From Lentzea fradiae (GTDB taxonomy: Bacteria; Actinomycetota; Actinomycetes; Mycobacteriales; Pseudonocardiaceae): a stretch of 64,000 nt of DNA. The stretch spans positions 1 through 64,000 of the forward strand of contig NZ_FNCC01000024.1 of assembly GCF_900100955.1 (NCBI RefSeq), given 5' to 3'. The translations under genes and the position numbers were made by a program. Shown piece by piece: positions 1 through 64,000 of the stretch. The notes below the pieces were generated by a model. It had not been told where the DNA came from. It made no database searches and was given only the letters and a program-made list of their open reading frames with translations. How positions within the stretch are numbered: position 1 is the first letter of the stretch; each line of letters opens with the position of its first letter.

Positions 1-218
1 GGCAGGTACGGGAACAGGTGCCCGAGCCTGCCGTAGGCGAAACGCAGCCAGTGGTGCTGCGACGGGAAGCCGAGCAGTACCTGGGCCACGGCCAGGCACA
101 GCAACTCCGCGTCGGAGAGCTTCTTGCGCCGGCCGGGACGTCTGCGTTCGGGTGGTGTCAGGTGGTCATCGCAGAACACGTAGAGTGCAGTCAGGAGGGT
201 GTCCAGATCGGTCGTCAC
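1..218 (-). CDS. IS982-family transposase, 5' part only (runs off left edge)
   Basis: The minus strand from a GTG at 218 encodes about 72 residues beginning VTTDLDTLLTALYVF, followed by an RRPGRRKKLSDAELLCLAV stretch and ending HLFPYLP at the window edge. These are hallmarks of the N-terminus of IS982-type DDE transposases of actinomycetes. Only the N-terminal part is visible, so it cannot be said whether the element is intact. It is transcribed away from the injection-system locus that starts at 507 and may mark an insertion next to it. No clear terminal inverted repeat or target duplication could be fixed from one end alone. Confidence 0.8.
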   Translation of the reverse strand, partial: MTTDLDTLLTALYVFCDDHLTPPERRRPGRRKKLSDAELLCLAVAQVLLGFPSQHHWLRFAYGRLGHLFPYL

Positions 219-241
219 AAACCTGATCTTGACACCCTCCT
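193..241. repeat. 17-bp inverted repeat around the transposase start codon
   Basis: Bases 193-209 and 225-241 are inverted copies matching at 16 of 17 positions, separated by 15 nt. The transposase GTG (216-218) lies in the spacer, so the mRNA leader could fold over its own start, or the palindrome could be a binding site. One arm is coding sequence. It may be an element-borne regulatory structure. It is not proven to be the insertion-sequence end. Confidence 0.5.
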
Positions 242-300
242 CCTGCGTCTCAGGACCGCCTTCAGCTCAAGAGCCAAACGGAATCAATCATCTAGCTCCC

Positions 301-347
301 CACGGCGAAGCGCCCCCGTGGCATCGGCACAGGGGCGCTTCGCCGTG
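301..347. terminator. Strong hairpin between IS fragment and injection-system locus
   Basis: Bases 301-316 and 332-347 are perfect 16-bp inverted repeats with a 15-nt loop. No U-tract follows, which is common for actinomycete terminators. It lies upstream of both the leftward transposase and the rightward sheath gene. It may be the terminator of a gene displaced by the insertion, or an insulator protecting the locus from read-through. Confidence 0.65.
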
Positions 348-506
348 CGCGCTCCGCTGATGTCTTTTGGGGCAACGGTTCTGCCCCCGGCCGGGGTCCG
401 TGAGCCCTGCCCGTGCCAGGGCGACCACAGCAGGCTTGTGGAGCACAAGCGCAGCAGCTGCCGGAGCGGAAAAGACAGCCAGAGCGGAAGAGACAGGGGA
501 GCGACC

Positions 507-2030
507 ATGCCGCAGTACCTCTCACCGGGCGTCTACGTGGAGGAGGTCCAGTCCGGCGCACGGCCGATCGAGGGCGTCGGCACCGCGGTGGCCGCCTTCG
601 TCGGCTTCGCCGAGCGCGGGCCCTTCCACCGGCCGACCCTCGTGACCAACTGGAACCAGTACGTCCAGCTCTTCGGCGGCTTCACCGAGGACGCCTACCT
701 GCCGCACGCGATGTACGGCTTCTTCGCCAACGGCGGCGGTGCGGCGTACGTGGTGCGCGTCGGCGGTGCGCAGGCGGGCGCCGACGCCGAGCCGGTCGCG
801 CCCGCCCCGGCCGAGCTGGGTGGCCTGGACGTCGCGGCGTTGCCCGGCGCGGGCTCGGACATCTCGGTCGAGGTGGCCGACGCCGACGGGGAGAACCCGC
901 CGGAGGACAGGTTCAAGCTGGTGGTCAAGCAGGGCGGCAAGGTGGTGGAGACCTACGACGTCTCCACGAAGAAGAACGTCAAGAACTACGTCGTCACGCA
1001 GGTGTCCGAGCGGTCCAAGCTCATCCGGATGACCGAGCGGTCCTCCGGCACGCTGGCGCGTCCGGACAAGCAGCAGGTCGCGCTGCCGGACACGCCCGCT
1101 CCGTCGAAGGCCGTGGCCCGGCTGGACGCCCAGGAGTACCTCGGCGACCCGGACGCGCGCACCGGCATGGGTGGTCTGGAGAGCATCGACGAGGTCACGA
1201 TGGTGGTGGCGCCGGACCTGATGGGTGCCTACAAGCGCGGCCTGATCGACCTGGAGGGCGTCAAGACCGTCCAGCTGGCGATGATCGCGCACTGCGAGCA
1301 GATGGGCGACCGCGTCGCGCTGCTCGACGCGCCGCCCGGGCTCAACGCGCAGAAGGTCCGCGCCTGGCGGATGGACGAGGCGAACTACGACTCCAAGTAC
1401 GCCGTCCTGTACTACCCGTGGATCAAGGTCTTCGACCCGGCCGGCGGGCGCAACACCCTCGTGCCGCCCGCCGGGCACATCGCGGGCGTGTGGAGCCGCA
1501 ACGACAACGAGCGCGGTGTGCACAAGGCGCCCGCCAACGAGGTCATCCGCGGGGCGGTGGACCTCGAGATCAACGTCAGCAAGAGCGAGCAGGACCTGCT
1601 CAACCCGATCGGCGTCAACTGCGTGCGGTCGTTCCCCGGCCGCGGCATCCGGGTCTGGGGCGCCCGCACGCTGTCCTCCGACCCGGCGTGGCGCTACCTC
1701 AACGTGCGCAGGCTGTTCAACTACCTGGAGGAGTCGATCCTGCTGGGCACGCAGTGGGTGGTCTTCGAGCCCAACGACGACCGCCTGTGGGCCAGCATCC
1801 GGCGCAACATCACCGGTTTCCTCACCGAGCAGTGGCGGCGGGGCGCGCTGTTCGGCCGCACTCCGGCGGAGGCTTTCTACGTCAAGTGCGACCGGGAGAA
1901 CAACCCGCAGGAGTCGATCGACCTCGGCCAGGTCGTGTGCGAGATCGGCGTGGCGCCGGTCAAGCCGGCCGAGTTCGTGATCTTCCAGCTGTCGCAGTTC
2001 TCCGACAGCACCAGCCTCGTCAGCGAATGA
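507..2030 (+). CDS. eCIS contractile sheath protein
   Basis: This is the sheath subunit that forms the outer cylinder of a phage-tail-like extracellular contractile injection system. The protein has 507 residues, the usual size. Its N-terminus reads YLSPGVYVEEV, the characteristic sheath opening. The C-terminal third holds conserved segments VWSRNDNERG and GRGIRVWGARTL and ends in the FVIFQ strand that interlocks neighbouring subunits. The ATG at 507 was chosen because a GGGGA ribosome site precedes it and the family N-terminus follows at once. The frame is open far upstream without support. It is the first gene of a packed block of same-strand genes, and its leader (348-506) should hold the promoter. 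Confidence 0.93.
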   Translation: MPQYLSPGVYVEEVQSGARPIEGVGTAVAAFVGFAERGPFHRPTLVTNWNQYVQLFGGFTEDAYLPHAMYGFFANGGGAAYVVRVGGAQAGADAEPVAPAPAELGGLDVAALPGAGSDISVEVADADGENPPEDRFKLVVKQGGKVVETYDVSTKKNVKNYVVTQVSERSKLIRMTERSSGTLARPDKQQVALPDTPAPSKAVARLDAQEYLGDPDARTGMGGLESIDEVTMVVAPDLMGAYKRGLIDLEGVKTVQLAMIAHCEQMGDRVALLDAPPGLNAQKVRAWRMDEANYDSKYAVLYYPWIKVFDPAGGRNTLVPPAGHIAGVWSRNDNERGVHKAPANEVIRGAVDLEINVSKSEQDLLNPIGVNCVRSFPGRGIRVWGARTLSSDPAWRYLNVRRLFNYLEESILLGTQWVVFEPNDDRLWASIRRNITGFLTEQWRRGALFGRTPAEAFYVKCDRENNPQESIDLGQVVCEIGVAPVKPAEFVIFQLSQFSDSTSLVSE

Positions 2031-2073
2031 GCCGTCCCGCGCGGGCGGGTGAACCAGAAAGGCGGCACCACCC

Positions 2074-2514
2074 ATGGCAGAGGGCGATGCTCTTTCCACC
2101 CACATCTTCGGCGTCCAGCTCGGCGGGTTCACCGTCGAGTCCCTCCAGGAGGTCAGCGGGCTGACCGTCGAGGAGGACGTCGTCGAGGTCTCCCAGGTCA
2201 CCCCGACCGGAAAACCCGTGCTGCGCAAGCAACCCGGCGCGCAGAAGGGCGGTGAGGTGACGCTCACCAGGGGCCTAGACCAGAGCGTCACGTTCACCAA
2301 CTGGCTCAAGGAAACCCTGGAGAAGGGCGCGGTCACGGCGGCCAGGCAGGACATCACCATCGAGGTCAAGGACACCGAAGGCAACACGGTGCGCCGCATG
2401 ACGCTCTACCGCGCGTGGGCCAGCAAGTGGGAGGGACCCTCGTTCAAGGCGGGCGAGTCCAGTGCCGCCACCGAGAAGGTGACCCTCGTGTTCGAGGAGA
2501 TCACGGTCGAATGA
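2074..2514 (+). CDS. eCIS inner tube protein (phage tail tube-like)
   Basis: This 146-aa protein is of the T4 gp19/Hcp-like tail-tube family and would stack as hexameric rings inside the sheath. Supporting features are the length, the N-terminal FGVQLGGFTVESLQEVSGL strand pattern, and the C-terminal LYRAWASKWEGPSFKAGE and TLVFEEITVE segments shared by eCIS tube proteins. It lies 43 bp after the sheath gene, as usual for sheath-tube pairs. A second tube-like protein is encoded at 6061. Which forms the main tube and which the baseplate-proximal ring cannot be told from sequence alone, though the sheath neighbour favours this one as the main tube. Confidence 0.9.
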   Translation: MAEGDALSTHIFGVQLGGFTVESLQEVSGLTVEEDVVEVSQVTPTGKPVLRKQPGAQKGGEVTLTRGLDQSVTFTNWLKETLEKGAVTAARQDITIEVKDTEGNTVRRMTLYRAWASKWEGPSFKAGESSAATEKVTLVFEEITVE

Positions 2515-2975
2515 GGCGGCGGACGATCCAGCTCGACCAGCTCGACGAACTGGTCGAGACCGGCAAGGAACCGGAACGGCAGGCGGCGCCGAGCACGCGC
2601 GGCGGCCTGCGCACGGAGTTCGACTTCGAACTGCCGAGGGGCTACGTCGACCCCGACGGCGTGCTGCACCGGCACGGCCGGATGCGCCTGGCCACGGCGC
2701 GCGACGAGCTGCGTCCCCAGATCGACCTGCGGGTCAAGGAGAACCCCGGCTACCTCAGCGTGGTGCTGCTCAGCCAGGTCATCACCGCGCTGGGCACGGT
2801 CCGCGAGGTCCACGCCGGGGTGGTGGAGCAGATGTACGCCACCGACATCGCCTTCCTCCAGGACTTCTACCGGCGGATCAACAGCGAGGGCCACACCAGG
2901 GCCGGCGTGACCTGCCCGTCGTGCGGCACCGCGTTCGAGGTCGACCTCGCCGGTGGCCGCCTGGGGGAATCGTGA
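2511..2975 (+). CDS. Tail-assembly-like protein of eCIS with C-terminal CxxC
   Basis: This 154-aa protein starts at an ATG that overlaps the tube stop codon (ATGA), implying translational coupling. The central part, TEFDFELPRGYVDPDGVLHR through VLLSQVITALG, resembles the tail-assembly-chaperone-like proteins found after the tube gene in contractile systems. The last 20 residues hold a CPSCG pair typical of half a zinc knuckle. Its probable role is assembly of tube or baseplate, inferred from position and similarity. No catalytic motif is visible. Confidence 0.7.
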   Translation: MRRRTIQLDQLDELVETGKEPERQAAPSTRGGLRTEFDFELPRGYVDPDGVLHRHGRMRLATARDELRPQIDLRVKENPGYLSVVLLSQVITALGTVREVHAGVVEQMYATDIAFLQDFYRRINSEGHTRAGVTCPSCGTAFEVDLAGGRLGES

Positions 2976-3130
2976 CGTACGCGGCCGACCGGCTGCTCGA
3001 AGAGGTCGCGTACGTGGCCTACCACTTCCACTGGCCGCGCGAGGAGATCCTCGACCTGGCGCACCACGAGCGCCAGAGCTGGGTCCGTGAGATCGCGCGC
3101 ATCAACACGAGGGTGAACGAGGGGAGGTGA
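2972..3130 (+). CDS. DUF6760-like mini-protein of eCIS
   Basis: This 52-residue protein is encoded from a GTG that overlaps the previous stop (GTGA). It contains the segment YHFHWPREEILDLAHHERQSW, in which aromatic and histidine residues are followed by a short acidic helix. Very small proteins of this type, annotated DUF6760, accompany contractile-injection loci in actinobacteria. A small tail-assembly partner working with the 154-aa protein just upstream would fit the coupling. The function is not established. It is too short for automatic callers that demand longer frames, but the overlap and position support it strongly. Confidence 0.75.
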   Translation: MTYAADRLLEEVAYVAYHFHWPREEILDLAHHERQSWVREIARINTRVNEGR

Positions 3131-3134
3131 CCCG

Positions 3135-6035
3135 GTGGGGTTCTGGGACCGGTGGCGGCGGGGCGACCGCGCCGCGCAAGAGCCGGAGGCCACGCCGGTC
3201 ACCGCTCCGGCACGTCCCGCGTGGGACGGCGGCTGGCGTGCGGTCGCGCCGCTGAGCGGGGTGGTCCAGCGCAGCGGCATCCCGGTCGGGGACGGGCTGG
3301 GCTTCCGCGACGGGCTGGCCTCCTGGCGGGACCACCGCTTCGGCGGCGAGCTGGGGCACTCGCTGAGCGCGAACGCCCCGGCAGGGTTGGTCGCAGGGGT
3401 GACCGGGCCGGAGGTGACGCAGCGATCCCGGTACTCGGGCGGCGGGCCGTTGCTGCTGGCCTGGCGCGGGGAGGGTGAGGAACCGCCCTCGCCCGTGCGG
3501 GCGGACGCGTCCGGTGGGGTGGCGGGACCGGCTGTGCAGAGGGCTCCCCTTGCCGGTGCCGCGCCGGTGGTGCGGCGGAGTGCCAGCGGGCCGGGGCTTT
3601 CCGGTGGGAGCAGCGCGGCGGGACAGGCTGGTGGAGTTGCGGCCAGGCCCGGCAGCGGTGGTGCGGGGACGAAGTCCCCGAGAGTGCCGGGTGGCAACGC
3701 GGGCGGTGCGAAGTCTTCGGGCGTTGGTGGCGCAGCGGGCGGTGCGAAGTCTTCGGGAGTCGGTGGTGCGGCGGGCGGATCCAAGTCCTCGGGCGTTGGT
3801 GGCAACGCGGCTGGTTCGAAGTCCCCGAGTGTTGGCGGTGCGGCGGGCGGTTCGACGTCTTCGGGTGTCGGCGAGACCGCGACCGTTGCCGAAGGTTCGG
3901 TTGCCGGTGATGTGACGCCAAGGGGTGGCGAGGCGGTGGTCGCTTCGGCGTCGTCTGGTGCCGGGCAGATTGGTGGGGTGAGGTCTGCGGGCCGTGGCGC
4001 CGCCGAGGTGGTCCAGCTGCGACCTGTCCGGCCGCCGCTGACTGTCGCCAGGCGACCGGCGATGCCGGTTCGTTCGCTCCCCGTGGCCGGTGGTGCGGCG
4101 GGAAAGGCCCCGAGCGTGCCGGGTGGTGCGGCGGCGAAAGCCTCGAGCGTGCCGGGTGTGGCCGGGAACGTCCCGAGCGCGCCTGGTGGGGTGCCAGGGA
4201 AGGCTCCGAGCGTGCCGGTGGCCCAGGCGGGCGGGCGACCTGGATCGCCCGAGGTCGCGCCGGTGCTCGGGGAGCCGTTGACCGCGATGCCGCCGACGGC
4301 GAAGGCGCCGCTCGGCTCGTCGTCGGTGCCGCGGTCGAACCCGCCCCGTGGTGTTGCACAGACGCCGGTGGTCAGGTCGGGGACGGCTCAGGCGGGCGAC
4401 GGGCTCGCGGTGCAGCGCAGTGCCGCGCCGAAGCAGGACGCGACGTCTCGACCCAAGCGCGGCACCGGGATCGGCGCACCCCTTGCGGAGCTCCCGGCCA
4501 CCGCGGCCCAGGCGGGCGCAGCGCAGGTGCGGACGCCCGCGTCTGGTGGGGCAGCCGCACCTGCCGTGCGGTCGTCTTCGAGTGGTGGGCTGGCTTCTCG
4601 GTCGACAGCTCCGGCAACCGCATCGGTACAGCGCGTCGTTGACGGGCGCAGTCCGATCTTGGGGGTGGAGAGGCCGCCACTGCCTGAGGTGGACCGCCAG
4701 GTGCAGCGCGCTGTCGACGCCAAGACGCGTACAGCGATGAAGCTCGGCGCGCCGTCCACTGTGGACAGTGCATCGGCTCGGCCGGATTCGGCCCGGTTGC
4801 CGGTGGTTCCGGTGACACGGCTCCCTGTCGGGGAGGTAGAGGTTCAGCGGTCGCCGAAGCCTGCCGGTGAGGTGAAGGGTGGGGGACAGGCGGGTCCTGC
4901 TGCGGATGAGCCTCGCCGGTCCATGCCGCAGGACAGGACGCACGGTTCGCCAGTGCTGCCCCTGATCGCTCAACGTCCCCTCGCCACCAGCACCGGCGTG
5001 GGGTTGCCCCAGCCGGTGCAGCGCGCGGCGGGGAAGCCCGTGGTTCGCCCGCAGTGGGCGGGCGCTGAGAGGGAGCCGACTGGTTCGGATCCGGCGCCGA
5101 CGGTGCAACGGCTGTCCGCGGACCCTGGAGCCCCGGCAGGAGGCAGCCGCAGGGTGGCTGGTCGCCATGCGGCTGTACCCCGAGGTGACGCGTCGAGGAC
5201 GACTGGCTTGAGCCGTCTGCGGCCGGGTGGTCGGCGGCCCAGGGGTGGGGTGTCCGGTGGTGCGGAACCGGGCAGTGCGGAACCGAACAGTGCGGCCCTG
5301 AGCGCCGCACCGTCACCCACCAGCGCACGAACCTCGCTCCCGAACTCGGTGCAGACCGCAGCATCGACTTCCGCACCGGGCTCGGCATCGACCTCCGTGC
5401 AGACCTCTGCATCGACCTCCATCCCGGGCTCGGTACCGGCACCGGCGTCGCCTCCGCTGGTCGCCCAGCGGGCGACCGGTTCCGGCCCCGGCCAGCGCCA
5501 CCACGTCCAGCGCTCCCACATCCAGCGCTCCCACAGCCAGCACCCCGAAGCCCAGCGCCCCCACGTCCAGCGGGACGTCGGCGGTGCACCCCGCCCAGCG
5601 GCGAACGGCGCGCCGGCCGTGGTGCGACCGGCACCGCCTCGGCCGCTCGACAGCGGCCAGCGGCTCCCGCCGATCGCGTACCCCGCCAACGTGCCTACCA
5701 CGATCGGCCGGGACCACACCCCAACCGCCCCAGCCACCCCGCAACGGACCGCGGTCCCGGCGGTGAGGTGGTCGGCGGGCACTCAGGTGGTGCAGCGCGC
5801 CTCGAAGCAGGCGCCGGGACGGCGGGCACCGGTGAGCGCATCGCCGGAACCGGAACCGACATCCCCGGGAGCGTGGCAGGACGACCCGGCGACCGGACAG
5901 GCCCGCACCAAGCGGGCCGAGCCGGATCTCGAGGAACTGGCCCGCAGGCTGCTCGACCCGCTCGGCAGGCTGCTGCGCGCAGAGCTGCGTCACGGCCGCG
6001 AACGCGCGGGCCGACTGCACGACCGCGGCCGTTGA
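3135..6035 (+). CDS. 966-aa low-complexity eCIS-associated protein with VQR motifs and tandem repeats
   Basis: The protein starts at GTG 3135 after an AGGTGA ribosome site. Only short ends look ordered: an N-terminal segment (MGFWDRWRRGD, then about 100 residues) and a C-terminal helix (LEELARRLLDPLGRLLRAEL, about residues 935-955). The roughly 800 residues between are rich in Ala, Gly, Pro, Ser and Val and are predicted disordered. Six 12-residue KSSGVGGAAGG-type units lie at nt 3672-3872. A short motif of the form V/I/A-Q-R recurs more than a dozen times. Its place between the tube-proximal genes could suit a tape measure, a scaffold or a cargo-recruiting protein. The family is not recognised and the role is inference. 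Confidence 0.75.
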   Translation: MGFWDRWRRGDRAAQEPEATPVTAPARPAWDGGWRAVAPLSGVVQRSGIPVGDGLGFRDGLASWRDHRFGGELGHSLSANAPAGLVAGVTGPEVTQRSRYSGGGPLLLAWRGEGEEPPSPVRADASGGVAGPAVQRAPLAGAAPVVRRSASGPGLSGGSSAAGQAGGVAARPGSGGAGTKSPRVPGGNAGGAKSSGVGGAAGGAKSSGVGGAAGGSKSSGVGGNAAGSKSPSVGGAAGGSTSSGVGETATVAEGSVAGDVTPRGGEAVVASASSGAGQIGGVRSAGRGAAEVVQLRPVRPPLTVARRPAMPVRSLPVAGGAAGKAPSVPGGAAAKASSVPGVAGNVPSAPGGVPGKAPSVPVAQAGGRPGSPEVAPVLGEPLTAMPPTAKAPLGSSSVPRSNPPRGVAQTPVVRSGTAQAGDGLAVQRSAAPKQDATSRPKRGTGIGAPLAELPATAAQAGAAQVRTPASGGAAAPAVRSSSSGGLASRSTAPATASVQRVVDGRSPILGVERPPLPEVDRQVQRAVDAKTRTAMKLGAPSTVDSASARPDSARLPVVPVTRLPVGEVEVQRSPKPAGEVKGGGQAGPAADEPRRSMPQDRTHGSPVLPLIAQRPLATSTGVGLPQPVQRAAGKPVVRPQWAGAEREPTGSDPAPTVQRLSADPGAPAGGSRRVAGRHAAVPRGDASRTTGLSRLRPGGRRPRGGVSGGAEPGSAEPNSAALSAAPSPTSARTSLPNSVQTAASTSAPGSASTSVQTSASTSIPGSVPAPASPPLVAQRATGSGPGQRHHVQRSHIQRSHSQHPEAQRPHVQRDVGGAPRPAANGAPAVVRPAPPRPLDSGQRLPPIAYPANVPTTIGRDHTPTAPATPQRTAVPAVRWSAGTQVVQRASKQAPGRRAPVSASPEPEPTSPGAWQDDPATGQARTKRAEPDLEELARRLLDPLGRLLRAELRHGRERAGRLHDRGR
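3672..3872 (+). repeat. Six tandem ~36-bp in-frame repeats in the disordered eCIS protein
   Basis: Units begin at 3672, 3711, 3747, 3783, 3819 and 3855. The first is 39 bp and the rest are 36 bp. They encode variants of K-S-S-G-V-G-G-A-A-G-G-A. The units are diverged at third positions, so the array is not a recent expansion, but it remains a site of possible length variation between strains. Confidence 0.8.
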
Positions 6036-6060
6036 CCGGCCAGAACGAGGAGCAACCCCG

Positions 6061-6495
6061 ATGAGCGACGACGTGTTCGCCAGCAGCGTCTTCTTCCGCT
6101 TGACCATCGCCGACGACGACCTCGGCATGTTCCACACCTGCGACGGTCTCGGCGCGACGGTGGAGGTCGAGCAGTACGCCGAGGGCGGCAACAACGGGTT
6201 CACCTGGAGCCTGCCCTCGCGCATCACCTGGTCCAACATCACCATGACCCGTCCGGTGACCGGTGACTCGGCCAAGGTCCTCAAGTGGTTCAACGAGATC
6301 ATCGAGGACGCCGACCGCTCCGACGGCGAGATCGTCGCGCTGGCCCCCGACCTGACGCCGATCGTCAGCTGGCAGGTGATGGGCATCATCCCGGTCCGCT
6401 GGCAGGGGCCGTCGTTCGACCCGAACCAGTCGCAGGCCGCCGTGGAGACGCTGGAGTTCGCCCACGAGGGCCTCCAGGCGTCCAGCGACGGCTGA
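6061..6495 (+). CDS. eCIS second tube-like protein
   Basis: This 144-aa phage tail-tube-like protein opens FASSVFFRLTIADDDLGMF. It contains the TWSLPSRITWSNITMTRPV strand pair and the MGIIPVRWQGPSF segment, all typical of the second tube paralogue (gp19-like) in eCIS loci. Such paralogues form the tube-initiator ring between the baseplate and the main tube. The ATG at 6061 follows a GAGGAGCAA ribosome site and lies 25 bp after the disordered protein. The next gene encodes the LysM tube-cap protein, the usual partner of this ring. Confidence 0.88.
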   Translation: MSDDVFASSVFFRLTIADDDLGMFHTCDGLGATVEVEQYAEGGNNGFTWSLPSRITWSNITMTRPVTGDSAKVLKWFNEIIEDADRSDGEIVALAPDLTPIVSWQVMGIIPVRWQGPSFDPNQSQAAVETLEFAHEGLQASSDG

Positions 6496-6521
6496 GCGCG
6501 GGCAGCGGGAGGAGACGGACC

Positions 6522-7286
6522 GTGGCGTCGAAGGCCAGGGCTGTCGCCGGCAAGGCGGGCAAGGCGGCGAAGGCGTTCATGGGCTCCGGCCTCGTCAAGG
6601 CACAGCTGGTGATCATGGAGCCGCCCGCCAGGAGCGGTGCCGGGCCGGGGGCCCGGCTGGCCACCGTCCAGTTCCAGTTCAACCCCGGCAAGCTGGCGCT
6701 GAGCAAGAGCGTCGAGTGGCGGCGCAAGCCGGCGCGGATGGCCGGCCAGGCGGCGTTGCCGGAGTTCGTCGGCAGCGGGCCGCGGTCGTTGAGCGTGGAC
6801 GTGTTCCTGGACGCGACCGCCGGGCACGACAACTCGGTCGAGGAACGGGTGGAGCAGCTGATGATCGCCTGCGTGCCGACGAAAGCCAGTCTGCGCAAGA
6901 AGAAACCCGCGAGCCCGTGGGTCCGCTTCGAGTGGGGCACCGCCAAGTCGGTGTCCTTCGACGGGGTGCTGTCCAGCCTGTCGGTGGACTACTCGCTGTT
7001 CGACGTGGACGGCAAGCCGCTGCGCGCCACCTGCTCGCTGGCCATCGAGGAGGCGGGGGCGGGCACGCCAGGGCAGAACCCGACGTCCGGGTCGCGGGAG
7101 GCCCGGCGGACGCACCAGGTGGTCGCCGGGGACAGCCTGGCGCAGCTGGCGTGGCGCGAGTACGGCGACGCGACGGCCTGGCGGGTGATCGCGGAGGCCA
7201 ACGACATCGACGACCCCATGGTCCTGGTTCCCGGCACGGAGCTGCTGGTGCCGGGCGTGGCGGGGGAGACAGGGGAGGACCGATGA
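6522..7286 (+). CDS. LysM-domain eCIS tube-initiator/baseplate protein
   Basis: This 254-aa protein begins at GTG 6522 after a GGGAGGAGA ribosome site. Residues about 20-175 carry the CIS-tube signature (VQFQFNPGKLALSKSVEWRR and a PRSLSVDVFLDAT strand). The C-terminal 55 residues form a LysM motif (HQVVAGDSLAQLAWREYGD and VLVPGTELLVPG). In Afp/PVC-type systems this protein (Afp7/Pvc7-like) joins the tube to the spike, and the LysM domain is thought to help fix the baseplate. It overlaps the spike gene by 4 bp, which indicates coupling and stoichiometric assembly. Confidence 0.88.
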   Translation: MASKARAVAGKAGKAAKAFMGSGLVKAQLVIMEPPARSGAGPGARLATVQFQFNPGKLALSKSVEWRRKPARMAGQAALPEFVGSGPRSLSVDVFLDATAGHDNSVEERVEQLMIACVPTKASLRKKKPASPWVRFEWGTAKSVSFDGVLSSLSVDYSLFDVDGKPLRATCSLAIEEAGAGTPGQNPTSGSREARRTHQVVAGDSLAQLAWREYGDATAWRVIAEANDIDDPMVLVPGTELLVPGVAGETGEDR

Positions 7287-8980
7287 CAGGGCCGGGCGTG
7301 GAGGGCGACAACATCGCCGCGAGCGCGGTGGTGCGCGCGAACGGCACCGAGCTGACCGAGCAGGCCGACCAGCTGGTCCGCTGCGTGGTGGACGAGAACG
7401 TCGGCCTGCCCGACTGCGTCGTGCTGACCTACTCCGACGAGAACAACGAGCTGCTCAAGGACACGGGCATCACGATCGGCGCCAAGATCGAGGTGTCGCT
7501 GGCGTCCTCGGGCGTCACCACCACCGAGAAGGTGTTCACCGGCGAGGTCACCGCGCTGGAGCTGGACCGCGACGGCACCGGCTCGTACATCGTGGTCAGG
7601 GCGATGAGCCGGGCGCACCGCCTGATGCGGGGCCGCAAGGTCCAGGCGTTCCGCAACATGTCGGCGGCGGCCGTCGTGCGCAAGGTCGCCACGGGCGCCG
7701 GGCTGACCGCGGGCCGGCTCGACGTCGCGGGCGTCACCTACCGGCACCTGAGCCAGGCGGGCGTGTCGGACTGGGACTTCCTGCAGATGCTCGCCAGGGA
7801 GCACGACGCCGTCGTCCGGGTCGACGAGGCGGGACGGCTCGAGCTCGTCAAGCTCAAGCCGGCGAGCGGGGCACCGAAGCCGAAGGTGACCAACGATCCG
7901 CACGTGCTGGAGTTCGGCGAGAACACCGTCGCGCTGCGCGCCGTGCTGACCACCGCGGACCAGGCCAACGGCGTCGAGGTGCGCAGCTGGGACGTGGCCA
8001 CCAAGAAGGCGCTGGTCGCGGTGCGGCCCAACACCTCCAGCAAGACCGTCAGGCCGGGACTGACGGCCAGCAAGGCCAACGGGGCCTTCCCCACCAAGGC
8101 GCCGCTGCTGGTCACCGACACGCCGTACGCCACGCAGGCGGAGGCGACGCGTGCGGCGCGGTCGCTGGAGGCGTCGACCAGCGCGGGCTTCGGCGAGCTG
8201 GAGGCCGTGGTCACCGGCAGCCCCAAGCTCCGCGCGGGCGACCCGGTGACGCTGACCAACTCCGGCCAGGAGTTCGACGGCGCCTACACCGTGACCGCGG
8301 CGCGGCACGTGCTGGAACCCGAGACCGGCTACTACACCACGCTGACGGTCAGCTCCTCCTTCGACCGCTCGCTCACGGGTCTGGCCATCGGCGGCAACGC
8401 GCCACCCCGCAGCCCGCGGATGCCCGGCCTGGCCACCGGAATCGTCACCGACATCAAGGAGACCGGCGGCCAGCGCGGCTGGGTGCGGCTGAAGTTCCCC
8501 TGGCTGGACGACAAGTACGTCACCGACTGGGTGCGCACCGTGCAGTGGGGCGGCGCGGGTGGCGGCGGGGTGTTCAGCCCGGAGGTCAACGACGAGGTGC
8601 TGGTGGGGTTCGAGCAGGGCAGCCTGGACCGGCCCTACGTGATCGGCGGGCTCTACAACGGCGTCGACCAGCCCTCGGCGCACGACCTGCCGCTGGTGGA
8701 CGGCAGACGCGGCAAGGTCAACCGCCGCTCCCTGGTCTCGCGCACGGGCAACCGGGTGGAGCTGCTGGACGGCACCGCCCAGTCGGGGGTCCGGCTGGCC
8801 TCCGGTGACAAGCGGCTCGAGGTCGTGCTCGACGAGAAGCGCGACAAGATCGACCTCGTCGTGCGCGGGCCGCGCGGTGCGGGCGTGCTCGGCTCGGTGT
8901 CGCTGACCAGCACCGGCATCACCATCGACGCCGGCAGGGGCGTGCTCACGCTCAAGGGCGCCCTCATCAAGCTCAACTGA
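7283..8980 (+). CDS. VgrG-like eCIS central spike
   Basis: This 565-aa spike protein has three parts in order. A gp27-like beta-barrel region (about 1-370) contains SDWDFLQMLAREHDAVVRVD. A gp5-like OB fold (about 385-465) contains GWVRLKFPWLDDKYVTDWVR and VNDEVLVGFEQGSLDRPYV. A C-terminal beta-prism stalk (about 480-565) ends in GVLTLKGALIKLN. It trimerises at the tip of the tube and carries the PAAR-like cap encoded next. No extra enzymatic domain follows the stalk, so effector cargo is probably delivered by other means. The ATG at 7283 overlaps the preceding stop. Confidence 0.92.
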   Translation: MTGPGVEGDNIAASAVVRANGTELTEQADQLVRCVVDENVGLPDCVVLTYSDENNELLKDTGITIGAKIEVSLASSGVTTTEKVFTGEVTALELDRDGTGSYIVVRAMSRAHRLMRGRKVQAFRNMSAAAVVRKVATGAGLTAGRLDVAGVTYRHLSQAGVSDWDFLQMLAREHDAVVRVDEAGRLELVKLKPASGAPKPKVTNDPHVLEFGENTVALRAVLTTADQANGVEVRSWDVATKKALVAVRPNTSSKTVRPGLTASKANGAFPTKAPLLVTDTPYATQAEATRAARSLEASTSAGFGELEAVVTGSPKLRAGDPVTLTNSGQEFDGAYTVTAARHVLEPETGYYTTLTVSSSFDRSLTGLAIGGNAPPRSPRMPGLATGIVTDIKETGGQRGWVRLKFPWLDDKYVTDWVRTVQWGGAGGGGVFSPEVNDEVLVGFEQGSLDRPYVIGGLYNGVDQPSAHDLPLVDGRRGKVNRRSLVSRTGNRVELLDGTAQSGVRLASGDKRLEVVLDEKRDKIDLVVRGPRGAGVLGSVSLTSTGITIDAGRGVLTLKGALIKLN

Positions 8981-9000
8981 CCACGTGAGGAGATCGCGAC

Positions 9001-9315
9001 ATGCCTCCCGCTGCCCGACAGGGTGACAAGACGCTGCACAGCGGCACCATCGGCCCTCCGCTGAACGCGCTGGCGGCGTCCCGGCTGATGACGGTGCTGA
9101 TCGAGGGCAAGCCCGCCGCGACGATCAACTGCGTGCACGTGTGCACGGTGGTGCCGCACAACGCGGCCCCCAACCTCATCCTGATCTCACCTGCCATCGC
9201 CCGCCGCGGCGTCCTCATCGGGGGCCTGGCCGCGGCCACCGTCGGGGACGAGACCACCTGCAAGGCCAAGCTGGCGCCACGTCCCGGCACGGTGCACATC
9301 GGGGGTCCGCTGTGA
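9001..9315 (+). CDS. PAAR-like spike-tip protein
   Basis: This small 104-aa protein is a PAAR-repeat-like tip that sharpens the VgrG spike. It contains RQGDKTLHSGTIGPPLNAL, repeated Gly-Pro turns, Cys and His residues suited to metal binding (INCVHVCTVVPH, DETTCKAK) and the terminal TVHIGGPL motif. A GAGGAG ribosome site precedes the ATG. It follows the spike gene by 20 bp and overlaps the gp25 gene by 4 bp, which is the canonical order in eCIS clusters. Confidence 0.85.
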   Translation: MPPAARQGDKTLHSGTIGPPLNALAASRLMTVLIEGKPAATINCVHVCTVVPHNAAPNLILISPAIARRGVLIGGLAAATVGDETTCKAKLAPRPGTVHIGGPL

Positions 9316-9722
9316 GCGCCGACTTCATCGGCCGCGGCTGGGGCTTCCCGCTGCGGCCCGGTCCCACCGGCGGCATCGGCATGGTCGACCGCGACCAGGA
9401 GATCCAGGAGGCCATCCGGCTGGTCCTGGGCACCGCGCCCGGTGAGCGCCCGATGCGCCCCGAGTTCGGCTGCGGCATCCACGACCTCGTGTTCGCCGCG
9501 GCGGACGGCGCGACCGCCGGGCACATCTCGCGCGAGGTGCGGACCGCGCTCGACCGGTGGGAGCCGCGCATCGACGTGGCCGACGTGGTCGTGGCGTTCG
9601 ACTCGGTCGACGTCGGCACGCTCTACATCGAGATCCACTACACCGTGAAGTCCACCAACGACCAGCGCAACCTGGTCTTCCCCTTCTACACGATCCCTTC
9701 CGGCGAAGGGGAGGCCGACTGA
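9312..9722 (+). CDS. gp25-like baseplate wedge protein
   Basis: This 136-aa member of the GPW/gp25 family forms part of the baseplate wedge that starts sheath assembly. Typical segments are GRGWGFPLRP at the N-terminus, IQEAIRLVLGTAPGERPMRPEFGCGI with the conserved RPEFG loop, and the C-terminal IHYTVKSTNDQRNLVFPFY. It starts at a GTG overlapping the previous stop and shares one base with the baseplate J start codon. Confidence 0.92.
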   Translation: MSADFIGRGWGFPLRPGPTGGIGMVDRDQEIQEAIRLVLGTAPGERPMRPEFGCGIHDLVFAAADGATAGHISREVRTALDRWEPRIDVADVVVAFDSVDVGTLYIEIHYTVKSTNDQRNLVFPFYTIPSGEGEAD

Positions 9723-11656
9723 TGGCGTTACCAGCGCCCAACCTGGACGACCGGCGGTTCCAGCAGTTCGTGGACGAGGCCAAGCGGTACGTCCAGCAGA
9801 GCTGTCCCGAGTGGACGGACCACAACGTGTCCGACCCCGGCGTCACCCTCATCGAGACCTTCGCGCACATGGCCGACCAGCTGGTCTACCGGCTCAACCG
9901 GGTGCCGGAGAAGAACTACCTGGCGTTCCTCGACCTGCTGGGCGTGCGGCTGTTCCCGCCCACGGCGGCCCGCGCGCTGGTGACGTTCTGGCTGTCCGCG
10001 CCGCAGGTGGAGACCGTGTCGCTGCCCGCGGGCACCGAGGTCGCGACGGTGAGCACCGAGTTCGCCGAGGCGATCGTCTTCGCCACCACCGGCGAGCTGC
10101 CGATCGTGCCCTGCGCGCTGACGCGCCTGGTCACCCGGTCCGCGTCCGGTGAGCACGCCGACCGCACGCGGGACCTGGAGTCCGGCAAGGACGTCGCGTG
10201 CTTCCAAGCCTCGCCCGTGCCCGGTGACGCCACGCTGTTCGGGCTCACCGCCGCCGTGCCGCACTGCGCGGTCGTGCTGCGGCTGGACAGCAGGGTCGAG
10301 GGCATCGGCGTCGACCCGCGGCAGCCGCCGCTGGTGTGGGAGGCGTGGGACGGAGGGGACTGGGTCGCCTGCGAGGTCGATGAGGACGGCACCGGCGGCC
10401 TCAACCGGCCGGGCGAGGTCGTGCTGCACGTGCCGGGCGGCCACACGATGTCGGTGGTCGCCGGCCAGCGCGCCGGCTGGCTGCGTTGCCGGGTCGTCGA
10501 ACCCGTGCCCGGCCAGCCGTTCTACTCGGAGTCCCCGACGGTCCGCGAGGCCGAGGCTTACACCATCGGCGGCACCACCGTCGCCGAGCACGCCGAGACC
10601 GAGACCGACGTGCCGCTCGGCGAGTCCGCGGGCGTGCCGGGCCAGCGGTTCAGCGTGCCCAGGGCCCCGGTGCTGCTCGACGGCGACCCGGTCGTCGTGC
10701 AGGCCGCGGCGGGTGAGGGCTGGGAGGACTGGGCCGTGGTGGAGGACTTCGGCCTCTCCACCCCCGGCGACCGGCACGTGGTGCTCGACGCGTCGAGCGG
10801 CGAGTTCCTGTTCCCGCCCGCGGTGCGCGAGGCGGACGGGACGCTGCGCCGCTACGGCGCGGTGCCGCCCAAGGGGGCGGTGCTGAGGGTTCCGCGTTAC
10901 CGCACCGGCGGTGGCCGGTCGGGCAACGTGGCGCGCGGCGCGCTCTCGGTGCTGCGGAGCTCGGTGCCCTACATCTCGGCGGTGGAGAACAGGGAGGCCG
11001 CGACCGGCGGCGTGGACGCCGAGACCGTGGCCGAGGCGAAGCTGCGGGCACCCCACCAGCTGCGGGTGCAGGACCGGGCGGTGACCGCCGAGGACCACGA
11101 GCTGATCGCGCGGCAGGCGGCGCCGTCGCTGGCACGCGTGCGCTGCCTGCCCGTGGAGGGGGAGGCGGGGGCCGCGCGGGTGCTGGTGGTGCCGGACGCG
11201 GTGGCCGACGAGGGCGACAGGTTGCGGTTCGAGCAGCTGGTGCCCTCCGACGAGGTGCTGGCCGCGGTCGCCCGGCGGCTGGACGAACGGCGCCTGCTCG
11301 GCACCCGGCTGGTCGTGGAACCACCCCGCTACCAGGGCATCACGGTGGTGGCCAGGCTGACGGCCGCCGACGTGAACCGGGTCCGCGAGGACGCGCTGGC
11401 CGCGCTGTACCGGTACCTCAACCCGCTGCGCGGCGGACCGGGCGGCACCGGGTGGGGCTTCGGCAGGCCGGTGCAGTTCGGCGAGGTGTTCTCGGTGCTC
11501 CAGGCGGTGCCGGGGGTGCTGCTGGTGGACGAGATCAGGATGTTCCCGGCGAACCCCATCACCGGGGCGCGGGGCGCGCCGGTGGACCGGCTGGACGTCG
11601 CGCCCAACGCGCTGGCCTTCTCCTACCAGCACCAGGTCGAGGTCGGTGCGCCGTGA
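9722..11656 (+). CDS. Baseplate J-like protein
   Basis: This 644-aa baseplate J/gp6-like wedge protein builds the ring that surrounds the spike and triggers contraction. The N-terminus contains VSDPGVTLIETFAHMADQLVYRL, the standard opening of eCIS J proteins. The C-terminus has YRYLNPLRGGPGGTGWGFGR and GEVFSVLQAVPGV, which are conserved. Large, fully sequenced Afp-type systems usually have two J-like wedge proteins (Afp11 and Afp12). Only this one is recognisable here, so either a simplified baseplate is used or the tail-I-like protein takes the second role. Confidence 0.9.
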   Translation: MALPAPNLDDRRFQQFVDEAKRYVQQSCPEWTDHNVSDPGVTLIETFAHMADQLVYRLNRVPEKNYLAFLDLLGVRLFPPTAARALVTFWLSAPQVETVSLPAGTEVATVSTEFAEAIVFATTGELPIVPCALTRLVTRSASGEHADRTRDLESGKDVACFQASPVPGDATLFGLTAAVPHCAVVLRLDSRVEGIGVDPRQPPLVWEAWDGGDWVACEVDEDGTGGLNRPGEVVLHVPGGHTMSVVAGQRAGWLRCRVVEPVPGQPFYSESPTVREAEAYTIGGTTVAEHAETETDVPLGESAGVPGQRFSVPRAPVLLDGDPVVVQAAAGEGWEDWAVVEDFGLSTPGDRHVVLDASSGEFLFPPAVREADGTLRRYGAVPPKGAVLRVPRYRTGGGRSGNVARGALSVLRSSVPYISAVENREAATGGVDAETVAEAKLRAPHQLRVQDRAVTAEDHELIARQAAPSLARVRCLPVEGEAGAARVLVVPDAVADEGDRLRFEQLVPSDEVLAAVARRLDERRLLGTRLVVEPPRYQGITVVARLTAADVNRVREDALAALYRYLNPLRGGPGGTGWGFGRPVQFGEVFSVLQAVPGVLLVDEIRMFPANPITGARGAPVDRLDVAPNALAFSYQHQVEVGAP

Positions 11657-12213
11657 CCAGGGCGGCGCTGCCGGAGCTGCCGAGCAGGCACCCGCTGGGC
11701 GGCATGCTGCCCGCGCTGTTCGCGGCGGACGACTTCGCGCAGCGGTTCACCTCCGGCCTGGACGCCGTGCTGTCGGCGGTCCTGTCCACTTTGGACAACC
11801 TGCCCGCCTACCTGGACCCGGCGCTGGCGCCGGAGGACTTCCTGGTGTGGCTGTCGTCGTGGGTGGCGGCGGGGCTGGACCCGGCGTGGCCGGAACCGCT
11901 GCGGCGCGCCCTGGTGCGGCGGGCCGTGGAGATGCACCGCAAGCGCGGCACGGTGCGCGGGCTGGTCGAGCGGCTGGAGCTGTCGCTGGGCGTGCGCGCG
12001 GACGTGGCGGACGGCCCCGGGGTGCGCTGGTCGGGCACTCCGGACGCGCCGCTGCCCGGTCCGGCGGCCGGCGTGGTCGTGGTGCGGGTGTGGCCGGGTT
12101 CGTCCGGCCCGGTGGACCGCGACCGGGTCGAGGCTCTGGTGGAGGCGGTGTGTCCGGTGCACGTCCGGTGCGCGGTCGAGGTGCTGGACGGGCCGCCGAG
12201 GGGTGAGGGGTGA
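11653..12213 (+). CDS. Tail protein I-like baseplate component
   Basis: This 186-aa protein starts at GTG 11653, overlapping the J gene by 4 bp. It has the P2 gpI-like core: HPLGGMLPALFAADDF at the N-terminus, then a long-loop segment PAYLDPALAPEDFLVWLSSW, and RRALVRRAVEMHRKRGTVRG, a region shared with eCIS tail-I proteins. These proteins bridge the J ring to fibres or to the surface. No separate tail-fibre gene is seen in the window, so target-binding may be minimal or encoded elsewhere, consistent with cytoplasmic or cell-lysis-associated CIS described in Streptomyces. Confidence 0.85.
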   Translation: MTRAALPELPSRHPLGGMLPALFAADDFAQRFTSGLDAVLSAVLSTLDNLPAYLDPALAPEDFLVWLSSWVAAGLDPAWPEPLRRALVRRAVEMHRKRGTVRGLVERLELSLGVRADVADGPGVRWSGTPDAPLPGPAAGVVVVRVWPGSSGPVDRDRVEALVEAVCPVHVRCAVEVLDGPPRGEG

Positions 12214-13544
12214 TGGCCGTGGTGCGCTCGTGCCCCCAGTGCGGAGCGTCCGTCCAGGACGGTGACGACTTCTGCGGCAACTGCGGCACCTACCTGGGGT
12301 GGACCGCCGAGGCGACCCGGCGGGAGCGAGCCGAGGCCGCCACGGCGCGGGTCCCCGCCGCTGAGGACGCGTCCGTCGCGGAAGTCGCGCCCACGGCCCC
12401 GGTCCCGCGGGACGACTCGGCCGGGCAGCAGCCGGTGGACAGGAGCGGGCGAGCAGCGGACGGGAAGGCCGATGAGGACGCAGGTCCCGGCATGAACCCG
12501 CCCCCGGTGGCCGAGGACCACTTGGCGGCGCGGATCGAGACGGCGATCGGAGAACCGGGTCCGGTGGAACCAGGCTCAGCGGTCGGTGGGGGACTCGCGC
12601 CGGAAAGTCCCGCCACTGCCCGGCCGGGCCTGTGGGCCCGCTGGCACGCGTGGGTCCGATCGCGGTTCGGGAAGGACGGGACACCGGCGACCGGAGAGTC
12701 CGCCGCCGCCTCCGACCGGCCGGTGGTCGCCAGGGTCCGTACGGCGGCCGGAACGGAGGCGGCGGTCGGGACGGGGCCGTCGGACGTGGTGCTGGGACCC
12801 GTGCTGCCGGGGCGGCCGGAGGCCAGGCGTCCGCTGCCCACCGCTGGTGCCCAGGTCGAGGTGGCCGGTCCGCCCTGCCCGGTGTGCGGCACCACCAACC
12901 CGCCGGGTCGCCGGTTCTGCCGCCGGTGCGCCACACCGTTGCAGGGCGGGACCGCGGTCACCACGGCGCGTCCCCACCGGCGTTCGCGGCTCGGCGACAC
13001 GTCCAAGTGGTTGCGCAGGCTGGCCGCGCTGCTCGTGGTCGCCGCGCTGGTGGTCGCCGGGATCGTGTTCTACCCCAACGCGGTGGAGCTGGTCGAGGAC
13101 CTGCGTGACCGGCTGGCGAAGCCCGCGCCGATCGCGCCCGTGCGCGCCGCCGCCACCGCCGAGGTGCCCGGCCACCCGGCGGGGGCGGCCGTGGACGGGC
13201 TGTCGAACCGGTACTGGGGCGCGCCCGCCGTGGGCGACGCGATCGAGTTCACCTTCGACCGTCCTTTCCGGCTGCTGTCGGTGGTCGTGCACACGGGTGC
13301 CTCCGCGCAGCCAGAGCAGTTCCGCGAGCAGGCCCGGCCCACGGCGGTGGACCTGGTCGTGACCGGGTCCGGTGGTGTCACCCGCACGATCGCGGTGGCG
13401 CTGAACGACCAGCCGGGTCCGCAGCGCACCGACACCGGCGTCAGCGACGTCGTGGCGGTGCGCCTGGTCGTGAAGTCCGCCGCGGGGCTGGGGGACGGCA
13501 GGCACGTGGCGCTCGGCGAGGTCGAGTTCTTCCGCCGCTCGTGA
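12210..13544 (+). CDS. Zinc-ribbon, single-TM, discoidin-like protein at eCIS end
   Basis: This protein of about 443 aa has an N-terminal zinc ribbon (CPQCG...CGNCG, residues about 8-26) and a disordered linker. A second ribbon (CPVCG...CRRC) lies near residue 230. One membrane helix follows (LAALLVVAALVVAGIVFYP). The C-terminal beta-domain of about 140 residues has GHPAGAAVDGLSNRYWGAP and LGEVEFFRR, resembling the F5/8-type, NADase-linked glycan-binding fold. Cytoplasmic ribbons with an external lectin-like domain are inferred. The GTG at 12210 overlaps the previous stop, and the ATG at 12213 is an equal choice. It may tether the injection system to the membrane or sense the envelope. Confidence 0.8.
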   Translation: MMAVVRSCPQCGASVQDGDDFCGNCGTYLGWTAEATRRERAEAATARVPAAEDASVAEVAPTAPVPRDDSAGQQPVDRSGRAADGKADEDAGPGMNPPPVAEDHLAARIETAIGEPGPVEPGSAVGGGLAPESPATARPGLWARWHAWVRSRFGKDGTPATGESAAASDRPVVARVRTAAGTEAAVGTGPSDVVLGPVLPGRPEARRPLPTAGAQVEVAGPPCPVCGTTNPPGRRFCRRCATPLQGGTAVTTARPHRRSRLGDTSKWLRRLAALLVVAALVVAGIVFYPNAVELVEDLRDRLAKPAPIAPVRAAATAEVPGHPAGAAVDGLSNRYWGAPAVGDAIEFTFDRPFRLLSVVVHTGASAQPEQFREQARPTAVDLVVTGSGGVTRTIAVALNDQPGPQRTDTGVSDVVAVRLVVKSAAGLGDGRHVALGEVEFFRRS

Positions 13545-13601
13545 CCGGGCCCCGCTGAAGAACTTTTGTAGACGCTTTTCAGAGCGCGTGAAGCCGCGCC
13601 T

Positions 13602-13632
13602 CGCAGACTCGGGATCTGCAACCGGGTCTGCG
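13602..13632 (+). promoter_or_regulatory. Inverted repeat just upstream of the eCIS regulator start
   Basis: Bases 13602-13612 and 13622-13632 pair as 11-bp arms with one mismatch and a 9-nt loop. The repeat ends 8 bp before the regulator's GTG and directly abuts its GGGGAGG ribosome site. It could be an operator for autoregulation or a leader hairpin. It could also be a weak terminator for the upstream gene. Confidence 0.5.
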
Positions 13633-13640
13633 GGGAGGCA

Positions 13641-14264
13641 GTGGTGGAACGAGTCGGGGTCGTCGTGCAGGCGGCGGATCACCTGAGCATGGCCGGACTG
13701 ACGAGCTACCTGGGCTCGCGGGACGAGATCGAGGTGCTGGACTGGGACCGGCGGGCGCGGGCCGACGTGGTCGTGGTGGCCGTCGACCGGATGGGCCCGG
13801 CGCTGCTGACCGGACTGCGGCGGGTGGCCGCGGACACCGGGGCACCGGTGGTGCTGGTGCTCGACGAGGTGGGGGAGAAGGACGTGCTCGCGGTCGTGGA
13901 GCACCGGGTGGTGGCGATCCTGCCCCGCGCCGCCGCGACCGGCGAACGGGTCCTGCACAGCGTCCTGGCCGCGGCCTCCGGTGGCGGGGTCATGCCGTCC
14001 GGTCTGGTCGCGGAGCTGCTCCGGCACGTGGAGCGGCTCCAGCGGGAGCTGGTGTCACCGGACACGAGCGTGCCCAAGCTGACGCCGCGCGAGGCCGACG
14101 TGCTGCGGCTGATGGCCGACGGCCTGGACACCGGCGAGATCGCCGGCCGGTTGTGCTACTCCGAGCGCACGATCAAGAACGTCTTCTACGGGTTGACCAC
14201 CAGGCTCAACCTGCGCAACCGGCCGCACGCGGTCGCCTACGCCCTGCGGAAGGGAATGATCTGA
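13641..14264 (+). CDS. LuxR/NarL-type regulator with degenerate receiver
   Basis: The protein has about 207 aa. The C-terminal 65 residues are a clear LuxR helix-turn-helix (LTPREADVLRLMADGLDTGEIAGRL and RTIKNVFYGLTTRL). The N-terminal 120 residues have receiver-like alternation. However, the beta-3 position expected to hold the phosphorylated Asp reads VVVVAVDRMG (Ala in its place), and the acidic pocket after beta-1 is missing. It is therefore probably a phosphorylation-independent pseudo-receiver. It starts at GTG 13641 (or 13644). As the last clear gene of the eCIS block, it is the likely regulator of that block. Confidence 0.85.
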   Translation: MVERVGVVVQAADHLSMAGLTSYLGSRDEIEVLDWDRRARADVVVVAVDRMGPALLTGLRRVAADTGAPVVLVLDEVGEKDVLAVVEHRVVAILPRAAATGERVLHSVLAAASGGGVMPSGLVAELLRHVERLQRELVSPDTSVPKLTPREADVLRLMADGLDTGEIAGRLCYSERTIKNVFYGLTTRLNLRNRPHAVAYALRKGMI

Positions 14265-14265
14265 G

Positions 14266-14544
14266 ATGGACGGCAACCCTGGTGGCAGAGCGGGGACGTG
14301 CGAGGTCGAGGAGGACGGACCTGGCGAGGCAGCGGCGGAGCGCATCTCCCCGGACCCGGGCTGGGTGATGTCGGACAACGGGGTGATCGGGGCCCCGGAG
14401 GAGGAGCCGGCACCCCACCCCGGCGAGGAGGTGCGGGTGCGGAGCTGCGGTTGCACGGTGAACGGCTCGGTCAGGGTGCTCAGCCGACGCGGTCCGTCGC
14501 GCGGCGGATGTCCCATGCCGCGCCCAGCCCCCGGTAGAGCGTGA
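14266..14544 (+). CDS. Small acidic protein after the eCIS regulator (uncertain)
   Basis: A 92-codon frame starts one base after the regulator stop (TGAGATG). The first 70 codons use G or C at nearly all third positions, as the neighbours do. The predicted product is acidic and contains DPGWVMSDNGVIGAPEEE and a CGC motif (RSCGCTVNGSV). The last 65 bp overlap the 3' end of the convergent SARP gene and look less gene-like. It is not a family I recognise. It may be a real small partner of the injection-system locus or a chance frame in GC-rich DNA. Confidence 0.4.
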   Translation: MDGNPGGRAGTCEVEEDGPGEAAAERISPDPGWVMSDNGVIGAPEEEPAPHPGEEVRVRSCGCTVNGSVRVLSRRGPSRGGCPMPRPAPGRA

Positions 14545-17500
14545 CGGCCTCGCGCAGCGCCGCGCCGGCTTCCCGGGCACGCCCGCCGCGTGCGAGCAGG
14601 ACCGCGCGGTCCTCCAGCGTCTGCGCCGCCTCGAACACCCGGCCCGCCGAACGGTAGTGCGCGGCGACCGCCGCCAGCCCGTCCGGGTCCTCCGCCAGCA
14701 CGCACCGGCAGCGCCGCGCCGCCGCGGCGGCCCTGGCCTCGGTGGACTCCCTGGCCGCCTCCGCTTCGCACGCCTCGGTGGCGGCGCGGGCGGTCGCCCG
14801 GTCGTCGTGGTCCAGCGCCATCCGGACCAGCTCCGGCAGCCACTGGTGGCGCAGCATCATCTCGGTGCGGCGGGTGTCGAGGATCTCGCCCAGGAACTCG
14901 ATCGCGGCGGAGTGGTCGCCGTCGCGGTACGCCGCGGCCGCCCGTGCCGCGACCAGGAAGTCGCGGTTCTCCCGGTTCACCGCGGTCGTCAGCGGCAGTG
15001 CGAGACCGGCGGGCAGGTGCCGCCGGAGCGCGAGGTCGTCGTCCCGGTGCACGGCGATGAGCGCGGCGACGCCGTGCAGCAGCATCAACCCGCCCTCGCG
15101 CAGGCCGAACCCGGTCATGCCCGAGTCGTCCCCGAGCACCGCGCCGATCCGGTCCACCGCCTCGTCCCACCCGCCGAGCCAGAACCGGTGGACGGCCGCG
15201 CCGACCTGGAGAGCCGCGACGGGCGCGCTGTGCCCGGCGGCGTCGAACGCCAGCCGCATCGTGTCGGTCGCCTCGCCGAGCCGGTCCAGGCACTGGAGCG
15301 TGAACATGCGGTTGTCCAGCAGCACCAGCTTCAGGTCGGTGAGCGCGGCGTCGGTGCCCACCACGTCCAGCGCCCGGTCCAGGTGGGCGAGCGCGCCCAC
15401 GTAGTCGCGCCGTGCCGCGCCGACCTGCCAGAGCACCCCCAGGGACTGGGCGATGGCGAACGGGTCGGCGGCGTGTTCGCCGACCTCGATGGACTCGCGC
15501 GCACTCGCCGCAGCCGCGTCGAGGTCGTCGAGCCCGGCGCGCTGCACCAGCGCGAGCAGCGACAGCAGCCGGGCCCGCCACGCGCCGGGCAGCGCGGGGT
15601 CGGCCAAGGTCTCCCGCAGCGACTCCAGCGCCTGTTGCGGCCGTGACGCGCGGAAGGGCACGTAGGCCGTCAGCCACCGGACCTCCCCGACGAGGTCGGG
15701 GTCGCGCAGCCGGGGAAGGGCCCGCCGGGCGTGGTGCTCGGCCTCGGCGTCCCGGCCGACCCGGAACAGCGCGCTGCTCAGGTGGGCCCGCACCACCGCG
15801 GCGTGCGCGTCGGTCACCGCCCTGGACCGCAGCGCCCGCTGCAACAGCTCGACCGCGACCAGCGGCGCCTCGTCGACCAGCGCGGGTGCCCGCACCAGCA
15901 GCCAGTCGACCACCCACGCGCCGAAGTTCCCCGCCGAGGCCAGCAGCTGCTCGGCCACGTGGCCGACCGGTGCCCCGGCGCGCGCGAGTGCCTGTGCGGC
16001 CTGCTGGTGCAGGGCGTCGCGCAGCGCCGCGGGCATCCTCTCGTGCAGCGCCTGCCGCAGCACCGGGTGCCGGAACGCGATGCGTGTCCCGGCGTCGCGC
16101 AGCACCCCCGCCGCGGCGGCCTCCTCGAGCGGCGCCACCAGCTCGGCCACCGGGCGGGCGAGCACGACCGCGAGCCCGTCGACGGAGAACTCGCAGCCCA
16201 GCAGCGCCGCCCACCGCAGCACCTCGCGGGTGGGGGCGGAGACCAGGTCCAGGCGCCCGCCGACCGCGGACACCAGCGAGCCGGGCACCTGGTCGAAGGC
16301 GTGCTCTCCCACCTCGGCCACGCCGGAGCCGACGACCACCAGCCGTTCGCGCAGCAGGGCGTCCGCCACCTCCCGCACGTACAGCGGGTTGCCGCCCGCC
16401 CGCGCGGCGATCTCGCGCAGCGCGGGACCGGGCGGCGCACCCACCAGCCGCCCGACGAAGTCCGCCACGTCCGAGTCGCCGAGCGGGGTCAGGTCGAGCA
16501 CCACGCCGCCACCGGACTCGGCGAACCGGCGCAGGCGGGCCACCCCCGGCCGGTGCGGCACCGGCCGCGCCGCGCCCAGCAGCAGCAACGGCAGGTGCCG
16601 GGTGAGCGCGGCGAGCCGGCGCCACACCTCGATGCTGCTCTCGTCGGCCCACTGGAGGTCGTCTAGCGCCAGCACGAGGGGTGCGTCCGAGCACAGCCGC
16701 TCCACGAGTGCGACCAGCTCGTCGACACCGCACGAGAGCGGGTCGCCGTTCGCGAAGACCGACGCGGCGGGCTGCCGCTCGCGCAGTGCCCGGGCCACCT
16801 CCGCACGTCGCGGGTCGGTGGCGGCGGGGTCCACGCCCAGGGCGTCCAGCGCGAGCCGGAGCGGGAAGTGGCTGTCCAGCTCGTCCGACACGGCGTGGGC
16901 GGTCTGGTGCCCGGCCAGCCCGGCCCGTGCCAGCGCGGCGGCCAGCAGCGCGGACTTGCCGATGCCCATCTCGCCCTCCACCCACAGCGTCCCGCCGCGT
17001 CCGGCGGACAGCTCGTCGACCGCCCGCGAGACAGCGGCCAGCTCGGCGTGGCGGCCCAGCAGGACCGGCTCGTCGACGGTGCCGGCCACCGATGCGGAGG
17101 CGCTCCGCTGTGGTGGGACGTGCTGCTGGGCGGTGGCGGCCCGCGGTGGGGGGACCGTGCCGCTGAGCACCAGCTGCTGCGCGGCACGCAGCCCCGGCCC
17201 CGGTTCCACGCCCAGCTCGGCCACGATGACCCGGCGGGCGTCGCGGAACACCTCCAGCGCCTCCGCGCCGCGCCCACCGCGGTGCAGGGCCAGCACCAGC
17301 AGCTCGTGCGCCCGCTCCCGCAGCGGTTCCTCCGCGACCAGCGCGCCGAGGTCCGCGATCACGTCGGTGTGCGCGCCGGTCGCCAGGGCCGCCTCGGCGC
17401 GCAGCTCCCGCGCGACGGTCCGCTCCGCGGCCAGCTCCCGCCGCCGGTTCCCGGCGAACGGTCCGCTCAGGCCGGCCAGCGCCTCGCCCCGCCACAGCCC

Positions 17501-17911
17501 CAGCGCCGCGTCGAGCGAGCGCAGCGCCCCGTCCGCGTCGCCGTCCGCCAGCTGCCGCTGCCCCTGTGCCCGCAGCGCGCGGAACTCCGCCAGGTCCGAG
17601 GCGGCCGGGCGCCACCGCAGGCGGTAGCCGGACCCGACCGACTCCAGCACCCGCGAGGCCGCCCCGCGTGGCCGGTCCGGCTCCAAAGCCTTGCGCAGCA
17701 ACGAGATGTAGGTGTGGACACTGCCCTCCGCGGTGGCCGGCGCGTCCCGGCCCCACACCCCGGACACCAGCTCGTCCCGCCGCACCGCAGCACCCGAGCG
17801 CAACGCGAGCATCGCGAACACCGCCTGCGGGCGTGCCGAACCGAGCTGCACCTCGCGGTCCCCGACCCACGCGCGCACCGGCCCCAGCACGACCAACCGC
17901 AACGCCGACAT
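14480..17911 (-). CDS. SARP-family regulator with NTPase and TPR-like region (1143 aa)
   Basis: This large AfsR-like transcription factor has the following order. A winged-helix DNA-binding domain spans about 1-100 (LRLVVLGPVRAW, DELVSGVWG, HTYISLLRKAL). A bacterial transcriptional activation domain spans about 105-250. An ATPase module follows, with Walker A GEMGIGKS at 313-320 and a Walker B-like LVLALDDLQWADE. A long helical, TPR-like C-terminus completes the protein. SARPs switch on antibiotic clusters by binding direct repeats near -35 boxes. The ATG at 17911 fits the family start. It lies head-to-tail with a paralogue, separated by 128 bp. The target is unknown, and the NRPS cluster 20 kb away is a candidate only by inference. 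Confidence 0.9.
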   Translation of the reverse strand: MSALRLVVLGPVRAWVGDREVQLGSARPQAVFAMLALRSGAAVRRDELVSGVWGRDAPATAEGSVHTYISLLRKALEPDRPRGAASRVLESVGSGYRLRWRPAASDLAEFRALRAQGQRQLADGDADGALRSLDAALGLWRGEALAGLSGPFAGNRRRELAAERTVARELRAEAALATGAHTDVIADLGALVAEEPLRERAHELLVLALHRGGRGAEALEVFRDARRVIVAELGVEPGPGLRAAQQLVLSGTVPPPRAATAQQHVPPQRSASASVAGTVDEPVLLGRHAELAAVSRAVDELSAGRGGTLWVEGEMGIGKSALLAAALARAGLAGHQTAHAVSDELDSHFPLRLALDALGVDPAATDPRRAEVARALRERQPAASVFANGDPLSCGVDELVALVERLCSDAPLVLALDDLQWADESSIEVWRRLAALTRHLPLLLLGAARPVPHRPGVARLRRFAESGGGVVLDLTPLGDSDVADFVGRLVGAPPGPALREIAARAGGNPLYVREVADALLRERLVVVGSGVAEVGEHAFDQVPGSLVSAVGGRLDLVSAPTREVLRWAALLGCEFSVDGLAVVLARPVAELVAPLEEAAAAGVLRDAGTRIAFRHPVLRQALHERMPAALRDALHQQAAQALARAGAPVGHVAEQLLASAGNFGAWVVDWLLVRAPALVDEAPLVAVELLQRALRSRAVTDAHAAVVRAHLSSALFRVGRDAEAEHHARRALPRLRDPDLVGEVRWLTAYVPFRASRPQQALESLRETLADPALPGAWRARLLSLLALVQRAGLDDLDAAAASARESIEVGEHAADPFAIAQSLGVLWQVGAARRDYVGALAHLDRALDVVGTDAALTDLKLVLLDNRMFTLQCLDRLGEATDTMRLAFDAAGHSAPVAALQVGAAVHRFWLGGWDEAVDRIGAVLGDDSGMTGFGLREGGLMLLHGVAALIAVHRDDDLALRRHLPAGLALPLTTAVNRENRDFLVAARAAAAYRDGDHSAAIEFLGEILDTRRTEMMLRHQWLPELVRMALDHDDRATARAATEACEAEAARESTEARAAAAARRCRCVLAEDPDGLAAVAAHYRSAGRVFEAAQTLEDRAVLLARGGRAREAGAALREAVTLYRGLGAAWDIRRATDRVG

Positions 17912-18039
17912 CTCACCTGCCTCCCCGAAGGCTCCTCCGGCCGCGGCGCACGTCTCCTCGTGGCGCGGCCCGCTGCCGGCACGGCCGCCCGCGCCGACGC
18001 TCGATCACCCGCCGTGGCCGGCGTGCACGTCCGCTCTTC

Positions 18040-21000
18040 TCAAGCCACGCGGCACAACCGCGCTCCGGCCCGCCCCGCGTCCCACTCCGCGCCGAAACCG
18101 CGGTAGACCGTCACGGCCTCCCGCACCGCCGTGTCCGCTGCGGCGCAGGCGCCGCGCGCCACCAGCAGCGCGGCGGCGTCTTCCAGCGCTTCCGCCAGCT
18201 CCACCGGCCGGCCCGCCTCCCGGTACCGCGCCACCGCGTCGAGCACGAGAGAAGGCTCGCGGTCCACCAGTCCCCGGCAGCGCAGCGCCACCTCGACGGC
18301 TCCACCGCTCGTCCTGGCGAGCTCCGCCGCGTGCGCCGCCAGGTCGTGGTCACCCGCGAGCAGCGCCAGCCGCGTCAGCGGGGGCAGCCACCGCGGGTCG
18401 GGTGCCATGCGGCCGGGCGCGAGCACCCCGGTCAGCGCGGCGAGCGCCTCGTCCACCCGTCCGGCGCGTTCGGCGAGGGCGGCCTCGGCGGCGGCCCGGA
18501 AGCCGTCCAGGAAGTCCTCCCGGTGACCTGCCGCGGCACGCAGGTGCCGCGCCGCCTCGTCCACCCGGCCCTGGCGGGCCGCGACGAGCGCGGCGACACC
18601 GTGCGCGGGAGGCGTCGGACCGCGGTCCCGGGGCCACGGACTCGGTGTCGGCGCCTGGTGGCCGTCGACCAGCCGGAGCGCGTCCGCCCAGCGACCCCGC
18701 CAGTAGCACTGCGCCGCGGCGGCGGGGTGCGGTCCCGCCGCCCGCAGCAGCTCGTCGGCCTCGTCCAGGAGGTCGAGGTGCTGGAGGGTGAGCACCTTGT
18801 CGCCCACCAGGTCCGCGCGGACCTCCGGGGCGACGGGAACCGCGAGGGCCTGGTCGACCTGCCGCAACGCCTCGGCGTGGTCGCCGCGGGCCGTCGCGCT
18901 CCGCCACAGCGCGCGCCTGGCCTGCGCCACGGTGAAGTCGTCGCGCACCTCCCGCGCCAGCCTCAGCGCCTGGCGCGCGGCGGTCTCGCCCTCGTCGCCG
19001 GTCACCACGTCCGCGGTCAGCGCCTGCAGGCGGGCCCGCCAGACGAGAGGCGTGGTGCGGTCCGCGGCTGCCGACCGCACCACCTCGGCGGCGTCCACGG
19101 CGCTGCCGTCGCGGTGGTGCGAGGCGGCCAGGACCCAGCGCATCTCGGCGACCAGCTCGTGGTCCCTGGCGCGGGCCAGCGCGTAGCGGGCCTCGGCGTC
19201 GGCGCGGCGGCCGAGCCCGAACAGCAGGCGGGCCAGCCGGGCGGCGAGCCGGTCCCGGTCCCCTGGGGGCAGGTCCGGCAGCGTGACGGCCGACCGCAGC
19301 ACCCCGACCGCGAGGTCCGGGTCCCGCGCCGCGACCGACTCGGCGTTGGCGACCAGCCAGTCCACCGCCCAGGGCTCGACGGCGGTCGGCGCGGTGGCCA
19401 GCTGCCGCGCGACCAGCTCGACGGGGGACCCGGCCGTGGCCAGGGCCCTGGCGGCCTGGCGGTGCAGCGAGGCCCGCACAGCGGCCGGGACGCCCAGGTA
19501 GAGGGCGCGGTGGACGAGGTGGTGGCGGAAGGCGAACCCGGCGTCCGCCTCGACCAGGACACCGGCAGCCATCGCCTCCTCCACGGCGGCGACCAGCTCG
19601 CTGACCGGCCGCCCCGTCACGACCGCGGCGTCACCGGGCGCGAACGAGGTGCCCAGCAACGCGCCCCAGCGCAGCAGGTCCAGTGCCTCCGTCGAGAGGA
19701 AAGCCAGCCGCCTGGCCAGCGCCGTCACCAGCGACGCCGGCATGTCGTGGTCCGCCACCCGCGCCTCGGCGACCCCGGCGCGCAGCTCGACGGCGTTCTC
19801 GCGCACCAGCGCGTGGACCACTTCCTCGACGTAGAGCGGGTTTCCGCCCGCGCACCCGGCGATCCGGTCCAGGCCCCGGCCGGGCGCGGCGCCCACCATC
19901 CCGGTCACCAGCTCGGCGACCTCGTCGTCCGTCAGCGGTTCGAGGACGACCAGGCCACCGGCGTCCGCGACCGCGCGCCGCACCCGCGCCAGGTCCTCGC
20001 GGTGCGGCACCGGCCGCGCCACCGCGACCAGGAGCAGGGGAAGGCGGCGCGCCAGGCGGGACAGCCGGTGCCACAGCAGCACGCTGGCCTCGTCGGCCCA
20101 GTGGAAGTCGTCGAGCGCCAGCACCAGCGGGGCTTCCGAGCTCAGCTCGCGCACCAGTTCCACCAGGCGTTCGATGATGGTGAGCACGGGGTCGCCCGGG
20201 GCCTGGCGGCCGCCCGCCAGCGCCGGCAGGTCCTGGGCCAGCTCACCGCTGCGCGCGTCGGCGGACGTGACCGACACGTCGAGAGCGTCGAGCACCGGGC
20301 GGAGGGGGAAACGTCCGGCCTGCTCGTCGGCCGCGGCACGGGCGACGCGGGCACCCGCACCGGCCAGGCCGGCGGACAGCAGCGACGACTTGCCGATCCC
20401 CGCCTCACCCTCCAGCCACAGGACTCCGCCCCGGCCACCGGTCACCTCGGCCACCGCGCGCCGCAGCACGTCGAGCTCCCGCCGCCGGCCGACGAAGGGA
20501 GCCGCCTGTCGTGCCTCGCTCGCGGTCGCGGGGGACGTGGGAGGCGGGGCGGGGGTTGCCGGGGACTGTTCTGTCGCGGGTGGACGGTGGGCTGGCTGAC
20601 CCTCCAGCACCCGGCGCTGAGCCTCGCGCAGCGCGCTGCCGGGCTCGATGCCGAGCTCGGTCGCCAGCACGTGCCGGGCGTCGCGGAACACCTCCAGCGC
20701 CTCGGCCTGCCTGCCACCCTGGTGCAGCGCGGACATCAGCAGCGCCCGCAGACCTTCGCGCAGCGGGTGCTCGACCGTCAGCGCCGACAGCTCGGCCACG
20801 ACGCCGGCGTGCCTGCCGAGCAGCAGCTCCAGCTCGGCACGCCGCTCCACGGCGGCCAGCCGCAGTTCGTGCAGCCGCGACCGCTGGGACTCGGCGAACC
20901 GGCCCGGCACGGAGAACAGCGCCTCGCCCTCCCACAGCGCCAGTGCGGCGTCCAGCTCCGCCACCGCCTGCCCGGGGTCGGTCCGCGCCAGGCCCTCCGC

Positions 21001-21363
21001 CCGTTCGCGGTGCCGGTCGAAGCGGTGGACGTCCACCGCCTCGGGGTCCAGCCGGAGCGCGTACCCGGCTCCCGACGACACGAGCACCACCCCGGCCGAC
21101 CGCTTGGACCGCTCCGGTTCCAGCGCCCGGCGCAACGCGGAGACGTAGGTGTGCAGGCTCGCCCTGGCGGTCGCGGGCGGCGCGTCACCCCAGACCCCGT
21201 CGACCAGCTCGTCCGCGGAGACCGCCTCGTTCGCCCGCAGCGCGAGCAGGGTGAACACGGCGCGCCCGCGCGCTGTGCCGAGGCCGACCTCCGCGCCGCC
21301 GCGCCACGCGCGCACCGGGCCGAGCAGCCTGACCACCAGCGAAGCGGTCGTGCACAGCGACAT
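18040..21363 (-). CDS. Second SARP-family regulator with NTPase (1107 aa)
   Basis: This paralogue of the downstream SARP has the same architecture: winged helix (VVRLLGPVRAW, ELVDGVWGDAP), activation domain to about residue 255, Walker A GEAGIGKS at 319-326, Walker B LVLALDDFHWADE and a long helical C-terminus. The ATG at 21363, with an AAAGGTG ribosome site, was chosen because the conserved domain begins within 10 residues. The open frame further upstream encodes unrelated sequence. The pair probably arose by tandem duplication and then diverged. The first gene may be transcribed from the AT-richer 21364-21927 region. Confidence 0.9.
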   Translation of the reverse strand: MSLCTTASLVVRLLGPVRAWRGGAEVGLGTARGRAVFTLLALRANEAVSADELVDGVWGDAPPATARASLHTYVSALRRALEPERSKRSAGVVLVSSGAGYALRLDPEAVDVHRFDRHRERAEGLARTDPGQAVAELDAALALWEGEALFSVPGRFAESQRSRLHELRLAAVERRAELELLLGRHAGVVAELSALTVEHPLREGLRALLMSALHQGGRQAEALEVFRDARHVLATELGIEPGSALREAQRRVLEGQPAHRPPATEQSPATPAPPPTSPATASEARQAAPFVGRRRELDVLRRAVAEVTGGRGGVLWLEGEAGIGKSSLLSAGLAGAGARVARAAADEQAGRFPLRPVLDALDVSVTSADARSGELAQDLPALAGGRQAPGDPVLTIIERLVELVRELSSEAPLVLALDDFHWADEASVLLWHRLSRLARRLPLLLVAVARPVPHREDLARVRRAVADAGGLVVLEPLTDDEVAELVTGMVGAAPGRGLDRIAGCAGGNPLYVEEVVHALVRENAVELRAGVAEARVADHDMPASLVTALARRLAFLSTEALDLLRWGALLGTSFAPGDAAVVTGRPVSELVAAVEEAMAAGVLVEADAGFAFRHHLVHRALYLGVPAAVRASLHRQAARALATAGSPVELVARQLATAPTAVEPWAVDWLVANAESVAARDPDLAVGVLRSAVTLPDLPPGDRDRLAARLARLLFGLGRRADAEARYALARARDHELVAEMRWVLAASHHRDGSAVDAAEVVRSAAADRTTPLVWRARLQALTADVVTGDEGETAARQALRLAREVRDDFTVAQARRALWRSATARGDHAEALRQVDQALAVPVAPEVRADLVGDKVLTLQHLDLLDEADELLRAAGPHPAAAAQCYWRGRWADALRLVDGHQAPTPSPWPRDRGPTPPAHGVAALVAARQGRVDEAARHLRAAAGHREDFLDGFRAAAEAALAERAGRVDEALAALTGVLAPGRMAPDPRWLPPLTRLALLAGDHDLAAHAAELARTSGGAVEVALRCRGLVDREPSLVLDAVARYREAGRPVELAEALEDAAALLVARGACAAADTAVREAVTVYRGFGAEWDAGRAGARLCRVA

Positions 21364-21927
21364 CGGGACACCTTTCGTGTGGAGGTGCGGGCCGAACGGC
21401 GGAGCCAATGGCAGACCGGGCCGATGGTGTATTGCGCCGATCGGCATTGGGGGATCTCGTCCGGTCATGCCAGCATGGCAACGCTTCCTTAATGCTGCCT
21501 AAAAGAGTCTGTCTCAATAGCTGTTTCCGGCGGTCAACAGTCTGTCCACTCCTGTTTGGAGGGTCCCTGCCGTCTTCGCGCCAATTCGGTCGAAAGCCGT
21601 CGCCATTCCCGTTCGCGCGGAATGCGTGTGGCTGCTTGCAATGTGTCGGGGTGAAAGCCTCGGGCCTGTGAGTAGTTGTACTCCTCCCTGCTCACCAAGT
21701 CAGTGTGGCGTCGTGGAGTTCGACGTCAAGACGGGGTTCGGGTAAGACTTGAGGAGTTCGGGTGAACCGGCCGCGTTCGAATTGCGCGAGTGCGAGTGCG
21801 GCGGCTCGGCCGCTGTCTTTCGGCTGCTTTGAACGGGCAGCCGGAAGACACCCTCGAATTCCGTTGCGGATGGCCGAAACCGAGGTGCGCCGCTGTGTCG
21901 GAAAGGGACGGATCCGGGCATTCTCAG
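21364..21927. other. AT-richer intergenic region: SARP promoter and possible ctaG terminator
   Basis: This 564-bp gap has visibly lower GC than its surroundings and no convincing gene. It should contain the promoter of the leftward SARP gene. A 12-bp near-perfect hairpin (21816-21827 with 21837-21848, one mismatch) lies about 80 bp beyond the ctaG stop and may terminate that operon. Short frames on both strands have poor third-position GC and were not called. Confidence 0.5.
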
Positions 21928-22758
21928 TCAGTGGAACGCGGAGGTGACCGGCGCGGTGCCGGTCGACTCCGCGCGGCGTCGCCGGCGGGCGTGGACGCGG
22001 CCACCGGCGGTGTACCACTGGACCGCGATGATCACGGCGATCACGACCTCGACCAGGTCGCCGCCGTAGTACATCAGTTGTGCGCCGGCGTGCGAATCGG
22101 CGGTGGTGAAGGCGGTCCCCGGCGGAGGGGTCGCGTAGAGGGCTTTGGCCAGGACGGCGTGGGCGGTGCCGGCGGCCAGCAAGGTGGTGGCGCGCCAGGC
22201 GAGGCTCCAGCGGCGCCTGACCGGGTCCAGCTGGCACACCGCGAAGGTGAACAGCAACCCGGAGACCACGACATGGAGGTGCACCGCGGCGTGCAGCAGC
22301 GGCTGGTGGTGGGTTCCGGCGAACAGGGGAGTCCGGTAGAGCAGCCACAGACCGCCGAGGTCCAGCAGTGCCGCCAGCGGCGGGAAGACCAGCACGGTCG
22401 CGGGAGTCGAGTGCGCCACGGCCAGCAGCGTGCGCCGTGGCCGCACCGGCAGCGCCCGCAGCAGAAGGGTCAGCGGACGGGCCCCCACCACCAGGACGGG
22501 GGCGACCATGGCGATCATCAGGTGCTGCGCCATGTGGGCGGTGAACGGGCCACCGGGCAGCGGCGCCAGAAGCGCGTACGCCAGCACGGCGCACCCGGCG
22601 GTGAAGCAGGCGTCTCGCCACTTCGGCCAGGCGTCACCCCGCAGACGCAGCCGGGTGCTGCCCGCCAGATAGGCACACGCGGCCAGCAGCGCCGTCACCG
22701 CGATGACGGTCCCGGTCACGCCTTGAGGCGCCGCGTCGTGCAGGTGGGGACCGCTCAT
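21928..22758 (-). CDS. ctaG: CtaG-type cytochrome c oxidase assembly protein
   Basis: This 276-aa integral membrane protein of the caa3-type CtaG family has about seven hydrophobic segments. It contains the conserved histidine-rich signatures FTAHMAQHLMIAMVAPVLVV, HAAVHLHVVVSGLLF and the terminal LMYYGGDLVEVVIAVIIAVQWY. Members help insert copper or otherwise assemble haem-copper oxidases. The ATG at 22758 overlaps the stop of the DUF2243 gene by 4 bp, so the two are co-translated. No oxidase subunits are encoded nearby. Confidence 0.88.
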   Translation of the reverse strand: MSGPHLHDAAPQGVTGTVIAVTALLAACAYLAGSTRLRLRGDAWPKWRDACFTAGCAVLAYALLAPLPGGPFTAHMAQHLMIAMVAPVLVVGARPLTLLLRALPVRPRRTLLAVAHSTPATVLVFPPLAALLDLGGLWLLYRTPLFAGTHHQPLLHAAVHLHVVVSGLLFTFAVCQLDPVRRRWSLAWRATTLLAAGTAHAVLAKALYATPPPGTAFTTADSHAGAQLMYYGGDLVEVVIAVIIAVQWYTAGGRVHARRRRRAESTGTAPVTSAFH

Positions 22759-23222
22759 GAGCGAAGCCCTCGCCGTGCGCGCACGGCGAGGACGACGCCC
22801 ACGGCCAGCAGCGCCAGTGCCGCGCCGTTCCACGCCAGGTCGTAGACCGGCAAGTCGACGCCGTAGCGGATCTGGTGCAGACGCAGCACCTTGTGGTCGA
22901 TGATCCCGTCGAACAGCTGGAAGCCGCCCAGCCCGAGGAACAGCCCCGCCCTGGCATGGGCCGGTGCGAGGGCATGACGGCGGCGCAGGTCGGCGTAGAG
23001 GACGAACCCGGCCACCAGGCCCAGCAGCTCGGCGGTGTGCAGCAGTCCGTCCGACACCAGCCCCACCGCCGGAGTGGACCGGTCGAAGAAGTGGTGCCAC
23101 GCCAAGATCTGGTGGAACACGATCTCGTCGACCGCCGCCATCAGCGCCGCGCCGATCAGCGCGCACACGGCCAGCGACCTTCCGGGTTCCGGGGCAGAGG
23201 CGTGCCCGGCGGATTCGTTCAT
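22755..23222 (-). CDS. DUF2243 membrane protein
   Basis: This 155-aa protein has four predicted membrane helices. It shows DUF2243 signatures: DEIVFHQILAWHHFFD near the N-terminus and GGFQLFDGIIDHKVLRLHQIR in the middle, both rich in His. These proteins are commonly encoded beside CtaG-type genes in actinobacteria, which suggests a shared role in metal or haem handling. The biochemical function is unknown. The ATG at 23222 was chosen because the first membrane helix starts about 20 residues later. Confidence 0.85.
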   Translation of the reverse strand: MNESAGHASAPEPGRSLAVCALIGAALMAAVDEIVFHQILAWHHFFDRSTPAVGLVSDGLLHTAELLGLVAGFVLYADLRRRHALAPAHARAGLFLGLGGFQLFDGIIDHKVLRLHQIRYGVDLPVYDLAWNGAALALLAVGVVLAVRARRGLRS

Positions 23223-23253
23223 CAGGCGCGCGGTCCTCCGGTTGTGCGTCGGG

Positions 23254-23778
23254 TCACCGGGTGCGGGGCAGTGGTCCGACGCCTGCCTGGCGGCCGGGCC
23301 GCATCGAGGCGTGGCGCTGTCCGGGCCCGGGACCCGAGCGGGCGGCCAGGGCGTCGGCGACGACACCGGTGGCGAAGGCGTAGACGGACTTGTGCAGCAG
23401 GTCCACCGCCAGCTCACGGCGGGGCCAGGTCGGCGGCGGGGCGCCGACGCCGGTGGCGTTCTCCAGGATCTGGTCGTTGGTCACCCGGACGACGGTGAAC
23501 TTCGCCGAGGACCACGGCCCTCGCAGCCCGGCGTGCGCCATGACCGAGCGCACCACGCCGAGCAGCACGCCTTGGCCGAAGTGCATCGCCAGGTTGACCG
23601 GCACCGGCTGCCGACCACCCGGCCGTTCCCGCATCCCGGTGAGCCGTTGCAGCACCCGTGCCGGCACGTGGGAGTCGGGGCGGCCGGTCAGGCGCTGTTC
23701 CAGCTTCTCTCCCAGCGTCATCACCACCACCCCGGCGGCACCGGCGACCAGCCCTTCCCACAACGCGCGTTTCATCAT
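23254..23778 (-). CDS. Predicted membrane protein upstream of DUF2243-ctaG
   Basis: This 174-aa protein has an N-terminal hydrophobic helix (WEGLVAGAAGVVVMTLGEKLEQ), a basic loop and further hydrophobic stretches (LAMHFGQGVLLGVVRSV and KSVYAFATGVVADALAA). The layout recalls small inner-membrane proteins of the YagU/DUF1440 type, but I cannot assign it firmly. It starts at either of two adjacent ATG codons (23778 or 23775). It lies 31 bp upstream of the DUF2243 gene on the same strand and is probably the first gene of a three-gene operon. Confidence 0.7.
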   Translation of the reverse strand: MMKRALWEGLVAGAAGVVVMTLGEKLEQRLTGRPDSHVPARVLQRLTGMRERPGGRQPVPVNLAMHFGQGVLLGVVRSVMAHAGLRGPWSSAKFTVVRVTNDQILENATGVGAPPPTWPRRELAVDLLHKSVYAFATGVVADALAARSGPGPGQRHASMRPGRQAGVGPLPRTR

Positions 23779-23903
23779 GCCGCTTCGAGTACCCGGCTGC
23801 GGGCGACCTATCCGTGGTCTCGTGCCGCGACCTATATCGTCAGCTGTGCGGGCCGGAAAGCGACGTGGCTCCGGGGACCCGCACACGACAGCGAGGACGG
23901 GCG

Positions 23904-25154
23904 ATGAGACCGCTGACCTTCAGCGACGACAAGGACAACGAGCAGGAGTGGCTCCCCGGCGGGGACCAGTCCGCCGAGAACGGTTTCCTGGAGTTCGTCG
24001 CCCGCCACCAAGCCGCGGACAACACGTCGTTCGGCATGATGGACATGGCAGCCGAAGAGGCGCTGATGTTCCTGAAGGACATCGGCGCGATCTGCCGGGT
24101 CAAGGGGTGGCAGGACGGGCGCACCGAGTACCGCGTCGTCACGGGGAGCGGCGACCACCGCACCCTGGCGGCCGAGTTCGCCCGCGGCGGCTTCACCGCA
24201 CTCGACCCGCACGGCCCGTGGCTGCCGGACGCCGAGACCTTCTTGCAGGCCCGAGCGGCCTTCCGCGAGCAACGAGTCACGGCCCTGCGCAACGCGACCC
24301 AGGCGCGGTCTCGTGACGAGGGCATCCGATCCGAGTTCGACAGGTCCGTCCTGCGACGGACCCACCCACGAGAACTGCGCCGCCGCCTCGAAATCCTGAC
24401 CCGGGTCGACGGCCGCGAGCCGGTCACGGTCTCTGGCGTCACCCACTACGGCTACGGCACCGGCAACACCGTCAACGCCTGGTTCACCGCCGAAGGCCGC
24501 GGCCTGGTGCTGACGTACGACCGTTCCAGCCCTCTTGTGTCCACAAAGGACACTCATGCGCACGCGGCGCTGTACGATGGCGTCCCGGCGGACCTCCTCG
24601 CCCTGGTGAAGGACGTACCTGCAACGGACACGACGTTCAACATCCCGCATCCCGACGGCGGTACCTTGGTGGCCGCCACCGGGATCTTCACCTTCTCCGG
24701 TCCGTGTGCGATGGCGGACGGCCTGGTGACGCGCCTGGAGGAGGACGGGCTGGACATCGAGGCCACCGGCGTCACCCGGCTGCTCGACCACTTCCTCGCG
24801 GCGCGAGAACTCACCCCCGAGGTGCTCGCGGAGGCAGGGGCGCGGTGGAGCCAGGAGGACATGGCGAAGGCCCTCGCACCGGACGAGGCAGAGGCCGCGC
24901 CACTCGACCGCGAGGCGTTGACCAGGTTCTGCAAGATCTGGGCCGACACCGGCTACAACGACCGGTGGGACGTGCACTACGTCCTGTTCGACAGCCGCAC
25001 GGTGGAGGAGGCGGGAGCGGCCCGCGACGACCTCCTGGAACTGGTGCGGACGCTGGGGCTCGAACGCGTCGACACCCCGCCGGGGGCCGCCACCGGTGAG
25101 GTGTGGGTCCGCACCGATCCCCGCATCGACGCGGAGCTCGGCAACTGGGCCTGA
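23904..25154 (+). CDS. Protein of unknown function (416 aa)
   Basis: This soluble, acidic protein has no signal peptide and no motif I recognise. It begins MRPLTFSDDKDNEQEW. The middle region has THYGYGTGNTVNAWFTAEGRGLVLTYDR, which reads as a beta-rich domain, and its last 130 residues are helical and acidic. Third-position GC and length support a real gene. It is divergent from the leftward membrane-protein operon (126 bp away) and converges on the next gene with only 38 bp between. Confidence 0.75.
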   Translation: MRPLTFSDDKDNEQEWLPGGDQSAENGFLEFVARHQAADNTSFGMMDMAAEEALMFLKDIGAICRVKGWQDGRTEYRVVTGSGDHRTLAAEFARGGFTALDPHGPWLPDAETFLQARAAFREQRVTALRNATQARSRDEGIRSEFDRSVLRRTHPRELRRRLEILTRVDGREPVTVSGVTHYGYGTGNTVNAWFTAEGRGLVLTYDRSSPLVSTKDTHAHAALYDGVPADLLALVKDVPATDTTFNIPHPDGGTLVAATGIFTFSGPCAMADGLVTRLEEDGLDIEATGVTRLLDHFLAARELTPEVLAEAGARWSQEDMAKALAPDEAEAAPLDREALTRFCKIWADTGYNDRWDVHYVLFDSRTVEEAGAARDDLLELVRTLGLERVDTPPGAATGEVWVRTDPRIDAELGNWA

Positions 25155-25192
25155 ACGGCGGCAGGTCTCCTGTGCGGCCCGAACGGGCGCGA

Positions 25193-25864
25193 TCACGCCG
25201 ATGGACTTCGCTGAGCGCGTTTTCTCAGCCACACTCCGAACCCTGTCGCGACGGAGACGAGACCGCCGAGGGCCACGACACCGGCGCAGGACAAGAGGAT
25301 CGCGGACGGCACGGTGGTCCAGCCCAGACGGTCGGCGGGAACGGGGCGCATCCAGCCGCTGGGATCGACGGACACGGTGAGGCGGCCACCCTCGGCCGTC
25401 TCGGTCGCGGGGTAAGCCGCCAGACGCCCGAGGTCCTGTCCGGTAGCGGCGTCGTCCACGTAGTAGGACCAGCCCGTCACGCCGCCGCTCTCGTTGTTCA
25501 TCGGCGCGATGTAGGTGACAACAGCCTCGGCCGGTGCGCCGAAGTGCGCGTGGTAGATCTGCGCACCGGAGAAGTACGTGGTGGTGCCGCCCACGAACAG
25601 AGCTGCGAGAGCGGCGAAGAAGAACGCGATGAGCGCGTTGGCGGTCATGCCTCCGTCAGAGGGCTCCAGTTCCTCCACGAACTCGAACGCCAGGACGAAG
25701 CCGAACAGCAGCAGAGCCGCCACGAGCGGAATGCCGAGCAACGCCCACAGGGCACCACTGGGCTGAAGGATGAGGACCGCGAGCGTCGCGAACGCCACCA
25801 GCCAGCACACGACCAGCACGACCACGCCCGCGCACAGCAGCCCGAACGGCTTCAGCTCACGCAT
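25193..25864 (-). CDS. Predicted four-helix membrane protein (223 aa)
   Basis: The protein has two N-terminal membrane helices (LLCAGVVVLVVCWLVAFATLAVLIL and the following pair near residue 45), a third near residue 80 and a fourth near the C-terminus (AILLSCAGVVALGGLVSVATG). Between helices three and four lies an extracytoplasmic-type domain of about 95 residues, with YFSGAQIYHAHFGAPAEA and SYYVDDAATGQDLG. The layout resembles DUF3592-like proteins, but assignment is uncertain. It is convergent with the 416-aa protein gene. Confidence 0.7.
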   Translation of the reverse strand: MRELKPFGLLCAGVVVLVVCWLVAFATLAVLILQPSGALWALLGIPLVAALLLFGFVLAFEFVEELEPSDGGMTANALIAFFFAALAALFVGGTTTYFSGAQIYHAHFGAPAEAVVTYIAPMNNESGGVTGWSYYVDDAATGQDLGRLAAYPATETAEGGRLTVSVDPSGWMRPVPADRLGWTTVPSAILLSCAGVVALGGLVSVATGFGVWLRKRAQRSPSA

Positions 25865-26022
25865 ACGGGTGTTCTACTCCGCCGGACCGGTGTGGGCTCC
25901 CGCTTGCCAAGGACACCTGTTCAGCCCTCGTCGTGCAGCGAACGGAGCAACCGTTGTGCCCGTTCGTGTTGCGGGCGGGCAGGCCCGTGCCGTTCCAGCC
26001 CACCCGTCCGGCGGAGGAACGG

Positions 26023-27060
26023 TCAGCGGGACGCTTCCTTCACCGAGGCCACGGTGTCGTGGAACAGCCGCTCGCACCGCTGCCAGGGCGAGGTCGCTCG
26101 CGGCAGGTCCCGCAGCAGCGGCAACAGGTCCGCGGAGAACGCTTCGGTGGCCTCCAGCGGCACCAGCGACGGCAGGTTGTCGATCGCGATGAGGTCCAGC
26201 GGCGGCTCGTCGCGCAACGTCCGCGCGGGCTGCTCCCAGCTCGTCGTGCTGTCGTAGATCGGCAGGACGTTGAACGGCGAGCCGACGTCGCACGTCACGT
26301 CGCACACCGTTCGCAGCGCGCGTTCCGGTGCGTCGAGGTCGGCGGGACGCAGGAACGGTGGCACTGGCGCGGACGTGAGCACCGTGTTGACCATGAGCTC
26401 GTGCCGCAGCAGCGCCGGGCGGTCCAGGTCGCGCGTCTCGGCGACGTCCCAGCGCGTCGGCGTGACGCCCGCCGCCGTCAGGGCGCGGTCCGCGCCACGG
26501 CCGCACCGTCCCAGCGCACCGATCACGATGGCGCTCATCGGGTCGCCGCCGGACAGCCGCGCGTCCAGGTCGGGGACGGACGTCGGCCGCAGCGGCGCGT
26601 CCAGCTCGCCGCGGTGGTGCAGCACGGCCAGTGCCGCGCCCACGTAGCCCGCCCAGTAGCCGAACGCCGCCAGCCGCCTGCCCGAGTCGTCGGTGAGGTA
26701 CTCCAGGTCGAGCAGCACGCCGCCGCCCGCGTCGAACCGGCGCAGCAGCCGTTCCGCGCCCTCCTGCTGCTTGTAGGCGTGGCCGAAGAACACGTGCCGG
26801 TGCCGCAGCTCGGCCGGCTGGTCCGGCAGTTCCTTGAGCCCGACCACGACGGCGTCGCGCGGCGCGTCGACCCAGCTGCCCGTCTCCGCCACGGTGCAGC
26901 CCGCGGCGGCGTACTCCTCGATCGGGTGCACGCGTTGCGCCGACTCCTCGACCGTCACGGCGAAGCCCTCGCGCACGAGCGCGGCGGCGTCGGCGGGCGT
27001 GATCGGCGCGCGGCGTTCCGTTGCCCGCACCTCGCTGCGCATCCACAGTTCAACCGTCAT
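26023..27060 (-). CDS. Saccharopine dehydrogenase-like (NAD, lysine-forming type)
   Basis: This 345-aa protein resembles the LYS1-type saccharopine dehydrogenase. The N-terminus, LWMRSEVRATERRAPITPADA, matches the alanine-dehydrogenase/saccharopine-type fold with the conserved Arg-Arg and Pro-rich start. A second Rossmann half follows (SAIVIGALGRCGRGADRAL, GxxGxxG). VCDVTCDVGSPFNVLPIYD is a typical substrate loop. The enzyme interconverts saccharopine with lysine and 2-oxoglutarate. In bacteria its role varies and may be lysine catabolism or secondary metabolism. It stands alone here. Confidence 0.85.
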   Translation of the reverse strand: MTVELWMRSEVRATERRAPITPADAAALVREGFAVTVEESAQRVHPIEEYAAAGCTVAETGSWVDAPRDAVVVGLKELPDQPAELRHRHVFFGHAYKQQEGAERLLRRFDAGGGVLLDLEYLTDDSGRRLAAFGYWAGYVGAALAVLHHRGELDAPLRPTSVPDLDARLSGGDPMSAIVIGALGRCGRGADRALTAAGVTPTRWDVAETRDLDRPALLRHELMVNTVLTSAPVPPFLRPADLDAPERALRTVCDVTCDVGSPFNVLPIYDSTTSWEQPARTLRDEPPLDLIAIDNLPSLVPLEATEAFSADLLPLLRDLPRATSPWQRCERLFHDTVASVKEASR

Positions 27061-27118
27061 GCCGTGGAAGGTAGCGGTAGCGGCCGATCACCCGCCCGGC
27101 ACGGCGGCGGGACGACGA

Positions 27119-27149
27119 GGACCCCGGGCACTCGGAGTGCCCGGGGTCC
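27119..27149 (-). terminator. Rho-independent-type terminator of the alpha-galactosidase gene
   Basis: Bases 27119-27132 and 27136-27149 form a perfect 14-bp GC-rich stem with a 3-nt loop. The hairpin begins 16 bp after the leftward alpha-galactosidase stop. No U-tract is present. Confidence 0.8.
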
Positions 27150-27164
27150 ACACGCGAGTCCCGG

Positions 27165-28823
27165 TCAGACTCGGGTCCACCGCTGGTTGGCGCCGTCATG
27201 GCAGGTCCAGACGATCACCGCCGTGTTGTTCGCCGTGCCGTTGTTGTTGACGTCCAGGCACAACCCGTTTCGCGTGTTGCTGATCGTGCCGTTGCCGTTG
27301 AGAGTCCACTGCTGGTGCGTGCCGCCGTTGCAGTCCCACAGCTGGACCTTCGTGCCTGCGGTGGCGTTGGTGGGCGTCTCCAGGCACTTGCCGAGCAGCT
27401 GCAAGGTGTTGCCGCTCTGCGTGAACCGCTGGTTGGCGGCGCCGTGGCAGTCCCAGATCACCGGTTGGGTGCCGTTGGCGGTGGAGCTCTCGGGCGCGTC
27501 CACGCACCGGCCGGCCGACGCGCTGCGCAGCGCGAAGGTCGTGGGCAGCGGGGTGTTGCCGCCGCCGCTCACCCGGAACACCGCGGTGCCGTGGGCGGGG
27601 ACGCTCGCCGAGATCGTGCCCGTGCTCGTCGAGGTCGCTCCCGTCCAGAGGTCGCGCAGGGTGAAGGAGCTCCCGGACTTGCCGATGGTGCTCGCGGTCG
27701 TCGAGATGGTCGTGGTGCTGTTGCCCTGGTTCAGCATGGCCACCGCCACGTCGCCGTTGGCGAGCCGCTTGGCGAGCACGCGCCGGGTGCCGTCGGAGGA
27801 GACCTGGACGCCTTGCAGGCCCAGGGGGTCCTGGTTGACCGCGATCAGGTCGCTGTTGTTGAGGATGCTCAGGGTGGCCGCGGACGCGTTGCGCACGTCG
27901 TTGCCCGCGATCAGGGGTGAGGCCATGACCGCCCACATGGCGAAGTGGCTGCGCTGCTCGGTGTCGGTCATGCCCCCGTTGCCGACCTCCATCATGTCGG
28001 GGTCGTTGAAGCCGCCGGGCCGGGCGTACGAGGCGAGCGGGACGGTCCAGTCGATGATGTTCTTGACGCCCATGAACGAGTTGCCGTCACTGCCGGTGTC
28101 CCACCGGTTGGTGATGTCCTCGGTGGTGCGCCACATGTTCGCGACGTCGCCCCAGTCGCGCAGAGGGCCGGTCTTGGCGTGGATGCTGTTGGGGTTGATG
28201 CTGTAGACGATCGGCCTGCCGGTGGCGGCCAGCGCGTCCCGCATCTTCGCGAAGTCCCTGACCTGGTCGTCGATCGAGCCCTGCGGCGAGCACCAGTCGT
28301 ACTTGAGGTAGTCCACGCCCCACGCGGCGAACTGGCGCGCGTCCTGCTCCTCGTGGCCCTTGCTCCCGGTGGATCCGGGGAAGGCGTTGAAGTACTGCGC
28401 GCACGTCTTGGCCGCCGGCACCTGGTAGAGGCCGAACTTCAGGCCCTTGCCGTGCAGGTAGTCCCCGAGCGCCTTCATCCCGCTGGGGAAGCGGGTGGGG
28501 TGCGCGCGGAGGTTGCCCTGGGAGTCCCGCTCGGGGTCGAACCAGCAGTCGTCGACCACCACGTACTGGTAGCCCCGTGCGGCCATGCCGTTGGCGACCA
28601 TGGCGTCGGCGGTCTGCCGGATCAGCTGCTCGCTGATGTTGCAGCCGAACGTGTTCCACGTGTTCCAGCCCATCGGCGGGGTGCGGGCCACGCCGTTCTC
28701 CAGGGCCTGGGCCGGAGCGGCGGCGGTGGTCGTCGCGGTGACCGCACCGGCGACCGCCAGGGCGGCGGCTGCCAGCAGCGCGGCGAACCGCCTGCGGTGG
28801 GGAGACAGGGGTGATCGGGTCAT
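27165..28823 (-). CDS. Secreted GH27 alpha-galactosidase with C-terminal ricin-type CBM13
   Basis: This 552-aa secreted enzyme has an N-terminal signal peptide of about 40 residues (RRFAALLAAAALAVAGAV). The GH27 catalytic domain (about 42-400) contains PPMGWNTWNTFGCNI, the nucleophile Asp176 in YLKYDWC and the acid/base Asp276 in NDPDMMEVG. It should release terminal alpha-1,6-galactose from galactomannan or oligosaccharides. The C-terminus (about 425-552) is a ricin-B/CBM13 module with QRF/QQW/QRW repeats. The ATG at 28823 follows a GAAGGA ribosome site and was preferred over longer open frame lacking a signal peptide. It is divergent from the CE15 gene with shared LacI-type operators. Confidence 0.93.
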   Translation of the reverse strand: MTRSPLSPHRRRFAALLAAAALAVAGAVTATTTAAAPAQALENGVARTPPMGWNTWNTFGCNISEQLIRQTADAMVANGMAARGYQYVVVDDCWFDPERDSQGNLRAHPTRFPSGMKALGDYLHGKGLKFGLYQVPAAKTCAQYFNAFPGSTGSKGHEEQDARQFAAWGVDYLKYDWCSPQGSIDDQVRDFAKMRDALAATGRPIVYSINPNSIHAKTGPLRDWGDVANMWRTTEDITNRWDTGSDGNSFMGVKNIIDWTVPLASYARPGGFNDPDMMEVGNGGMTDTEQRSHFAMWAVMASPLIAGNDVRNASAATLSILNNSDLIAVNQDPLGLQGVQVSSDGTRRVLAKRLANGDVAVAMLNQGNSTTTISTTASTIGKSGSSFTLRDLWTGATSTSTGTISASVPAHGTAVFRVSGGGNTPLPTTFALRSASAGRCVDAPESSTANGTQPVIWDCHGAANQRFTQSGNTLQLLGKCLETPTNATAGTKVQLWDCNGGTHQQWTLNGNGTISNTRNGLCLDVNNNGTANNTAVIVWTCHDGANQRWTRV

Positions 28824-28882
28824 GGCGTTCCTTCGTCGATGTGGTCTGGCACCGTTGCCGGTTTTTCCGCTGCGGCGGACAC

Positions 28883-28926
28883 AATTCGACACCTTCGATG
28901 ATCGACCGGACGGAGGGTGTCGAATT
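28883..28926. promoter_or_regulatory. Perfect 11-bp inverted repeat in the alpha-galactosidase leader
   Basis: Bases 28883-28893 and 28916-28926 are perfect inverted copies (AATTCGACACC type) separated by 22 nt. The repeat lies between the LacI-type operator (28942) and the gene start (28823). Two-turn spacing between arms would suit a dimeric regulator. A leader stem-loop is the alternative. Confidence 0.45.
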
Positions 28927-28941
28927 CGATTCGATCGCAAC

Positions 28942-28953
28942 GTTAGCGCTAAC
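28942..28953. promoter_or_regulatory. LacI-type operator, perfect palindrome
   Basis: GTTAGCGCTAAC is a perfect 12-bp palindrome with the central CG step typical of LacI/GalR-family operators of sugar-utilisation genes in actinomycetes. It lies 119 bp upstream of the alpha-galactosidase start and about 410 bp from the CE15 start. Confidence 0.75.
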
Positions 28954-29156
28954 AATTCGCGGAATACGACTTTCCCGGATCGGATGCCCGTCTGTCAATG
29001 TCCGGCCGGATTGACGACTCGGCGAGTGGTCGCTGCGGCACGCCGGTGCGAACCGTTCATTTGGTGCTTCTTGCTGGGAGTAGCCGCTGGTCAAGCTGCG
29101 GTCTTGCCTCGTTCGGGTCCTGGCTGGGGATTGGTTCGTAAAGGAGCGCTGTGAAT

Positions 29157-29168
29157 GTGAGCGTTAAA
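29157..29168. promoter_or_regulatory. LacI-type operator-like site upstream of CE15
   Basis: GTGAGCGTTAAA fits GTNANCGNTNA, the core shared with the palindrome at 28942 and the site at 35883, except at the last base. It lies about 195 bp before the glucuronoyl esterase start. It is weaker than the other two copies. Confidence 0.5.
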
Positions 29169-29362
29169 GCGGCAAAGTCGTGCGGGACTGGCGGTGGTGG
29201 CCGGACTCGGGGTGGCCGCCCCGAGTGGACCAGTGCGCGGATGGTCCCGACAGCGCAAAAGTCCGTGGTTCCGTTGACGGTTTCCGGGTCGTGCCTGAAA
29301 CTTCAGTTCTCGAATTGATTTCCGTCGCCGCGTCCGCCTCTCTCCACCCGAAGGAGTGCTCA

Positions 29363-30997
29363 GTGACCGGCAGTTCAAGCCGCCTCCGCACCCGTTGGAC
29401 AGCCGTCGCGCTCGCGGCGGCGTCGCTCACGCTCGCCGGATCGGCGATCGCGCTCACCCGGACAGCCCCCGCCGAGGCCGCCGTGACCGTCGCGGCGGTG
29501 GAGGACGACGGCGCCGGTTGCCAGGTGACGCTGCCCGGATCCACGCCCTCGAACTCGCGGTTGCCCGATCCGTTCACCCGGATCGACGGCACCCGCATCA
29601 CCTCGAAGTCCGACTGGCGGTGCCGGCGGGCGGAGATCCGGGAGCTGGCCGAGCGCCACGTCCTCGGTGACAAGCCCGCCAAGCCGACCGGTGTCACTGG
29701 CACTGTCTCCAGCGACCGCATCACCGTGAACGTCTCGCACAACGGCCGCAGCGCCACCTTCTCGGCGAGCGTGCAGCTGCCCAGCGGCACCGGCCCGTTC
29801 CCCGCGGTGGTGGTCTACGGCGGGTTCGGCGCGGACACCGCCACCATCAGGGCCGCCGGTGCCGCGGTGATCAGCTACGACCCGTACGCGGTGGGCCAGG
29901 AGGGCACCGGGCGCGGCAACAAGCAGGGCGCCTTCTACACCCTGTACGGCAACACCAGCTCCACCGGGCTGCTCGCCGCTTGGGCCTGGGGCGTGAGCCG
30001 GATCATCGACGTCATCGAGTCCAGCGGGGGCACCGTCCTGAAGGCCGACGCGACCGGTGTGACCGGGTGCTCGCGGTTCGGCAAGGGCGCCTTCATCGCC
30101 GGTGTCCTCGACCAGCGCATCGGCCTGACCATGCCGATCGAGTCGGGCACCGCGGGCGTGCCGATCTACCGGGGCGTCCCGGGAGAAGGTGCGCAAAGCC
30201 TGAGCAGCGCCTACGGCGAGCAACCCTGGTTCGGTGACGCGTTCGGCTCCTTCACCGGCAACCCCGCCGCCCTGCCCGTCGACACCCACCAGCTGGTGGC
30301 CATGGTCGCCCCTCGCGGCCTGTTCGTCATGGACAACCCGCACATCGCCAACCTCGGGCCCCGTTCGGCGTCCGTGGCGGCGCTGGGAGGCGCGGAGGTC
30401 TACAAGGCGCTGGGCGCGGGCGGCAACATCACCTACCACTCCAACGTCTCCAACGGCAGCCACTGCGCCAACCGTCCGGAGTGGACCGCCCCGCTCCAGC
30501 AGAACATCGCCAAGTTCCTGCGCAACTCGGGCAGCTACACCGGTTCCATCCAGATGCACAGCAGCGCCACCGGCAACCTGTCCCAGTGGCGTGACTGGAC
30601 CACCCCCACCCTCTCCGACGGACCGACCACGACGACCACCACGTCCACCACCACCACCACGACCAGCACCACCACGACGACTACGACCACGACCACGACA
30701 CAGCCGGGAGGTTGCACGGCGTCCGTGGCCCTCAACCAGTGGACCGGCGGCTTCGTCGCCACCGTCAAGGTCACCGCGGGTTCCGCACCGCTCAGCGGCT
30801 GGAAGGTCTCGATGACCCTGCCTTCGGGAGCGGGCATCACCAACGCCTGGAACGTCAACCGCAGCGGGAGCTCCGGGGCGGTCGACTTCACGAACGTCGC
30901 TTTCAACGGCTCCGTCCCGGCCGGCCAGTCGGTCGAGTTCGGCTACCAGGCCACCGGCAGCGGTGCGGGGATGTCCCCCACCTGCTCGGCCGCCTGA
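29363..30997 (+). CDS. Secreted CE15 glucuronoyl esterase with C-terminal CBM2
   Basis: This 544-aa enzyme is predicted to hydrolyse ester bonds between lignin alcohols and 4-O-methylglucuronic acid on xylan. The GTG at 29363, after a GAAGGAG ribosome site, gives a signal peptide (VALAAASLTLAGSAIAL). The catalytic domain carries the CE15 signature GCSRFGKGA with nucleophile Ser237, and His367 in NGSHC. A Thr-rich linker (nt 30621-30703) leads to a family 2 cellulose-binding module of about 95 residues with paired cysteines and GGFVATVKVTAGSAPLSGW. It is divergent from the alpha-galactosidase and convergent with GH43. Confidence 0.92.
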   Translation: MTGSSSRLRTRWTAVALAAASLTLAGSAIALTRTAPAEAAVTVAAVEDDGAGCQVTLPGSTPSNSRLPDPFTRIDGTRITSKSDWRCRRAEIRELAERHVLGDKPAKPTGVTGTVSSDRITVNVSHNGRSATFSASVQLPSGTGPFPAVVVYGGFGADTATIRAAGAAVISYDPYAVGQEGTGRGNKQGAFYTLYGNTSSTGLLAAWAWGVSRIIDVIESSGGTVLKADATGVTGCSRFGKGAFIAGVLDQRIGLTMPIESGTAGVPIYRGVPGEGAQSLSSAYGEQPWFGDAFGSFTGNPAALPVDTHQLVAMVAPRGLFVMDNPHIANLGPRSASVAALGGAEVYKALGAGGNITYHSNVSNGSHCANRPEWTAPLQQNIAKFLRNSGSYTGSIQMHSSATGNLSQWRDWTTPTLSDGPTTTTTTSTTTTTTSTTTTTTTTTTTQPGGCTASVALNQWTGGFVATVKVTAGSAPLSGWKVSMTLPSGAGITNAWNVNRSGSSGAVDFTNVAFNGSVPAGQSVEFGYQATGSGAGMSPTCSAA

Positions 30998-31002
30998 GGT
31001 CG

Positions 31003-31036
31003 GTCCCGGTGCGGGGCGGCGGCCCCGCACCGGGAC
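31003..31036. terminator. Bidirectional terminator between CE15 and GH43 genes
   Basis: Bases 31003-31017 and 31022-31036 form a perfect 15-bp stem with a 4-nt loop. It lies in the 50-bp gap between two convergent stop codons and so can end both transcripts. Confidence 0.85.
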
Positions 31037-31047
31037 GGGCCGCGAGG

Positions 31048-33129
31048 TCATGGTGTCGACAGGTCGAACTTGCGGACGGTGACCGCTCCGCCCAGGGCCT
31101 GGGTGGCGTGGTTGAAGATGCCGAAGCGGTAGCCCATGAAGAACTGCCAGGTGTTGTTGAGGGTGAAGCTCGGCCCGAGCGCGGTGAAGTTCGTGCCGTC
31201 GGTGCTGTAGGAGAAGCGGGCGACGCGGTTGGCGCCGGGTTGGATGTCGGCGTTGATCCGCAGCCACACCCGGCCACCGCTGATCGCGGCGCTCGCGGCT
31301 TCGCTGCCGGTGCTGGTGGTGCGCCAGTTGCTGTCCATGGCCAGGCCGGTGGTCATGGACACGCGTGTCTGGCCGTTGTCGCGTTTGACGCCGATCCAGG
31401 CGGAGGACTGGCGCAGCATGGCGAGACCGGACCGGTCGCCGTCGCGCATCGTGCTGTAGTCCAGTTCGATGGTGGCGGTGGAGGTCGGTCCCTGGATGCG
31501 GTGGGTGAGGGTGTTGCGCGCGGCGTACAGGTCGTTGGTGACCGTGGCCGTCTGCAACGTCAGCCCGTTGTTCACCGAGTACCGGCTGGTGTCGGGGTCG
31601 TGGTTCCACTCCCACTGCGGGCCCAGCGTCGTGCCCGCGAAGGTGTCGGTCCCGGTGAGCGGTGTGACCGGGCGCGTGGGCAGCGGCGAGGGGTAGTTGA
31701 CGCCCCATCGGCCGTTGACCGTCTGCAACGTCGGCCAGCCGTCCGCGGTCCAGGTGATCGGGGCGAGGGCCGGGACGCGGCCGCCGGGGTAGGCGTCGAC
31801 GAACGACATGTAGTACCAGGACCCGTTCTGCGTCTGGACCAGGCCGCCCTGGTGGGGCACGCCGCCGCCGGAGATCGGCCCCGGCAGGTCGAGCAGGACC
31901 TGGCGCAGGGTGTAGGGGCCGAACGGGTTGCTCGCCTTGAGCACGTACTGGCCGTTGGCGGGCCGGGTCAGCCAGATGTAGTAGCTGCCGTTGCGCTTGT
32001 AGAAGCGCGCTCCCTCAAGGGTTCCGATGTTCGACGGGGTCTGGAACACCTGCTGCGCGCGGACCTGGCTGCGGCCGTCGGCGGACAGCTGGGCGACGCT
32101 GATGGTGCCGTTGCCGTAGGCGACGTACATGGTGTCGTTGTCGTCGATGAGCATGCCCGCGTCGTAGTAGCACTGGTCGAGCTGGGCGTGCCGGTTCCAC
32201 GGCCCCTCGACGCTGGGCGCGGTGTAGATGTAGGTGTCGTTGAACTCGATGCACCCGGCCCAGTAGTAGGTGCGGTTGCTCGGCCGGTACTGCAAGGTCG
32301 ACGCCCAGATGCCCTTGACGTACGCGCGTTGGTCGTTGGTCAGGTCGTACTTGCTGCCGAAGTCCAGCGAGGGCACGGAGTGGCCCGCGAACTCCCAGTT
32401 GACCAGGTCGTAGGAGCGCAGGATCGGCGCGCCGGGGGAGTAGTGCATGGTGGAGGCGGTCATGTAGTAGGCGTCCCCGACCCGGATGACCTCGACGTCG
32501 GCGAAGTCCTGCCACACCACCGGGTTGGTGTACTGCCCGCCCGGTGCCGGGGTCGTCGTGGTGGTCGTGGTTCCCCCGCCGACGCGGACGAGCTGCCACT
32601 GCTGGTTGGTGCCGCCCCAGTCGGAGTACTGCACGATGTTGGCGCCGTCTGCGGTGGACGCGTTCTGGACCTCGACGGCCTTGTTGCTGTTGCGGTTGAT
32701 CAGGCGGACGTGGCCGCCGTCGGAGTCGGCCAGGCGGAACTGCTGGTTGGAACCGTTGCCGTCGGCCCACTGGACGACGTTCGCGCCGTCGGCGGTGGAG
32801 AAGTTGTAGACGTCGAGCACCTTGCCGGAGTGGCGCGACTTGAGGCGGTAGTAGCCGCCGCCGGAGTCGACGAACTGCCACTGCTGGTTGTTGCCGTCGT
32901 TGCGGGTCCACTGGGTGATCCGCGCGCCGTCGTCGGTGGCCAGGTTGTAGACGTCCAGCGCCTTGCCGCTGTTGCGGTTGACCAGGACGTACCACGCGCT
33001 CGTGTCGACCGTCGCCGCCGAGCTCGGAGTGCCGGCGAGCGCGGCCATCACGGTGCCGAGGAACGTGATGACGGCGGCGGCGAGGGCGCCGGTGACCCGG
33101 CGCCGTCGAGCGGAGGATCGTTCTTTCAC
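31048..33129 (-). CDS. Secreted GH43 enzyme with N-terminal CBM13 and C-terminal beta-sandwich
   Basis: This 693-aa protein starts at GTG 33129, after an AAGGAGCACCTCC site. In order it has a signal peptide (about 1-39), a ricin-type CBM13 module (about 43-183, three QQW/QQF repeats), a Thr-rich linker (184-198), a five-blade GH43 domain and a C-terminal concanavalin-like sandwich. The expected GH43 acids are visible: Asp211 in DFADVEV as base, YYDAGMLIDD for the pKa-modulating Asp, and Glu in LEGARFYKRNG as acid. The substrate is probably arabinose- or xylose-containing hemicellulose. It is downstream of the GH127 gene (64 bp) and likely in the same operon. Confidence 0.92.
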   Translation of the reverse strand: MKERSSARRRRVTGALAAAVITFLGTVMAALAGTPSSAATVDTSAWYVLVNRNSGKALDVYNLATDDGARITQWTRNDGNNQQWQFVDSGGGYYRLKSRHSGKVLDVYNFSTADGANVVQWADGNGSNQQFRLADSDGGHVRLINRNSNKAVEVQNASTADGANIVQYSDWGGTNQQWQLVRVGGGTTTTTTTPAPGGQYTNPVVWQDFADVEVIRVGDAYYMTASTMHYSPGAPILRSYDLVNWEFAGHSVPSLDFGSKYDLTNDQRAYVKGIWASTLQYRPSNRTYYWAGCIEFNDTYIYTAPSVEGPWNRHAQLDQCYYDAGMLIDDNDTMYVAYGNGTISVAQLSADGRSQVRAQQVFQTPSNIGTLEGARFYKRNGSYYIWLTRPANGQYVLKASNPFGPYTLRQVLLDLPGPISGGGVPHQGGLVQTQNGSWYYMSFVDAYPGGRVPALAPITWTADGWPTLQTVNGRWGVNYPSPLPTRPVTPLTGTDTFAGTTLGPQWEWNHDPDTSRYSVNNGLTLQTATVTNDLYAARNTLTHRIQGPTSTATIELDYSTMRDGDRSGLAMLRQSSAWIGVKRDNGQTRVSMTTGLAMDSNWRTTSTGSEAASAAISGGRVWLRINADIQPGANRVARFSYSTDGTNFTALGPSFTLNNTWQFFMGYRFGIFNHATQALGGAVTVRKFDLSTP

Positions 33130-33193
33130 GGAGGTGCTCCTTACTCTGCGGGACAGCCGACACGGACGAGTTGCCACGGTCGCGGGGACGGCG

Positions 33194-35506
33194 CTACGTG
33201 TTGCGCACCAGCCGCCAGCGGTTGTCCGCCGAGCCGTTGTCGGAGTCCTGGACCGCCTGCGCGCCCCAGGCGGTGGAGCCGTTGAGGATGCCGAGCAGCT
33301 TGCCGCTGTGGACGTTGCGGATCTTGTGGGTGCCGTCGCCGTTGTCCACCAAGGTCCACCTGTGGTCGGCGGTGCCCGTGTCGGACCACTGGAGCACGCG
33401 GGCGTTGTCGGCGGTGGACATGTTCTCCACGCCGAGGACCTTGCCGCTGTGGACGTTGCGGAAGCGCACGTTGGTCCCGTCGGGGACCATCTGCCAGTTG
33501 TGGTCGGCCGTGCCGGTGTCGCCCCATTGCAGCGCCAGGCCGCCGTCGGTGGTCGACATGTCCTGGATGCCCAGGACCAGCCCGCTTCCGACGTTCACCA
33601 ACCGGTAGCTTTCGCCGCCCGTGCTCCAGTAGACGGTGTAGTTGTAACCGTGGGCGTCGTGGAACGGGCCGAGGTTCACGGTCGCGCCGTTGGCCCTCGC
33701 GGTGAACGCCAGCGTCGAGGTGCTGGTGCGGGTTATGGAGGCGACGTCGAGGGAGGGCAGCCTGCTCAGGGTGGTGTTGCCGTAGTTGCCGGCCAGCACT
33801 GCGGGTCCGTAGGTGATCGCGACGACGCCGGGGTTGTCGTTGGCGGGCTGCACCACGGGCCGCATGGGCAGGCGGACCGTGACCGTGTCGCCGGAGGTCC
33901 ACGAGCGGGTGAGGCTCGCATAGGTGCCCGGCGTCGTGGCGATGCCCTGCGCCGTGCCGTTGACGCTGACCGTCGCGCCGGTCGCCCAGGCCGGGATGCG
34001 CAGGCGCATCGTCCACGACCCGCCGACGCTGCCGGTCACGGTCAGCGAGGTGGTGTCGGAGGCCGGGTAGCCGGTGGTCTGCGTGACCGTGATGCCCCGC
34101 TGCGTCCAGGTCAGCACCGACGGCGTGTAGAGGTTCACCGTCAGCGTGGTGCCGTTGTGGAAGTAGATCGAGTTCGCCAGCGACGTGTTGACCTCCAGCG
34201 CCGTGCCCTGGCAGCACCAGAAGGTGGTGTAGTCGGTGCTCCAGTTGCCGCCGCCCCAGGCGGGTCCCGTGTTGCCGCGCCGGTGGCCGGGGTTCAGGCC
34301 GGTGAAGTAGCAGATGTGGCCGTGCGGGTCGGAGGGGTTCTGCTGCCCGAGCAGGTGGTTGAGCAGGGCGCGCTCGTAGAAGTCGAAGTAGGCGGCACGG
34401 TCCGGGTCCAGCAGCCACAGCTCGCGCGTCAGCTTGAGCATGTTGTAGGTGTTGCACGCCTCGGCCGTGTCGGTGTTGAGGTATGCGGCGATGGCGTTCG
34501 GGGCGCGGAAGTGCTCGGCCTGGCTGTTGCCGCCGATGACGTAGGTGTGCGCGCCGACGGTGAAGTTCCAGGCGTTGAGGGCGATGTCGCGGTAGCGGGT
34601 GGTCCCGGTGGCCTTGTACTCGCGCGCCGCGCCGATCCACTTGGGCACCTGCGTGTTGGCGTGCAACCCGGCGAGCCGGTCCTGGTTGGCCGCCAGCGGG
34701 TCGAACACGGCGGCGTGGTCGAACCGCTGCGCCGCCGTCAGCCAGCGGGAGTCGCCCGTCTGCTGGTACAGGTCGGTGAGCACCGCGTTCATGCCGCCGA
34801 ACTCCGTGCCCAGCACTCGCTGCATCGTGCTGTAGGACAACCTCCCGGTGCGCCAGTCGACCCAGCCGGCGAAGCGCAGCAGCACGTCGCGGGCCTGCGT
34901 GTTGCCGATGTGGCGCCACACGTCCAGCAGACCGGCCAGGGTCTTGTGCAGCGCGTAGTACGACACCGCCTTGGGTGAACCCGCCTCCATCGCGTCGAGG
35001 TCGGACTCCGGGAACCCCGACAGGTACCCGGTGTTGAAGCCGGCCGCGGAGTTGTTCGCCTGGCACTTGGCCAGCTCGGCCACCATGTGGTTGGCCCGGT
35101 CGCGGCACGTCGTGTCGCCGAGCACGGCCCACGCCTGCGCCCACGCGCTGAGGAAGTGACCCTGGCTGTGGGTGCGGAAGGGGAAGTTCGGCGCCTCCCA
35201 CCCGCCCAGCGCGGCCGCGCCCTGCGTCGACAGGCGGTGGTTGGCGCGGAAGTTGTAGAGCAACCGGTCGACGTCCACGAACCGCAGGTAGGACAGCGTC
35301 CGGCTCTGGTTGTCCTGCCAGCGTCCCGCGCTCAGGCGCACCTCCCCGAGGTCGAACGGGTGGGCGGACACGCCGAGGTCGCCGCGCGCGGGCGGCACGG
35401 AGGCCGCACTGGCGATGCCCGGCGCCAGTCCCGGAACGGCGGTGGCCGCGGCGGCGATGCCGGTGGCGCGGAGGAGCGTGCGTCGGCTCAACGGTGAGGA
35501 CGACAT
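33194..35506 (-). CDS. Secreted GH127-type beta-L-arabinofuranosidase with ricin-type module
   Basis: This 770-aa protein has a twin-arginine signal (LSRRTLLRATGIAAAATAV). The DUF1680/GH127 (alpha/alpha)6 catalytic domain spans about 40-600. Conserved features are LYNFRANHRL, ACNTYNMLKLTREL and the Cys-rich active-site region YFTGLNPGHRR and FWCCQGTALE, whose cysteines bind zinc in characterised GH127 enzymes. The C-terminal 150 residues form a CBM13 module with NWQM/HRW/NRW repeats. It should remove beta-L-arabinofuranose from plant glycans. It is the first gene of the GH127-GH43 operon, behind a hairpin leader and a LacI-type operator. Confidence 0.92.
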   Translation of the reverse strand: MSSSPLSRRTLLRATGIAAAATAVPGLAPGIASAASVPPARGDLGVSAHPFDLGEVRLSAGRWQDNQSRTLSYLRFVDVDRLLYNFRANHRLSTQGAAALGGWEAPNFPFRTHSQGHFLSAWAQAWAVLGDTTCRDRANHMVAELAKCQANNSAAGFNTGYLSGFPESDLDAMEAGSPKAVSYYALHKTLAGLLDVWRHIGNTQARDVLLRFAGWVDWRTGRLSYSTMQRVLGTEFGGMNAVLTDLYQQTGDSRWLTAAQRFDHAAVFDPLAANQDRLAGLHANTQVPKWIGAAREYKATGTTRYRDIALNAWNFTVGAHTYVIGGNSQAEHFRAPNAIAAYLNTDTAEACNTYNMLKLTRELWLLDPDRAAYFDFYERALLNHLLGQQNPSDPHGHICYFTGLNPGHRRGNTGPAWGGGNWSTDYTTFWCCQGTALEVNTSLANSIYFHNGTTLTVNLYTPSVLTWTQRGITVTQTTGYPASDTTSLTVTGSVGGSWTMRLRIPAWATGATVSVNGTAQGIATTPGTYASLTRSWTSGDTVTVRLPMRPVVQPANDNPGVVAITYGPAVLAGNYGNTTLSRLPSLDVASITRTSTSTLAFTARANGATVNLGPFHDAHGYNYTVYWSTGGESYRLVNVGSGLVLGIQDMSTTDGGLALQWGDTGTADHNWQMVPDGTNVRFRNVHSGKVLGVENMSTADNARVLQWSDTGTADHRWTLVDNGDGTHKIRNVHSGKLLGILNGSTAWGAQAVQDSDNGSADNRWRLVRNT

Positions 35507-35574
35507 GGGTGGCTACTCCCGGTGCTCGGAAAGCCCGCCGCCGTCGAGGCCGGCGGGTGAGGTCGGTAAGGGGA

Positions 35575-35613
35575 GGCAGGCCGACCGGTGCGGCATGAAC
35601 CGGTCGGCCTGCC
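35575..35613 (-). promoter_or_regulatory. Perfect 15-bp hairpin in the GH127 leader
   Basis: Bases 35575-35589 and 35599-35613 are perfect inverted repeats with a 9-nt loop, 69-107 bp upstream of the GH127 start. A smaller 7-bp hairpin (around 35534-35556) follows it. No gene ends here on this strand, so this is not an ordinary terminator. Leader attenuation, mRNA stabilisation or protein binding are possible. Confidence 0.55.
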
Positions 35614-35882
35614 GGACTGCGGCAGGGGAAGCTCCGCGCCGGGGGTGACCCGCCTGCCTGTGTCGTGGACCTGCGGCGGTCCACCAGGCAGCGAGCCGAG
35701 TCCCAGTGCGTGAAACCTCCCGGCGAAGCGTGATCCGTCGTCCTCAGCGTGCGGCAAAGTACACTGTGGACGATTGTGGCGGCGTGGGAATGCCTTGAGC
35801 GGAAACTTCCTCGGCTGGCCTGAGCTTCGGCCAATGTAGCCACGGGAAAGACCTGTCGTCAACGGCCGTCCGCCCGGGCGAT

Positions 35883-35894
35883 GTGAACGTTAAC
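35883..35894. promoter_or_regulatory. LacI-type operator upstream of GH127-GH43
   Basis: GTGAACGTTAAC is palindromic at ten of twelve positions and shares the GTNANCGNTNA core with 28942 and 29157. It lies about 377 bp upstream of the GH127 start, in AT-richer DNA that probably contains the promoter. Confidence 0.6.
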
Positions 35895-36005
35895 TTGGCT
35901 CGATCTCGGTGTCAGCGCACTTCGAGGTCGGGGAGATGATCGTTGTCATCGAAGGAACTTGCCTCAAACTTACTCCATATGGGTCGTTGGTTTCGAATGC
36001 GTTCG

Positions 36006-36044
36006 ACATCATGATGTGAGCGTGAACATCAGTGGGGTGTTCAC
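36006..36044. promoter_or_regulatory. Two palindromes upstream of the M20 peptidase gene
   Basis: A perfect 12-bp palindrome, ACATCATGATGT (36006-36017), is followed four bases later by a 7-bp inverted repeat, GTGAACA/TGTTCAC (36022-36028 and 36038-36044). Both lie in the 790-bp divergent gap between GH127 and the peptidase gene. They look like operator sites for two-fold symmetric regulators. The rest of 35614-36260 shows no gene. Confidence 0.5.
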
Positions 36045-36265
36045 AGCGGGCCGGTGTGGCTGGTGGTCCCCTCGGCCGTGCTTCCTGCGACGACCACGGG
36101 CGACGCGTGCGGGTGCGCGCGTACGTCCACTCAGGACTGTTCCCGTGGGATCAGTGCCGCGCGGTCCTGTGTGGACGTTCATGGTCCTCGGCCGGGATCA
36201 GCCGACCGCGCGGCCCGTCGGGCGGGGCGGGTGATTGTCGGATCGATGAGACGTTTGCTTGACTG

Positions 36266-36296
36266 CCGTTGAATGCGATGACTTCGAATTCAACGG
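36266..36296 (+). promoter_or_regulatory. Hairpin overlapping the ribosome site of the M20 peptidase gene
   Basis: Bases 36266-36274 and 36288-36296 form a perfect 9-bp stem with a 13-nt loop. The downstream arm ends inside the CGGGGGA ribosome site, and the ATG follows at 36301. Folding would sequester part of that site, so translation may depend on opening this hairpin. Confidence 0.5.
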
Positions 36297-36300
36297 GGGA

Positions 36301-37659
36301 ATGATGGAAGAGCTCGCGGCACGGGTCGGCGCCTGGGTTCGTGAACGGGACGGCGAGCTGCTGGCCGAACTGGCGGCGTGGGTGGCTCAGCCCAGTGTGA
36401 GCCGCACTGGTGAGGGCATGCGGGAGGCGGCGGAACACGGGGCCGAGCTGGTGCGGCGAAGCGGGTTGACCGCCGAGGTCGTTCCGACTGCCGGGTGGCC
36501 GGTGTTGCTCGGTACCGCGCCCGGACCACCGGGGGCGCCGCACGTGCTGATTTACGGGCACTACGACGTGCAGCCCGCGGGACCTTTGCACGAGTGGCTG
36601 AGTCCGCCGTTCAGCCCGGATTTCCGCGATGGCCGCATCTACGGCCGCGGCACCGGGGACAACAAGGGACAGCACCTGGCGCAGTTGCTGGGGCTGCGGG
36701 CGTTGCGGGAACTCGGTGGCCTGCCGTGCCGGGTGACCGTGCTGCTCGACGGCGAGGAGGAGATCGGCAGCCCCAACCTGGCTCAGGTGCTGACGGATCG
36801 GCTTGCCGCCGACCCGCCGGATCTCGTGGTGTGGAGTGACGGGCCGGTGCACGAGTCCGGACGCGCCGCGGTGATGCTGGGTGTGCGTGGGGTCGCGGCG
36901 TTCGAGTTGCGTGTGCGTGGTGCGACCGAGGTGCTGCACTCGGGCAACTGGGGCGGGGTCGCGCCGAACCCGGCGTGGCGGCTGGTGCACGTGCTCGCGT
37001 CCATGCGCGACCGCGACGGCCGCATCCTGGTGGACGGTGTCGCCGACCGCGCCGAACCGCTCACCGCGGGAGAGCGGGACGCGTTGGCGCGGGTGCCGGT
37101 GGACGTTCCCGAAGTGCTGGCCGGCATCGGTGTCACGGCCATGGAGCCGCCGCACGGGCCGAGCTTCCAGGAGCGGCTGACCTCGCCCACGTTCACGATC
37201 AACTCGCTGACGTGCGAGGACACCCCTGAGCACCGCACGGTCATCCCGAACGTGGCGGTCGCCCGGTGCGACATGCGGTTGGTGGGTGGGCAGCGCGCGG
37301 AGGAGGTGTTCGCGGCGATCCGGGCGCACTTGGCCAAGCACGCGCCCGACGTGGAGTTCGTGGAAGGCGCGGCGATGCAGCCGTCCCGCACGTTGCCCGA
37401 GACCCGGTGGACGGACGCGGTCATGCGTGGCGCGGAGGTCGGGCTGGGCGAGCCTCCGGTGTTGCTGCCCGCGCTCGGCGGCAGCCTGCCCATCGCGCCG
37501 TTCACCGACGTGCTGGGCGTGCCGTGTTATGGCGTGCCGTTCGCGAACGTGGACGAGCGCAACCACGCGCCCAATGAGAACTTGGAACTGGACTGGTTTC
37601 GGCGCGGCATCATAGCTGCGGCAACGGTGCAACTCGCAATCGCCGAGATGGCGCAATAG
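36301..37659 (+). CDS. M20-family metallopeptidase (dipeptidase-like)
   Basis: This 452-aa zinc peptidase is of the M20 (CNDP/ArgE-like) family and probably cleaves dipeptides or N-acyl amino acids in the cytoplasm. Metal and catalytic residues are visible: His87 and Asp89 in IYGHYDVQP, bridging Asp120 in GRGTGDNKG, the Glu pair at 152-153 in DGEEEIG, and the C-terminal His in DERNHAPNE. The dimerisation-domain His is in LHSGNWGG. No signal peptide is seen. ATG 36301 or 36304 may be used. It lies at the left border of the NRPS region and could belong to it as a maturation or resistance enzyme, but this is inference. Confidence 0.88.
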   Translation: MMEELAARVGAWVRERDGELLAELAAWVAQPSVSRTGEGMREAAEHGAELVRRSGLTAEVVPTAGWPVLLGTAPGPPGAPHVLIYGHYDVQPAGPLHEWLSPPFSPDFRDGRIYGRGTGDNKGQHLAQLLGLRALRELGGLPCRVTVLLDGEEEIGSPNLAQVLTDRLAADPPDLVVWSDGPVHESGRAAVMLGVRGVAAFELRVRGATEVLHSGNWGGVAPNPAWRLVHVLASMRDRDGRILVDGVADRAEPLTAGERDALARVPVDVPEVLAGIGVTAMEPPHGPSFQERLTSPTFTINSLTCEDTPEHRTVIPNVAVARCDMRLVGGQRAEEVFAAIRAHLAKHAPDVEFVEGAAMQPSRTLPETRWTDAVMRGAEVGLGEPPVLLPALGGSLPIAPFTDVLGVPCYGVPFANVDERNHAPNENLELDWFRRGIIAAATVQLAIAEMAQ

Positions 37660-37681
37660 TTTCCCCCACGCGTCAGCTGAA

Positions 37682-37695
37682 GTGATCTGGATCAC
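37682..37695. promoter_or_regulatory. CRP/FNR-type palindrome
   Basis: GTGATCTGGATCAC fits the GTGA-N6-TCAC consensus of CRP-family regulators exactly and has perfect 6-bp arms. It lies 22 bp after the M20 peptidase stop and about 390 bp before the aldolase start. It could control the first transcript of the biosynthetic region. Confidence 0.55.
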
Positions 37696-37704
37696 ACTAC
37701 GCAT

Positions 37705-37754
37705 ACTTCCCCTCATTGGTCATTGCCAATCTGGCAATAGTTAATGAGGGGAGT
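37705..37754. promoter_or_regulatory. Long imperfect inverted repeat before the aldolase gene
   Basis: The 12-bp arms ACTTCCCCTCATT and AATGAGGGGAGT (one mismatch or bulge) enclose a second inverted pair, TTGCCA/TGGCAA. This gives a nearly continuous hairpin over about 50 bp. It may terminate the peptidase transcript or act as a leader structure. The stretch 37755-38088 downstream is AT-richer and holds no confident gene. Confidence 0.5.
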
Positions 37755-38088
37755 GGTGTGCATGCGGACAGGTTCTGGTTGGCGTTTGCGCAGCTGGATG
37801 TGTTAGGGCGCGATTGATTCCGTTCTGTGCAAACGATGTTCGAGTGGCGCGGCCGCGTCCTGTCCGTGGAAGGGCAAAACGTTTGGGTCAGTTGTTGCAG
37901 GCCGTTTGCAACAAGTCGGCGGATCGCGATGTTCTCACCGTGACCTATTGCGGCGCGGATATTCCGATGGCTATCGTCCTCGTGCGTTGCACTGGGGCGG
38001 TATCAAGGGAAAATTTCGATCGCGATTCACGAGAGGCCGGGCCGAGTTGCGCCCGTGTGGGGTCGATCGATTTTCTTTGGGGGATGCG

Positions 38089-38928
38089 GTGGGTGAGCTC
38101 GAACGGATGTTGGTCCGGGCACGGGCCGGTGGCGGTGCCGTTGCCGCCTTCAACGTCGTCGACGACAACTCGATGGAAGCCATCCTCACCGCGGCCGGCG
38201 TCTCCGAGGCCCCGGTCGTCGTGCAGATGTCCGTGCGCGTCGCCGAGTTCTGGGGTTTCGCCAGGACCGCCGAGCGCTTCCGTCTGCTGAGGACGGCGAC
38301 GGGCGCCGACGCCGCGCTCCACCTGGACCACTGCCCCTCCCCGGACACCGCGATCGACTGCCTGGCCGCCGGGTGGGACTCCGTGCTGCTCGACACCTCG
38401 GCCACGGACTTCGCCGACGCCATCCGCGCCACTCGCCGTGTCGTGGCCGCCGCCGACGAGCTCGGCGGTGATGTGGAGGGCGAGTTCGAGCCCATCGGAA
38501 GACTTTCCGGGGACAGACCGCCTCGGACGGAAACCGACATCGCGCAGTACGCGCGTTTCGTCGAGGAAACCGGCGTCGTGTGCGTCGCGCCGCTGCTGGG
38601 CACGGCGCACGGACAACGCAGCTGCGCCAACGACGTTGACGTCGCCTACGCCCGCGCTCTGGCCGAGGCGGTGCGCATTCCCCTTGTCCTGCACGGTGGC
38701 AGCGGTACCACGGGCGACGTCCTGAACGCTCTCGTGGCCGCGGGCGTGGCGAAGGTCAACATCTCCACCGCGCTGAAAACCGCTTACCGGCAAGCGTGTG
38801 CCATCGGTGTCGAGGCGGGCACCTTCGAACCGCTGCGCGTCCTGGAGGCGATCCGCGGTGGCGTGCGCGCGGTCGGTCAGGAGTGGATCGACCGGCTGCG
38901 GGGGGTGGCGTGGACCGCGCACTGCTGA
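38089..38928 (+). CDS. Class II (zinc) aldolase, FbaA/KbaY-like
   Basis: This 279-aa class II aldolase has zinc ligands and phosphate-loop motifs in order: LHLDHCPSPD, VEGEFEPIG, LLGTAHGQ, LHGGSGTTGD and KVNISTALK. Relatives cleave or form fructose- or tagatose-bisphosphate from dihydroxyacetone phosphate and an aldehyde. The GTG at 38089 was preferred because a GGGGGAT site precedes it. The upstream open frame lacks family sequence. The HAD phosphatase gene overlaps its end by 19 bp. The context with a phosphatase and aminotransferase suggests a dedicated carbon-skeleton step of the cluster rather than glycolysis. Confidence 0.85.
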   Translation: MGELERMLVRARAGGGAVAAFNVVDDNSMEAILTAAGVSEAPVVVQMSVRVAEFWGFARTAERFRLLRTATGADAALHLDHCPSPDTAIDCLAAGWDSVLLDTSATDFADAIRATRRVVAAADELGGDVEGEFEPIGRLSGDRPPRTETDIAQYARFVEETGVVCVAPLLGTAHGQRSCANDVDVAYARALAEAVRIPLVLHGGSGTTGDVLNALVAAGVAKVNISTALKTAYRQACAIGVEAGTFEPLRVLEAIRGGVRAVGQEWIDRLRGVAWTAHC

Positions 38929-39698
38929 TCGACTGCGACGGTGTGCTCGTCGACGTCGAGATCGACGGTCACCTGGCCGCTTTCAACCAGGTGTGGCGTG
39001 AGGAAGGCGTTCCCTGGCAGTGGACTCCTGGCCAGTACCGCACCGCCCTGCGCACCGCGGGCGGCAGGGAGAGGCTCGCCGCGCTCGCCGGTTCGCCCGA
39101 CTTCCTCGCCGCGGTCGGCTCCCTGGCCCGCTTCGGCGACTGGCGGTCCACTGTGGAGCGTTGGCACCGCCGCAAGACCGAGCTGCTGGCCGCCATCATC
39201 GAACGCGGTGGCGTCCAGGCCCGTCCCGGTGTCGTCCGGCTCATGCGCGAGGCGCGGCAGGAGGGCTGGGCGCTCGCGGTCGTGTCTTCGGGGACCGCGC
39301 GCACCGTGCACGGCTTCGTCCGCACGTTGCTCGCGGACCTCGCCGATGACCTGGTGGTCGTCACCGGGGACGACGTGTCCACCAAGAAACCCGACCCAGA
39401 GGGGTACCTGCGCGCGTTGACGAGGTTGAGGGTGCCCGCACACCGGGCGTTGGCCGTCGAGGACTCGCACCGCGGCCTGCGGGCGGCGGTCACCGCCGGG
39501 CTGACCTGCCTGGTCACCACCACGCCGGCGACCGCCGGGCAGGACTTCACGGCGGCGGTGGCGGTGCTGTCTGACCTGGGGGAGCCCGGGAGCCCGCCCG
39601 TCCGCGGCCTTCCCGGGGAGTGGTCGGGTCACGTGACGGTCGCCCACCTCGCGTCCTTGCTGGACGCCGCCCGTTCCGGGCCGGTGGTGCACCGGTGA
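38910..39698 (+). CDS. HAD-superfamily phosphatase (CbbY-like)
   Basis: This 262-aa HAD hydrolase has motif I LIDCDGVLVD (nucleophile and acid Asp), motif II VVSSGTAR, motif III Lys in STKKPDPEGY and motif IV VEDSHRGL. These give a complete catalytic set of the CbbY/beta-phosphoglucomutase-like group, probably acting on a small phosphorylated metabolite. It starts at GTG 38910 inside the aldolase gene, so the two proteins are co-translated. Removal of phosphate from the aldol product is the likely link. It converges on the threonine-synthase-like gene with only 8 bp between stops. Confidence 0.85.
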   Translation: MDRALLIDCDGVLVDVEIDGHLAAFNQVWREEGVPWQWTPGQYRTALRTAGGRERLAALAGSPDFLAAVGSLARFGDWRSTVERWHRRKTELLAAIIERGGVQARPGVVRLMREARQEGWALAVVSSGTARTVHGFVRTLLADLADDLVVVTGDDVSTKKPDPEGYLRALTRLRVPAHRALAVEDSHRGLRAAVTAGLTCLVTTTPATAGQDFTAAVAVLSDLGEPGSPPVRGLPGEWSGHVTVAHLASLLDAARSGPVVHR

Positions 39699-39706
39699 CC
39701 CGGCAC

Positions 39707-40954
39707 TCACAACGCCGACACCTGGACGTCCAGGGGCGTGAGGCGGTCCAGCTCGTCGTGGTCGCCCATCTCCTCGGCCACGAGACCGGAGTCCTTCAGG
39801 CCGTGTCCGGTGCTCAGCAGCACGACCCGGTCGGACGCGGTCACGAGTCCTTCCTCGCGGGCGATCAGCAGACCGGGCACCACGGTCGCCGCGGCGGGTT
39901 CGGCGAACACGCCGCTGTGCGTCGCCAAGGTCCTCGCGCCGCGGGCGAGCTCGTCGTCCGGGACGGTGACGATCCCGCCTCCGGTCGCGCGAACAGCCCG
40001 CAGCGCCCTGGCGCCGTCTTGTGGCAGCGCCACGTTGATGCTGTCCGCACGACTGTTCTCCGGCCCGGTGACGGGAGCGGCGAGCCCCGCCACCCACGCG
40101 CGGTGAAGCGCGTCCGCGCCACGAGCCTGCACCGCGACGAGGCGCGGCACGCGGTCCAGCCACCCCATCGCGGTCGCGTCGGCGAACCCCCGGTGCACCG
40201 CGGCCAGGATGTTGCCGTCGCCGGTCGGCACCAGCACCACGTCGGGCGCCAGGCCGCCCAGCTGCTCGGCGATCTCGAGCGCGACGGTCATCTTGCCCAC
40301 GGCGGTGAAGGGGTTGTAGGCGGTGTTGCGGCAGTACCAGCCGCGCTGGGTGCTCGCCAGCCTGCTGGCCTCGACCGCCTGGCCGTAGCCACCACCGGCG
40401 AGGACCACGCGGGCGCCGTAGGCCCACAGCTGCGCGAGCTTGCCGCGGGGCACGCCGGCCGGGACGAACACGACCGCGGACAGCGGCGTGCCCGCCACGG
40501 CCGCGGCCAGTGCGGCGGCGGCGTTGCCCGAGCTCGCCGCGCAGACCACCTGCCTGCCGGTGTCGAGGGCCCTGGCCACGACGACGGCGCTCGCGCGGTC
40601 CTTCAGCGACGCGCTCGGGTTGCGCCCGTCGTCCTTGACGAACACCTCGCCGACGCCGGCCAGGACGCTCAGCCCCTCGGCGCGGACCAGGGGCGTCCAG
40701 CCGGAGGTGCGGCTGTGGCAGGTGGCCGACGGCGTGACGGGCAGCAGCGCGCGGTAGCGCCACAGCGAGTGGTCGCCCGCCACCGGGCGTGCCGTGTGGT
40801 CCTCCCGGAGGAGGCGGTCGTGGTCGATCTCCAGATCGAGGACGCCCGCGTCCCCGCACGTCGTGCACGTGTAGTCGACCGCGTCCAAATGAAAAGTGCG
40901 GCCACACGTGCCGCACCGCCACTGAAATGTTTTTCCACGAGTTGAAGCCCCCAT
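39707..40954 (-). CDS. Threonine synthase-like PLP enzyme
   Basis: This 415-aa fold-type II PLP enzyme has an N-terminal zinc ribbon (CGTCG and CTTCG, about residues 15-33). The PLP lysine lies in NPSASLKDRAS, the phosphate-binding loop in SSGNAAAAL, and VPTGDGNILA forms the active-site loop. Threonine synthases convert O-phosphohomoserine to threonine. The placement in a biosynthetic cluster and the divergent promoter with the aminotransferase suggest a related beta/gamma-replacement on a pathway intermediate. It is the only gene of this strand between 36301 and 62936. The ATG at 40954 precedes the ribbon closely. Confidence 0.85.
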   Translation of the reverse strand: MGASTRGKTFQWRCGTCGRTFHLDAVDYTCTTCGDAGVLDLEIDHDRLLREDHTARPVAGDHSLWRYRALLPVTPSATCHSRTSGWTPLVRAEGLSVLAGVGEVFVKDDGRNPSASLKDRASAVVVARALDTGRQVVCAASSGNAAAALAAAVAGTPLSAVVFVPAGVPRGKLAQLWAYGARVVLAGGGYGQAVEASRLASTQRGWYCRNTAYNPFTAVGKMTVALEIAEQLGGLAPDVVLVPTGDGNILAAVHRGFADATAMGWLDRVPRLVAVQARGADALHRAWVAGLAAPVTGPENSRADSINVALPQDGARALRAVRATGGGIVTVPDDELARGARTLATHSGVFAEPAAATVVPGLLIAREEGLVTASDRVVLLSTGHGLKDSGLVAEEMGDHDELDRLTPLDVQVSAL

Positions 40955-41055
40955 GTTCCGGACCGTAGCACCTCGTTGAAGGAGACGCCAAGGAACGTGG
41001 TTCGAGCCTGACTGGTCACACATTCTCGATGGCATTGTCGAAATGGGGGAGAAGT

Positions 41056-42597
41056 ATGTCCGCGACCGCGACCCGGTGGATGGCCGGCGGTTTCGAGCAG
41101 CAGGACGCGATCGTGCGGTTCCGGCGTGCCCGGGGCGCCATCGAAGGGCTCGACCGCAACGGCGTGCAGGTCGCGAAGGGGTGGTCCGACCCGTCGGTCA
41201 TCTCGCTCGCCCACGGCGAGGGCGTCCGTCGCCCGCACCCGGACGTGATCGCGGCCGGGGTGCGGGCATTGCTCGACACCGAGGAGTCCTCGCTCGACAA
41301 CTATCTCTACCTCAGGCCGTTCAAAACTTTCGACGAGGCGGTCGCGCAGGATTTCCTCGCCGAGGGAGTACCCGAGGAGTACGCGCGGCACGTGTGCGTC
41401 GAAAGTGGTAACACGAGGCTCTTCATGGGCTTCTTCAACGCCGTCGCGAACCCCGGCGACATCGTTCTGGTGCCGCAGACCTACTACCAGGCCCTGAACA
41501 TGTGGGCCGACATCGCGCGCGTCGAGCTCCGGGTGGTCCGCACCCGGCGCGAGGACGACTACGTCATGACGGCCGACGCGCTCGACGCGTGGTTCGCCGA
41601 GAACCCCGCGGACGCCGGCCGGACGAAGGCCGTGGTGCTGTTCAACCCGAGCTACACGGGTGCCCTGTACTCCGAGGCGGTGCTGGAGGCGCTGGCCGAC
41701 CGCGTCCTGGCCCACGACCTCGCGGTGCTGGAGGACTCGATCTTCACCCAGACCGAGTTCGCCGGGGAACGGGTGCACCACCTCGCCGCCGTGCCGGGGC
41801 TCGGGGACCGCGTGGTGACCGTGGACGGCGGCTCCAAGGCGTACGGGCTGGCCAACATCCGGATCGGGTGGGCCTGCGGTGCGCCGGAGCTGATCGCGCG
41901 GATGAAGTACCACGCCACGGCGACCTCCATCGCCATCCCGCACGTCGCGAAGGCGATGGCGCTCGCCGCGATGCGGGCCCCCGCCGACTACCTGGCCGAG
42001 AACGCCCGCGAGTGCGCGGAGCGGGCCGCCCTGGTCGAACGCCTGCTCGGGGAGATCAACGACGAGGTCTCCTCGGTGCTCGGCCACGAGCCCGGCGTGC
42101 CCTTCTTCGCGGTCGGCCACCGTCCGCGCTCCGGCCACTCGGTCCTGGTCTCCGCCCGTGGCCTGGCCGGCCTGCGGACCCCGGACGGCGAGGTCCTGAA
42201 CGACTCGGTCGACGTCACCTCCTACTTCCTGCGGGAGGCGGCGGTCTGCCTGTCGCCGGGGCTGTCCAACGGGTTCGACGACTGCACGGTCCGCATCTCG
42301 TTCGGCTGCCTCGGCTCGGAGCACACCTGGAAGGACAACCGGGAACACGAGCTGAGCGCCGCCGCCGACGCACTCCTGCGCGAGGTCTCGCCCACGTCCA
42401 CGGAGAGCGAGCGCCGTTCGCTGATGCGCGGCCTGGGCCTCGGCGGACCCGGCGGCGCGCTGTCCAGCGCGGGGTACGAAGGCGGCCGGGCGGTCCTCGT
42501 GGACGCCATCGCGGGCCGCCTCAAGCGGGGAGCGCTCCGCCTGGCCGAGCACGCCCGTCAGGGTTTCGCCACGACCGCGGGACGGGGTGACCGGTGA
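41056..42597 (+). CDS. Class I/II aminotransferase (fold type I PLP)
   Basis: This 513-aa aminotransferase is longer than the usual 400 residues because of a C-terminal extension of about 80 residues (SPTSTESERR to the end). The PLP lysine is Lys261 in DGGSKAYGLANIRIGW. The Asp-Pro region reads VVLFNPSYTGALYS and the dimer loop YLYLRPFKTFDE. The ATG at 41056 follows GGGGGAGAA. It starts a co-directional block running to 62936 in which most genes overlap. It likely makes or uses an unusual amino acid for the NRPS. Confidence 0.87.
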   Translation: MSATATRWMAGGFEQQDAIVRFRRARGAIEGLDRNGVQVAKGWSDPSVISLAHGEGVRRPHPDVIAAGVRALLDTEESSLDNYLYLRPFKTFDEAVAQDFLAEGVPEEYARHVCVESGNTRLFMGFFNAVANPGDIVLVPQTYYQALNMWADIARVELRVVRTRREDDYVMTADALDAWFAENPADAGRTKAVVLFNPSYTGALYSEAVLEALADRVLAHDLAVLEDSIFTQTEFAGERVHHLAAVPGLGDRVVTVDGGSKAYGLANIRIGWACGAPELIARMKYHATATSIAIPHVAKAMALAAMRAPADYLAENARECAERAALVERLLGEINDEVSSVLGHEPGVPFFAVGHRPRSGHSVLVSARGLAGLRTPDGEVLNDSVDVTSYFLREAAVCLSPGLSNGFDDCTVRISFGCLGSEHTWKDNREHELSAAADALLREVSPTSTESERRSLMRGLGLGGPGGALSSAGYEGGRAVLVDAIAGRLKRGALRLAEHARQGFATTAGRGDR

Positions 42598-43379
42598 CCC
42601 GCCCGACCTTCCTGTTCGACCTGGACGGCACCCTCCTGGCCGACCACACCGCGCTCCCCGGTGCGGTCGCCACCGTCACCGCCCTCACCGAGCGCGGCCA
42701 CCGCGTCCTCTACGCCACGAACGACGCGGTGCTCACCGTGGAGCAGCAGGTCGCGCGACTGGAGGCGGCCGGGTTCCCGGTGACCCCCGACGCCGTCGCG
42801 ACCTCGGCCTCCACCGCGGCGCACGTGCTGGCGGACCTGGCCGGTGGCGGGGCGGCACTGCGCGTCCTGCGGCTCGGCGCACCCGCGGTCGAGGTCGAGG
42901 CACGCTCGGTCGACGGGGTCGTGTTCGTCGACTCCGCACCGGCCGACGTGGTCGTGGCGGGCCTCGACACCACCCTCACCTACTCGGCGCTCGCCGGAGC
43001 CGTGGACGCGCTGCACCGCGGCGCGCGGTTCCTCGCGACCAACAGCGACCCCCACTTCACCACCGCGGAAGGCAGGCGGATGCCGGGCGCCGGGGCCGTG
43101 GTCGCGGCCCTCGAGACGGCGTCGGGTGCCACCGCCGAGATCGTCGGCAAGCCGGGAGCGCTGATGTTCCGGCTGCTGCTGGAACGTCACGGCGTCGGTG
43201 AGACGGACGTGGTGGTGGTCGGTGACGCCGACGCCGATGTGCACGCCGCACGTGCTTTGGGCGTTGTCGCCGTCCGCTTGCCCTCCGCCTTCGGGACGGT
43301 CGCGGGCGACGTGAACCTCACCCGGATCGACGAGCTCTCGCACTGGGAAACACCGGTCGCCGCAGGGGGGACGACGTGA
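42594..43379 (+). CDS. HAD-IIA phosphatase (NagD-like)
   Basis: This 261-aa HAD hydrolase of subclass IIA has motif I FLFDLDGTLLAD, motif II LYATNDAV in place of the usual Thr-Asn pair, a cap domain of about residues 70-175, Lys in IVGKPGALMF and motif IV VVVVGDADADVHAA. It probably dephosphorylates a small metabolite. It starts at a GTG overlapping the aminotransferase stop and ends overlapping the NRPS start, so it is firmly in the operon. It is the second phosphatase of the cluster, implying two phosphorylated intermediates or one for O-phosphoserine-like substrates. Confidence 0.85.
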   Translation: MTRPTFLFDLDGTLLADHTALPGAVATVTALTERGHRVLYATNDAVLTVEQQVARLEAAGFPVTPDAVATSASTAAHVLADLAGGGAALRVLRLGAPAVEVEARSVDGVVFVDSAPADVVVAGLDTTLTYSALAGAVDALHRGARFLATNSDPHFTTAEGRRMPGAGAVVAALETASGATAEIVGKPGALMFRLLLERHGVGETDVVVVGDADADVHAARALGVVAVRLPSAFGTVAGDVNLTRIDELSHWETPVAAGGTT

Positions 43380-46300
43380 CGGACCACAGGACCACCACCG
43401 CGTTCACCCTCGGCGCACGCCTGCCCGCACACCGCACGCCGCGCGCGGCGGACGCCCCGGCGGAGGTGCTGGGACGCAGCACCTTCCGCCGCCCCGAGCA
43501 CCTTCGGCCGACGACCGTCGCCGGGGCTCTCGCCCGGCTGTGCGCCCGGTACGGCGGGGTCGAACAGGCCGACCTGGAACGGCTGGTGGACGCCGACTCC
43601 GTCGCGGCGCCCCTCGTCGTCGACACCGGCTCGGCCGACGGCCCCCCGCTGCGGTGGACGTTCACCCCGGTGGACGACCACGTCGAGCTCGTCGTGAGCG
43701 GCACGCCCTCCTGGTGGTTCCCGGGCACCGTGCAGCTGATGGCCGACCAGCTCGCACGGCTGATCACCGAGCCGGAGAACAGCAGCGACGACGTGTTCTC
43801 CGCCGCCGAACTGACCGCCCTCGCCGAGTTCGCCCGCGCGGGCGAGCCGCCGTGGGACCTCGACACCTGCCTGCTCGAGTTCGTGCGAGACCAGGCGTCA
43901 CTCCTCCCCGACCACGTGGCCGTGGCCGACGCGTCCGGTGAGACGACCTACTCCGAACTGATCGCCGAGGCCGAGGGCATCGCCGGGGAGCTGCGGCAGC
44001 ACTCCGGACCTGGCGACCTCGTGGCGCTCGTCGTCGACCGCGGCGCGCACCTCATCGCCGCCATGCTCGCGACGTGGCACAACCGCACCGCGTTCCTGGC
44101 CTTGGAACCGGACGCCGACCCGGCCACGGCACGGAAGCTGGTGGAGGCAGCGGGCGTCGTCTGCGTCGTCACCACGCACGACCACCTCGACGCGGTTCGC
44201 ACGCTCGACCTGCCCGTGGTCACGGCGCCGAGCGCGCCCCCGGCCGCGCCCCAGGCCGCGGACGACTGCTGCCGTCCTGCCGACCTCGCCTACGTGATGT
44301 TCACGTCCGGCACCACCGGCCTGCCCAAGGGCGTCGGTGTCGACCACCTCGGCATGCTCAACCACGCCAGGGCGAAGATCGCCGATCTTCAGATCACCGA
44401 GCACTCCGTCATCGCCCAGTGCGGGCCGATCGGGTTCGACATCCTCGTGTGGCAGTGCGTCGCCGGGCTCGCGGTGGGGGCCCGCGTCGAGGTCTTCTCG
44501 AACGACGAGGTCCAGGACGTGGCACGGCTGCTGGCGCGCGTCGACGAACGGGCCGTCACCGTGTGGCAGGCGGTGCCGTCCCTCATCCGGGCGGCGCTGG
44601 ACACGGCCGGTGTGCTGGGGCTGCGGCACCTGCGCTGGCTCGTGCCCACCGGGGACGCCCTGCCGTCGGACCTGTGCCGCGACTGGCTGGACCGGTACCC
44701 GGACGTGCCCGTCCTCAACACCTACGGCTCCACCGAGTGCAGCGACGACCAGTGCCACCACGTGATCACCGCGGTCACCGAGGACGACCCGGCCATCATG
44801 TGGATCGGCGCACCGATCCCCGGCATGGCCACCTACGTGCTCGACCCGGCCGGGCGGCTCCTGCCTCCCGGGGTTCCGGGCGAGCTGCACATCGGTGGCG
44901 TGGGAGTCGGGCCGGGCTACGTCGGCCGGCCCGACCTGACCGCGGCCAAGTTCCCGGACGACCCGTTCGCCGGACTGCCCGGCGCCCGCATGTACCGCTC
45001 CGGCGACCTGGTCAGGCAACGGCCGGACGGCGTCCTGGAGTTCTTCAACCGGATCGACGACACCGTGAAGATCCGCGGCCGTCGCCTGGAGGTCGGGGGC
45101 ACCGAAGCTGCCTTGCGCGCCCTGCCCGAGGTCAAGGACTGCGCGGTGGCGGTGCACAAGCCCAGCCACGACCTCACCGACGCCGTGCTCGTCGCCCACG
45201 TGGTCCCCGCCGACCCGGCCGCGGACGAGGAGGTGCTGCGCGCCACCGTGCTGGAGCACGCACGCCGGGTGCTCCACCCGGACGTCACACCCCACGCCGT
45301 GGTCGTGCTCGACGCGCTTCCGTTGTCCGCCAACGGAAAGGTCGACCGCCGTGCGCTGCCCGCCCCCGGCCTCACCCGCAGCCAGGGGCAGGCCGTCGCC
45401 CCGGCCGACGAGGTCGAGACCCGGCTCGCCGAGCTGTGGGCGAAGCTGCTCGGGCTCACGGAGGTGGGCAGGCACGACAACTTCTTCACCCTCGGCGGCC
45501 ACTCGCTGGTCGCCGCACGCCTCCTGAGCGCCGTTCGCGACGACTTCGGGGTGGCGGTCACCCTGCCCGACCTGTTCGACGAGCCCACCGTCGAAGGACT
45601 CGCGAAGGCCGTCCGCCGTGCCGCGCCGGCACCCGGCCCGGTCGCCGAGACCCTGGCCGAGGACCTCGTCCCGGGGGAACCGTTCCCGCTGTCGGACCTC
45701 CAGCAGGCGTACTGGGTGGGCGAGGACGACTACTTCACCGGCGGCGGCACCAAGGCACACCTGCACGTCGAGTTCGACTCCGCCGGCCTGGACCTGGACC
45801 GCGCCGCGCTGGCGGTCGACCGGGTGGTGGCCCGCCACGACGCACTGCGCCTGGTCGTCACCCCGGACGGGCGCCAGCGCGTGCTGGCCGACGTGCCGCC
45901 CTTCCGGCCCGAGATGGTCGACCTGACCGGGCTCGACCCGCGGACGGCCGAGGACCGGCTGGGGGAGATCCGCGCCGACTACCGCGACCACGGCGGCACG
46001 ACGTCCACCTGGCCGCTGTTCGACGCGACGGCGGTGCGGCTGCCCGGCGGACGCACGCGGGTGTTCTTCCGGATCAGCCTCCTGCTGGTCGACGCCCACT
46101 CGGAGAACGTGCTCATCGCCGAGTGGCTGGCCGCCTACCGCGGCGGCGGCCTGCCGGTCGCCGAGCCGCACGGCGCCTACCGGCGCGCGGTCACGGCCGT
46201 CCAGGCACTGGCCGACCCCCGGCAGCGGGCCCGTGCCAGGGCGCACTGGTCCGAGCGGCTCGCCGACCTGCCTCCCGCCCCGGCACTGCCCGCGGCACGG

Positions 46301-49300
46301 AGGTCCGGCACGGGCCGGTTCACCCGTCGCACCACGACGCTGTCCCCGGAGCTGTGGAGCGGGTTCCGCCGGCACGCGGCGGCGCACGGCCTCACGCCGA
46401 GCGCCGCGTTGTTCACCCTCTACGCGGAAGTCCTCGCCCGGTGGAGCGCGCGGTCGCGCTTCACCGTGAACACCTTGGCGAGCAACAGGATGCGGCTCGA
46501 CCCGGCGACCGGGCAGATCGTCGGCAACCTCTCCACCACGCTGCCGGTCGTCGTCGACCACACGACCCCCACCGCGTTCGCCGACCGCGCCGTGGCGCTG
46601 CAACAACAGATCGTGCGGGATCTGCAACACGCCGGGATCAGCGGTGTCGCCCTGTTGCGCGACATCGCCGCGGCCAAGGGATGGGCGCCCGACAACGTGC
46701 TGCCGGTCGTGTTCGCCAGCACTCTCGACGTGGACGGCGACTTCCAGCCGCCGCCGTTCGACCTCACGCTGCTCGGCAGTGGGCTGCAAACCCCGCACGT
46801 GCACCTGGACCACCAGGTCTACGACTACGGCGGCGAGTTCGTCGCGCACTTCGACAGCGTCGACGACGTCTTCGAACAGGACGTTCCCAATCACCTCCAC
46901 GCCGCCTACGAACGAGGGCTGCGCGCGCTCGCCACCGATGAGGCCGCGTGGCGCTCCGAACACGTGATCCCGGACGACGACGTTCCCGCCGTGGAGCAGG
47001 CGGACGGTCCGCTCGTGCTGGACGACCGCGGACTGCTGCACTCCCGCGTGGTCGGCCGGGCCGTGGAACACCCGCGGGTGCCCGCTGTCATCGCCGAGGA
47101 CCGCACGCTCGACTACGGAGAACTGCTCGCACGGGCCCGCGGCGTCGCCGCGGCGCTGACCGCGGCCGGTGTCGTGCGCGGCGACCTCGTGGCACAGGTG
47201 CTGGCGCGCGGCTGGGAGCAGCCCGTCGCGATGATCGGCACCCTGCTCGCCGGTGCCGCCTACCTGCCGGTGGACCCCGACCTCCCGGACGCCCGCGTGG
47301 CGCACCTGCTGGAGCAGGCCACCACGCCGGTGGTGCTGACCGGGTCCGCCCTGCTCGGCCGTCTCACCGGTCTCGGTGCCGAGCCCCTCGACGTCGGCGC
47401 GTGCGACACCGGTGCGGCAGCCGAGGCCGACGCCGGTCCGGCGGCACCCGGCGACGTCGCCTACGTCATCTTCACCTCCGGGTCGACCGGCACCCCCAAG
47501 GGCGTCGTCATCGAGCACCGGGCAGCGGTCAACACCGTCGCCGCCGTCAACGAGCGGCACGGGCTGGGCCCGCGGGACCGCGTCCTCGGGCTGTCGTCGA
47601 CCGGGTTCGACCTGTCCGTCTGGGACGTGTTCGGCACGTTGTCGGCCGGCGCGACCCTGGTCCTGCTCCACCCCGGGCAGCACCGGGAACCGGCGCACTG
47701 GCTGCGGCTCGTCGAGCGGCACCGGGTCACGGTCTGGAACTCCGTGCCCGCGCTGCTGGACCTGTACGTGTCCTATGTGGACATGGTCGGCGCGGCGGCG
47801 CCGGACTCGCTCAGGCTCGCGCTGCTCAGCGGCGACTGGATTCCGGTGCGCCTGCCCGACGCGGCGCGCGCCGCCGTCCCAGGGCTGGAGGTCGTCAGCC
47901 TCGGCGGGGCGACCGAGGCCGCCATCTGGTCGATCGAGCACCCCGTCACCACCGTGGAACCGGACTGGGTGAGCATCCCGTACGGGACGGCGCTGCCGGG
48001 GCAGGGCGTGCACGTCCTCGACGACCACCTGCGGCCGTGCCCCGACCACGTGACCGGCGAGCTGTACATCTCCGGCCACGGGCTCGCCAGGGGGTACTGG
48101 CGGCGCCCCGACCTGACGGCCGAACGCTTCCCCCACCTGCCGGGCACAGGCCACCGGCTCTACCGGACCGGCGACCTGGGACGACGGCGGCCGGACGGCG
48201 TCATCGAGTTCCTCGGCCGCGAGGACGACCAGGTCAAGGTCCAGGGACACCGGATCGAGCTGGGGGAGATCGAGGCGCACCTCGCCGAGCACCCCGGCGT
48301 CCAGGCCGCCGTGGTCGTCACCCGGCCCAACGCCGCCGGCGGGCACCACCTGGTGGGGCACGTCGTCCCGGCGCCGGGTGCGAGCTGGGACGAGGAGGCG
48401 CTGGTCGAGCACCTCCGCCGCCGGCTGCCCGCTTACATGGTGCCCCCGCGGCTGGTCCGGATCGACGCCTTGCCCTTGAGCCCCAACGGCAAGGTCGACC
48501 GGCGCGCCCTGCCCGCCGAGCCCGTGACGCCGTCGGGAACCGGTGCGGAGGAGACGGTCGCCGACGACTTCGAGCACCTGGTCGGTGCCGCCATGGCCGA
48601 CGTGCTGGGGCTCGGCGCGCCGGTCGCCCCGGACGGCGACTTCTTCGCGGAAGGGGGGAACTCGTTCGCCGCCCTGCGGCTCGCGGGACGGTTGCGCGAG
48701 CTGACCGGGACCGAGGTGCGGTTGTCCCTGCTGTTCCACTTGCCCCGGCCGCGCGACCTGGCCGCCGCGGTGCGCGACGCCGGTGGTGACCCCCGTGTCC
48801 AGCCGTCGATCGTCCCGCTGCGCCCGGACGGGACGCTGACCCCGCTGTTCCTCCTGCACCCCGTCGGGGGATCGGTGATGTGCTACCGGGACCTCGTCTC
48901 GGCCCTGCACCGGGACCGGCCTGTCATCGGGCTGCAACGGCACGGGCAGCCGGCCGGCTCGTCGGTCCTCGACCTCGCCGCCCACTACGCCGACCTGGTC
49001 GAGTCGGTGCGCCCCACCGGTCCCGTCGCGGTCGGCGGGTGGTCCATGGGCGGTGTGCTGGCCTTCGAGGTCGCCGGACGCCTCCGCGAGCGGGGCCGCG
49101 ACGTGGCCCTCGTCCTCGCCGTCGACTCGGCACCCGAGACCGGCCCGCCCCCGGAGGGCGACCACGCGGTGGCGTCGTTCCTCACCGACCTGCACGGCGG
49201 CCGGGAACCGGACAGGTCCGAGGTCGAGGAGCTGGCCGCCGCCCTCCGGGGCGACGAGACCGGCAGGCCCGACGCGGCCGCGTTGCGCGACCGCTACGCC

Positions 49301-49555
49301 CTGTTCCTGGACAACAGCGCCGCACTGGCCCGGCACCGCGCCGAACCGCGGGACCTCCGCCTGGTCCTCGTCGGCGGCGGACGCTCGGCCATCCCCGTGC
49401 ACGACGCGCAGCGGGCGTGGGGACGGCTCGTCACCGCGCTGCGCATCGAGGTCCTCGACGGCGAGGACCACCACGGGGTCGTGCGGGACTCCGCCGCGAA
49501 GTCCGTCGCGGCGCTCATCGACGACGAGCTCAGGGAGGTGGACGCGACGTGGTGA
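43376..49555 (+). CDS. Bimodular NRPS: A-T-Cy-A-T-TE
   Basis: A 2059-aa synthetase. After about 155 unassigned residues come A1 (about 160-660; FTSGTTGLPKG near 307), T1 (Ser710 in GGHSL), a Cy-type condensation domain (about 765-1190), A2 (about 1230-1720; FTSGSTGTPKG near 1363), T2 (Ser1763 in GGNSF) and a thioesterase (about 1785-2059; Ser1890 in GWSMGG). Pocket residues of A2 read D-L-W-N-L-S-L-I-W-K, one change from a known cysteine code. A1 reads D-I-W-Q-V-T-T-D-D-K, which I do not recognise. Cy plus cysteine predicts a thiazoline. The Cy motif reads SLLLVDAHS (901-909), with Ser for the first Asp of DxxxxDxxS. Confidence 0.93.
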   Translation: MTDHRTTTAFTLGARLPAHRTPRAADAPAEVLGRSTFRRPEHLRPTTVAGALARLCARYGGVEQADLERLVDADSVAAPLVVDTGSADGPPLRWTFTPVDDHVELVVSGTPSWWFPGTVQLMADQLARLITEPENSSDDVFSAAELTALAEFARAGEPPWDLDTCLLEFVRDQASLLPDHVAVADASGETTYSELIAEAEGIAGELRQHSGPGDLVALVVDRGAHLIAAMLATWHNRTAFLALEPDADPATARKLVEAAGVVCVVTTHDHLDAVRTLDLPVVTAPSAPPAAPQAADDCCRPADLAYVMFTSGTTGLPKGVGVDHLGMLNHARAKIADLQITEHSVIAQCGPIGFDILVWQCVAGLAVGARVEVFSNDEVQDVARLLARVDERAVTVWQAVPSLIRAALDTAGVLGLRHLRWLVPTGDALPSDLCRDWLDRYPDVPVLNTYGSTECSDDQCHHVITAVTEDDPAIMWIGAPIPGMATYVLDPAGRLLPPGVPGELHIGGVGVGPGYVGRPDLTAAKFPDDPFAGLPGARMYRSGDLVRQRPDGVLEFFNRIDDTVKIRGRRLEVGGTEAALRALPEVKDCAVAVHKPSHDLTDAVLVAHVVPADPAADEEVLRATVLEHARRVLHPDVTPHAVVVLDALPLSANGKVDRRALPAPGLTRSQGQAVAPADEVETRLAELWAKLLGLTEVGRHDNFFTLGGHSLVAARLLSAVRDDFGVAVTLPDLFDEPTVEGLAKAVRRAAPAPGPVAETLAEDLVPGEPFPLSDLQQAYWVGEDDYFTGGGTKAHLHVEFDSAGLDLDRAALAVDRVVARHDALRLVVTPDGRQRVLADVPPFRPEMVDLTGLDPRTAEDRLGEIRADYRDHGGTTSTWPLFDATAVRLPGGRTRVFFRISLLLVDAHSENVLIAEWLAAYRGGGLPVAEPHGAYRRAVTAVQALADPRQRARARAHWSERLADLPPAPALPAARRSGTGRFTRRTTTLSPELWSGFRRHAAAHGLTPSAALFTLYAEVLARWSARSRFTVNTLASNRMRLDPATGQIVGNLSTTLPVVVDHTTPTAFADRAVALQQQIVRDLQHAGISGVALLRDIAAAKGWAPDNVLPVVFASTLDVDGDFQPPPFDLTLLGSGLQTPHVHLDHQVYDYGGEFVAHFDSVDDVFEQDVPNHLHAAYERGLRALATDEAAWRSEHVIPDDDVPAVEQADGPLVLDDRGLLHSRVVGRAVEHPRVPAVIAEDRTLDYGELLARARGVAAALTAAGVVRGDLVAQVLARGWEQPVAMIGTLLAGAAYLPVDPDLPDARVAHLLEQATTPVVLTGSALLGRLTGLGAEPLDVGACDTGAAAEADAGPAAPGDVAYVIFTSGSTGTPKGVVIEHRAAVNTVAAVNERHGLGPRDRVLGLSSTGFDLSVWDVFGTLSAGATLVLLHPGQHREPAHWLRLVERHRVTVWNSVPALLDLYVSYVDMVGAAAPDSLRLALLSGDWIPVRLPDAARAAVPGLEVVSLGGATEAAIWSIEHPVTTVEPDWVSIPYGTALPGQGVHVLDDHLRPCPDHVTGELYISGHGLARGYWRRPDLTAERFPHLPGTGHRLYRTGDLGRRRPDGVIEFLGREDDQVKVQGHRIELGEIEAHLAEHPGVQAAVVVTRPNAAGGHHLVGHVVPAPGASWDEEALVEHLRRRLPAYMVPPRLVRIDALPLSPNGKVDRRALPAEPVTPSGTGAEETVADDFEHLVGAAMADVLGLGAPVAPDGDFFAEGGNSFAALRLAGRLRELTGTEVRLSLLFHLPRPRDLAAAVRDAGGDPRVQPSIVPLRPDGTLTPLFLLHPVGGSVMCYRDLVSALHRDRPVIGLQRHGQPAGSSVLDLAAHYADLVESVRPTGPVAVGGWSMGGVLAFEVAGRLRERGRDVALVLAVDSAPETGPPPEGDHAVASFLTDLHGGREPDRSEVEELAAALRGDETGRPDAAALRDRYALFLDNSAALARHRAEPRDLRLVLVGGGRSAIPVHDAQRAWGRLVTALRIEVLDGEDHHGVVRDSAAKSVAALIDDELREVDATW

Positions 49556-51627
49556 CGGAGAACCACTTCGGCACTGTCATCGAGGACCCGCACCGGTGGA
49601 TGGAGAACACCGCGAGCGCGGAGTTCCGCGACTGGGTCACCGCCCAGGGCGAGGCCGCGGAGCGGTGGTTCGCCGCCCGGCCGGACCGGGAGGACGTCGT
49701 CGCGCGGGTCGCGAAGGCGTGGGACGGCCTGGTCGAGCTGAGCAACGTGCAGGTCGCCGCGACCGGTGTGCACTGCATGGTCAGGGGCAGCGGCGAGGAC
49801 GTGCCGTCCCTGGTCAGGCTGGACCCCGGCACCGGCGCGGCCGAGGTCCTGGTGGCACCGGACCGGATCAGCCTGCCCGACGTCCGCTCGCACATCAGCA
49901 TCGACTGGTACACGCCCTCGCCGGACGGCCGCCACATCGCGGTCGGCGTGTCCCACGACGGCACCGAGGACCACGTCCTGCTCGTCGTCGACCGGCACGG
50001 GGAGTTCGTCCCGGACCTCGCGGTGCCGCGGATCATGCCGTTGCGCACCAACCGCGCCAGCATCGGCGGGGTGGCCTGGGCCCCCGACAGCTCCGGGTTC
50101 TGCTACCTCCAGTGGCGCGAGCTGCGCGAGGGCGACGACCCCGCGACCCGCTACCAGGACGCGGCCACCTGCTACCGCGCGGTCGACCGCCTCGACGTGG
50201 AGCACGTCCTGCTGCGCGGGAGCCTGGACCCGGAGGTCGGCCTCGACCCGGACGACGTGCCCCTGGTGACCTTCGCCGACCGGGACACGCTGGTCGCGAC
50301 GATCGTGCACGGGTCAGCCAAGGAGCGGACCCTGCACCTCGCCGACGCCGCCGGGCTGGGCTCGCCGTCGCGGCTGTCCTGGCGGCGCGTGGCGGTCCCG
50401 GCCGACGCGGTGCACGTCTGGACCGCGGGCGCCGGGTACCTCTACACCGGCGGGCCCGTCACCGGTGGCTGGCGGATCGACCGCGTACCGCTCGACGACC
50501 CCGCTCCCGGCAACCGGCGGCTCGTGGCCACCGGACACGACGAGGCGCTGGAGGACATCGGGTTCGTGCGCGACCGCCTGCTGCTGCGGTGCCTCGTCGA
50601 CGGAGCGGCCGGACTGCGCGTGGTGCGGCCTGACGAGGGTGCCGACGTGGTGCCGGTCCGTTTGCCGTTCCCGTGCGGCATCCCCAGCTGGGGGTGGACC
50701 GACGTCGGCGACGTGCACGTGCTGCTGTCCTCGTGGACCCGTCCGCCCGGTGTCTGGCGGCTCGACCAGGAGGCGTCGGCCCTCGTCCCGGTGCCCGCCC
50801 CCGGAGCGGCCGGTGACGTCGCGGACGCCGCCGTGTCCTGGCAGGAGCAGGTGACCGCCTCCGATGGCGTCGAGGTGCCGCTGACGATCGTCGGCGCGCC
50901 CGGCGTGCGTCGTGACGGTGAGCGCCCCGTCCTGCTCACCGCGTACGGCTTCTTCGGCATCACCCTGCGACCGGCCTACAACCCGGCGCTGCGGGTGTGG
51001 ACCGACCTCGGCGGCCTGTTCGCCGTCGCCCACGTGCGCGGAGGCGGTGACCGCGGCGACGACTGGTACCGCGCCGGGCACCGCGAGCACAAGGAACGCA
51101 CGATCCAGGACTTCCTCGACTGCGCGGAGCACCTCGTCGCCCGCGGCTACACCGCACCGCGCCTGATCACCGCCGAGGGCACCAGCGCGGGCGGCCTCAC
51201 CGTCGGCGGTGCCATGGTCCGGCGCCCCGACGCGTTCGGCGCGGTCGTGCTCAGGGTGTCGCTCACCAACACCCTCCGCCTGGAGATGCACGAGAACGGC
51301 CCGCCCAACATCCCCGAGTACGGCACGGTCACCACCCCGGAAGGACTCGCGGCACTGCTCATCACCGACACGTGCCGCAGGGTGCGCGACGACGTCGCCT
51401 ACCCGCCGGTGCTGCTGACCGTCGGGCTCAACGACACGCGCGTCCTGCCCTGGCAGCCCGCCAAGCTCACCGCCGCGTTGCAGGCGGCCGCGGGGTCGCG
51501 GGCACCGGTCCTGCTCCGCGTCGAGCACCACGGCGGCCACGGCGTCGGCGCGTCCAAGAACCAGATCGACGGCGAGTTCGCCGACCGGCTCACCTTCGCC
51601 CTGGCCCACCTGCGAGAGGAACACTGA
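49552..51627 (+). CDS. Prolyl oligopeptidase-family (S9A) serine peptidase
   Basis: This 691-aa peptidase has an N-terminal EDPHRWMEN motif, a seven-blade propeller region (about 70-420) and an alpha/beta-hydrolase domain. The triad is Ser545 in GTSAGG, Asp628 in GLNDTRV and His663 in HHGGHG. The conserved AYGFFGITLRPAYNP segment marks the S9A subfamily. No signal peptide is seen, so it acts in the cytoplasm. The GTG at 49552 overlaps the NRPS stop (49549 is an alternative). S9 peptidases inside NRPS clusters often cleave leader residues or inactivate the product for self-protection. The choice between these is inference. Confidence 0.9.
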   Translation: MTENHFGTVIEDPHRWMENTASAEFRDWVTAQGEAAERWFAARPDREDVVARVAKAWDGLVELSNVQVAATGVHCMVRGSGEDVPSLVRLDPGTGAAEVLVAPDRISLPDVRSHISIDWYTPSPDGRHIAVGVSHDGTEDHVLLVVDRHGEFVPDLAVPRIMPLRTNRASIGGVAWAPDSSGFCYLQWRELREGDDPATRYQDAATCYRAVDRLDVEHVLLRGSLDPEVGLDPDDVPLVTFADRDTLVATIVHGSAKERTLHLADAAGLGSPSRLSWRRVAVPADAVHVWTAGAGYLYTGGPVTGGWRIDRVPLDDPAPGNRRLVATGHDEALEDIGFVRDRLLLRCLVDGAAGLRVVRPDEGADVVPVRLPFPCGIPSWGWTDVGDVHVLLSSWTRPPGVWRLDQEASALVPVPAPGAAGDVADAAVSWQEQVTASDGVEVPLTIVGAPGVRRDGERPVLLTAYGFFGITLRPAYNPALRVWTDLGGLFAVAHVRGGGDRGDDWYRAGHREHKERTIQDFLDCAEHLVARGYTAPRLITAEGTSAGGLTVGGAMVRRPDAFGAVVLRVSLTNTLRLEMHENGPPNIPEYGTVTTPEGLAALLITDTCRRVRDDVAYPPVLLTVGLNDTRVLPWQPAKLTAALQAAAGSRAPVLLRVEHHGGHGVGASKNQIDGEFADRLTFALAHLREEH

Positions 51628-52667
51628 TGTCCGCGGATGACATGCTGCTGCTGGACCGCGCCGCGGTCGAACGGTGTCTGGCGGCCGTCGACCCGGTCGC
51701 CGTCGTGGAGACGACGCTGCGGGCACACGCCGACGGCCGCACCCAGCTGCCCGCCGAGGGATACCTGAGCTGGACCAACCGGCACGGCGCGTACTCCCGG
51801 TCGCTCGCGATGCTCGGCTCGGTCACCGACCCCGAACCCGTCTACGGGCTCAAGGTCGTGAACGCGGCGACCAGCAACCCCGGGTTCGGGCTGGACCGGG
51901 CGGGCGGCGTGGCCATGCTGTTCGACCCGGAGACGGCCCGGCCGGCGGTGCTCGCCGAAGCGGCCGTGCTCAGCGCCCTGCGCACCGCGGCCTACACGGT
52001 GCTGTCGCTGCGCCACCTCGGGCCGGAGTCACCGGACGCCGTCTCGGTGCTCGGCTGCGGGGCGCTGGCCCGCACCCACCTGCGGCTGCTGGCGAAGGAC
52101 CCCGGCATCACCAGGGCGTTCGCGCACGACCTCGACCCGGCGCGCGCCCACGCCCTGCGCGACTGGGCCGCCACCGAGATCCCGAGCGTGACGGTGGACG
52201 TCGTGCCCGACGCCGAGAGCTGCGTCGCGGCCAGCTCGGTGCTGATCACGGTGACCACCTCGTCGTCGCCCTACATCCCGCCGTCCTGGTTCACCCGGCC
52301 CACGTTCGTCGCGCACGTCTCGCTCGACGACGTCGACACCGACGTGTTCCGGGAGGCCGAGGCCGTCTACGTCGACGACCTCGAGCTCGTCGTCGACAAC
52401 CCCCGGCGCATCCTCGGCGCCCTGCTCGGCGCGGGCACGCTCGACCCGGACCCGTCCGGCGCCCGGCCGCGCGTCGAAGGCAGCCTCGCCGACGTGCTGG
52501 ACGGCCGGGTGCCCGCCGTGCGTCCCGTGCGGGGCAACGTCGTGTCCAACCCGTTCGGCATGGCCGTGCTCGACGTCGCCCTGCTCGCGGCGGTCGTCGC
52601 CAACGCCCGCGCGACCGGCGAGGGCGTGCTGATCAACCTCGTGGACGGTCTTCGTGCGAACGCCTGA
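51627..52667 (+). CDS. SbnB/ornithine cyclodeaminase-family dehydrogenase
   Basis: This 346-aa protein of the ornithine cyclodeaminase/mu-crystallin family has an N-terminal substrate domain (LPAEGYLSWTNRHG and VYGLKVVNAATSNPGFGLDR) and a Rossmann domain (VSVLGCGALARTHLRLL). SbnB-type members oxidise the SbnA product N-(1-amino-1-carboxyethyl)-glutamate to 2,3-diaminopropionate and 2-oxoglutarate. VioK plays this part in viomycin biosynthesis. With the SbnA-like gene at 54884 and the carbamoyltransferase next door, this role is likely here. It starts on the last base of the previous stop (TGATG). Confidence 0.87.
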   Translation: MSADDMLLLDRAAVERCLAAVDPVAVVETTLRAHADGRTQLPAEGYLSWTNRHGAYSRSLAMLGSVTDPEPVYGLKVVNAATSNPGFGLDRAGGVAMLFDPETARPAVLAEAAVLSALRTAAYTVLSLRHLGPESPDAVSVLGCGALARTHLRLLAKDPGITRAFAHDLDPARAHALRDWAATEIPSVTVDVVPDAESCVAASSVLITVTTSSSPYIPPSWFTRPTFVAHVSLDDVDTDVFREAEAVYVDDLELVVDNPRRILGALLGAGTLDPDPSGARPRVEGSLADVLDGRVPAVRPVRGNVVSNPFGMAVLDVALLAAVVANARATGEGVLINLVDGLRANA

Positions 52668-53640
52668 CACGACGTGCGCCGGCGTCTCCGGCCTGCTGAG
52701 CAACGCGGACCTGACCGCCGACGAGGTCGCCGTCCTGGTCGAGCGCGCCGGCGCCTGGTTCCGCGACGGTCCACCGGCCACCAAACCGCTGGACGGCACC
52801 TTCGTGGGGATCTGGTTCGAGCTGACCTCGACCAGGACGCGCACCGCGTTCAGCGTGGGCGCGGGCAGGCTCGGTGCCACGCCGGTGCCGCTGTCCGGGG
52901 CGGAGCTGCAGACCTCCACCGGTGAGACGCCGGAGGACACCGCGAGGGTGCTCGGCGGGATGGTCGACGGCATCGTCGTCCGCAGCACCCACTCCACCGC
53001 GCGGCTGGCGGCCTTGGAGGCCGCGGCCGGGGTGCCGTTCATCAACGCCATGGCCGAGGACGAACACCCCACGCAGGGGTTGTGCGACCTCGCCACCCTG
53101 GCGGTGCACTTCCCGCGGTTGTCGGGACTGCGGGTCCTCTACGTCGGCGAAGGCAACAACACCGCGAGCGCCTTGGCGCGCGCGGCGGCGAAGGTGCCCG
53201 GCCTCGCGGTGACCTTCGCCGTCCCGGAGGGGTACGGCCTGCCGGAACAGCTGGTGCGGTCCGCGCACGAGGAAGCGTCCCGCGAGGGCGGTCTCGTCGA
53301 GCAGTGCCACGACGTGGGCCGGCTCGGACGTGACGTCGACGTCGTCTACACCACCAGGTGGCAGACCACGGGCACGAGCAAGAGCGACCCCGCGTGGCGC
53401 GAGCGGTTCGAGCCCTTCCGGGTCGACGACGCGTTCCTGCGGCGCTTCCCCGGAGCGTTGTTCATGCACGACCTCCCCGCCCACCGCGGCGACGAGGTCA
53501 CCGGGGACGTGCTCGACGGCCCGCGCTCGATCGCCTGGTCGCAGGCGCGGATGAAGTTGTACAGCGCGATGGCGGTGCTCGCGCACGTCTTCGCCCGGCC
53601 GCTCGGCGACGCCGCGGACCGGATCGACCGGACGAGGTAG
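52654..53640 (+). CDS. Ornithine carbamoyltransferase-like enzyme with altered amine site
   Basis: This 328-aa aspartate/ornithine carbamoyltransferase-fold protein has intact carbamoyl-phosphate motifs (STRTRT near residue 55, EDEHPTQGLCD near 135). The amine-binding motifs differ from true ornithine enzymes: HCLP is HDLP (Asp273 in FMHDLPAHRG), and the SMG-type loop reads VVYTTRWQTTG. It therefore probably carbamoylates another amine. VioL of viomycin biosynthesis, which acts on diaminopropionate to give beta-ureidoalanine, is the closest functional model in context. It overlaps the SbnB-like gene by 14 bp. Confidence 0.87.
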   Translation: MRTPDTTCAGVSGLLSNADLTADEVAVLVERAGAWFRDGPPATKPLDGTFVGIWFELTSTRTRTAFSVGAGRLGATPVPLSGAELQTSTGETPEDTARVLGGMVDGIVVRSTHSTARLAALEAAAGVPFINAMAEDEHPTQGLCDLATLAVHFPRLSGLRVLYVGEGNNTASALARAAAKVPGLAVTFAVPEGYGLPEQLVRSAHEEASREGGLVEQCHDVGRLGRDVDVVYTTRWQTTGTSKSDPAWRERFEPFRVDDAFLRRFPGALFMHDLPAHRGDEVTGDVLDGPRSIAWSQARMKLYSAMAVLAHVFARPLGDAADRIDRTR

Positions 53641-53645
53641 GGGAA

Positions 53646-54884
53646 ATGGTGCGCAACGTGAACGGTGAAGTCCTGTTCGTGGAAAGCAACCTCACGGGGT
53701 ACAACGCGATCGCGTTGTCGCTGGCGGCGGAACAGGGGCTGCGCACGCACTTCGTCGCGCGTGACCCGCGTGAGTACGTCGGCATGAAACCCGACGTGCT
53801 GTCGCTCGCCGACAGTGTGTCCGTTGTGGACACCTACGACGTGGGCAAGCTGCTCAGCTTCGCGCAGCAGCGTTCGGTGATCGGCATGGTGGCCGTGGAC
53901 GACTACCGCCTGATTCCCACGGCCGTGACCGCGCAGCAGCTCGGGCTGCCGCACGCCGACGTGAACGGTCTCGTGCAGACGCATTTCAAGGACCGCGCGC
54001 GGGTGCTCACCAAGGGCATCGGGCGCACCGTCGAGCACGCCGTGTTCAGCCCGGACCAGGACGAGGTGACGAGTTCCCCCATCGGGTACCCGTGTGTCGT
54101 CAAACCGGTCGACGACAGCGGCAGCACCGGTGTCCGGCTGTGCCACGACGACCGGGACTTCGCCGAGGCGGTGGAGCGCGCCCGCGAGGTCCGCCGCAAC
54201 CTGCGCGACTACCTGTGCTCGCCCCACCTGCTCGTCGAGGAGTACGTCCCCGGTGTCGAGTACACCGCGGAGTGCATGTGGGACACCGTGCGCGGCCGCT
54301 GGCAGCTCATCGGCTACACGAAGAAGCTGCTGGGCCCGCCGCCGTTCCCGGTGGAGACCGGCGCGGTGTTCCCGTACTTCTTCGAGCCGGAGTTCGACCG
54401 CGTGGTGGAGGAGACGGTGTACGCGTGGCTGGCGGCCACCGGTCACCGCCACGGCTCGGCGCACGTCGAGTTCAAGGTCGACGGGGACTCCGTCGCGCTC
54501 ATCGAGATCAACCCGAGGCTCGGTGGCGACCAGATCCGCGACCTGATCCGGCTCACCAGCGGTGTCGACCCGATCGACCTGTACATGGGCCTCTACCTGG
54601 GCCGTGACGTGCGGGTGGAGCGCGCCCCGCGCACCGGCCGGTACGCCACCAGCTTCTACAAGCTGCCCGCCCGCCTCGGCCGGGTCGTGTCCGTCCGCGC
54701 GCCGGAGGGCGACTACGAGGGCGTCGTGCGCAGCAACCTCACCACGCAGCCCATGGACGTCACCGGCGTGCGCGACAACGATGACCGGCTCGGCTACGTC
54801 ATCACCACGGCCGACGACTTCGACAGGTCGATCCGGCTCGCCGAGCTGTTCATGGACGACGTCGCCGTGGAGTACCAGTCGTGA
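53646..54884 (+). CDS. ATP-grasp carboxylate-amine ligase
   Basis: This 412-aa ATP-grasp protein has the central glycine-rich loop YPCVVKPVDDSGSTGVRL (about 150-167), EEYVPGVEYTAE and the metal-binding FKVDGDSVALIEINPRLGG (about 280-298). The family forms amide or peptide bonds by acyl-phosphate chemistry, as in L-amino-acid ligases and DdaF of dapdiamide synthesis. It could join a diaminopropionate or ureidoalanine unit to another acid without an NRPS module. The ATG at 53646 follows TAGGGGAA. It lies 5 bp after the carbamoyltransferase and shares codon bases with the SbnA-like gene. Confidence 0.88.
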   Translation: MVRNVNGEVLFVESNLTGYNAIALSLAAEQGLRTHFVARDPREYVGMKPDVLSLADSVSVVDTYDVGKLLSFAQQRSVIGMVAVDDYRLIPTAVTAQQLGLPHADVNGLVQTHFKDRARVLTKGIGRTVEHAVFSPDQDEVTSSPIGYPCVVKPVDDSGSTGVRLCHDDRDFAEAVERAREVRRNLRDYLCSPHLLVEEYVPGVEYTAECMWDTVRGRWQLIGYTKKLLGPPPFPVETGAVFPYFFEPEFDRVVEETVYAWLAATGHRHGSAHVEFKVDGDSVALIEINPRLGGDQIRDLIRLTSGVDPIDLYMGLYLGRDVRVERAPRTGRYATSFYKLPARLGRVVSVRAPEGDYEGVVRSNLTTQPMDVTGVRDNDDRLGYVITTADDFDRSIRLAELFMDDVAVEYQS

Positions 54885-55843
54885 TGTTCGAGTCCTACGC
54901 CGACGTCGGCGGCGGCACCCCCTTGGTCCGGCTCAAGCGCCTGTTCGCGGGGCACGACGTGGACGTGCTCGCGAAGCTGGAGTTCCTGAACCCCGGCGGG
55001 AGCATCAAGGACCGCCCGGCGCGCCACGTCGTGCGCCAGTGGCTCAGGCAGGGGGTGCTGCGGCCGGGGATGCGGGTCGTCGAGAGCACGTCGGGCAACT
55101 TCGGCGTCGCGCTCGCCGCCCAGGCCAGGGCCCACGACCTGGCGTGCACGCTGGTGGTCGACCCGCTCGTGCGCCCGCTCAACCTCGCCCTGATGCGGCA
55201 GCACGGCGCCGAGGTGGTCCAGGTCGACCGCAAGGACTCCCAGGGCGGCTACCTGCACACGCGGCTCGCCGAGGTGCACCGCATCCTCGCGGCGGACCCG
55301 CGGGCGGTGTGGGTCAACCAGTACGCCAACCCGCTCAACTGGCAGGCCCACTACGAGGGCACGGGGGAGGAGCTGGTCGCGGACCTGCCCGGCCCTCCCG
55401 ACCACCTGGTGGTCGCGCTGAGCACGGGCGGCAGCCTCATGGGCACCGCGAGGCGCCTGCGCGAGTCGTACCCGGACGTCGAGGTGGTGGCGGTCGACGC
55501 GGTGGGATCGGTGATCTTCGGCGGACCGGCGGGTCCCCGCCGCATCCCCGGCATCGGCGCCAGCCGCCGGCCGGAGCTGCTCGACACCGACCTCGTCGAC
55601 CGGGTCGTGCACGTGACGGACGACGAGTCCGCCGCGGGGTGCCACGACCTGCTCGCGGCGGAGTCGATCATGGCCGGCGGCTCCTCGGGATCGGTGGTCG
55701 CCGCCATCCGCAAGCTCCTCCCGCGGCTGCGGCCGGGCGCCCGCGTCGTGACCCTCTTCCCCGACCGGGGCGAGAGGTACTTCGACGTGATCTACCAGGC
55801 GGACCCCGTCGTCGAACCCCTGCACGCCCACCTCATCGGATGA
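54884..55843 (+). CDS. SbnA-like PLP synthase (cysteine synthase family)
   Basis: This 319-aa fold-type II PLP enzyme has Lys42 in NPGGSIKDRPA, the substrate loop ESTSGNFGVALA and the PLP-phosphate loop STGGSLMGTARRL. Cysteine-synthase relatives such as SbnA and VioB condense O-phosphoserine with glutamate. The product is turned into 2,3-diaminopropionate by the SbnB partner. Residues near the N-terminus (GGGTPLVRLKRLF) match the subfamily layout. The ATG at 54884 overlaps the previous stop, and a GTG at 54881 is equally possible. O-phosphoserine use would link it to phosphorylated intermediates of the cluster. Confidence 0.87.
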   Translation: MFESYADVGGGTPLVRLKRLFAGHDVDVLAKLEFLNPGGSIKDRPARHVVRQWLRQGVLRPGMRVVESTSGNFGVALAAQARAHDLACTLVVDPLVRPLNLALMRQHGAEVVQVDRKDSQGGYLHTRLAEVHRILAADPRAVWVNQYANPLNWQAHYEGTGEELVADLPGPPDHLVVALSTGGSLMGTARRLRESYPDVEVVAVDAVGSVIFGGPAGPRRIPGIGASRRPELLDTDLVDRVVHVTDDESAAGCHDLLAAESIMAGGSSGSVVAAIRKLLPRLRPGARVVTLFPDRGERYFDVIYQADPVVEPLHAHLIG

Positions 55844-55875
55844 CCACACCCACCCGCCGGAAGGAACCCAAGAGC

Positions 55876-57000
55876 GTGAAGCCCCATGTGATGATCGTCG
55901 GCGCCGGACTGCTCGGGTACGGCGTCCTCGAACTGCTGATGCGCCGGTCCGAGGACGTGCGCATCACGGTCGTGGGCACCGACCGGGAGCAGACCCGCCG
56001 CCGGGCCAACCTCGCCCTGCACGCCGTCACCCAGATGGGTTACTACCCGTCGGTGGAGGCCGACCAGGTCGACCTCTTCGACGTCGACCGCACCGCCGAG
56101 CTGATCGCCCGCGTGGCACCGGACGTCATCTTCACCACGGCGAGCCTCCAGCCGTGGTGGCAGATCTTCGAGCTGCCCAAGGCGCTGGCGGAGGAGATCG
56201 ACCGGGCGTCGATCGGCCCGTGGCTGCCGATGCAGCTCACCCTCGTCTACCACCTGATGCAGGCCGTGCGCCGCGCGGGCTCCGACGCCAAGGTGGTCAA
56301 CGCCGCCCTGCCCGACGTCACCCACGCCCTGCTCGACACCGCCGGGCTCGCACCGACCATCGGCGTGGGCAACGTCGCCAACGTCGTGCCGGGTCTGCGG
56401 CGTGCGGCGGCCGACCTGCTGGACGTGCCGCTGCGCTCGGTGCAGCTGCGGCTGGTGGCCGAGGCGTTCGTCAGCAGTGGCCTGAAGAACGACCACACCG
56501 TCAACGGCGCGCCGTACCTGCTGCACGTGCTGGTCGACGACGTCGACCGCACCGCGGACGTGTCGGTGCCCGACGTCGTGCGGCTGCTGTCCACCCGCTA
56601 CGCCAGGATCGGCGCCCGTGACGGCACCCGGCTGACCGCCGCGTCCGCGCTCACGGTGCTCGACGCCGTCCTCGACGACACGGGTGCCGTGGTGCACGCG
56701 CCCGGCCCGAACGCGCTGATCGGCGGCTACCCGGTGCGGGTGTGGCGGGACCGCGTCGAGCTCGCCCTGCCGGAGGGGGTCACCGAGCAGCAGGCCCGAG
56801 AGGTGAACGAACGCGCGATGGTGTTCGACGGGATCGCCGAGGTGCGCCCCGACGGCACGGCCGTCTACACGCCCGAGAACATGGCCATCATCGAGAAGTT
56901 CCTCGGCTACTCGGCTCGGACGGTGCACCTGGACGAGTCCCGGGCGCAGGCAGAGGAGCTGGGCGCGGCCTACCGCGCCTTCCGGGACGGCCTGTCGTGA
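55876..57000 (+). CDS. Saccharopine/homoserine dehydrogenase-like Rossmann enzyme
   Basis: This 374-aa protein has an N-terminal nucleotide-binding motif, MIVGAGLLGYGVLELL (GxGxxG), a TDREQTRRRA basic patch suggesting NADP, and a C-terminal substrate domain with VVNAALPDVTHALLDTAG and SSGLKNDHTVNGAPY. It is related in fold to saccharopine dehydrogenases but is not an obvious orthologue. The substrate is unknown. The GTG at 55876 has an AAGGAA ribosome site, and an ATG at 55840 overlapping the previous stop is an alternative. As an oxidoreductase in the amino-acid block it may tailor the ATP-grasp or aldolase-derived unit. Confidence 0.78.
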   Translation: MKPHVMIVGAGLLGYGVLELLMRRSEDVRITVVGTDREQTRRRANLALHAVTQMGYYPSVEADQVDLFDVDRTAELIARVAPDVIFTTASLQPWWQIFELPKALAEEIDRASIGPWLPMQLTLVYHLMQAVRRAGSDAKVVNAALPDVTHALLDTAGLAPTIGVGNVANVVPGLRRAAADLLDVPLRSVQLRLVAEAFVSSGLKNDHTVNGAPYLLHVLVDDVDRTADVSVPDVVRLLSTRYARIGARDGTRLTAASALTVLDAVLDDTGAVVHAPGPNALIGGYPVRVWRDRVELALPEGVTEQQAREVNERAMVFDGIAEVRPDGTAVYTPENMAIIEKFLGYSARTVHLDESRAQAEELGAAYRAFRDGLS

Positions 57001-57040
57001 CGCCGCCCGGCTGTCGATCCACCACCTCGGAAGGTCTTTC

Positions 57041-58261
57041 GTGAGCACTGCTGCCGGATTGTGGAACCGCGTCCTGCCCTCGGGATGGCGGGAGTTGCCC
57101 AAGGTGGTCTGGGTGCTGGTCGCGGCGCGGGCGGCGAACCGGCTGGGCGCGTTCACGCTGCCCTTCCTCAGCCTCGTGCTCGTGCAGGAGTTCGGCGTGT
57201 CCGTGGCCGTGGCGGGCCTGCTGATCACCGGGTTCGGCGCCGCGACCATCCCGTCCCGCCTGCTGGGCGGCCGGTTCGCCGACCGGATCGGGCGCAAGGT
57301 CACCATCGTCATCGGTCTCGTCGGCTGCGCCGTGGCCCAGCTGCTGGTCGCCGCGACGAGCAGCCTGGTCGTCGTCGCGGTCGCGGTGCTGATCCTGGGC
57401 CTGGCGTTCGAGCTGTACGAACCGCCGAGCCAGGCGATCATCGCCGACGTCACCACGCCGGAGCACCGGTCGGCGGCCTACGGCCTGCTCGGTGCCGCCC
57501 TGGCCGGCGCGGCCGTCGGAGCGGGTCTGCTGGCCGCGTGGATCGGCCAGTTCAGCCTGCGGTGGCTCTTCGTCATCGACGCCGCCACCTGCCTCGCGTG
57601 CGCCCTGGTCGTGCTGTTCGTCCTGCCCAACGCGGAACGCGAGGTCAAGAGCGAGGAAGAACCGGTCCGCGCCCGCCCGTGGCGCGACCCCGGCCTGATG
57701 GCGATGCTCGCCGCGGGCACCGTGTTCGCCGTCCTGTACTACCTGATCACCTTCGGCGTCCCCCTCACCCTGGTCGAGCGTGGCCTGTCGGCCGAGCAGT
57801 TCGGCCTGCTGCTGGCGCTGGGGGCGTTGACCATCGTGCTCGGGCAGCCGCTGCTGGCGATGAGGAAGGTGGAGCAGCTCAACGACTTCACCGCCATGAC
57901 GATCGGGTACCTGCTGCTCGGCACGGGCCTGCTCGGCTACGCGGTGGCCACCAGCTTCACCGGCTTCGTCGTCGCCACGGTGATCGAAAGCGTCGGCGAC
58001 CTGGTCCTGCTCGGCAGGGCGTACTCGGTGGTGGCGACGCTGGCACCGGAACACGCGCGGGGGCGGTACATGGCGGTGTTCGGCACCAGCTGGGGTGCCG
58101 CCGCGGTCATCGCCCCGCTGGGCGGCATGCGGCTGCTCGACCTGACCAACGGGTTCGTGTTCTGGGTGACCTGCGCGGCGGCGTGCGCGGCACTGGCCGT
58201 CGCCCAGCCGTTCCTGCGCAGGTACCTGTCCGTCGCGCCCAAGCAGGAACTCGCGGCCTGA
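57041..58261 (+). CDS. MFS drug/product exporter
   Basis: This 406-aa major facilitator has 12 predicted helices. The motif-A loop reads GGRFADRIGRKV between helices 2 and 3 (about residues 77-88), and a second copy-like loop follows helix 8. It is of the DHA1 12-helix drug-efflux type and likely exports the peptide product, giving self-resistance. GTG 57041 follows CGGAAGG. A strong hairpin directly after the stop may lower transcription of the genes downstream. Confidence 0.9.
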   Translation: MSTAAGLWNRVLPSGWRELPKVVWVLVAARAANRLGAFTLPFLSLVLVQEFGVSVAVAGLLITGFGAATIPSRLLGGRFADRIGRKVTIVIGLVGCAVAQLLVAATSSLVVVAVAVLILGLAFELYEPPSQAIIADVTTPEHRSAAYGLLGAALAGAAVGAGLLAAWIGQFSLRWLFVIDAATCLACALVVLFVLPNAEREVKSEEEPVRARPWRDPGLMAMLAAGTVFAVLYYLITFGVPLTLVERGLSAEQFGLLLALGALTIVLGQPLLAMRKVEQLNDFTAMTIGYLLLGTGLLGYAVATSFTGFVVATVIESVGDLVLLGRAYSVVATLAPEHARGRYMAVFGTSWGAAAVIAPLGGMRLLDLTNGFVFWVTCAAACAALAVAQPFLRRYLSVAPKQELAA

Positions 58262-58271
58262 CCACTTCGCG

Positions 58272-58302
58272 CCGTCCCGGGTGCTCACCGCACCCGGGAC
58301 GG
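58272..58302 (+). terminator. 13-bp perfect hairpin inside the biosynthetic operon
   Basis: Bases 58272-58284 and 58290-58302 form a perfect 13-bp GC stem with a 5-nt loop. It lies 10 bp after the MFS stop and 24 bp before the next ATG. It could be a partial terminator or a processing site that sets lower expression of the caspase-like gene. Confidence 0.65.
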
Positions 58303-58325
58303 GCAGGACCACCTCGGGGGAACAC

Positions 58326-60188
58326 ATGCCGGCTCTGCAAGCTGTCGTGCGCCACGACGACGTGGCCGAGTACGAACGGACCGCTGCCGGGTGGCGGCCG
58401 GGTGAGGCGTTCCCGGTTCTCGACGGAGCCGCGCTCACCCGCTACGAGGACGTGCTGCGTGCCGAGGGACGTCCGGAGCTGCCCGCCGTCACCGCGACGG
58501 CGTGGCCGGGCGCTGTGGCTTCCCTCGGTGCCGCGGCGACGCACGCGGCTGGAGCGCTCCTCGCGGCCGCGACCTCCCGCCCGCACCACCGCACCGACCT
58601 GACGAGCCTCGGCGGCCTGCTCGACTCGCTGCACGACGTCCCGGTCGCGCTGGTCGCCACGGCCGATGACCTGGCAGACCTCGGCGACTGGCCGGGCATG
58701 CGCCACCCCGGGCTCGGCGTGGTGACCGCGCGCAGCGCCGAGTCGCTGTCGTGCCTGATCTACCGCACGCTCACGGTCCAGGCCCGCGCGTCGTCGCGTG
58801 ACGTCGTCGTCACCCACCCCATGGCCGCCGGTGCCGACGAGGCGGACGCGGTGGCGTTGGACGAGCTGCGACCGCTGGTGCGCGGGCCGGTCACGTCCCT
58901 GCGCGTGCTCTCCCACGGCCGGGAGTGCTGCCTGCTGCTGCCCGACGGGCTGGTCTGCGGCCGGGGCACCGCGGAGCCGCCCGCGGACGTCGACCCCGCC
59001 CTGCGCGTCAGGTTGCCGTCCTGCCTGCGCGGCGAGGGCTGCTGGCGGCAGGACCTCGGCGACGAGGACCGGATCGCCGCCTCGTCGATCGACACGCGCC
59101 TGGCGTTCCTGCAGACGTGCAGCTCGGTCGCGGTGGGCAACAACGCGCACCCGCCCTCGGTCGGGGTCGGGCTCGGCTTCCTGGAGGGCACGACCGTCGC
59201 CGTGGTCGGCACGATCGGCCTCCACGTGGCTTACCGGCCGTTCTACGACGACCTCGCCGGCGCGTTGCACGGCGGCGCGCGCCTGGGGGAGGCGGTGGCA
59301 CGGCTCAACCAGGTCGCTGTGGCCGAAGGTGGCGAGTCCGCCCGCTTCGGACTGCTCGGCGATCCGGCCCTGCCCGTCGACGTGCCCGCGAGCATCACGC
59401 GCGAGGCGCGCCGTGCACCCGAGGTGGAGCCGGTCGACGACCAGCTGATCGCCGCGCAGACCGTCCTGGGCCGGTTGCGCTCGCTGCTGGCGCTGGAGCT
59501 GCCGTTGGACGAAGGACGGCTCACGACCCTGGAGCAGGTCGCCCGCCGCGGCCTCCTCGCGCGCGGTCAGCGTCAGGTCGACGCGCTGCGCGAGGTCCGG
59601 CAGGGGGTGGACGAGCTCCAGTCGAGCACGACGCGCGAGCTCGTGCACCAGGTCCACGACACGTGGTGGGGCTTCTTCGGTGATCGGGCCAGGGCGTTCC
59701 GGCAGGTGGACGCGGTACCGGTGGCCTGTCCCCAGTGCGGCCGCGACAGCGCGGTCCGGGTGGAGATGGCGCACCGCCTGCCCGTCGGGCTCACGGTCTT
59801 CGCGTTGCAGTGCCGCCGGTGCGGCGACCTGTCCTGGTCGACCGCCCGGACCCCGGCGGTCGAGCTGACCACGAACCACGTGGTCCACGCGCCCAAGGTC
59901 CAGGACAACGGCCTCACCGGCACCTTCGCCAACCGCGGTGACACGGCCGTGCTCGGGCACGTCGGCTTCGCCTTCGTGGCGGGCGGGGTCGGCGACCTGC
60001 CGCGGGGCAGGTCGCGACCGGTCCACGTGCCCGGCGGGGCGACGGCCAGGGAGACCTGGCGGTTCCGCCTGGACGAACGGGTCCAGGCGGCGGAGCGCTA
60101 CGCCGTCGTCACCGGCCTGGTCGAGGGCGAACACCAGTGCTCCTACGTCTTCGTCAACGTCCTGCCCCGGGATCGGGAGGTCCGATGA
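58326..60188 (+). CDS. Caspase-fold (C25/CHAT-like) protease candidate with zinc ribbon
   Basis: This 620-aa protein appears to be a clan CD-type cysteine peptidase. A putative catalytic His197 lies in VLSHGRECC. Cys265 lies in FLQTCSS after a beta-strand, 68 residues later. The gingipain-type closing motif FGLLGDPALP follows at 341-350. A helical region leads to a zinc ribbon with Cys468/Cys471 (CPQCG) and Cys496/Cys499 (CRRCG), then a beta-sandwich-like C-terminus (about 510-620). No signal peptide is seen. It starts at ATG 58326 after CGGGGGAA and overlaps the C-T gene by 4 bp. Its role is unknown: precursor cleavage, immunity or a regulated death switch are options. Confidence 0.75.
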   Translation: MPALQAVVRHDDVAEYERTAAGWRPGEAFPVLDGAALTRYEDVLRAEGRPELPAVTATAWPGAVASLGAAATHAAGALLAAATSRPHHRTDLTSLGGLLDSLHDVPVALVATADDLADLGDWPGMRHPGLGVVTARSAESLSCLIYRTLTVQARASSRDVVVTHPMAAGADEADAVALDELRPLVRGPVTSLRVLSHGRECCLLLPDGLVCGRGTAEPPADVDPALRVRLPSCLRGEGCWRQDLGDEDRIAASSIDTRLAFLQTCSSVAVGNNAHPPSVGVGLGFLEGTTVAVVGTIGLHVAYRPFYDDLAGALHGGARLGEAVARLNQVAVAEGGESARFGLLGDPALPVDVPASITREARRAPEVEPVDDQLIAAQTVLGRLRSLLALELPLDEGRLTTLEQVARRGLLARGQRQVDALREVRQGVDELQSSTTRELVHQVHDTWWGFFGDRARAFRQVDAVPVACPQCGRDSAVRVEMAHRLPVGLTVFALQCRRCGDLSWSTARTPAVELTTNHVVHAPKVQDNGLTGTFANRGDTAVLGHVGFAFVAGGVGDLPRGRSRPVHVPGGATARETWRFRLDERVQAAERYAVVTGLVEGEHQCSYVFVNVLPRDREVR

Positions 60189-61687
60189 GCACGACAGACA
60201 CGACCGCGGCCGGGACCCGGCAGTGGCGGGAACCGCCGGAGGCCGTCGCCCAGATGCTGCTCGCCGCGCAGCTCGCGCCCGTGTCGAGCTACACCATCGA
60301 CGTCCGTGCGGAGCTCGTCGGTGTTTCGGCCGACGCGGTGCGCCGCGCCGCCGCGGAGCTCGTCGTCCGCTATCCCGAGCTCGGTGCCGAGGTGGACACG
60401 ACCGACGACGGGGGCTTCCGCTGGAGGCCCGGCCCGGCGACCCCCTGGCTGCCGACCTCGGCGACCACCGGCGACGGTCCGGCCGACCGGGTCTTCGACC
60501 AGCTCGCGGCCACCGCGGACGAGGCGCCCGGCACCCCGCTGTTCCAGCTCGTGCTCTCCGGCGGGCCGCCCACGCGCGTGCTCGTCCGCGCCCACCACGC
60601 GATCGCCGACGGCCCCGGCCTCGCGGCGCTCGTGACCGAGCTGGCCGAGCTGGCGACGGCCGATGCCGCCGTTCCCCAGCGCCGGACCAGCGCTTTCGCC
60701 GCGCCACCCCACCCCGCACCCGCGGCGGCGGCCCGGGAGGACTGGGAGGGCCAGCTCGCGTTGCTGGAGGCCACCGGCCCCGCGGTGGACCGGGCCGGTG
60801 ACGACGACCGGCCGGCGGTCACGGCCCGCGCGACGCTCGACCGCGAGGTGCTCGGCGAACTGGCCAGGGCTGCGCGGGCGACCCCCACGGCCGTCCTGCT
60901 CGCCGCCACGCGCGTCGCGGTGGCCCGCCGGTTCGGGTGGTCGCTCCAGCGGCTCACGGTCCCCCTGGCCGCCGAGGGCGACCGGCTGCTCGCCATCCGC
61001 CCGCTGCCGGTTCCGCACCCCCTTCCCGTCTCCGGCTCCGTCCGCTCGGCGATCGACTCCTCGGCGGACGCCCTGTTCGACGCGCTGGACCGCGGCGCGC
61101 CCCCGGCGGACCTCGTCGGCAGGCTCAGCAGCAGCGTCGTCCCCGGCGTGCCGGACTGCCTGCTCACCGTCAACACGGCGGCCGGCGTGGCACCGGAGCA
61201 CCCGGCGGTGCGCGTGCACCCCGGCCCGCACCGGGGCGCACCCGGACTGCTGGCCGTGGAGCTGACGGGCGACGACCTGCGGCTGTCCGGCCACCCCGCC
61301 CACTTCACCGCGGACGACCTCGCGGGGTTCGCGGAGGAGCTGGCCGCGGTGCTCGCCGCCCCCGACGCCCCGGCGATCCCGGACGGCCGCTCGCTCACCC
61401 CGGTGCCCGCGACGTCCGCCACGCCCGGAGCACGACGTGCCGCGACCGAGGCCACCTCGGACGACCTCGAACGCTGCCTCGCCGTGTGGCGCGGTGCGTT
61501 CGGGGACCAGGTCGGGCCGGACGACGACCTCTTCGCCTTGGGCGCCAACTCCTTCACGTGCGCCCGCGTGGCGGCTCGCCTGCGGGCGGCCACGGCGCGC
61601 CCCGTGACCATCCGCGTCCTGTACCGGCACCCGACGGCGCGTGCGCTCGCCGCCTGGGTCGCCACCACTCCGCCACAAGACCGTTGA
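60185..61687 (+). CDS. Stand-alone NRPS condensation-carrier protein (C-T)
   Basis: This 500-aa protein has a condensation-type domain (about 15-410) with an intact active-site motif, HHAIADG, near residue 138, but a shortened N-lobe. A carrier domain (about 425-495) with LGANSFTCARV holds the phosphopantetheine serine. It could accept a residue activated by a separate adenylation protein and condense it with the chain made by the bimodular NRPS, or release it onto an amine. It begins at an ATG overlapping the caspase-like gene's stop. Confidence 0.87.
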   Translation: MSTTDTTAAGTRQWREPPEAVAQMLLAAQLAPVSSYTIDVRAELVGVSADAVRRAAAELVVRYPELGAEVDTTDDGGFRWRPGPATPWLPTSATTGDGPADRVFDQLAATADEAPGTPLFQLVLSGGPPTRVLVRAHHAIADGPGLAALVTELAELATADAAVPQRRTSAFAAPPHPAPAAAAREDWEGQLALLEATGPAVDRAGDDDRPAVTARATLDREVLGELARAARATPTAVLLAATRVAVARRFGWSLQRLTVPLAAEGDRLLAIRPLPVPHPLPVSGSVRSAIDSSADALFDALDRGAPPADLVGRLSSSVVPGVPDCLLTVNTAAGVAPEHPAVRVHPGPHRGAPGLLAVELTGDDLRLSGHPAHFTADDLAGFAEELAAVLAAPDAPAIPDGRSLTPVPATSATPGARRAATEATSDDLERCLAVWRGAFGDQVGPDDDLFALGANSFTCARVAARLRAATARPVTIRVLYRHPTARALAAWVATTPPQDR

Positions 61688-61710
61688 CCAGCAGACAAGA
61701 GGTGTGACCG

Positions 61711-62577
61711 ATGGACATCCCCAACGTGGCCCTGCGCGTCGCGGACGTGCACCGCAGCAAGGACTTCTACACCCGCTGGGTGGACTTCACCGCTTCTCCG
61801 CGCGGGGAGCTGTCGGCGGACGTGCTGGAGATCCTCGACAAGGACGGCGATCCGATGCTCCTCGCGGGCCCGGCCGCCGAGGACGTGACCGCGCACCTGG
61901 CGGAGCGCCACGCCGTCTTCGCCCCCGGTGAGAGCAGCTTCGTGTTCCGGGTCGACGACGTCGAGCAGCGCGCGAAGGCAATGCGCGAAGGCGGGCTCGA
62001 CCAGGCCACCGTCACGACCACGCGGTGGGGCGACAAGGTCCTGGCCGTGCCGGACGAGGACGGCTACACGCTCAAGTTCCTGCAGGAGGCCGTGCTCGAC
62101 GACCAGCAGGTCCTCGACCTGTTCGCCTCCGGGCCCGACGAGCTGGAGCGGGCCCTGGACGGGGTGACCGAGCGCGAGCTGGAGATCACCGACTCCGGTG
62201 GCGTGTGGACGTCCCGCGCGATCGTGCACCACATCTGCGACGGTGACCTGCAGTGGCTGGGCGCGATCATGGCGGCCCTGGTCCAGCCGGGCTACCTCTA
62301 CAACCACAACTGGTACACCACCGACCGCCGCTGCGCCGACCAGCTGTCCTACGACACCCGGCCGGTCGACGGCGCGCTGCGGCTGTTCCGCTCGCTGCGC
62401 GAACACCTCGCCGAACTGCTGACCGGTGTGCCCGGCGCGCTGGACCGCGAGGTCCGCTTCAACCCGCCGCACGACCCCGAGGGGTCGCCCCTGGCCGTGC
62501 GCGAGGTGCTCCGCCGGCGCGCCATCCACACGTTGCAGCACATCGACGAGGTCCGCGAGCTGCGCGACCCCGCCTGA
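61711..62577 (+). CDS. VOC-DinB fusion protein
   Basis: This 288-aa protein joins a glyoxalase/bleomycin-resistance (VOC) fold (about 1-125; NVALRVADVHRSKDFYTRWV, VLAVPDEDGYTLKFL) to a DinB four-helix domain (about 125-288). The DinB part has His residues in IVHHICDGDLQW and HTLQHIDE that suit a metal site. VOC proteins often bind and neutralise a cluster's own product. DinB proteins are often thiol-dependent transferases. A self-resistance role is therefore likely, though enzymatic tailoring cannot be excluded. It starts 23 bp after the C-T gene. Confidence 0.85.
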   Translation: MDIPNVALRVADVHRSKDFYTRWVDFTASPRGELSADVLEILDKDGDPMLLAGPAAEDVTAHLAERHAVFAPGESSFVFRVDDVEQRAKAMREGGLDQATVTTTRWGDKVLAVPDEDGYTLKFLQEAVLDDQQVLDLFASGPDELERALDGVTERELEITDSGGVWTSRAIVHHICDGDLQWLGAIMAALVQPGYLYNHNWYTTDRRCADQLSYDTRPVDGALRLFRSLREHLAELLTGVPGALDREVRFNPPHDPEGSPLAVREVLRRRAIHTLQHIDEVRELRDPA

Positions 62578-62612
62578 CCACACCGACCACCACGTCCACC
62601 ACAGGGGAGCCG

Positions 62613-62936
62613 ATGCCGACCAGTCCAGACCGCCGGATCGCCACCGGGCGCAACCCGAAGCCGGTGGACCCGAACGCCATGGCCGCCGAGCTGCGCGAGG
62701 AGATGAGGGCCGAGCGCAGGCGCCGCGGGATCAGCCTGTCGGTGCTCGCCCGCGAGCTGTGCGTCAACCGGGGCACGCTGTCGAGGTTCGAGACGGGGCG
62801 GACCAAGTCGCTCGAACGCATCGAGTACTACCACTTCGCCACCGACTACGCGACGGTGGTGAACCCCGACCTCGCCGCGGAGTGGCAGCGCCGGTACGAC
62901 GACGCCGTGCGGCGCGAACGACGCGGGACGGTCTGA
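62613..62936 (+). CDS. Small XRE-type helix-turn-helix regulator
   Basis: This 107-aa protein has a Cro/XRE helix-turn-helix (about 35-75): RRRGISLSVLARELCVNRGTL followed by SRFETGRTKS. The short helical tail is basic and tryptophan-containing. The N-terminus lacks a sensor domain. It is the last gene of the long rightward operon and a candidate local regulator. The ATG at 62613 follows AGGGGAGC. Confidence 0.82.
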   Translation: MPTSPDRRIATGRNPKPVDPNAMAAELREEMRAERRRRGISLSVLARELCVNRGTLSRFETGRTKSLERIEYYHFATDYATVVNPDLAAEWQRRYDDAVRRERRGTV

Positions 62937-62942
62937 CCGGAA

Positions 62943-62974
62943 CCGTGCCGTGGGGCCGCGGCACCACGGCACGG
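62943..62974. terminator. Bidirectional terminator between convergent operons
   Basis: Bases 62943-62953 and 62964-62974 form a perfect 11-bp stem with a 10-nt loop. It lies in the 56-bp gap between the rightward HTH gene and the leftward A-T gene and can end both transcripts. Confidence 0.8.
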
Positions 62975-62992
62975 CCGGGTCCTCCCGGACGC

Positions 62993-64000
62993 TCAGGCCA
63001 TGGTCGACACCAGGTCGGCCAGCGCCGCGCAGCTCTCGGCGCGCAGCACGTCGCGGAACCTCAAGCGCACCGAGAACTCGTTCTCGATCGCCGTGGCCAG
63101 CCGCATCGCGGACAGCGAGTCGCCACCGGCGGTGATGAAGTCGACGTCGTGGGGTGCGGCGGCTCCCAGCGCGCTGGACCACAGCGTGCGCAGCCGTCCC
63201 CCTCCTTGGTGGGAGGGAGCGCCGTCCGCCGACCACGGCTCGGCGGCGAGCAGCGACCGGACCTCGGCGCGGTCGACCTTGCCGTGCTGGTTCACCGGCA
63301 GTTCCGGCACCGCCACGACGACCTCGGGGAGCATGTAGTCCGGCACGTGCGCGGACATGGCGGTGCGCACCGCGCTCCGCAGCTGCGTCCCCCGTGAGGG
63401 CAGGTCGGTCACGACGACCAAGCCCAGGCGCGGCGAGCCGTCCGGAGCGGGCACGTCGGTGGCTGCCGCCCGGCTGACGCCGCCGACCAGCAGCGCCGCC
63501 CGTTCCACCTCCTCCGGCGCGACCCGGAAGCCGCGCACCTTCAGCCCGCCGTCGGCCCGTCCGAGGAAGTCGATCTCGCCCTGGTGCGTCAGGCGCACGA
63601 GGTCACCGGTGAGGTAGACCGGTCCGTCGACGCCGTCGACCGGGCGGGTGCCCGGCAGACCGGGGCGGCACGGCACTCCGCCGATGCCCAGCACGCCGGG
63701 CCGCCCGACGGGCACGCCGCGGCCGTCGTGGTCCACCACGCACAGCACGGAGCCGGGGATCGGCCGCCCGAGCTGCGGCGCGCCACGCCGGGACTCGGCG
63801 CCGCCGACGCGGTGGAACGCCACCGACACCCCGCACTCGGACGGGCCGTAGGTGCTCAGCAGGGTGACCGCTCCCCGGTGGCGCCGGACGAACGCGGCGG
63901 CCAGTGCCGGATCGTACGCCTCACCGCCGATGACCACGGCGCGCACGCACGCGGGCAGCCTCTCGTCGCGCCTGGCCAGGTGATCCGCCAGCACCGTCCA
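62993..64000 (-). CDS. NRPS adenylation-carrier protein (A-T), 5' end beyond the right edge
   Basis: The visible 335 residues are the C-terminal half of an adenylation domain (STYGPSECGVSVAF as A5, YLTGDLVRL as A7, GRADGGLKVRGFRV as A8, NQHGKVDR as A10 with its lysine) followed by a carrier domain (FITAGGDSLSAMRL). The specificity pocket is only partly visible, so the substrate is not predicted. As a free-standing A-T pair it could load the unit that the C-T protein condenses. It is convergent with the main operon and so separately controlled. Confidence 0.88.
   Translation of the reverse strand, partial: WTVLADHLARRDERLPACVRAVVIGGEAYDPALAAAFVRRHRGAVTLLSTYGPSECGVSVAFHRVGGAESRRGAPQLGRPIPGSVLCVVDHDGRGVPVGRPGVLGIGGVPCRPGLPGTRPVDGVDGPVYLTGDLVRLTHQGEIDFLGRADGGLKVRGFRVAPEEVERAALLVGGVSRAAATDVPAPDGSPRLGLVVVTDLPSRGTQLRSAVRTAMSAHVPDYMLPEVVVAVPELPVNQHGKVDRAEVRSLLAAEPWSADGAPSHQGGGRLRTLWSSALGAAAPHDVDFITAGGDSLSAMRLATAIENEFSVRLRFRDVLRAESCAALADLVSTMA

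Follow-up and report, generated by a model that had tools for sequence, protein, structure and literature searches.

What might a protein do that appears to join a caspase-like domain to a zinc ribbon and is encoded within a cluster for nonribosomal peptide synthetases (NRPS)? The question is raised by a gene of Lentzea fradiae, here called P0001, in the window, that is, the whole stretch of 64,000 nucleotides that was analysed. The initial annotation proposed a protease of the C25/CHAT type that could mature a pro-peptide, act as immunity or trigger cell death when the product accumulates; our analysis retains the kinship with such proteases and tentatively moves the function toward biosynthesis.

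Architecture of the protein and composition of the cluster

The P0001 gene, single-copy in its own 8.5-Mb genome, occupies 58326..60188 on the + strand, from an ATG at 58326 to a stop codon at 60186-60188, and encodes 620 aa. Translation places a His197-Gly198 pair (58914..58919), Cys265 (59118..59120), a Gly345-Asp346-Pro347 stretch (59358..59366) and a C468xxC471...C496xxC499 motif (59727..59822) at precisely the positions that had been assigned to them at the outset. On the open reading frame and the family alignments together, we describe the product as a putative caspase-like/zinc-ribbon protein, whose central domain (residues 100-362; 58623..59411) matches the C25, CHAT and C14 profiles in hhalign comparisons and carries an insert with Cys211, Cys233 and Cys239 (58956..59042; codons at 58956, 59022 and 59040). 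The zinc ribbon of residues 468-499, which the initial annotation had also recognised, holds up as two CxxC-type knuckles: Cys468, Cys471 and Cys496 are present in all 51 aligned family members and Cys499 in 50 of the 51, and the region has a profile match to PDB 1qyp (RNA polymerase II) with an E of 0.0014. The likeness to an RNA polymerase-type ribbon spans the CxxC...CxxC region, whereas the ribbon of P0001 is one part of a 620-aa metabolite-cluster protein. There is no strong membrane segment in P0001 or in 45 members by 19-residue Kyte-Doolittle means, the highest being 1.58 in P0001 and 1.88 among the members.

The surroundings of the gene likewise bear out what had been claimed for them. 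Pfam identifies the upstream gene (57041..58261, alternative start 57059; +) as an MFS exporter (PF07690, MFS_1, E 1.1e-53), and the gene downstream, at 60185..61687 (+), overlaps the P0001 stop codon by 4 nt and encodes an NRPS C-T protein whose T domain is a PP-binding match in Pfam (E 1.1e-9) and whose C domain is read from a custom profile and, by eye, from an HHAIADG motif, Pfam listing no condensation domain for 60185..61687. Further upstream on the same + strand stand an A-T-C-A-T-TE NRPS (43376..49555; Pfam domains, their order partly read from the translation), a prolyl-oligopeptidase-type S9 peptidase (49549..51627; PF00326, PF02897), an ornithine-cyclodeaminase-type protein that we take to be SbnB-like (51627..52667; PF02423), a carbamoyltransferase (52654..53640; PF00185/PF02729), an ATP-grasp amino-acid ligase-type protein (53646..54884; PF13535/PF18603) and a PLP-dependent enzyme, presumably SbnA-like (54884..55843; PF00291). 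The SbnA-, SbnB-, carbamoyltransferase- and ATP-grasp-type genes of 49549-57000 suggest a supply of diaminopropionate or ureidoalanine for the NRPS. Downstream, a glyoxalase/DinB fusion (61711..62577, +; PF00903, PF12867) is followed by the end of a 1886-aa NRPS on the - strand (62993..64000), which begins beyond the window at contig position 68653, and the contig continues, up to 73037, with a hydrolase-like protein, an A-T protein and a P450, functions assigned by eye. Two elements of this cluster recur around the Streptomyces avicenniae relative, namely an NRPS region (40% over 1106 residues) and, at 37% over 216, the hydrolase-like protein.

Family membership, clan CD kinship and conserved residues

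P0001 is apparently a member of an unnamed bacterial protein family. No Pfam, NCBIfam or PADLOC model matches it above cut-off, and PADLOC, with P0001 alone scanned, gives no family even up to an E of 10. A scan of 45 single members against Pfam and NCBIfam (E up to 0.1) turned up no model for caspases, CHAT or gingipains; the matches were scattered over 14 Pfam and 10 NCBIfam families, many of them zinc ribbons, with best E values of 0.0014 and 0.0026, respectively. The PDB sequence search returned zinc-ribbon matches and a weak match of the tail to 5x7g (E 0.022). Among the matches listed in the open literature, at title and abstract level and with subscription journals mostly outside the scope, no paper seems to describe the family, and neither caspase nor CHAT is mentioned in the available portions of PMC10445470 and PMC12154649.

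Ten of 390 genomes from the same taxonomic family yielded a relative (own genome counted; one of the ten, L011, being false), as did 9 of 394 from the class (own genome again counted), 34 of 394 from the family to which genome G623 belongs and 6 of 250 from that of genome G726, counts that come from overlapping searches and are not additive; identity to P0001 is 63% for the S. avicenniae relative and 34% for that of Nonomuraea gerenzanensis. The candidate L011/L022 (G359) was rejected, its frame reading by eye as an M20-type peptidase, L012 and L032 were dropped as second segments of matches L006 and L025, and the matched genomes G656, G738, G799 and G815 were left out of the analysis. The 51 members and neighbourhoods analysed comprise 45 recognised by a first profile and six more (L079, L082, L088, L090, L091 and L102) recognised by a second, which enter the counts out of 51; the tree and the Fisher tests, like every count out of 45, rest on the first set. 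The N. gerenzanensis member (L013) sits on NZ_LT559118.1, an 11.85-Mb record labelled as a plasmid, which looks like a chromosome in a plasmid collection.

A relationship of the central domain to the C25, CHAT and C14 families of clan CD is supported by profile-profile comparison, from which we infer a caspase-like fold. The profile of residues 100-362 from 45 members scores 48.2 against C25 (E 7.1e-6, probability 84%), 44.8 against CHAT (E 1.2e-5, 81%) and 31.0 against C14 (E 0.0017, 16%), the three profiles holding six (6 of 15 loci used), 33 and 25 sequences; 19 neighbourhood families used as controls score at most 21.3, and reversed profiles 14.5, 14.1 and 10.2 for C25, CHAT and C14. Since the known families score only 21.2 (C25-CHAT), 21.8 (C25-C14) and 29.6 (CHAT-C14) against one another, the P0001 family lies nearer to C25 and CHAT than these two lie to each other. 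Each of the three families has its Cys aligned with Cys265. The gingipain family C25 (PF01364) is the best profile match, its GDP lining up with residues 345-347, and it differs in that the P0001 family has a three-Cys insert, a zinc ribbon, a His that is absent in 10 of 51 members and a metabolite-cluster context. CHAT (PF12770) shares the Cys, and its His-Gly comes into line only when the alignment is relaxed, with low confidence per column; C14 (PF00656), although a weak match, shares both the Cys and the His-Gly in register with His197-Gly. The insert with Cys211, Cys233 and Cys239 has no counterpart in the alignments to CHAT and C14. Neither PF01364, PF12770 nor PF00656 is listed for any of the 45 members at E up to 0.1; in the Lentzea fradiae genome PF01364 has no match, the six matches of PF12770 are other genes and the sole match of PF00656 is another gene. 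AF2 models of P0001, built from two sequences only (its own and that of the S. avicenniae protein), are of low confidence, with a mean pLDDT of 32.5 at full length and 42.2 for residues 60-362.

The conservation of single residues sets Cys265 and His197 apart. Cys211, Cys233, Cys239, Cys265 and Gly345 are invariant, like the three ribbon cysteines named above, in all 51 aligned members, and within residues 100-361 of 45 members no column other than those four cysteines and Gly345 is invariant. His197 occurs in 41 of the 51 (Gly198 in 40/45) and is elsewhere replaced by Ala (four times), Leu (three times), Phe, Tyr and Asn (once each); in the closest clade it is found in four of nine members, namely those of the window, S. 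avicenniae, L015 and L066. Asp346, although invariant in the nine members of that clade, is kept in only 23/51 overall (Pro347 in 37/45), so that GDP is not a family hallmark. Members without His197 retain Cys211, 233, 239, 265, 468, 471 and 496. Spacing is nearly fixed within the region, at 14 residues from His197 to Cys211 in 39/45 and six from Cys233 to Cys239 in 38/45.

In a maximum-likelihood phylogeny of 45 members, three state changes, forced by well-supported branches, are needed to account for the nine without His197; His197 may have been lost three times, or lost twice and regained once. The tenth, L102, is not on that tree. A second His in the loop of residues 296-303 was considered as a substitute, being present in nine of nine His-less members against 22 of 36 others (p 0.04, 45 members), and was rejected, as L102 is without one and the nine stem from few tree events. 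Loss of His197 coincides with an NRPS gene within one gene in 7/9 members against 8/36, and this too, resting on few tree events, is only a hint of a tie between the two.

The initial annotation had staked its protease reading on a caspase-like fold and on the conservation of both residues across homologues, and the outcome that it named as refuting has come about in part, since His197 varies where Cys265 does not. Its claim of a C25/CHAT-type domain survives as regards the profile relation, the register of Cys265, the alignment with the GDP of C25 and the His-Gly register with C14, while His197 as an obligatory catalytic residue finds no support: the catalytic His of clan CD, present in P0001 itself, is not conserved across the family. 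For this reason, and because no C25, CHAT or C14 Pfam model matches, we do not file P0001 as a C25 or CHAT protein; by similarity, it may work like clan CD or descend from it. A classical protease would be expected to fix His and Cys and to vary in the rest; the family displays the reverse, which suggests either that part of the family uses Cys265 with no help from His197 or that this Cys serves a metal centre.

Genomic neighbourhoods across the family

The survey of neighbouring genes indicates that the metabolite-cluster setting, which had been noticed in the window, is a trait of the family and not a one-off. Amide-bond machinery (C, T, ATP-grasp, YcaO or class-II-aaRS-like genes) lies at most six genes away in 35/45 neighbourhoods against 4/40 control stretches (Fisher p 1.2e-10), and in 40/51 with the six later members added. 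Within the same distance ATP-grasp genes occur in 22/45 against 0/40, carrier domains in 18/45 against 2/40 and condensation domains in 13/45 against 2/40, and a C, A or T gene directly adjoins the member in 15/45 against 1/40; matches to the A domain alone (21/45 against 7/40) are a weak signal, since acyl-CoA synthetases match too. Kinship among the neighbourhoods flatters the Fisher p-values; once close clades are merged, leaving 33 neighbourhoods, amide machinery (here including A) is still present in 25 and C, A or T in 17. The controls, two stretches from each of 20 member-holding genomes, and the category of amide machinery itself were picked after the neighbourhoods had been seen, and the controls kept include L199, which overlaps the end of neighbourhood L021, and L183, an NRPS-containing stretch ~30 kb away from a member. 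Gene calling relied on a simple script and gene classes on profiles grown from single seeds, of which the MFS profile matched the window's own exporter only, so that no MFS count is given.

The contact is often close. In 15/45 neighbourhoods a same-strand neighbour overlaps the member or lies within 5 nt of it, and in 13 of these 15 at least one such neighbour matches A, T, C, ATP-grasp or P450: the NRPS-type genes are A-T (L013, L016, L065, L068), C-T (window), T and A (L075) and C-A-T (L019), the others ATP-grasp (L069-L072) and P450 (L015, L021), with no class match in L077 and L094. Pfam confirmed ATP-grasp/LAL, aaRS-like, YcaO, TfuA, radical SAM, DegT, PhzF, proline racemase and BtrH_N assignments among 30 chosen neighbours. 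Ten of the 45 neighbourhoods lack every type of amide machinery (C, T, ATP-grasp, YcaO, aaRS-like) within six genes, and four (L074, L083, L101, L103) have none of the eleven profile classes. The element common to these clusters, as far as their gene content tells, is amide-bond chemistry of any kind and not the carrier protein as such. What recurs in many actinomycete clusters for peptide-like metabolites is an apparently undescribed protein, one component that cluster annotations miss, and the family offers a search handle for unexplored clusters.

Several settings deserve mention in their own right. Class-II aminoacyl-tRNA-synthetase-like proteins recur near members L014, L015, L017, L021 and L067, with Pfam tRNA-synt_2 in L021 and L015. 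In L086 and L087 the member stands beside ArgC/ArgB-, transketolase-, DegT- and sulphate-activation-like genes (by eye), in L086 also beside a BtrH_N protein, a setting reminiscent of amino-group-carrier pathways. In L094 (9049-13775) the member is followed by one gene without a class and then by YcaO and TfuA, a setting outside NRPS chemistry.

Possible functions of P0001

The reading that we favour, at somewhat less than an even chance, is that P0001 is a cytosolic, cysteine-dependent biosynthetic enzyme, and not a conventional His/Cys protease or death effector, whose caspase-like domain works on an acyl or peptidyl intermediate and carries out one assembly step of small metabolites of peptide-like type. 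In this view an activated intermediate, bound to a carrier or made by a ligase, would give up its acyl or aminoacyl group to Cys265, which would pass the group on to an amine; alternatively, Cys265 would hydrolyse an amide bond of some pathway intermediate. Zinc bound by the Cys211/233/239 insert and by the C-terminal ribbon would shape the site and dock partner proteins. Zinc binding, covalent catalysis, the substrate and the biosynthetic nature of the step are, like the fold, what we infer. An enzyme that depends on a cysteine is favoured by the presence of Cys265 in 51/51 members in register with three clan-CD profiles and by the retention of all seven invariant cysteines in members without His197; a cytosolic and biosynthetic one is favoured by the amide-machinery context, the adjoining or overlapping biosynthetic genes and the lack of a strong membrane segment. 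Against it count the 10/51 members without His197, a loss that a classical His/Cys mechanism would not tolerate, the 10/45 neighbourhoods without amide machinery and 4/45 without any class, the great diversity of the clusters, which leaves no common substrate obvious, and the thioesterase domain (Pfam) that the window cluster already possesses. A bolder form of this proposal, conceivable though doubtful, is that a caspase-type fold has turned into an acyl- or aminoacyl-transfer enzyme, amide-forming or carrier-to-carrier, that operates across thiotemplate, ATP-grasp and possibly YcaO/TfuA clusters and in which a four-Cys centre or a lone Cys nucleophile replaces the His/Cys dyad.

The same cysteines may be read differently, namely as ligands, with Cys211, 233, 239 and 265 binding zinc or an iron-sulphur cluster in a non-peptidase of caspase-like descent that serves assembly enzymes as a scaffold or metalloenzyme partner. 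That residues 100-361 have no invariant column in 45 members besides these cysteines and Gly345, all five staying invariant in 51 too, would suit such a site, as would the near-fixed 14- and six-residue spacings (39/45 and 38/45) and the absence of His197 in 10/51 with three state changes on the tree; yet a pure metal site has no need of a His that is kept in 41/51 and aligned with that of C14, and no model brings the four cysteines together, those from AF2 being of low confidence, so that we rate this account as unlikely.

Decidedly unlikely, in our estimation, is a role in self-protection, with P0001 as a cytosolic peptidase degrading the peptide product. Peptide-type assembly genes lie in many neighbourhoods, an exporter adjoins P0001 in the window and some clusters hold other peptidase genes (S66- and S51-like by eye; S9 in the window); against this, His197 is absent in 10/51 members, the architecture is constant although products must vary widely between clusters, and an overlapping or abutting gene is of a biosynthetic class in 13/15. 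The overlaps with carrier, ligase and P450 genes argue for a compound-making step and not for product destruction or cell killing. A regulatory or cell-death protease, triggered by an accumulating product or precursor, is highly improbable: the CHAT/C14/C25 kinship of the domain and a zinc ribbon that could act as a sensor would agree with it, whereas P0001 has no PADLOC match, no TPR or effector domain in Pfam and no strong membrane segment, and its gene is embedded in biosynthetic operons.

The interest of the family rests on its steady place in metabolite clusters and on the broken dyad. P0001 may represent an unrecognised enzyme of antibiotic-type metabolite assembly; if it is indeed an enzyme, a caspase-like fold joins natural-product assembly chemistry, and the absent His beside an invariant Cys turns into a testable question of how such a fold works without the dyad.

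Elsewhere in the window, and unrelated to P0001, a gene run at 507-13544 resembles a contractile injection system, with sheath-, tube- and baseplate-like starts recognised by eye. Two long adjacent genes of 1143 and 1107 aa at 14480-21363 on the - strand have, by eye, the look of SARP/AfsR-type regulators.
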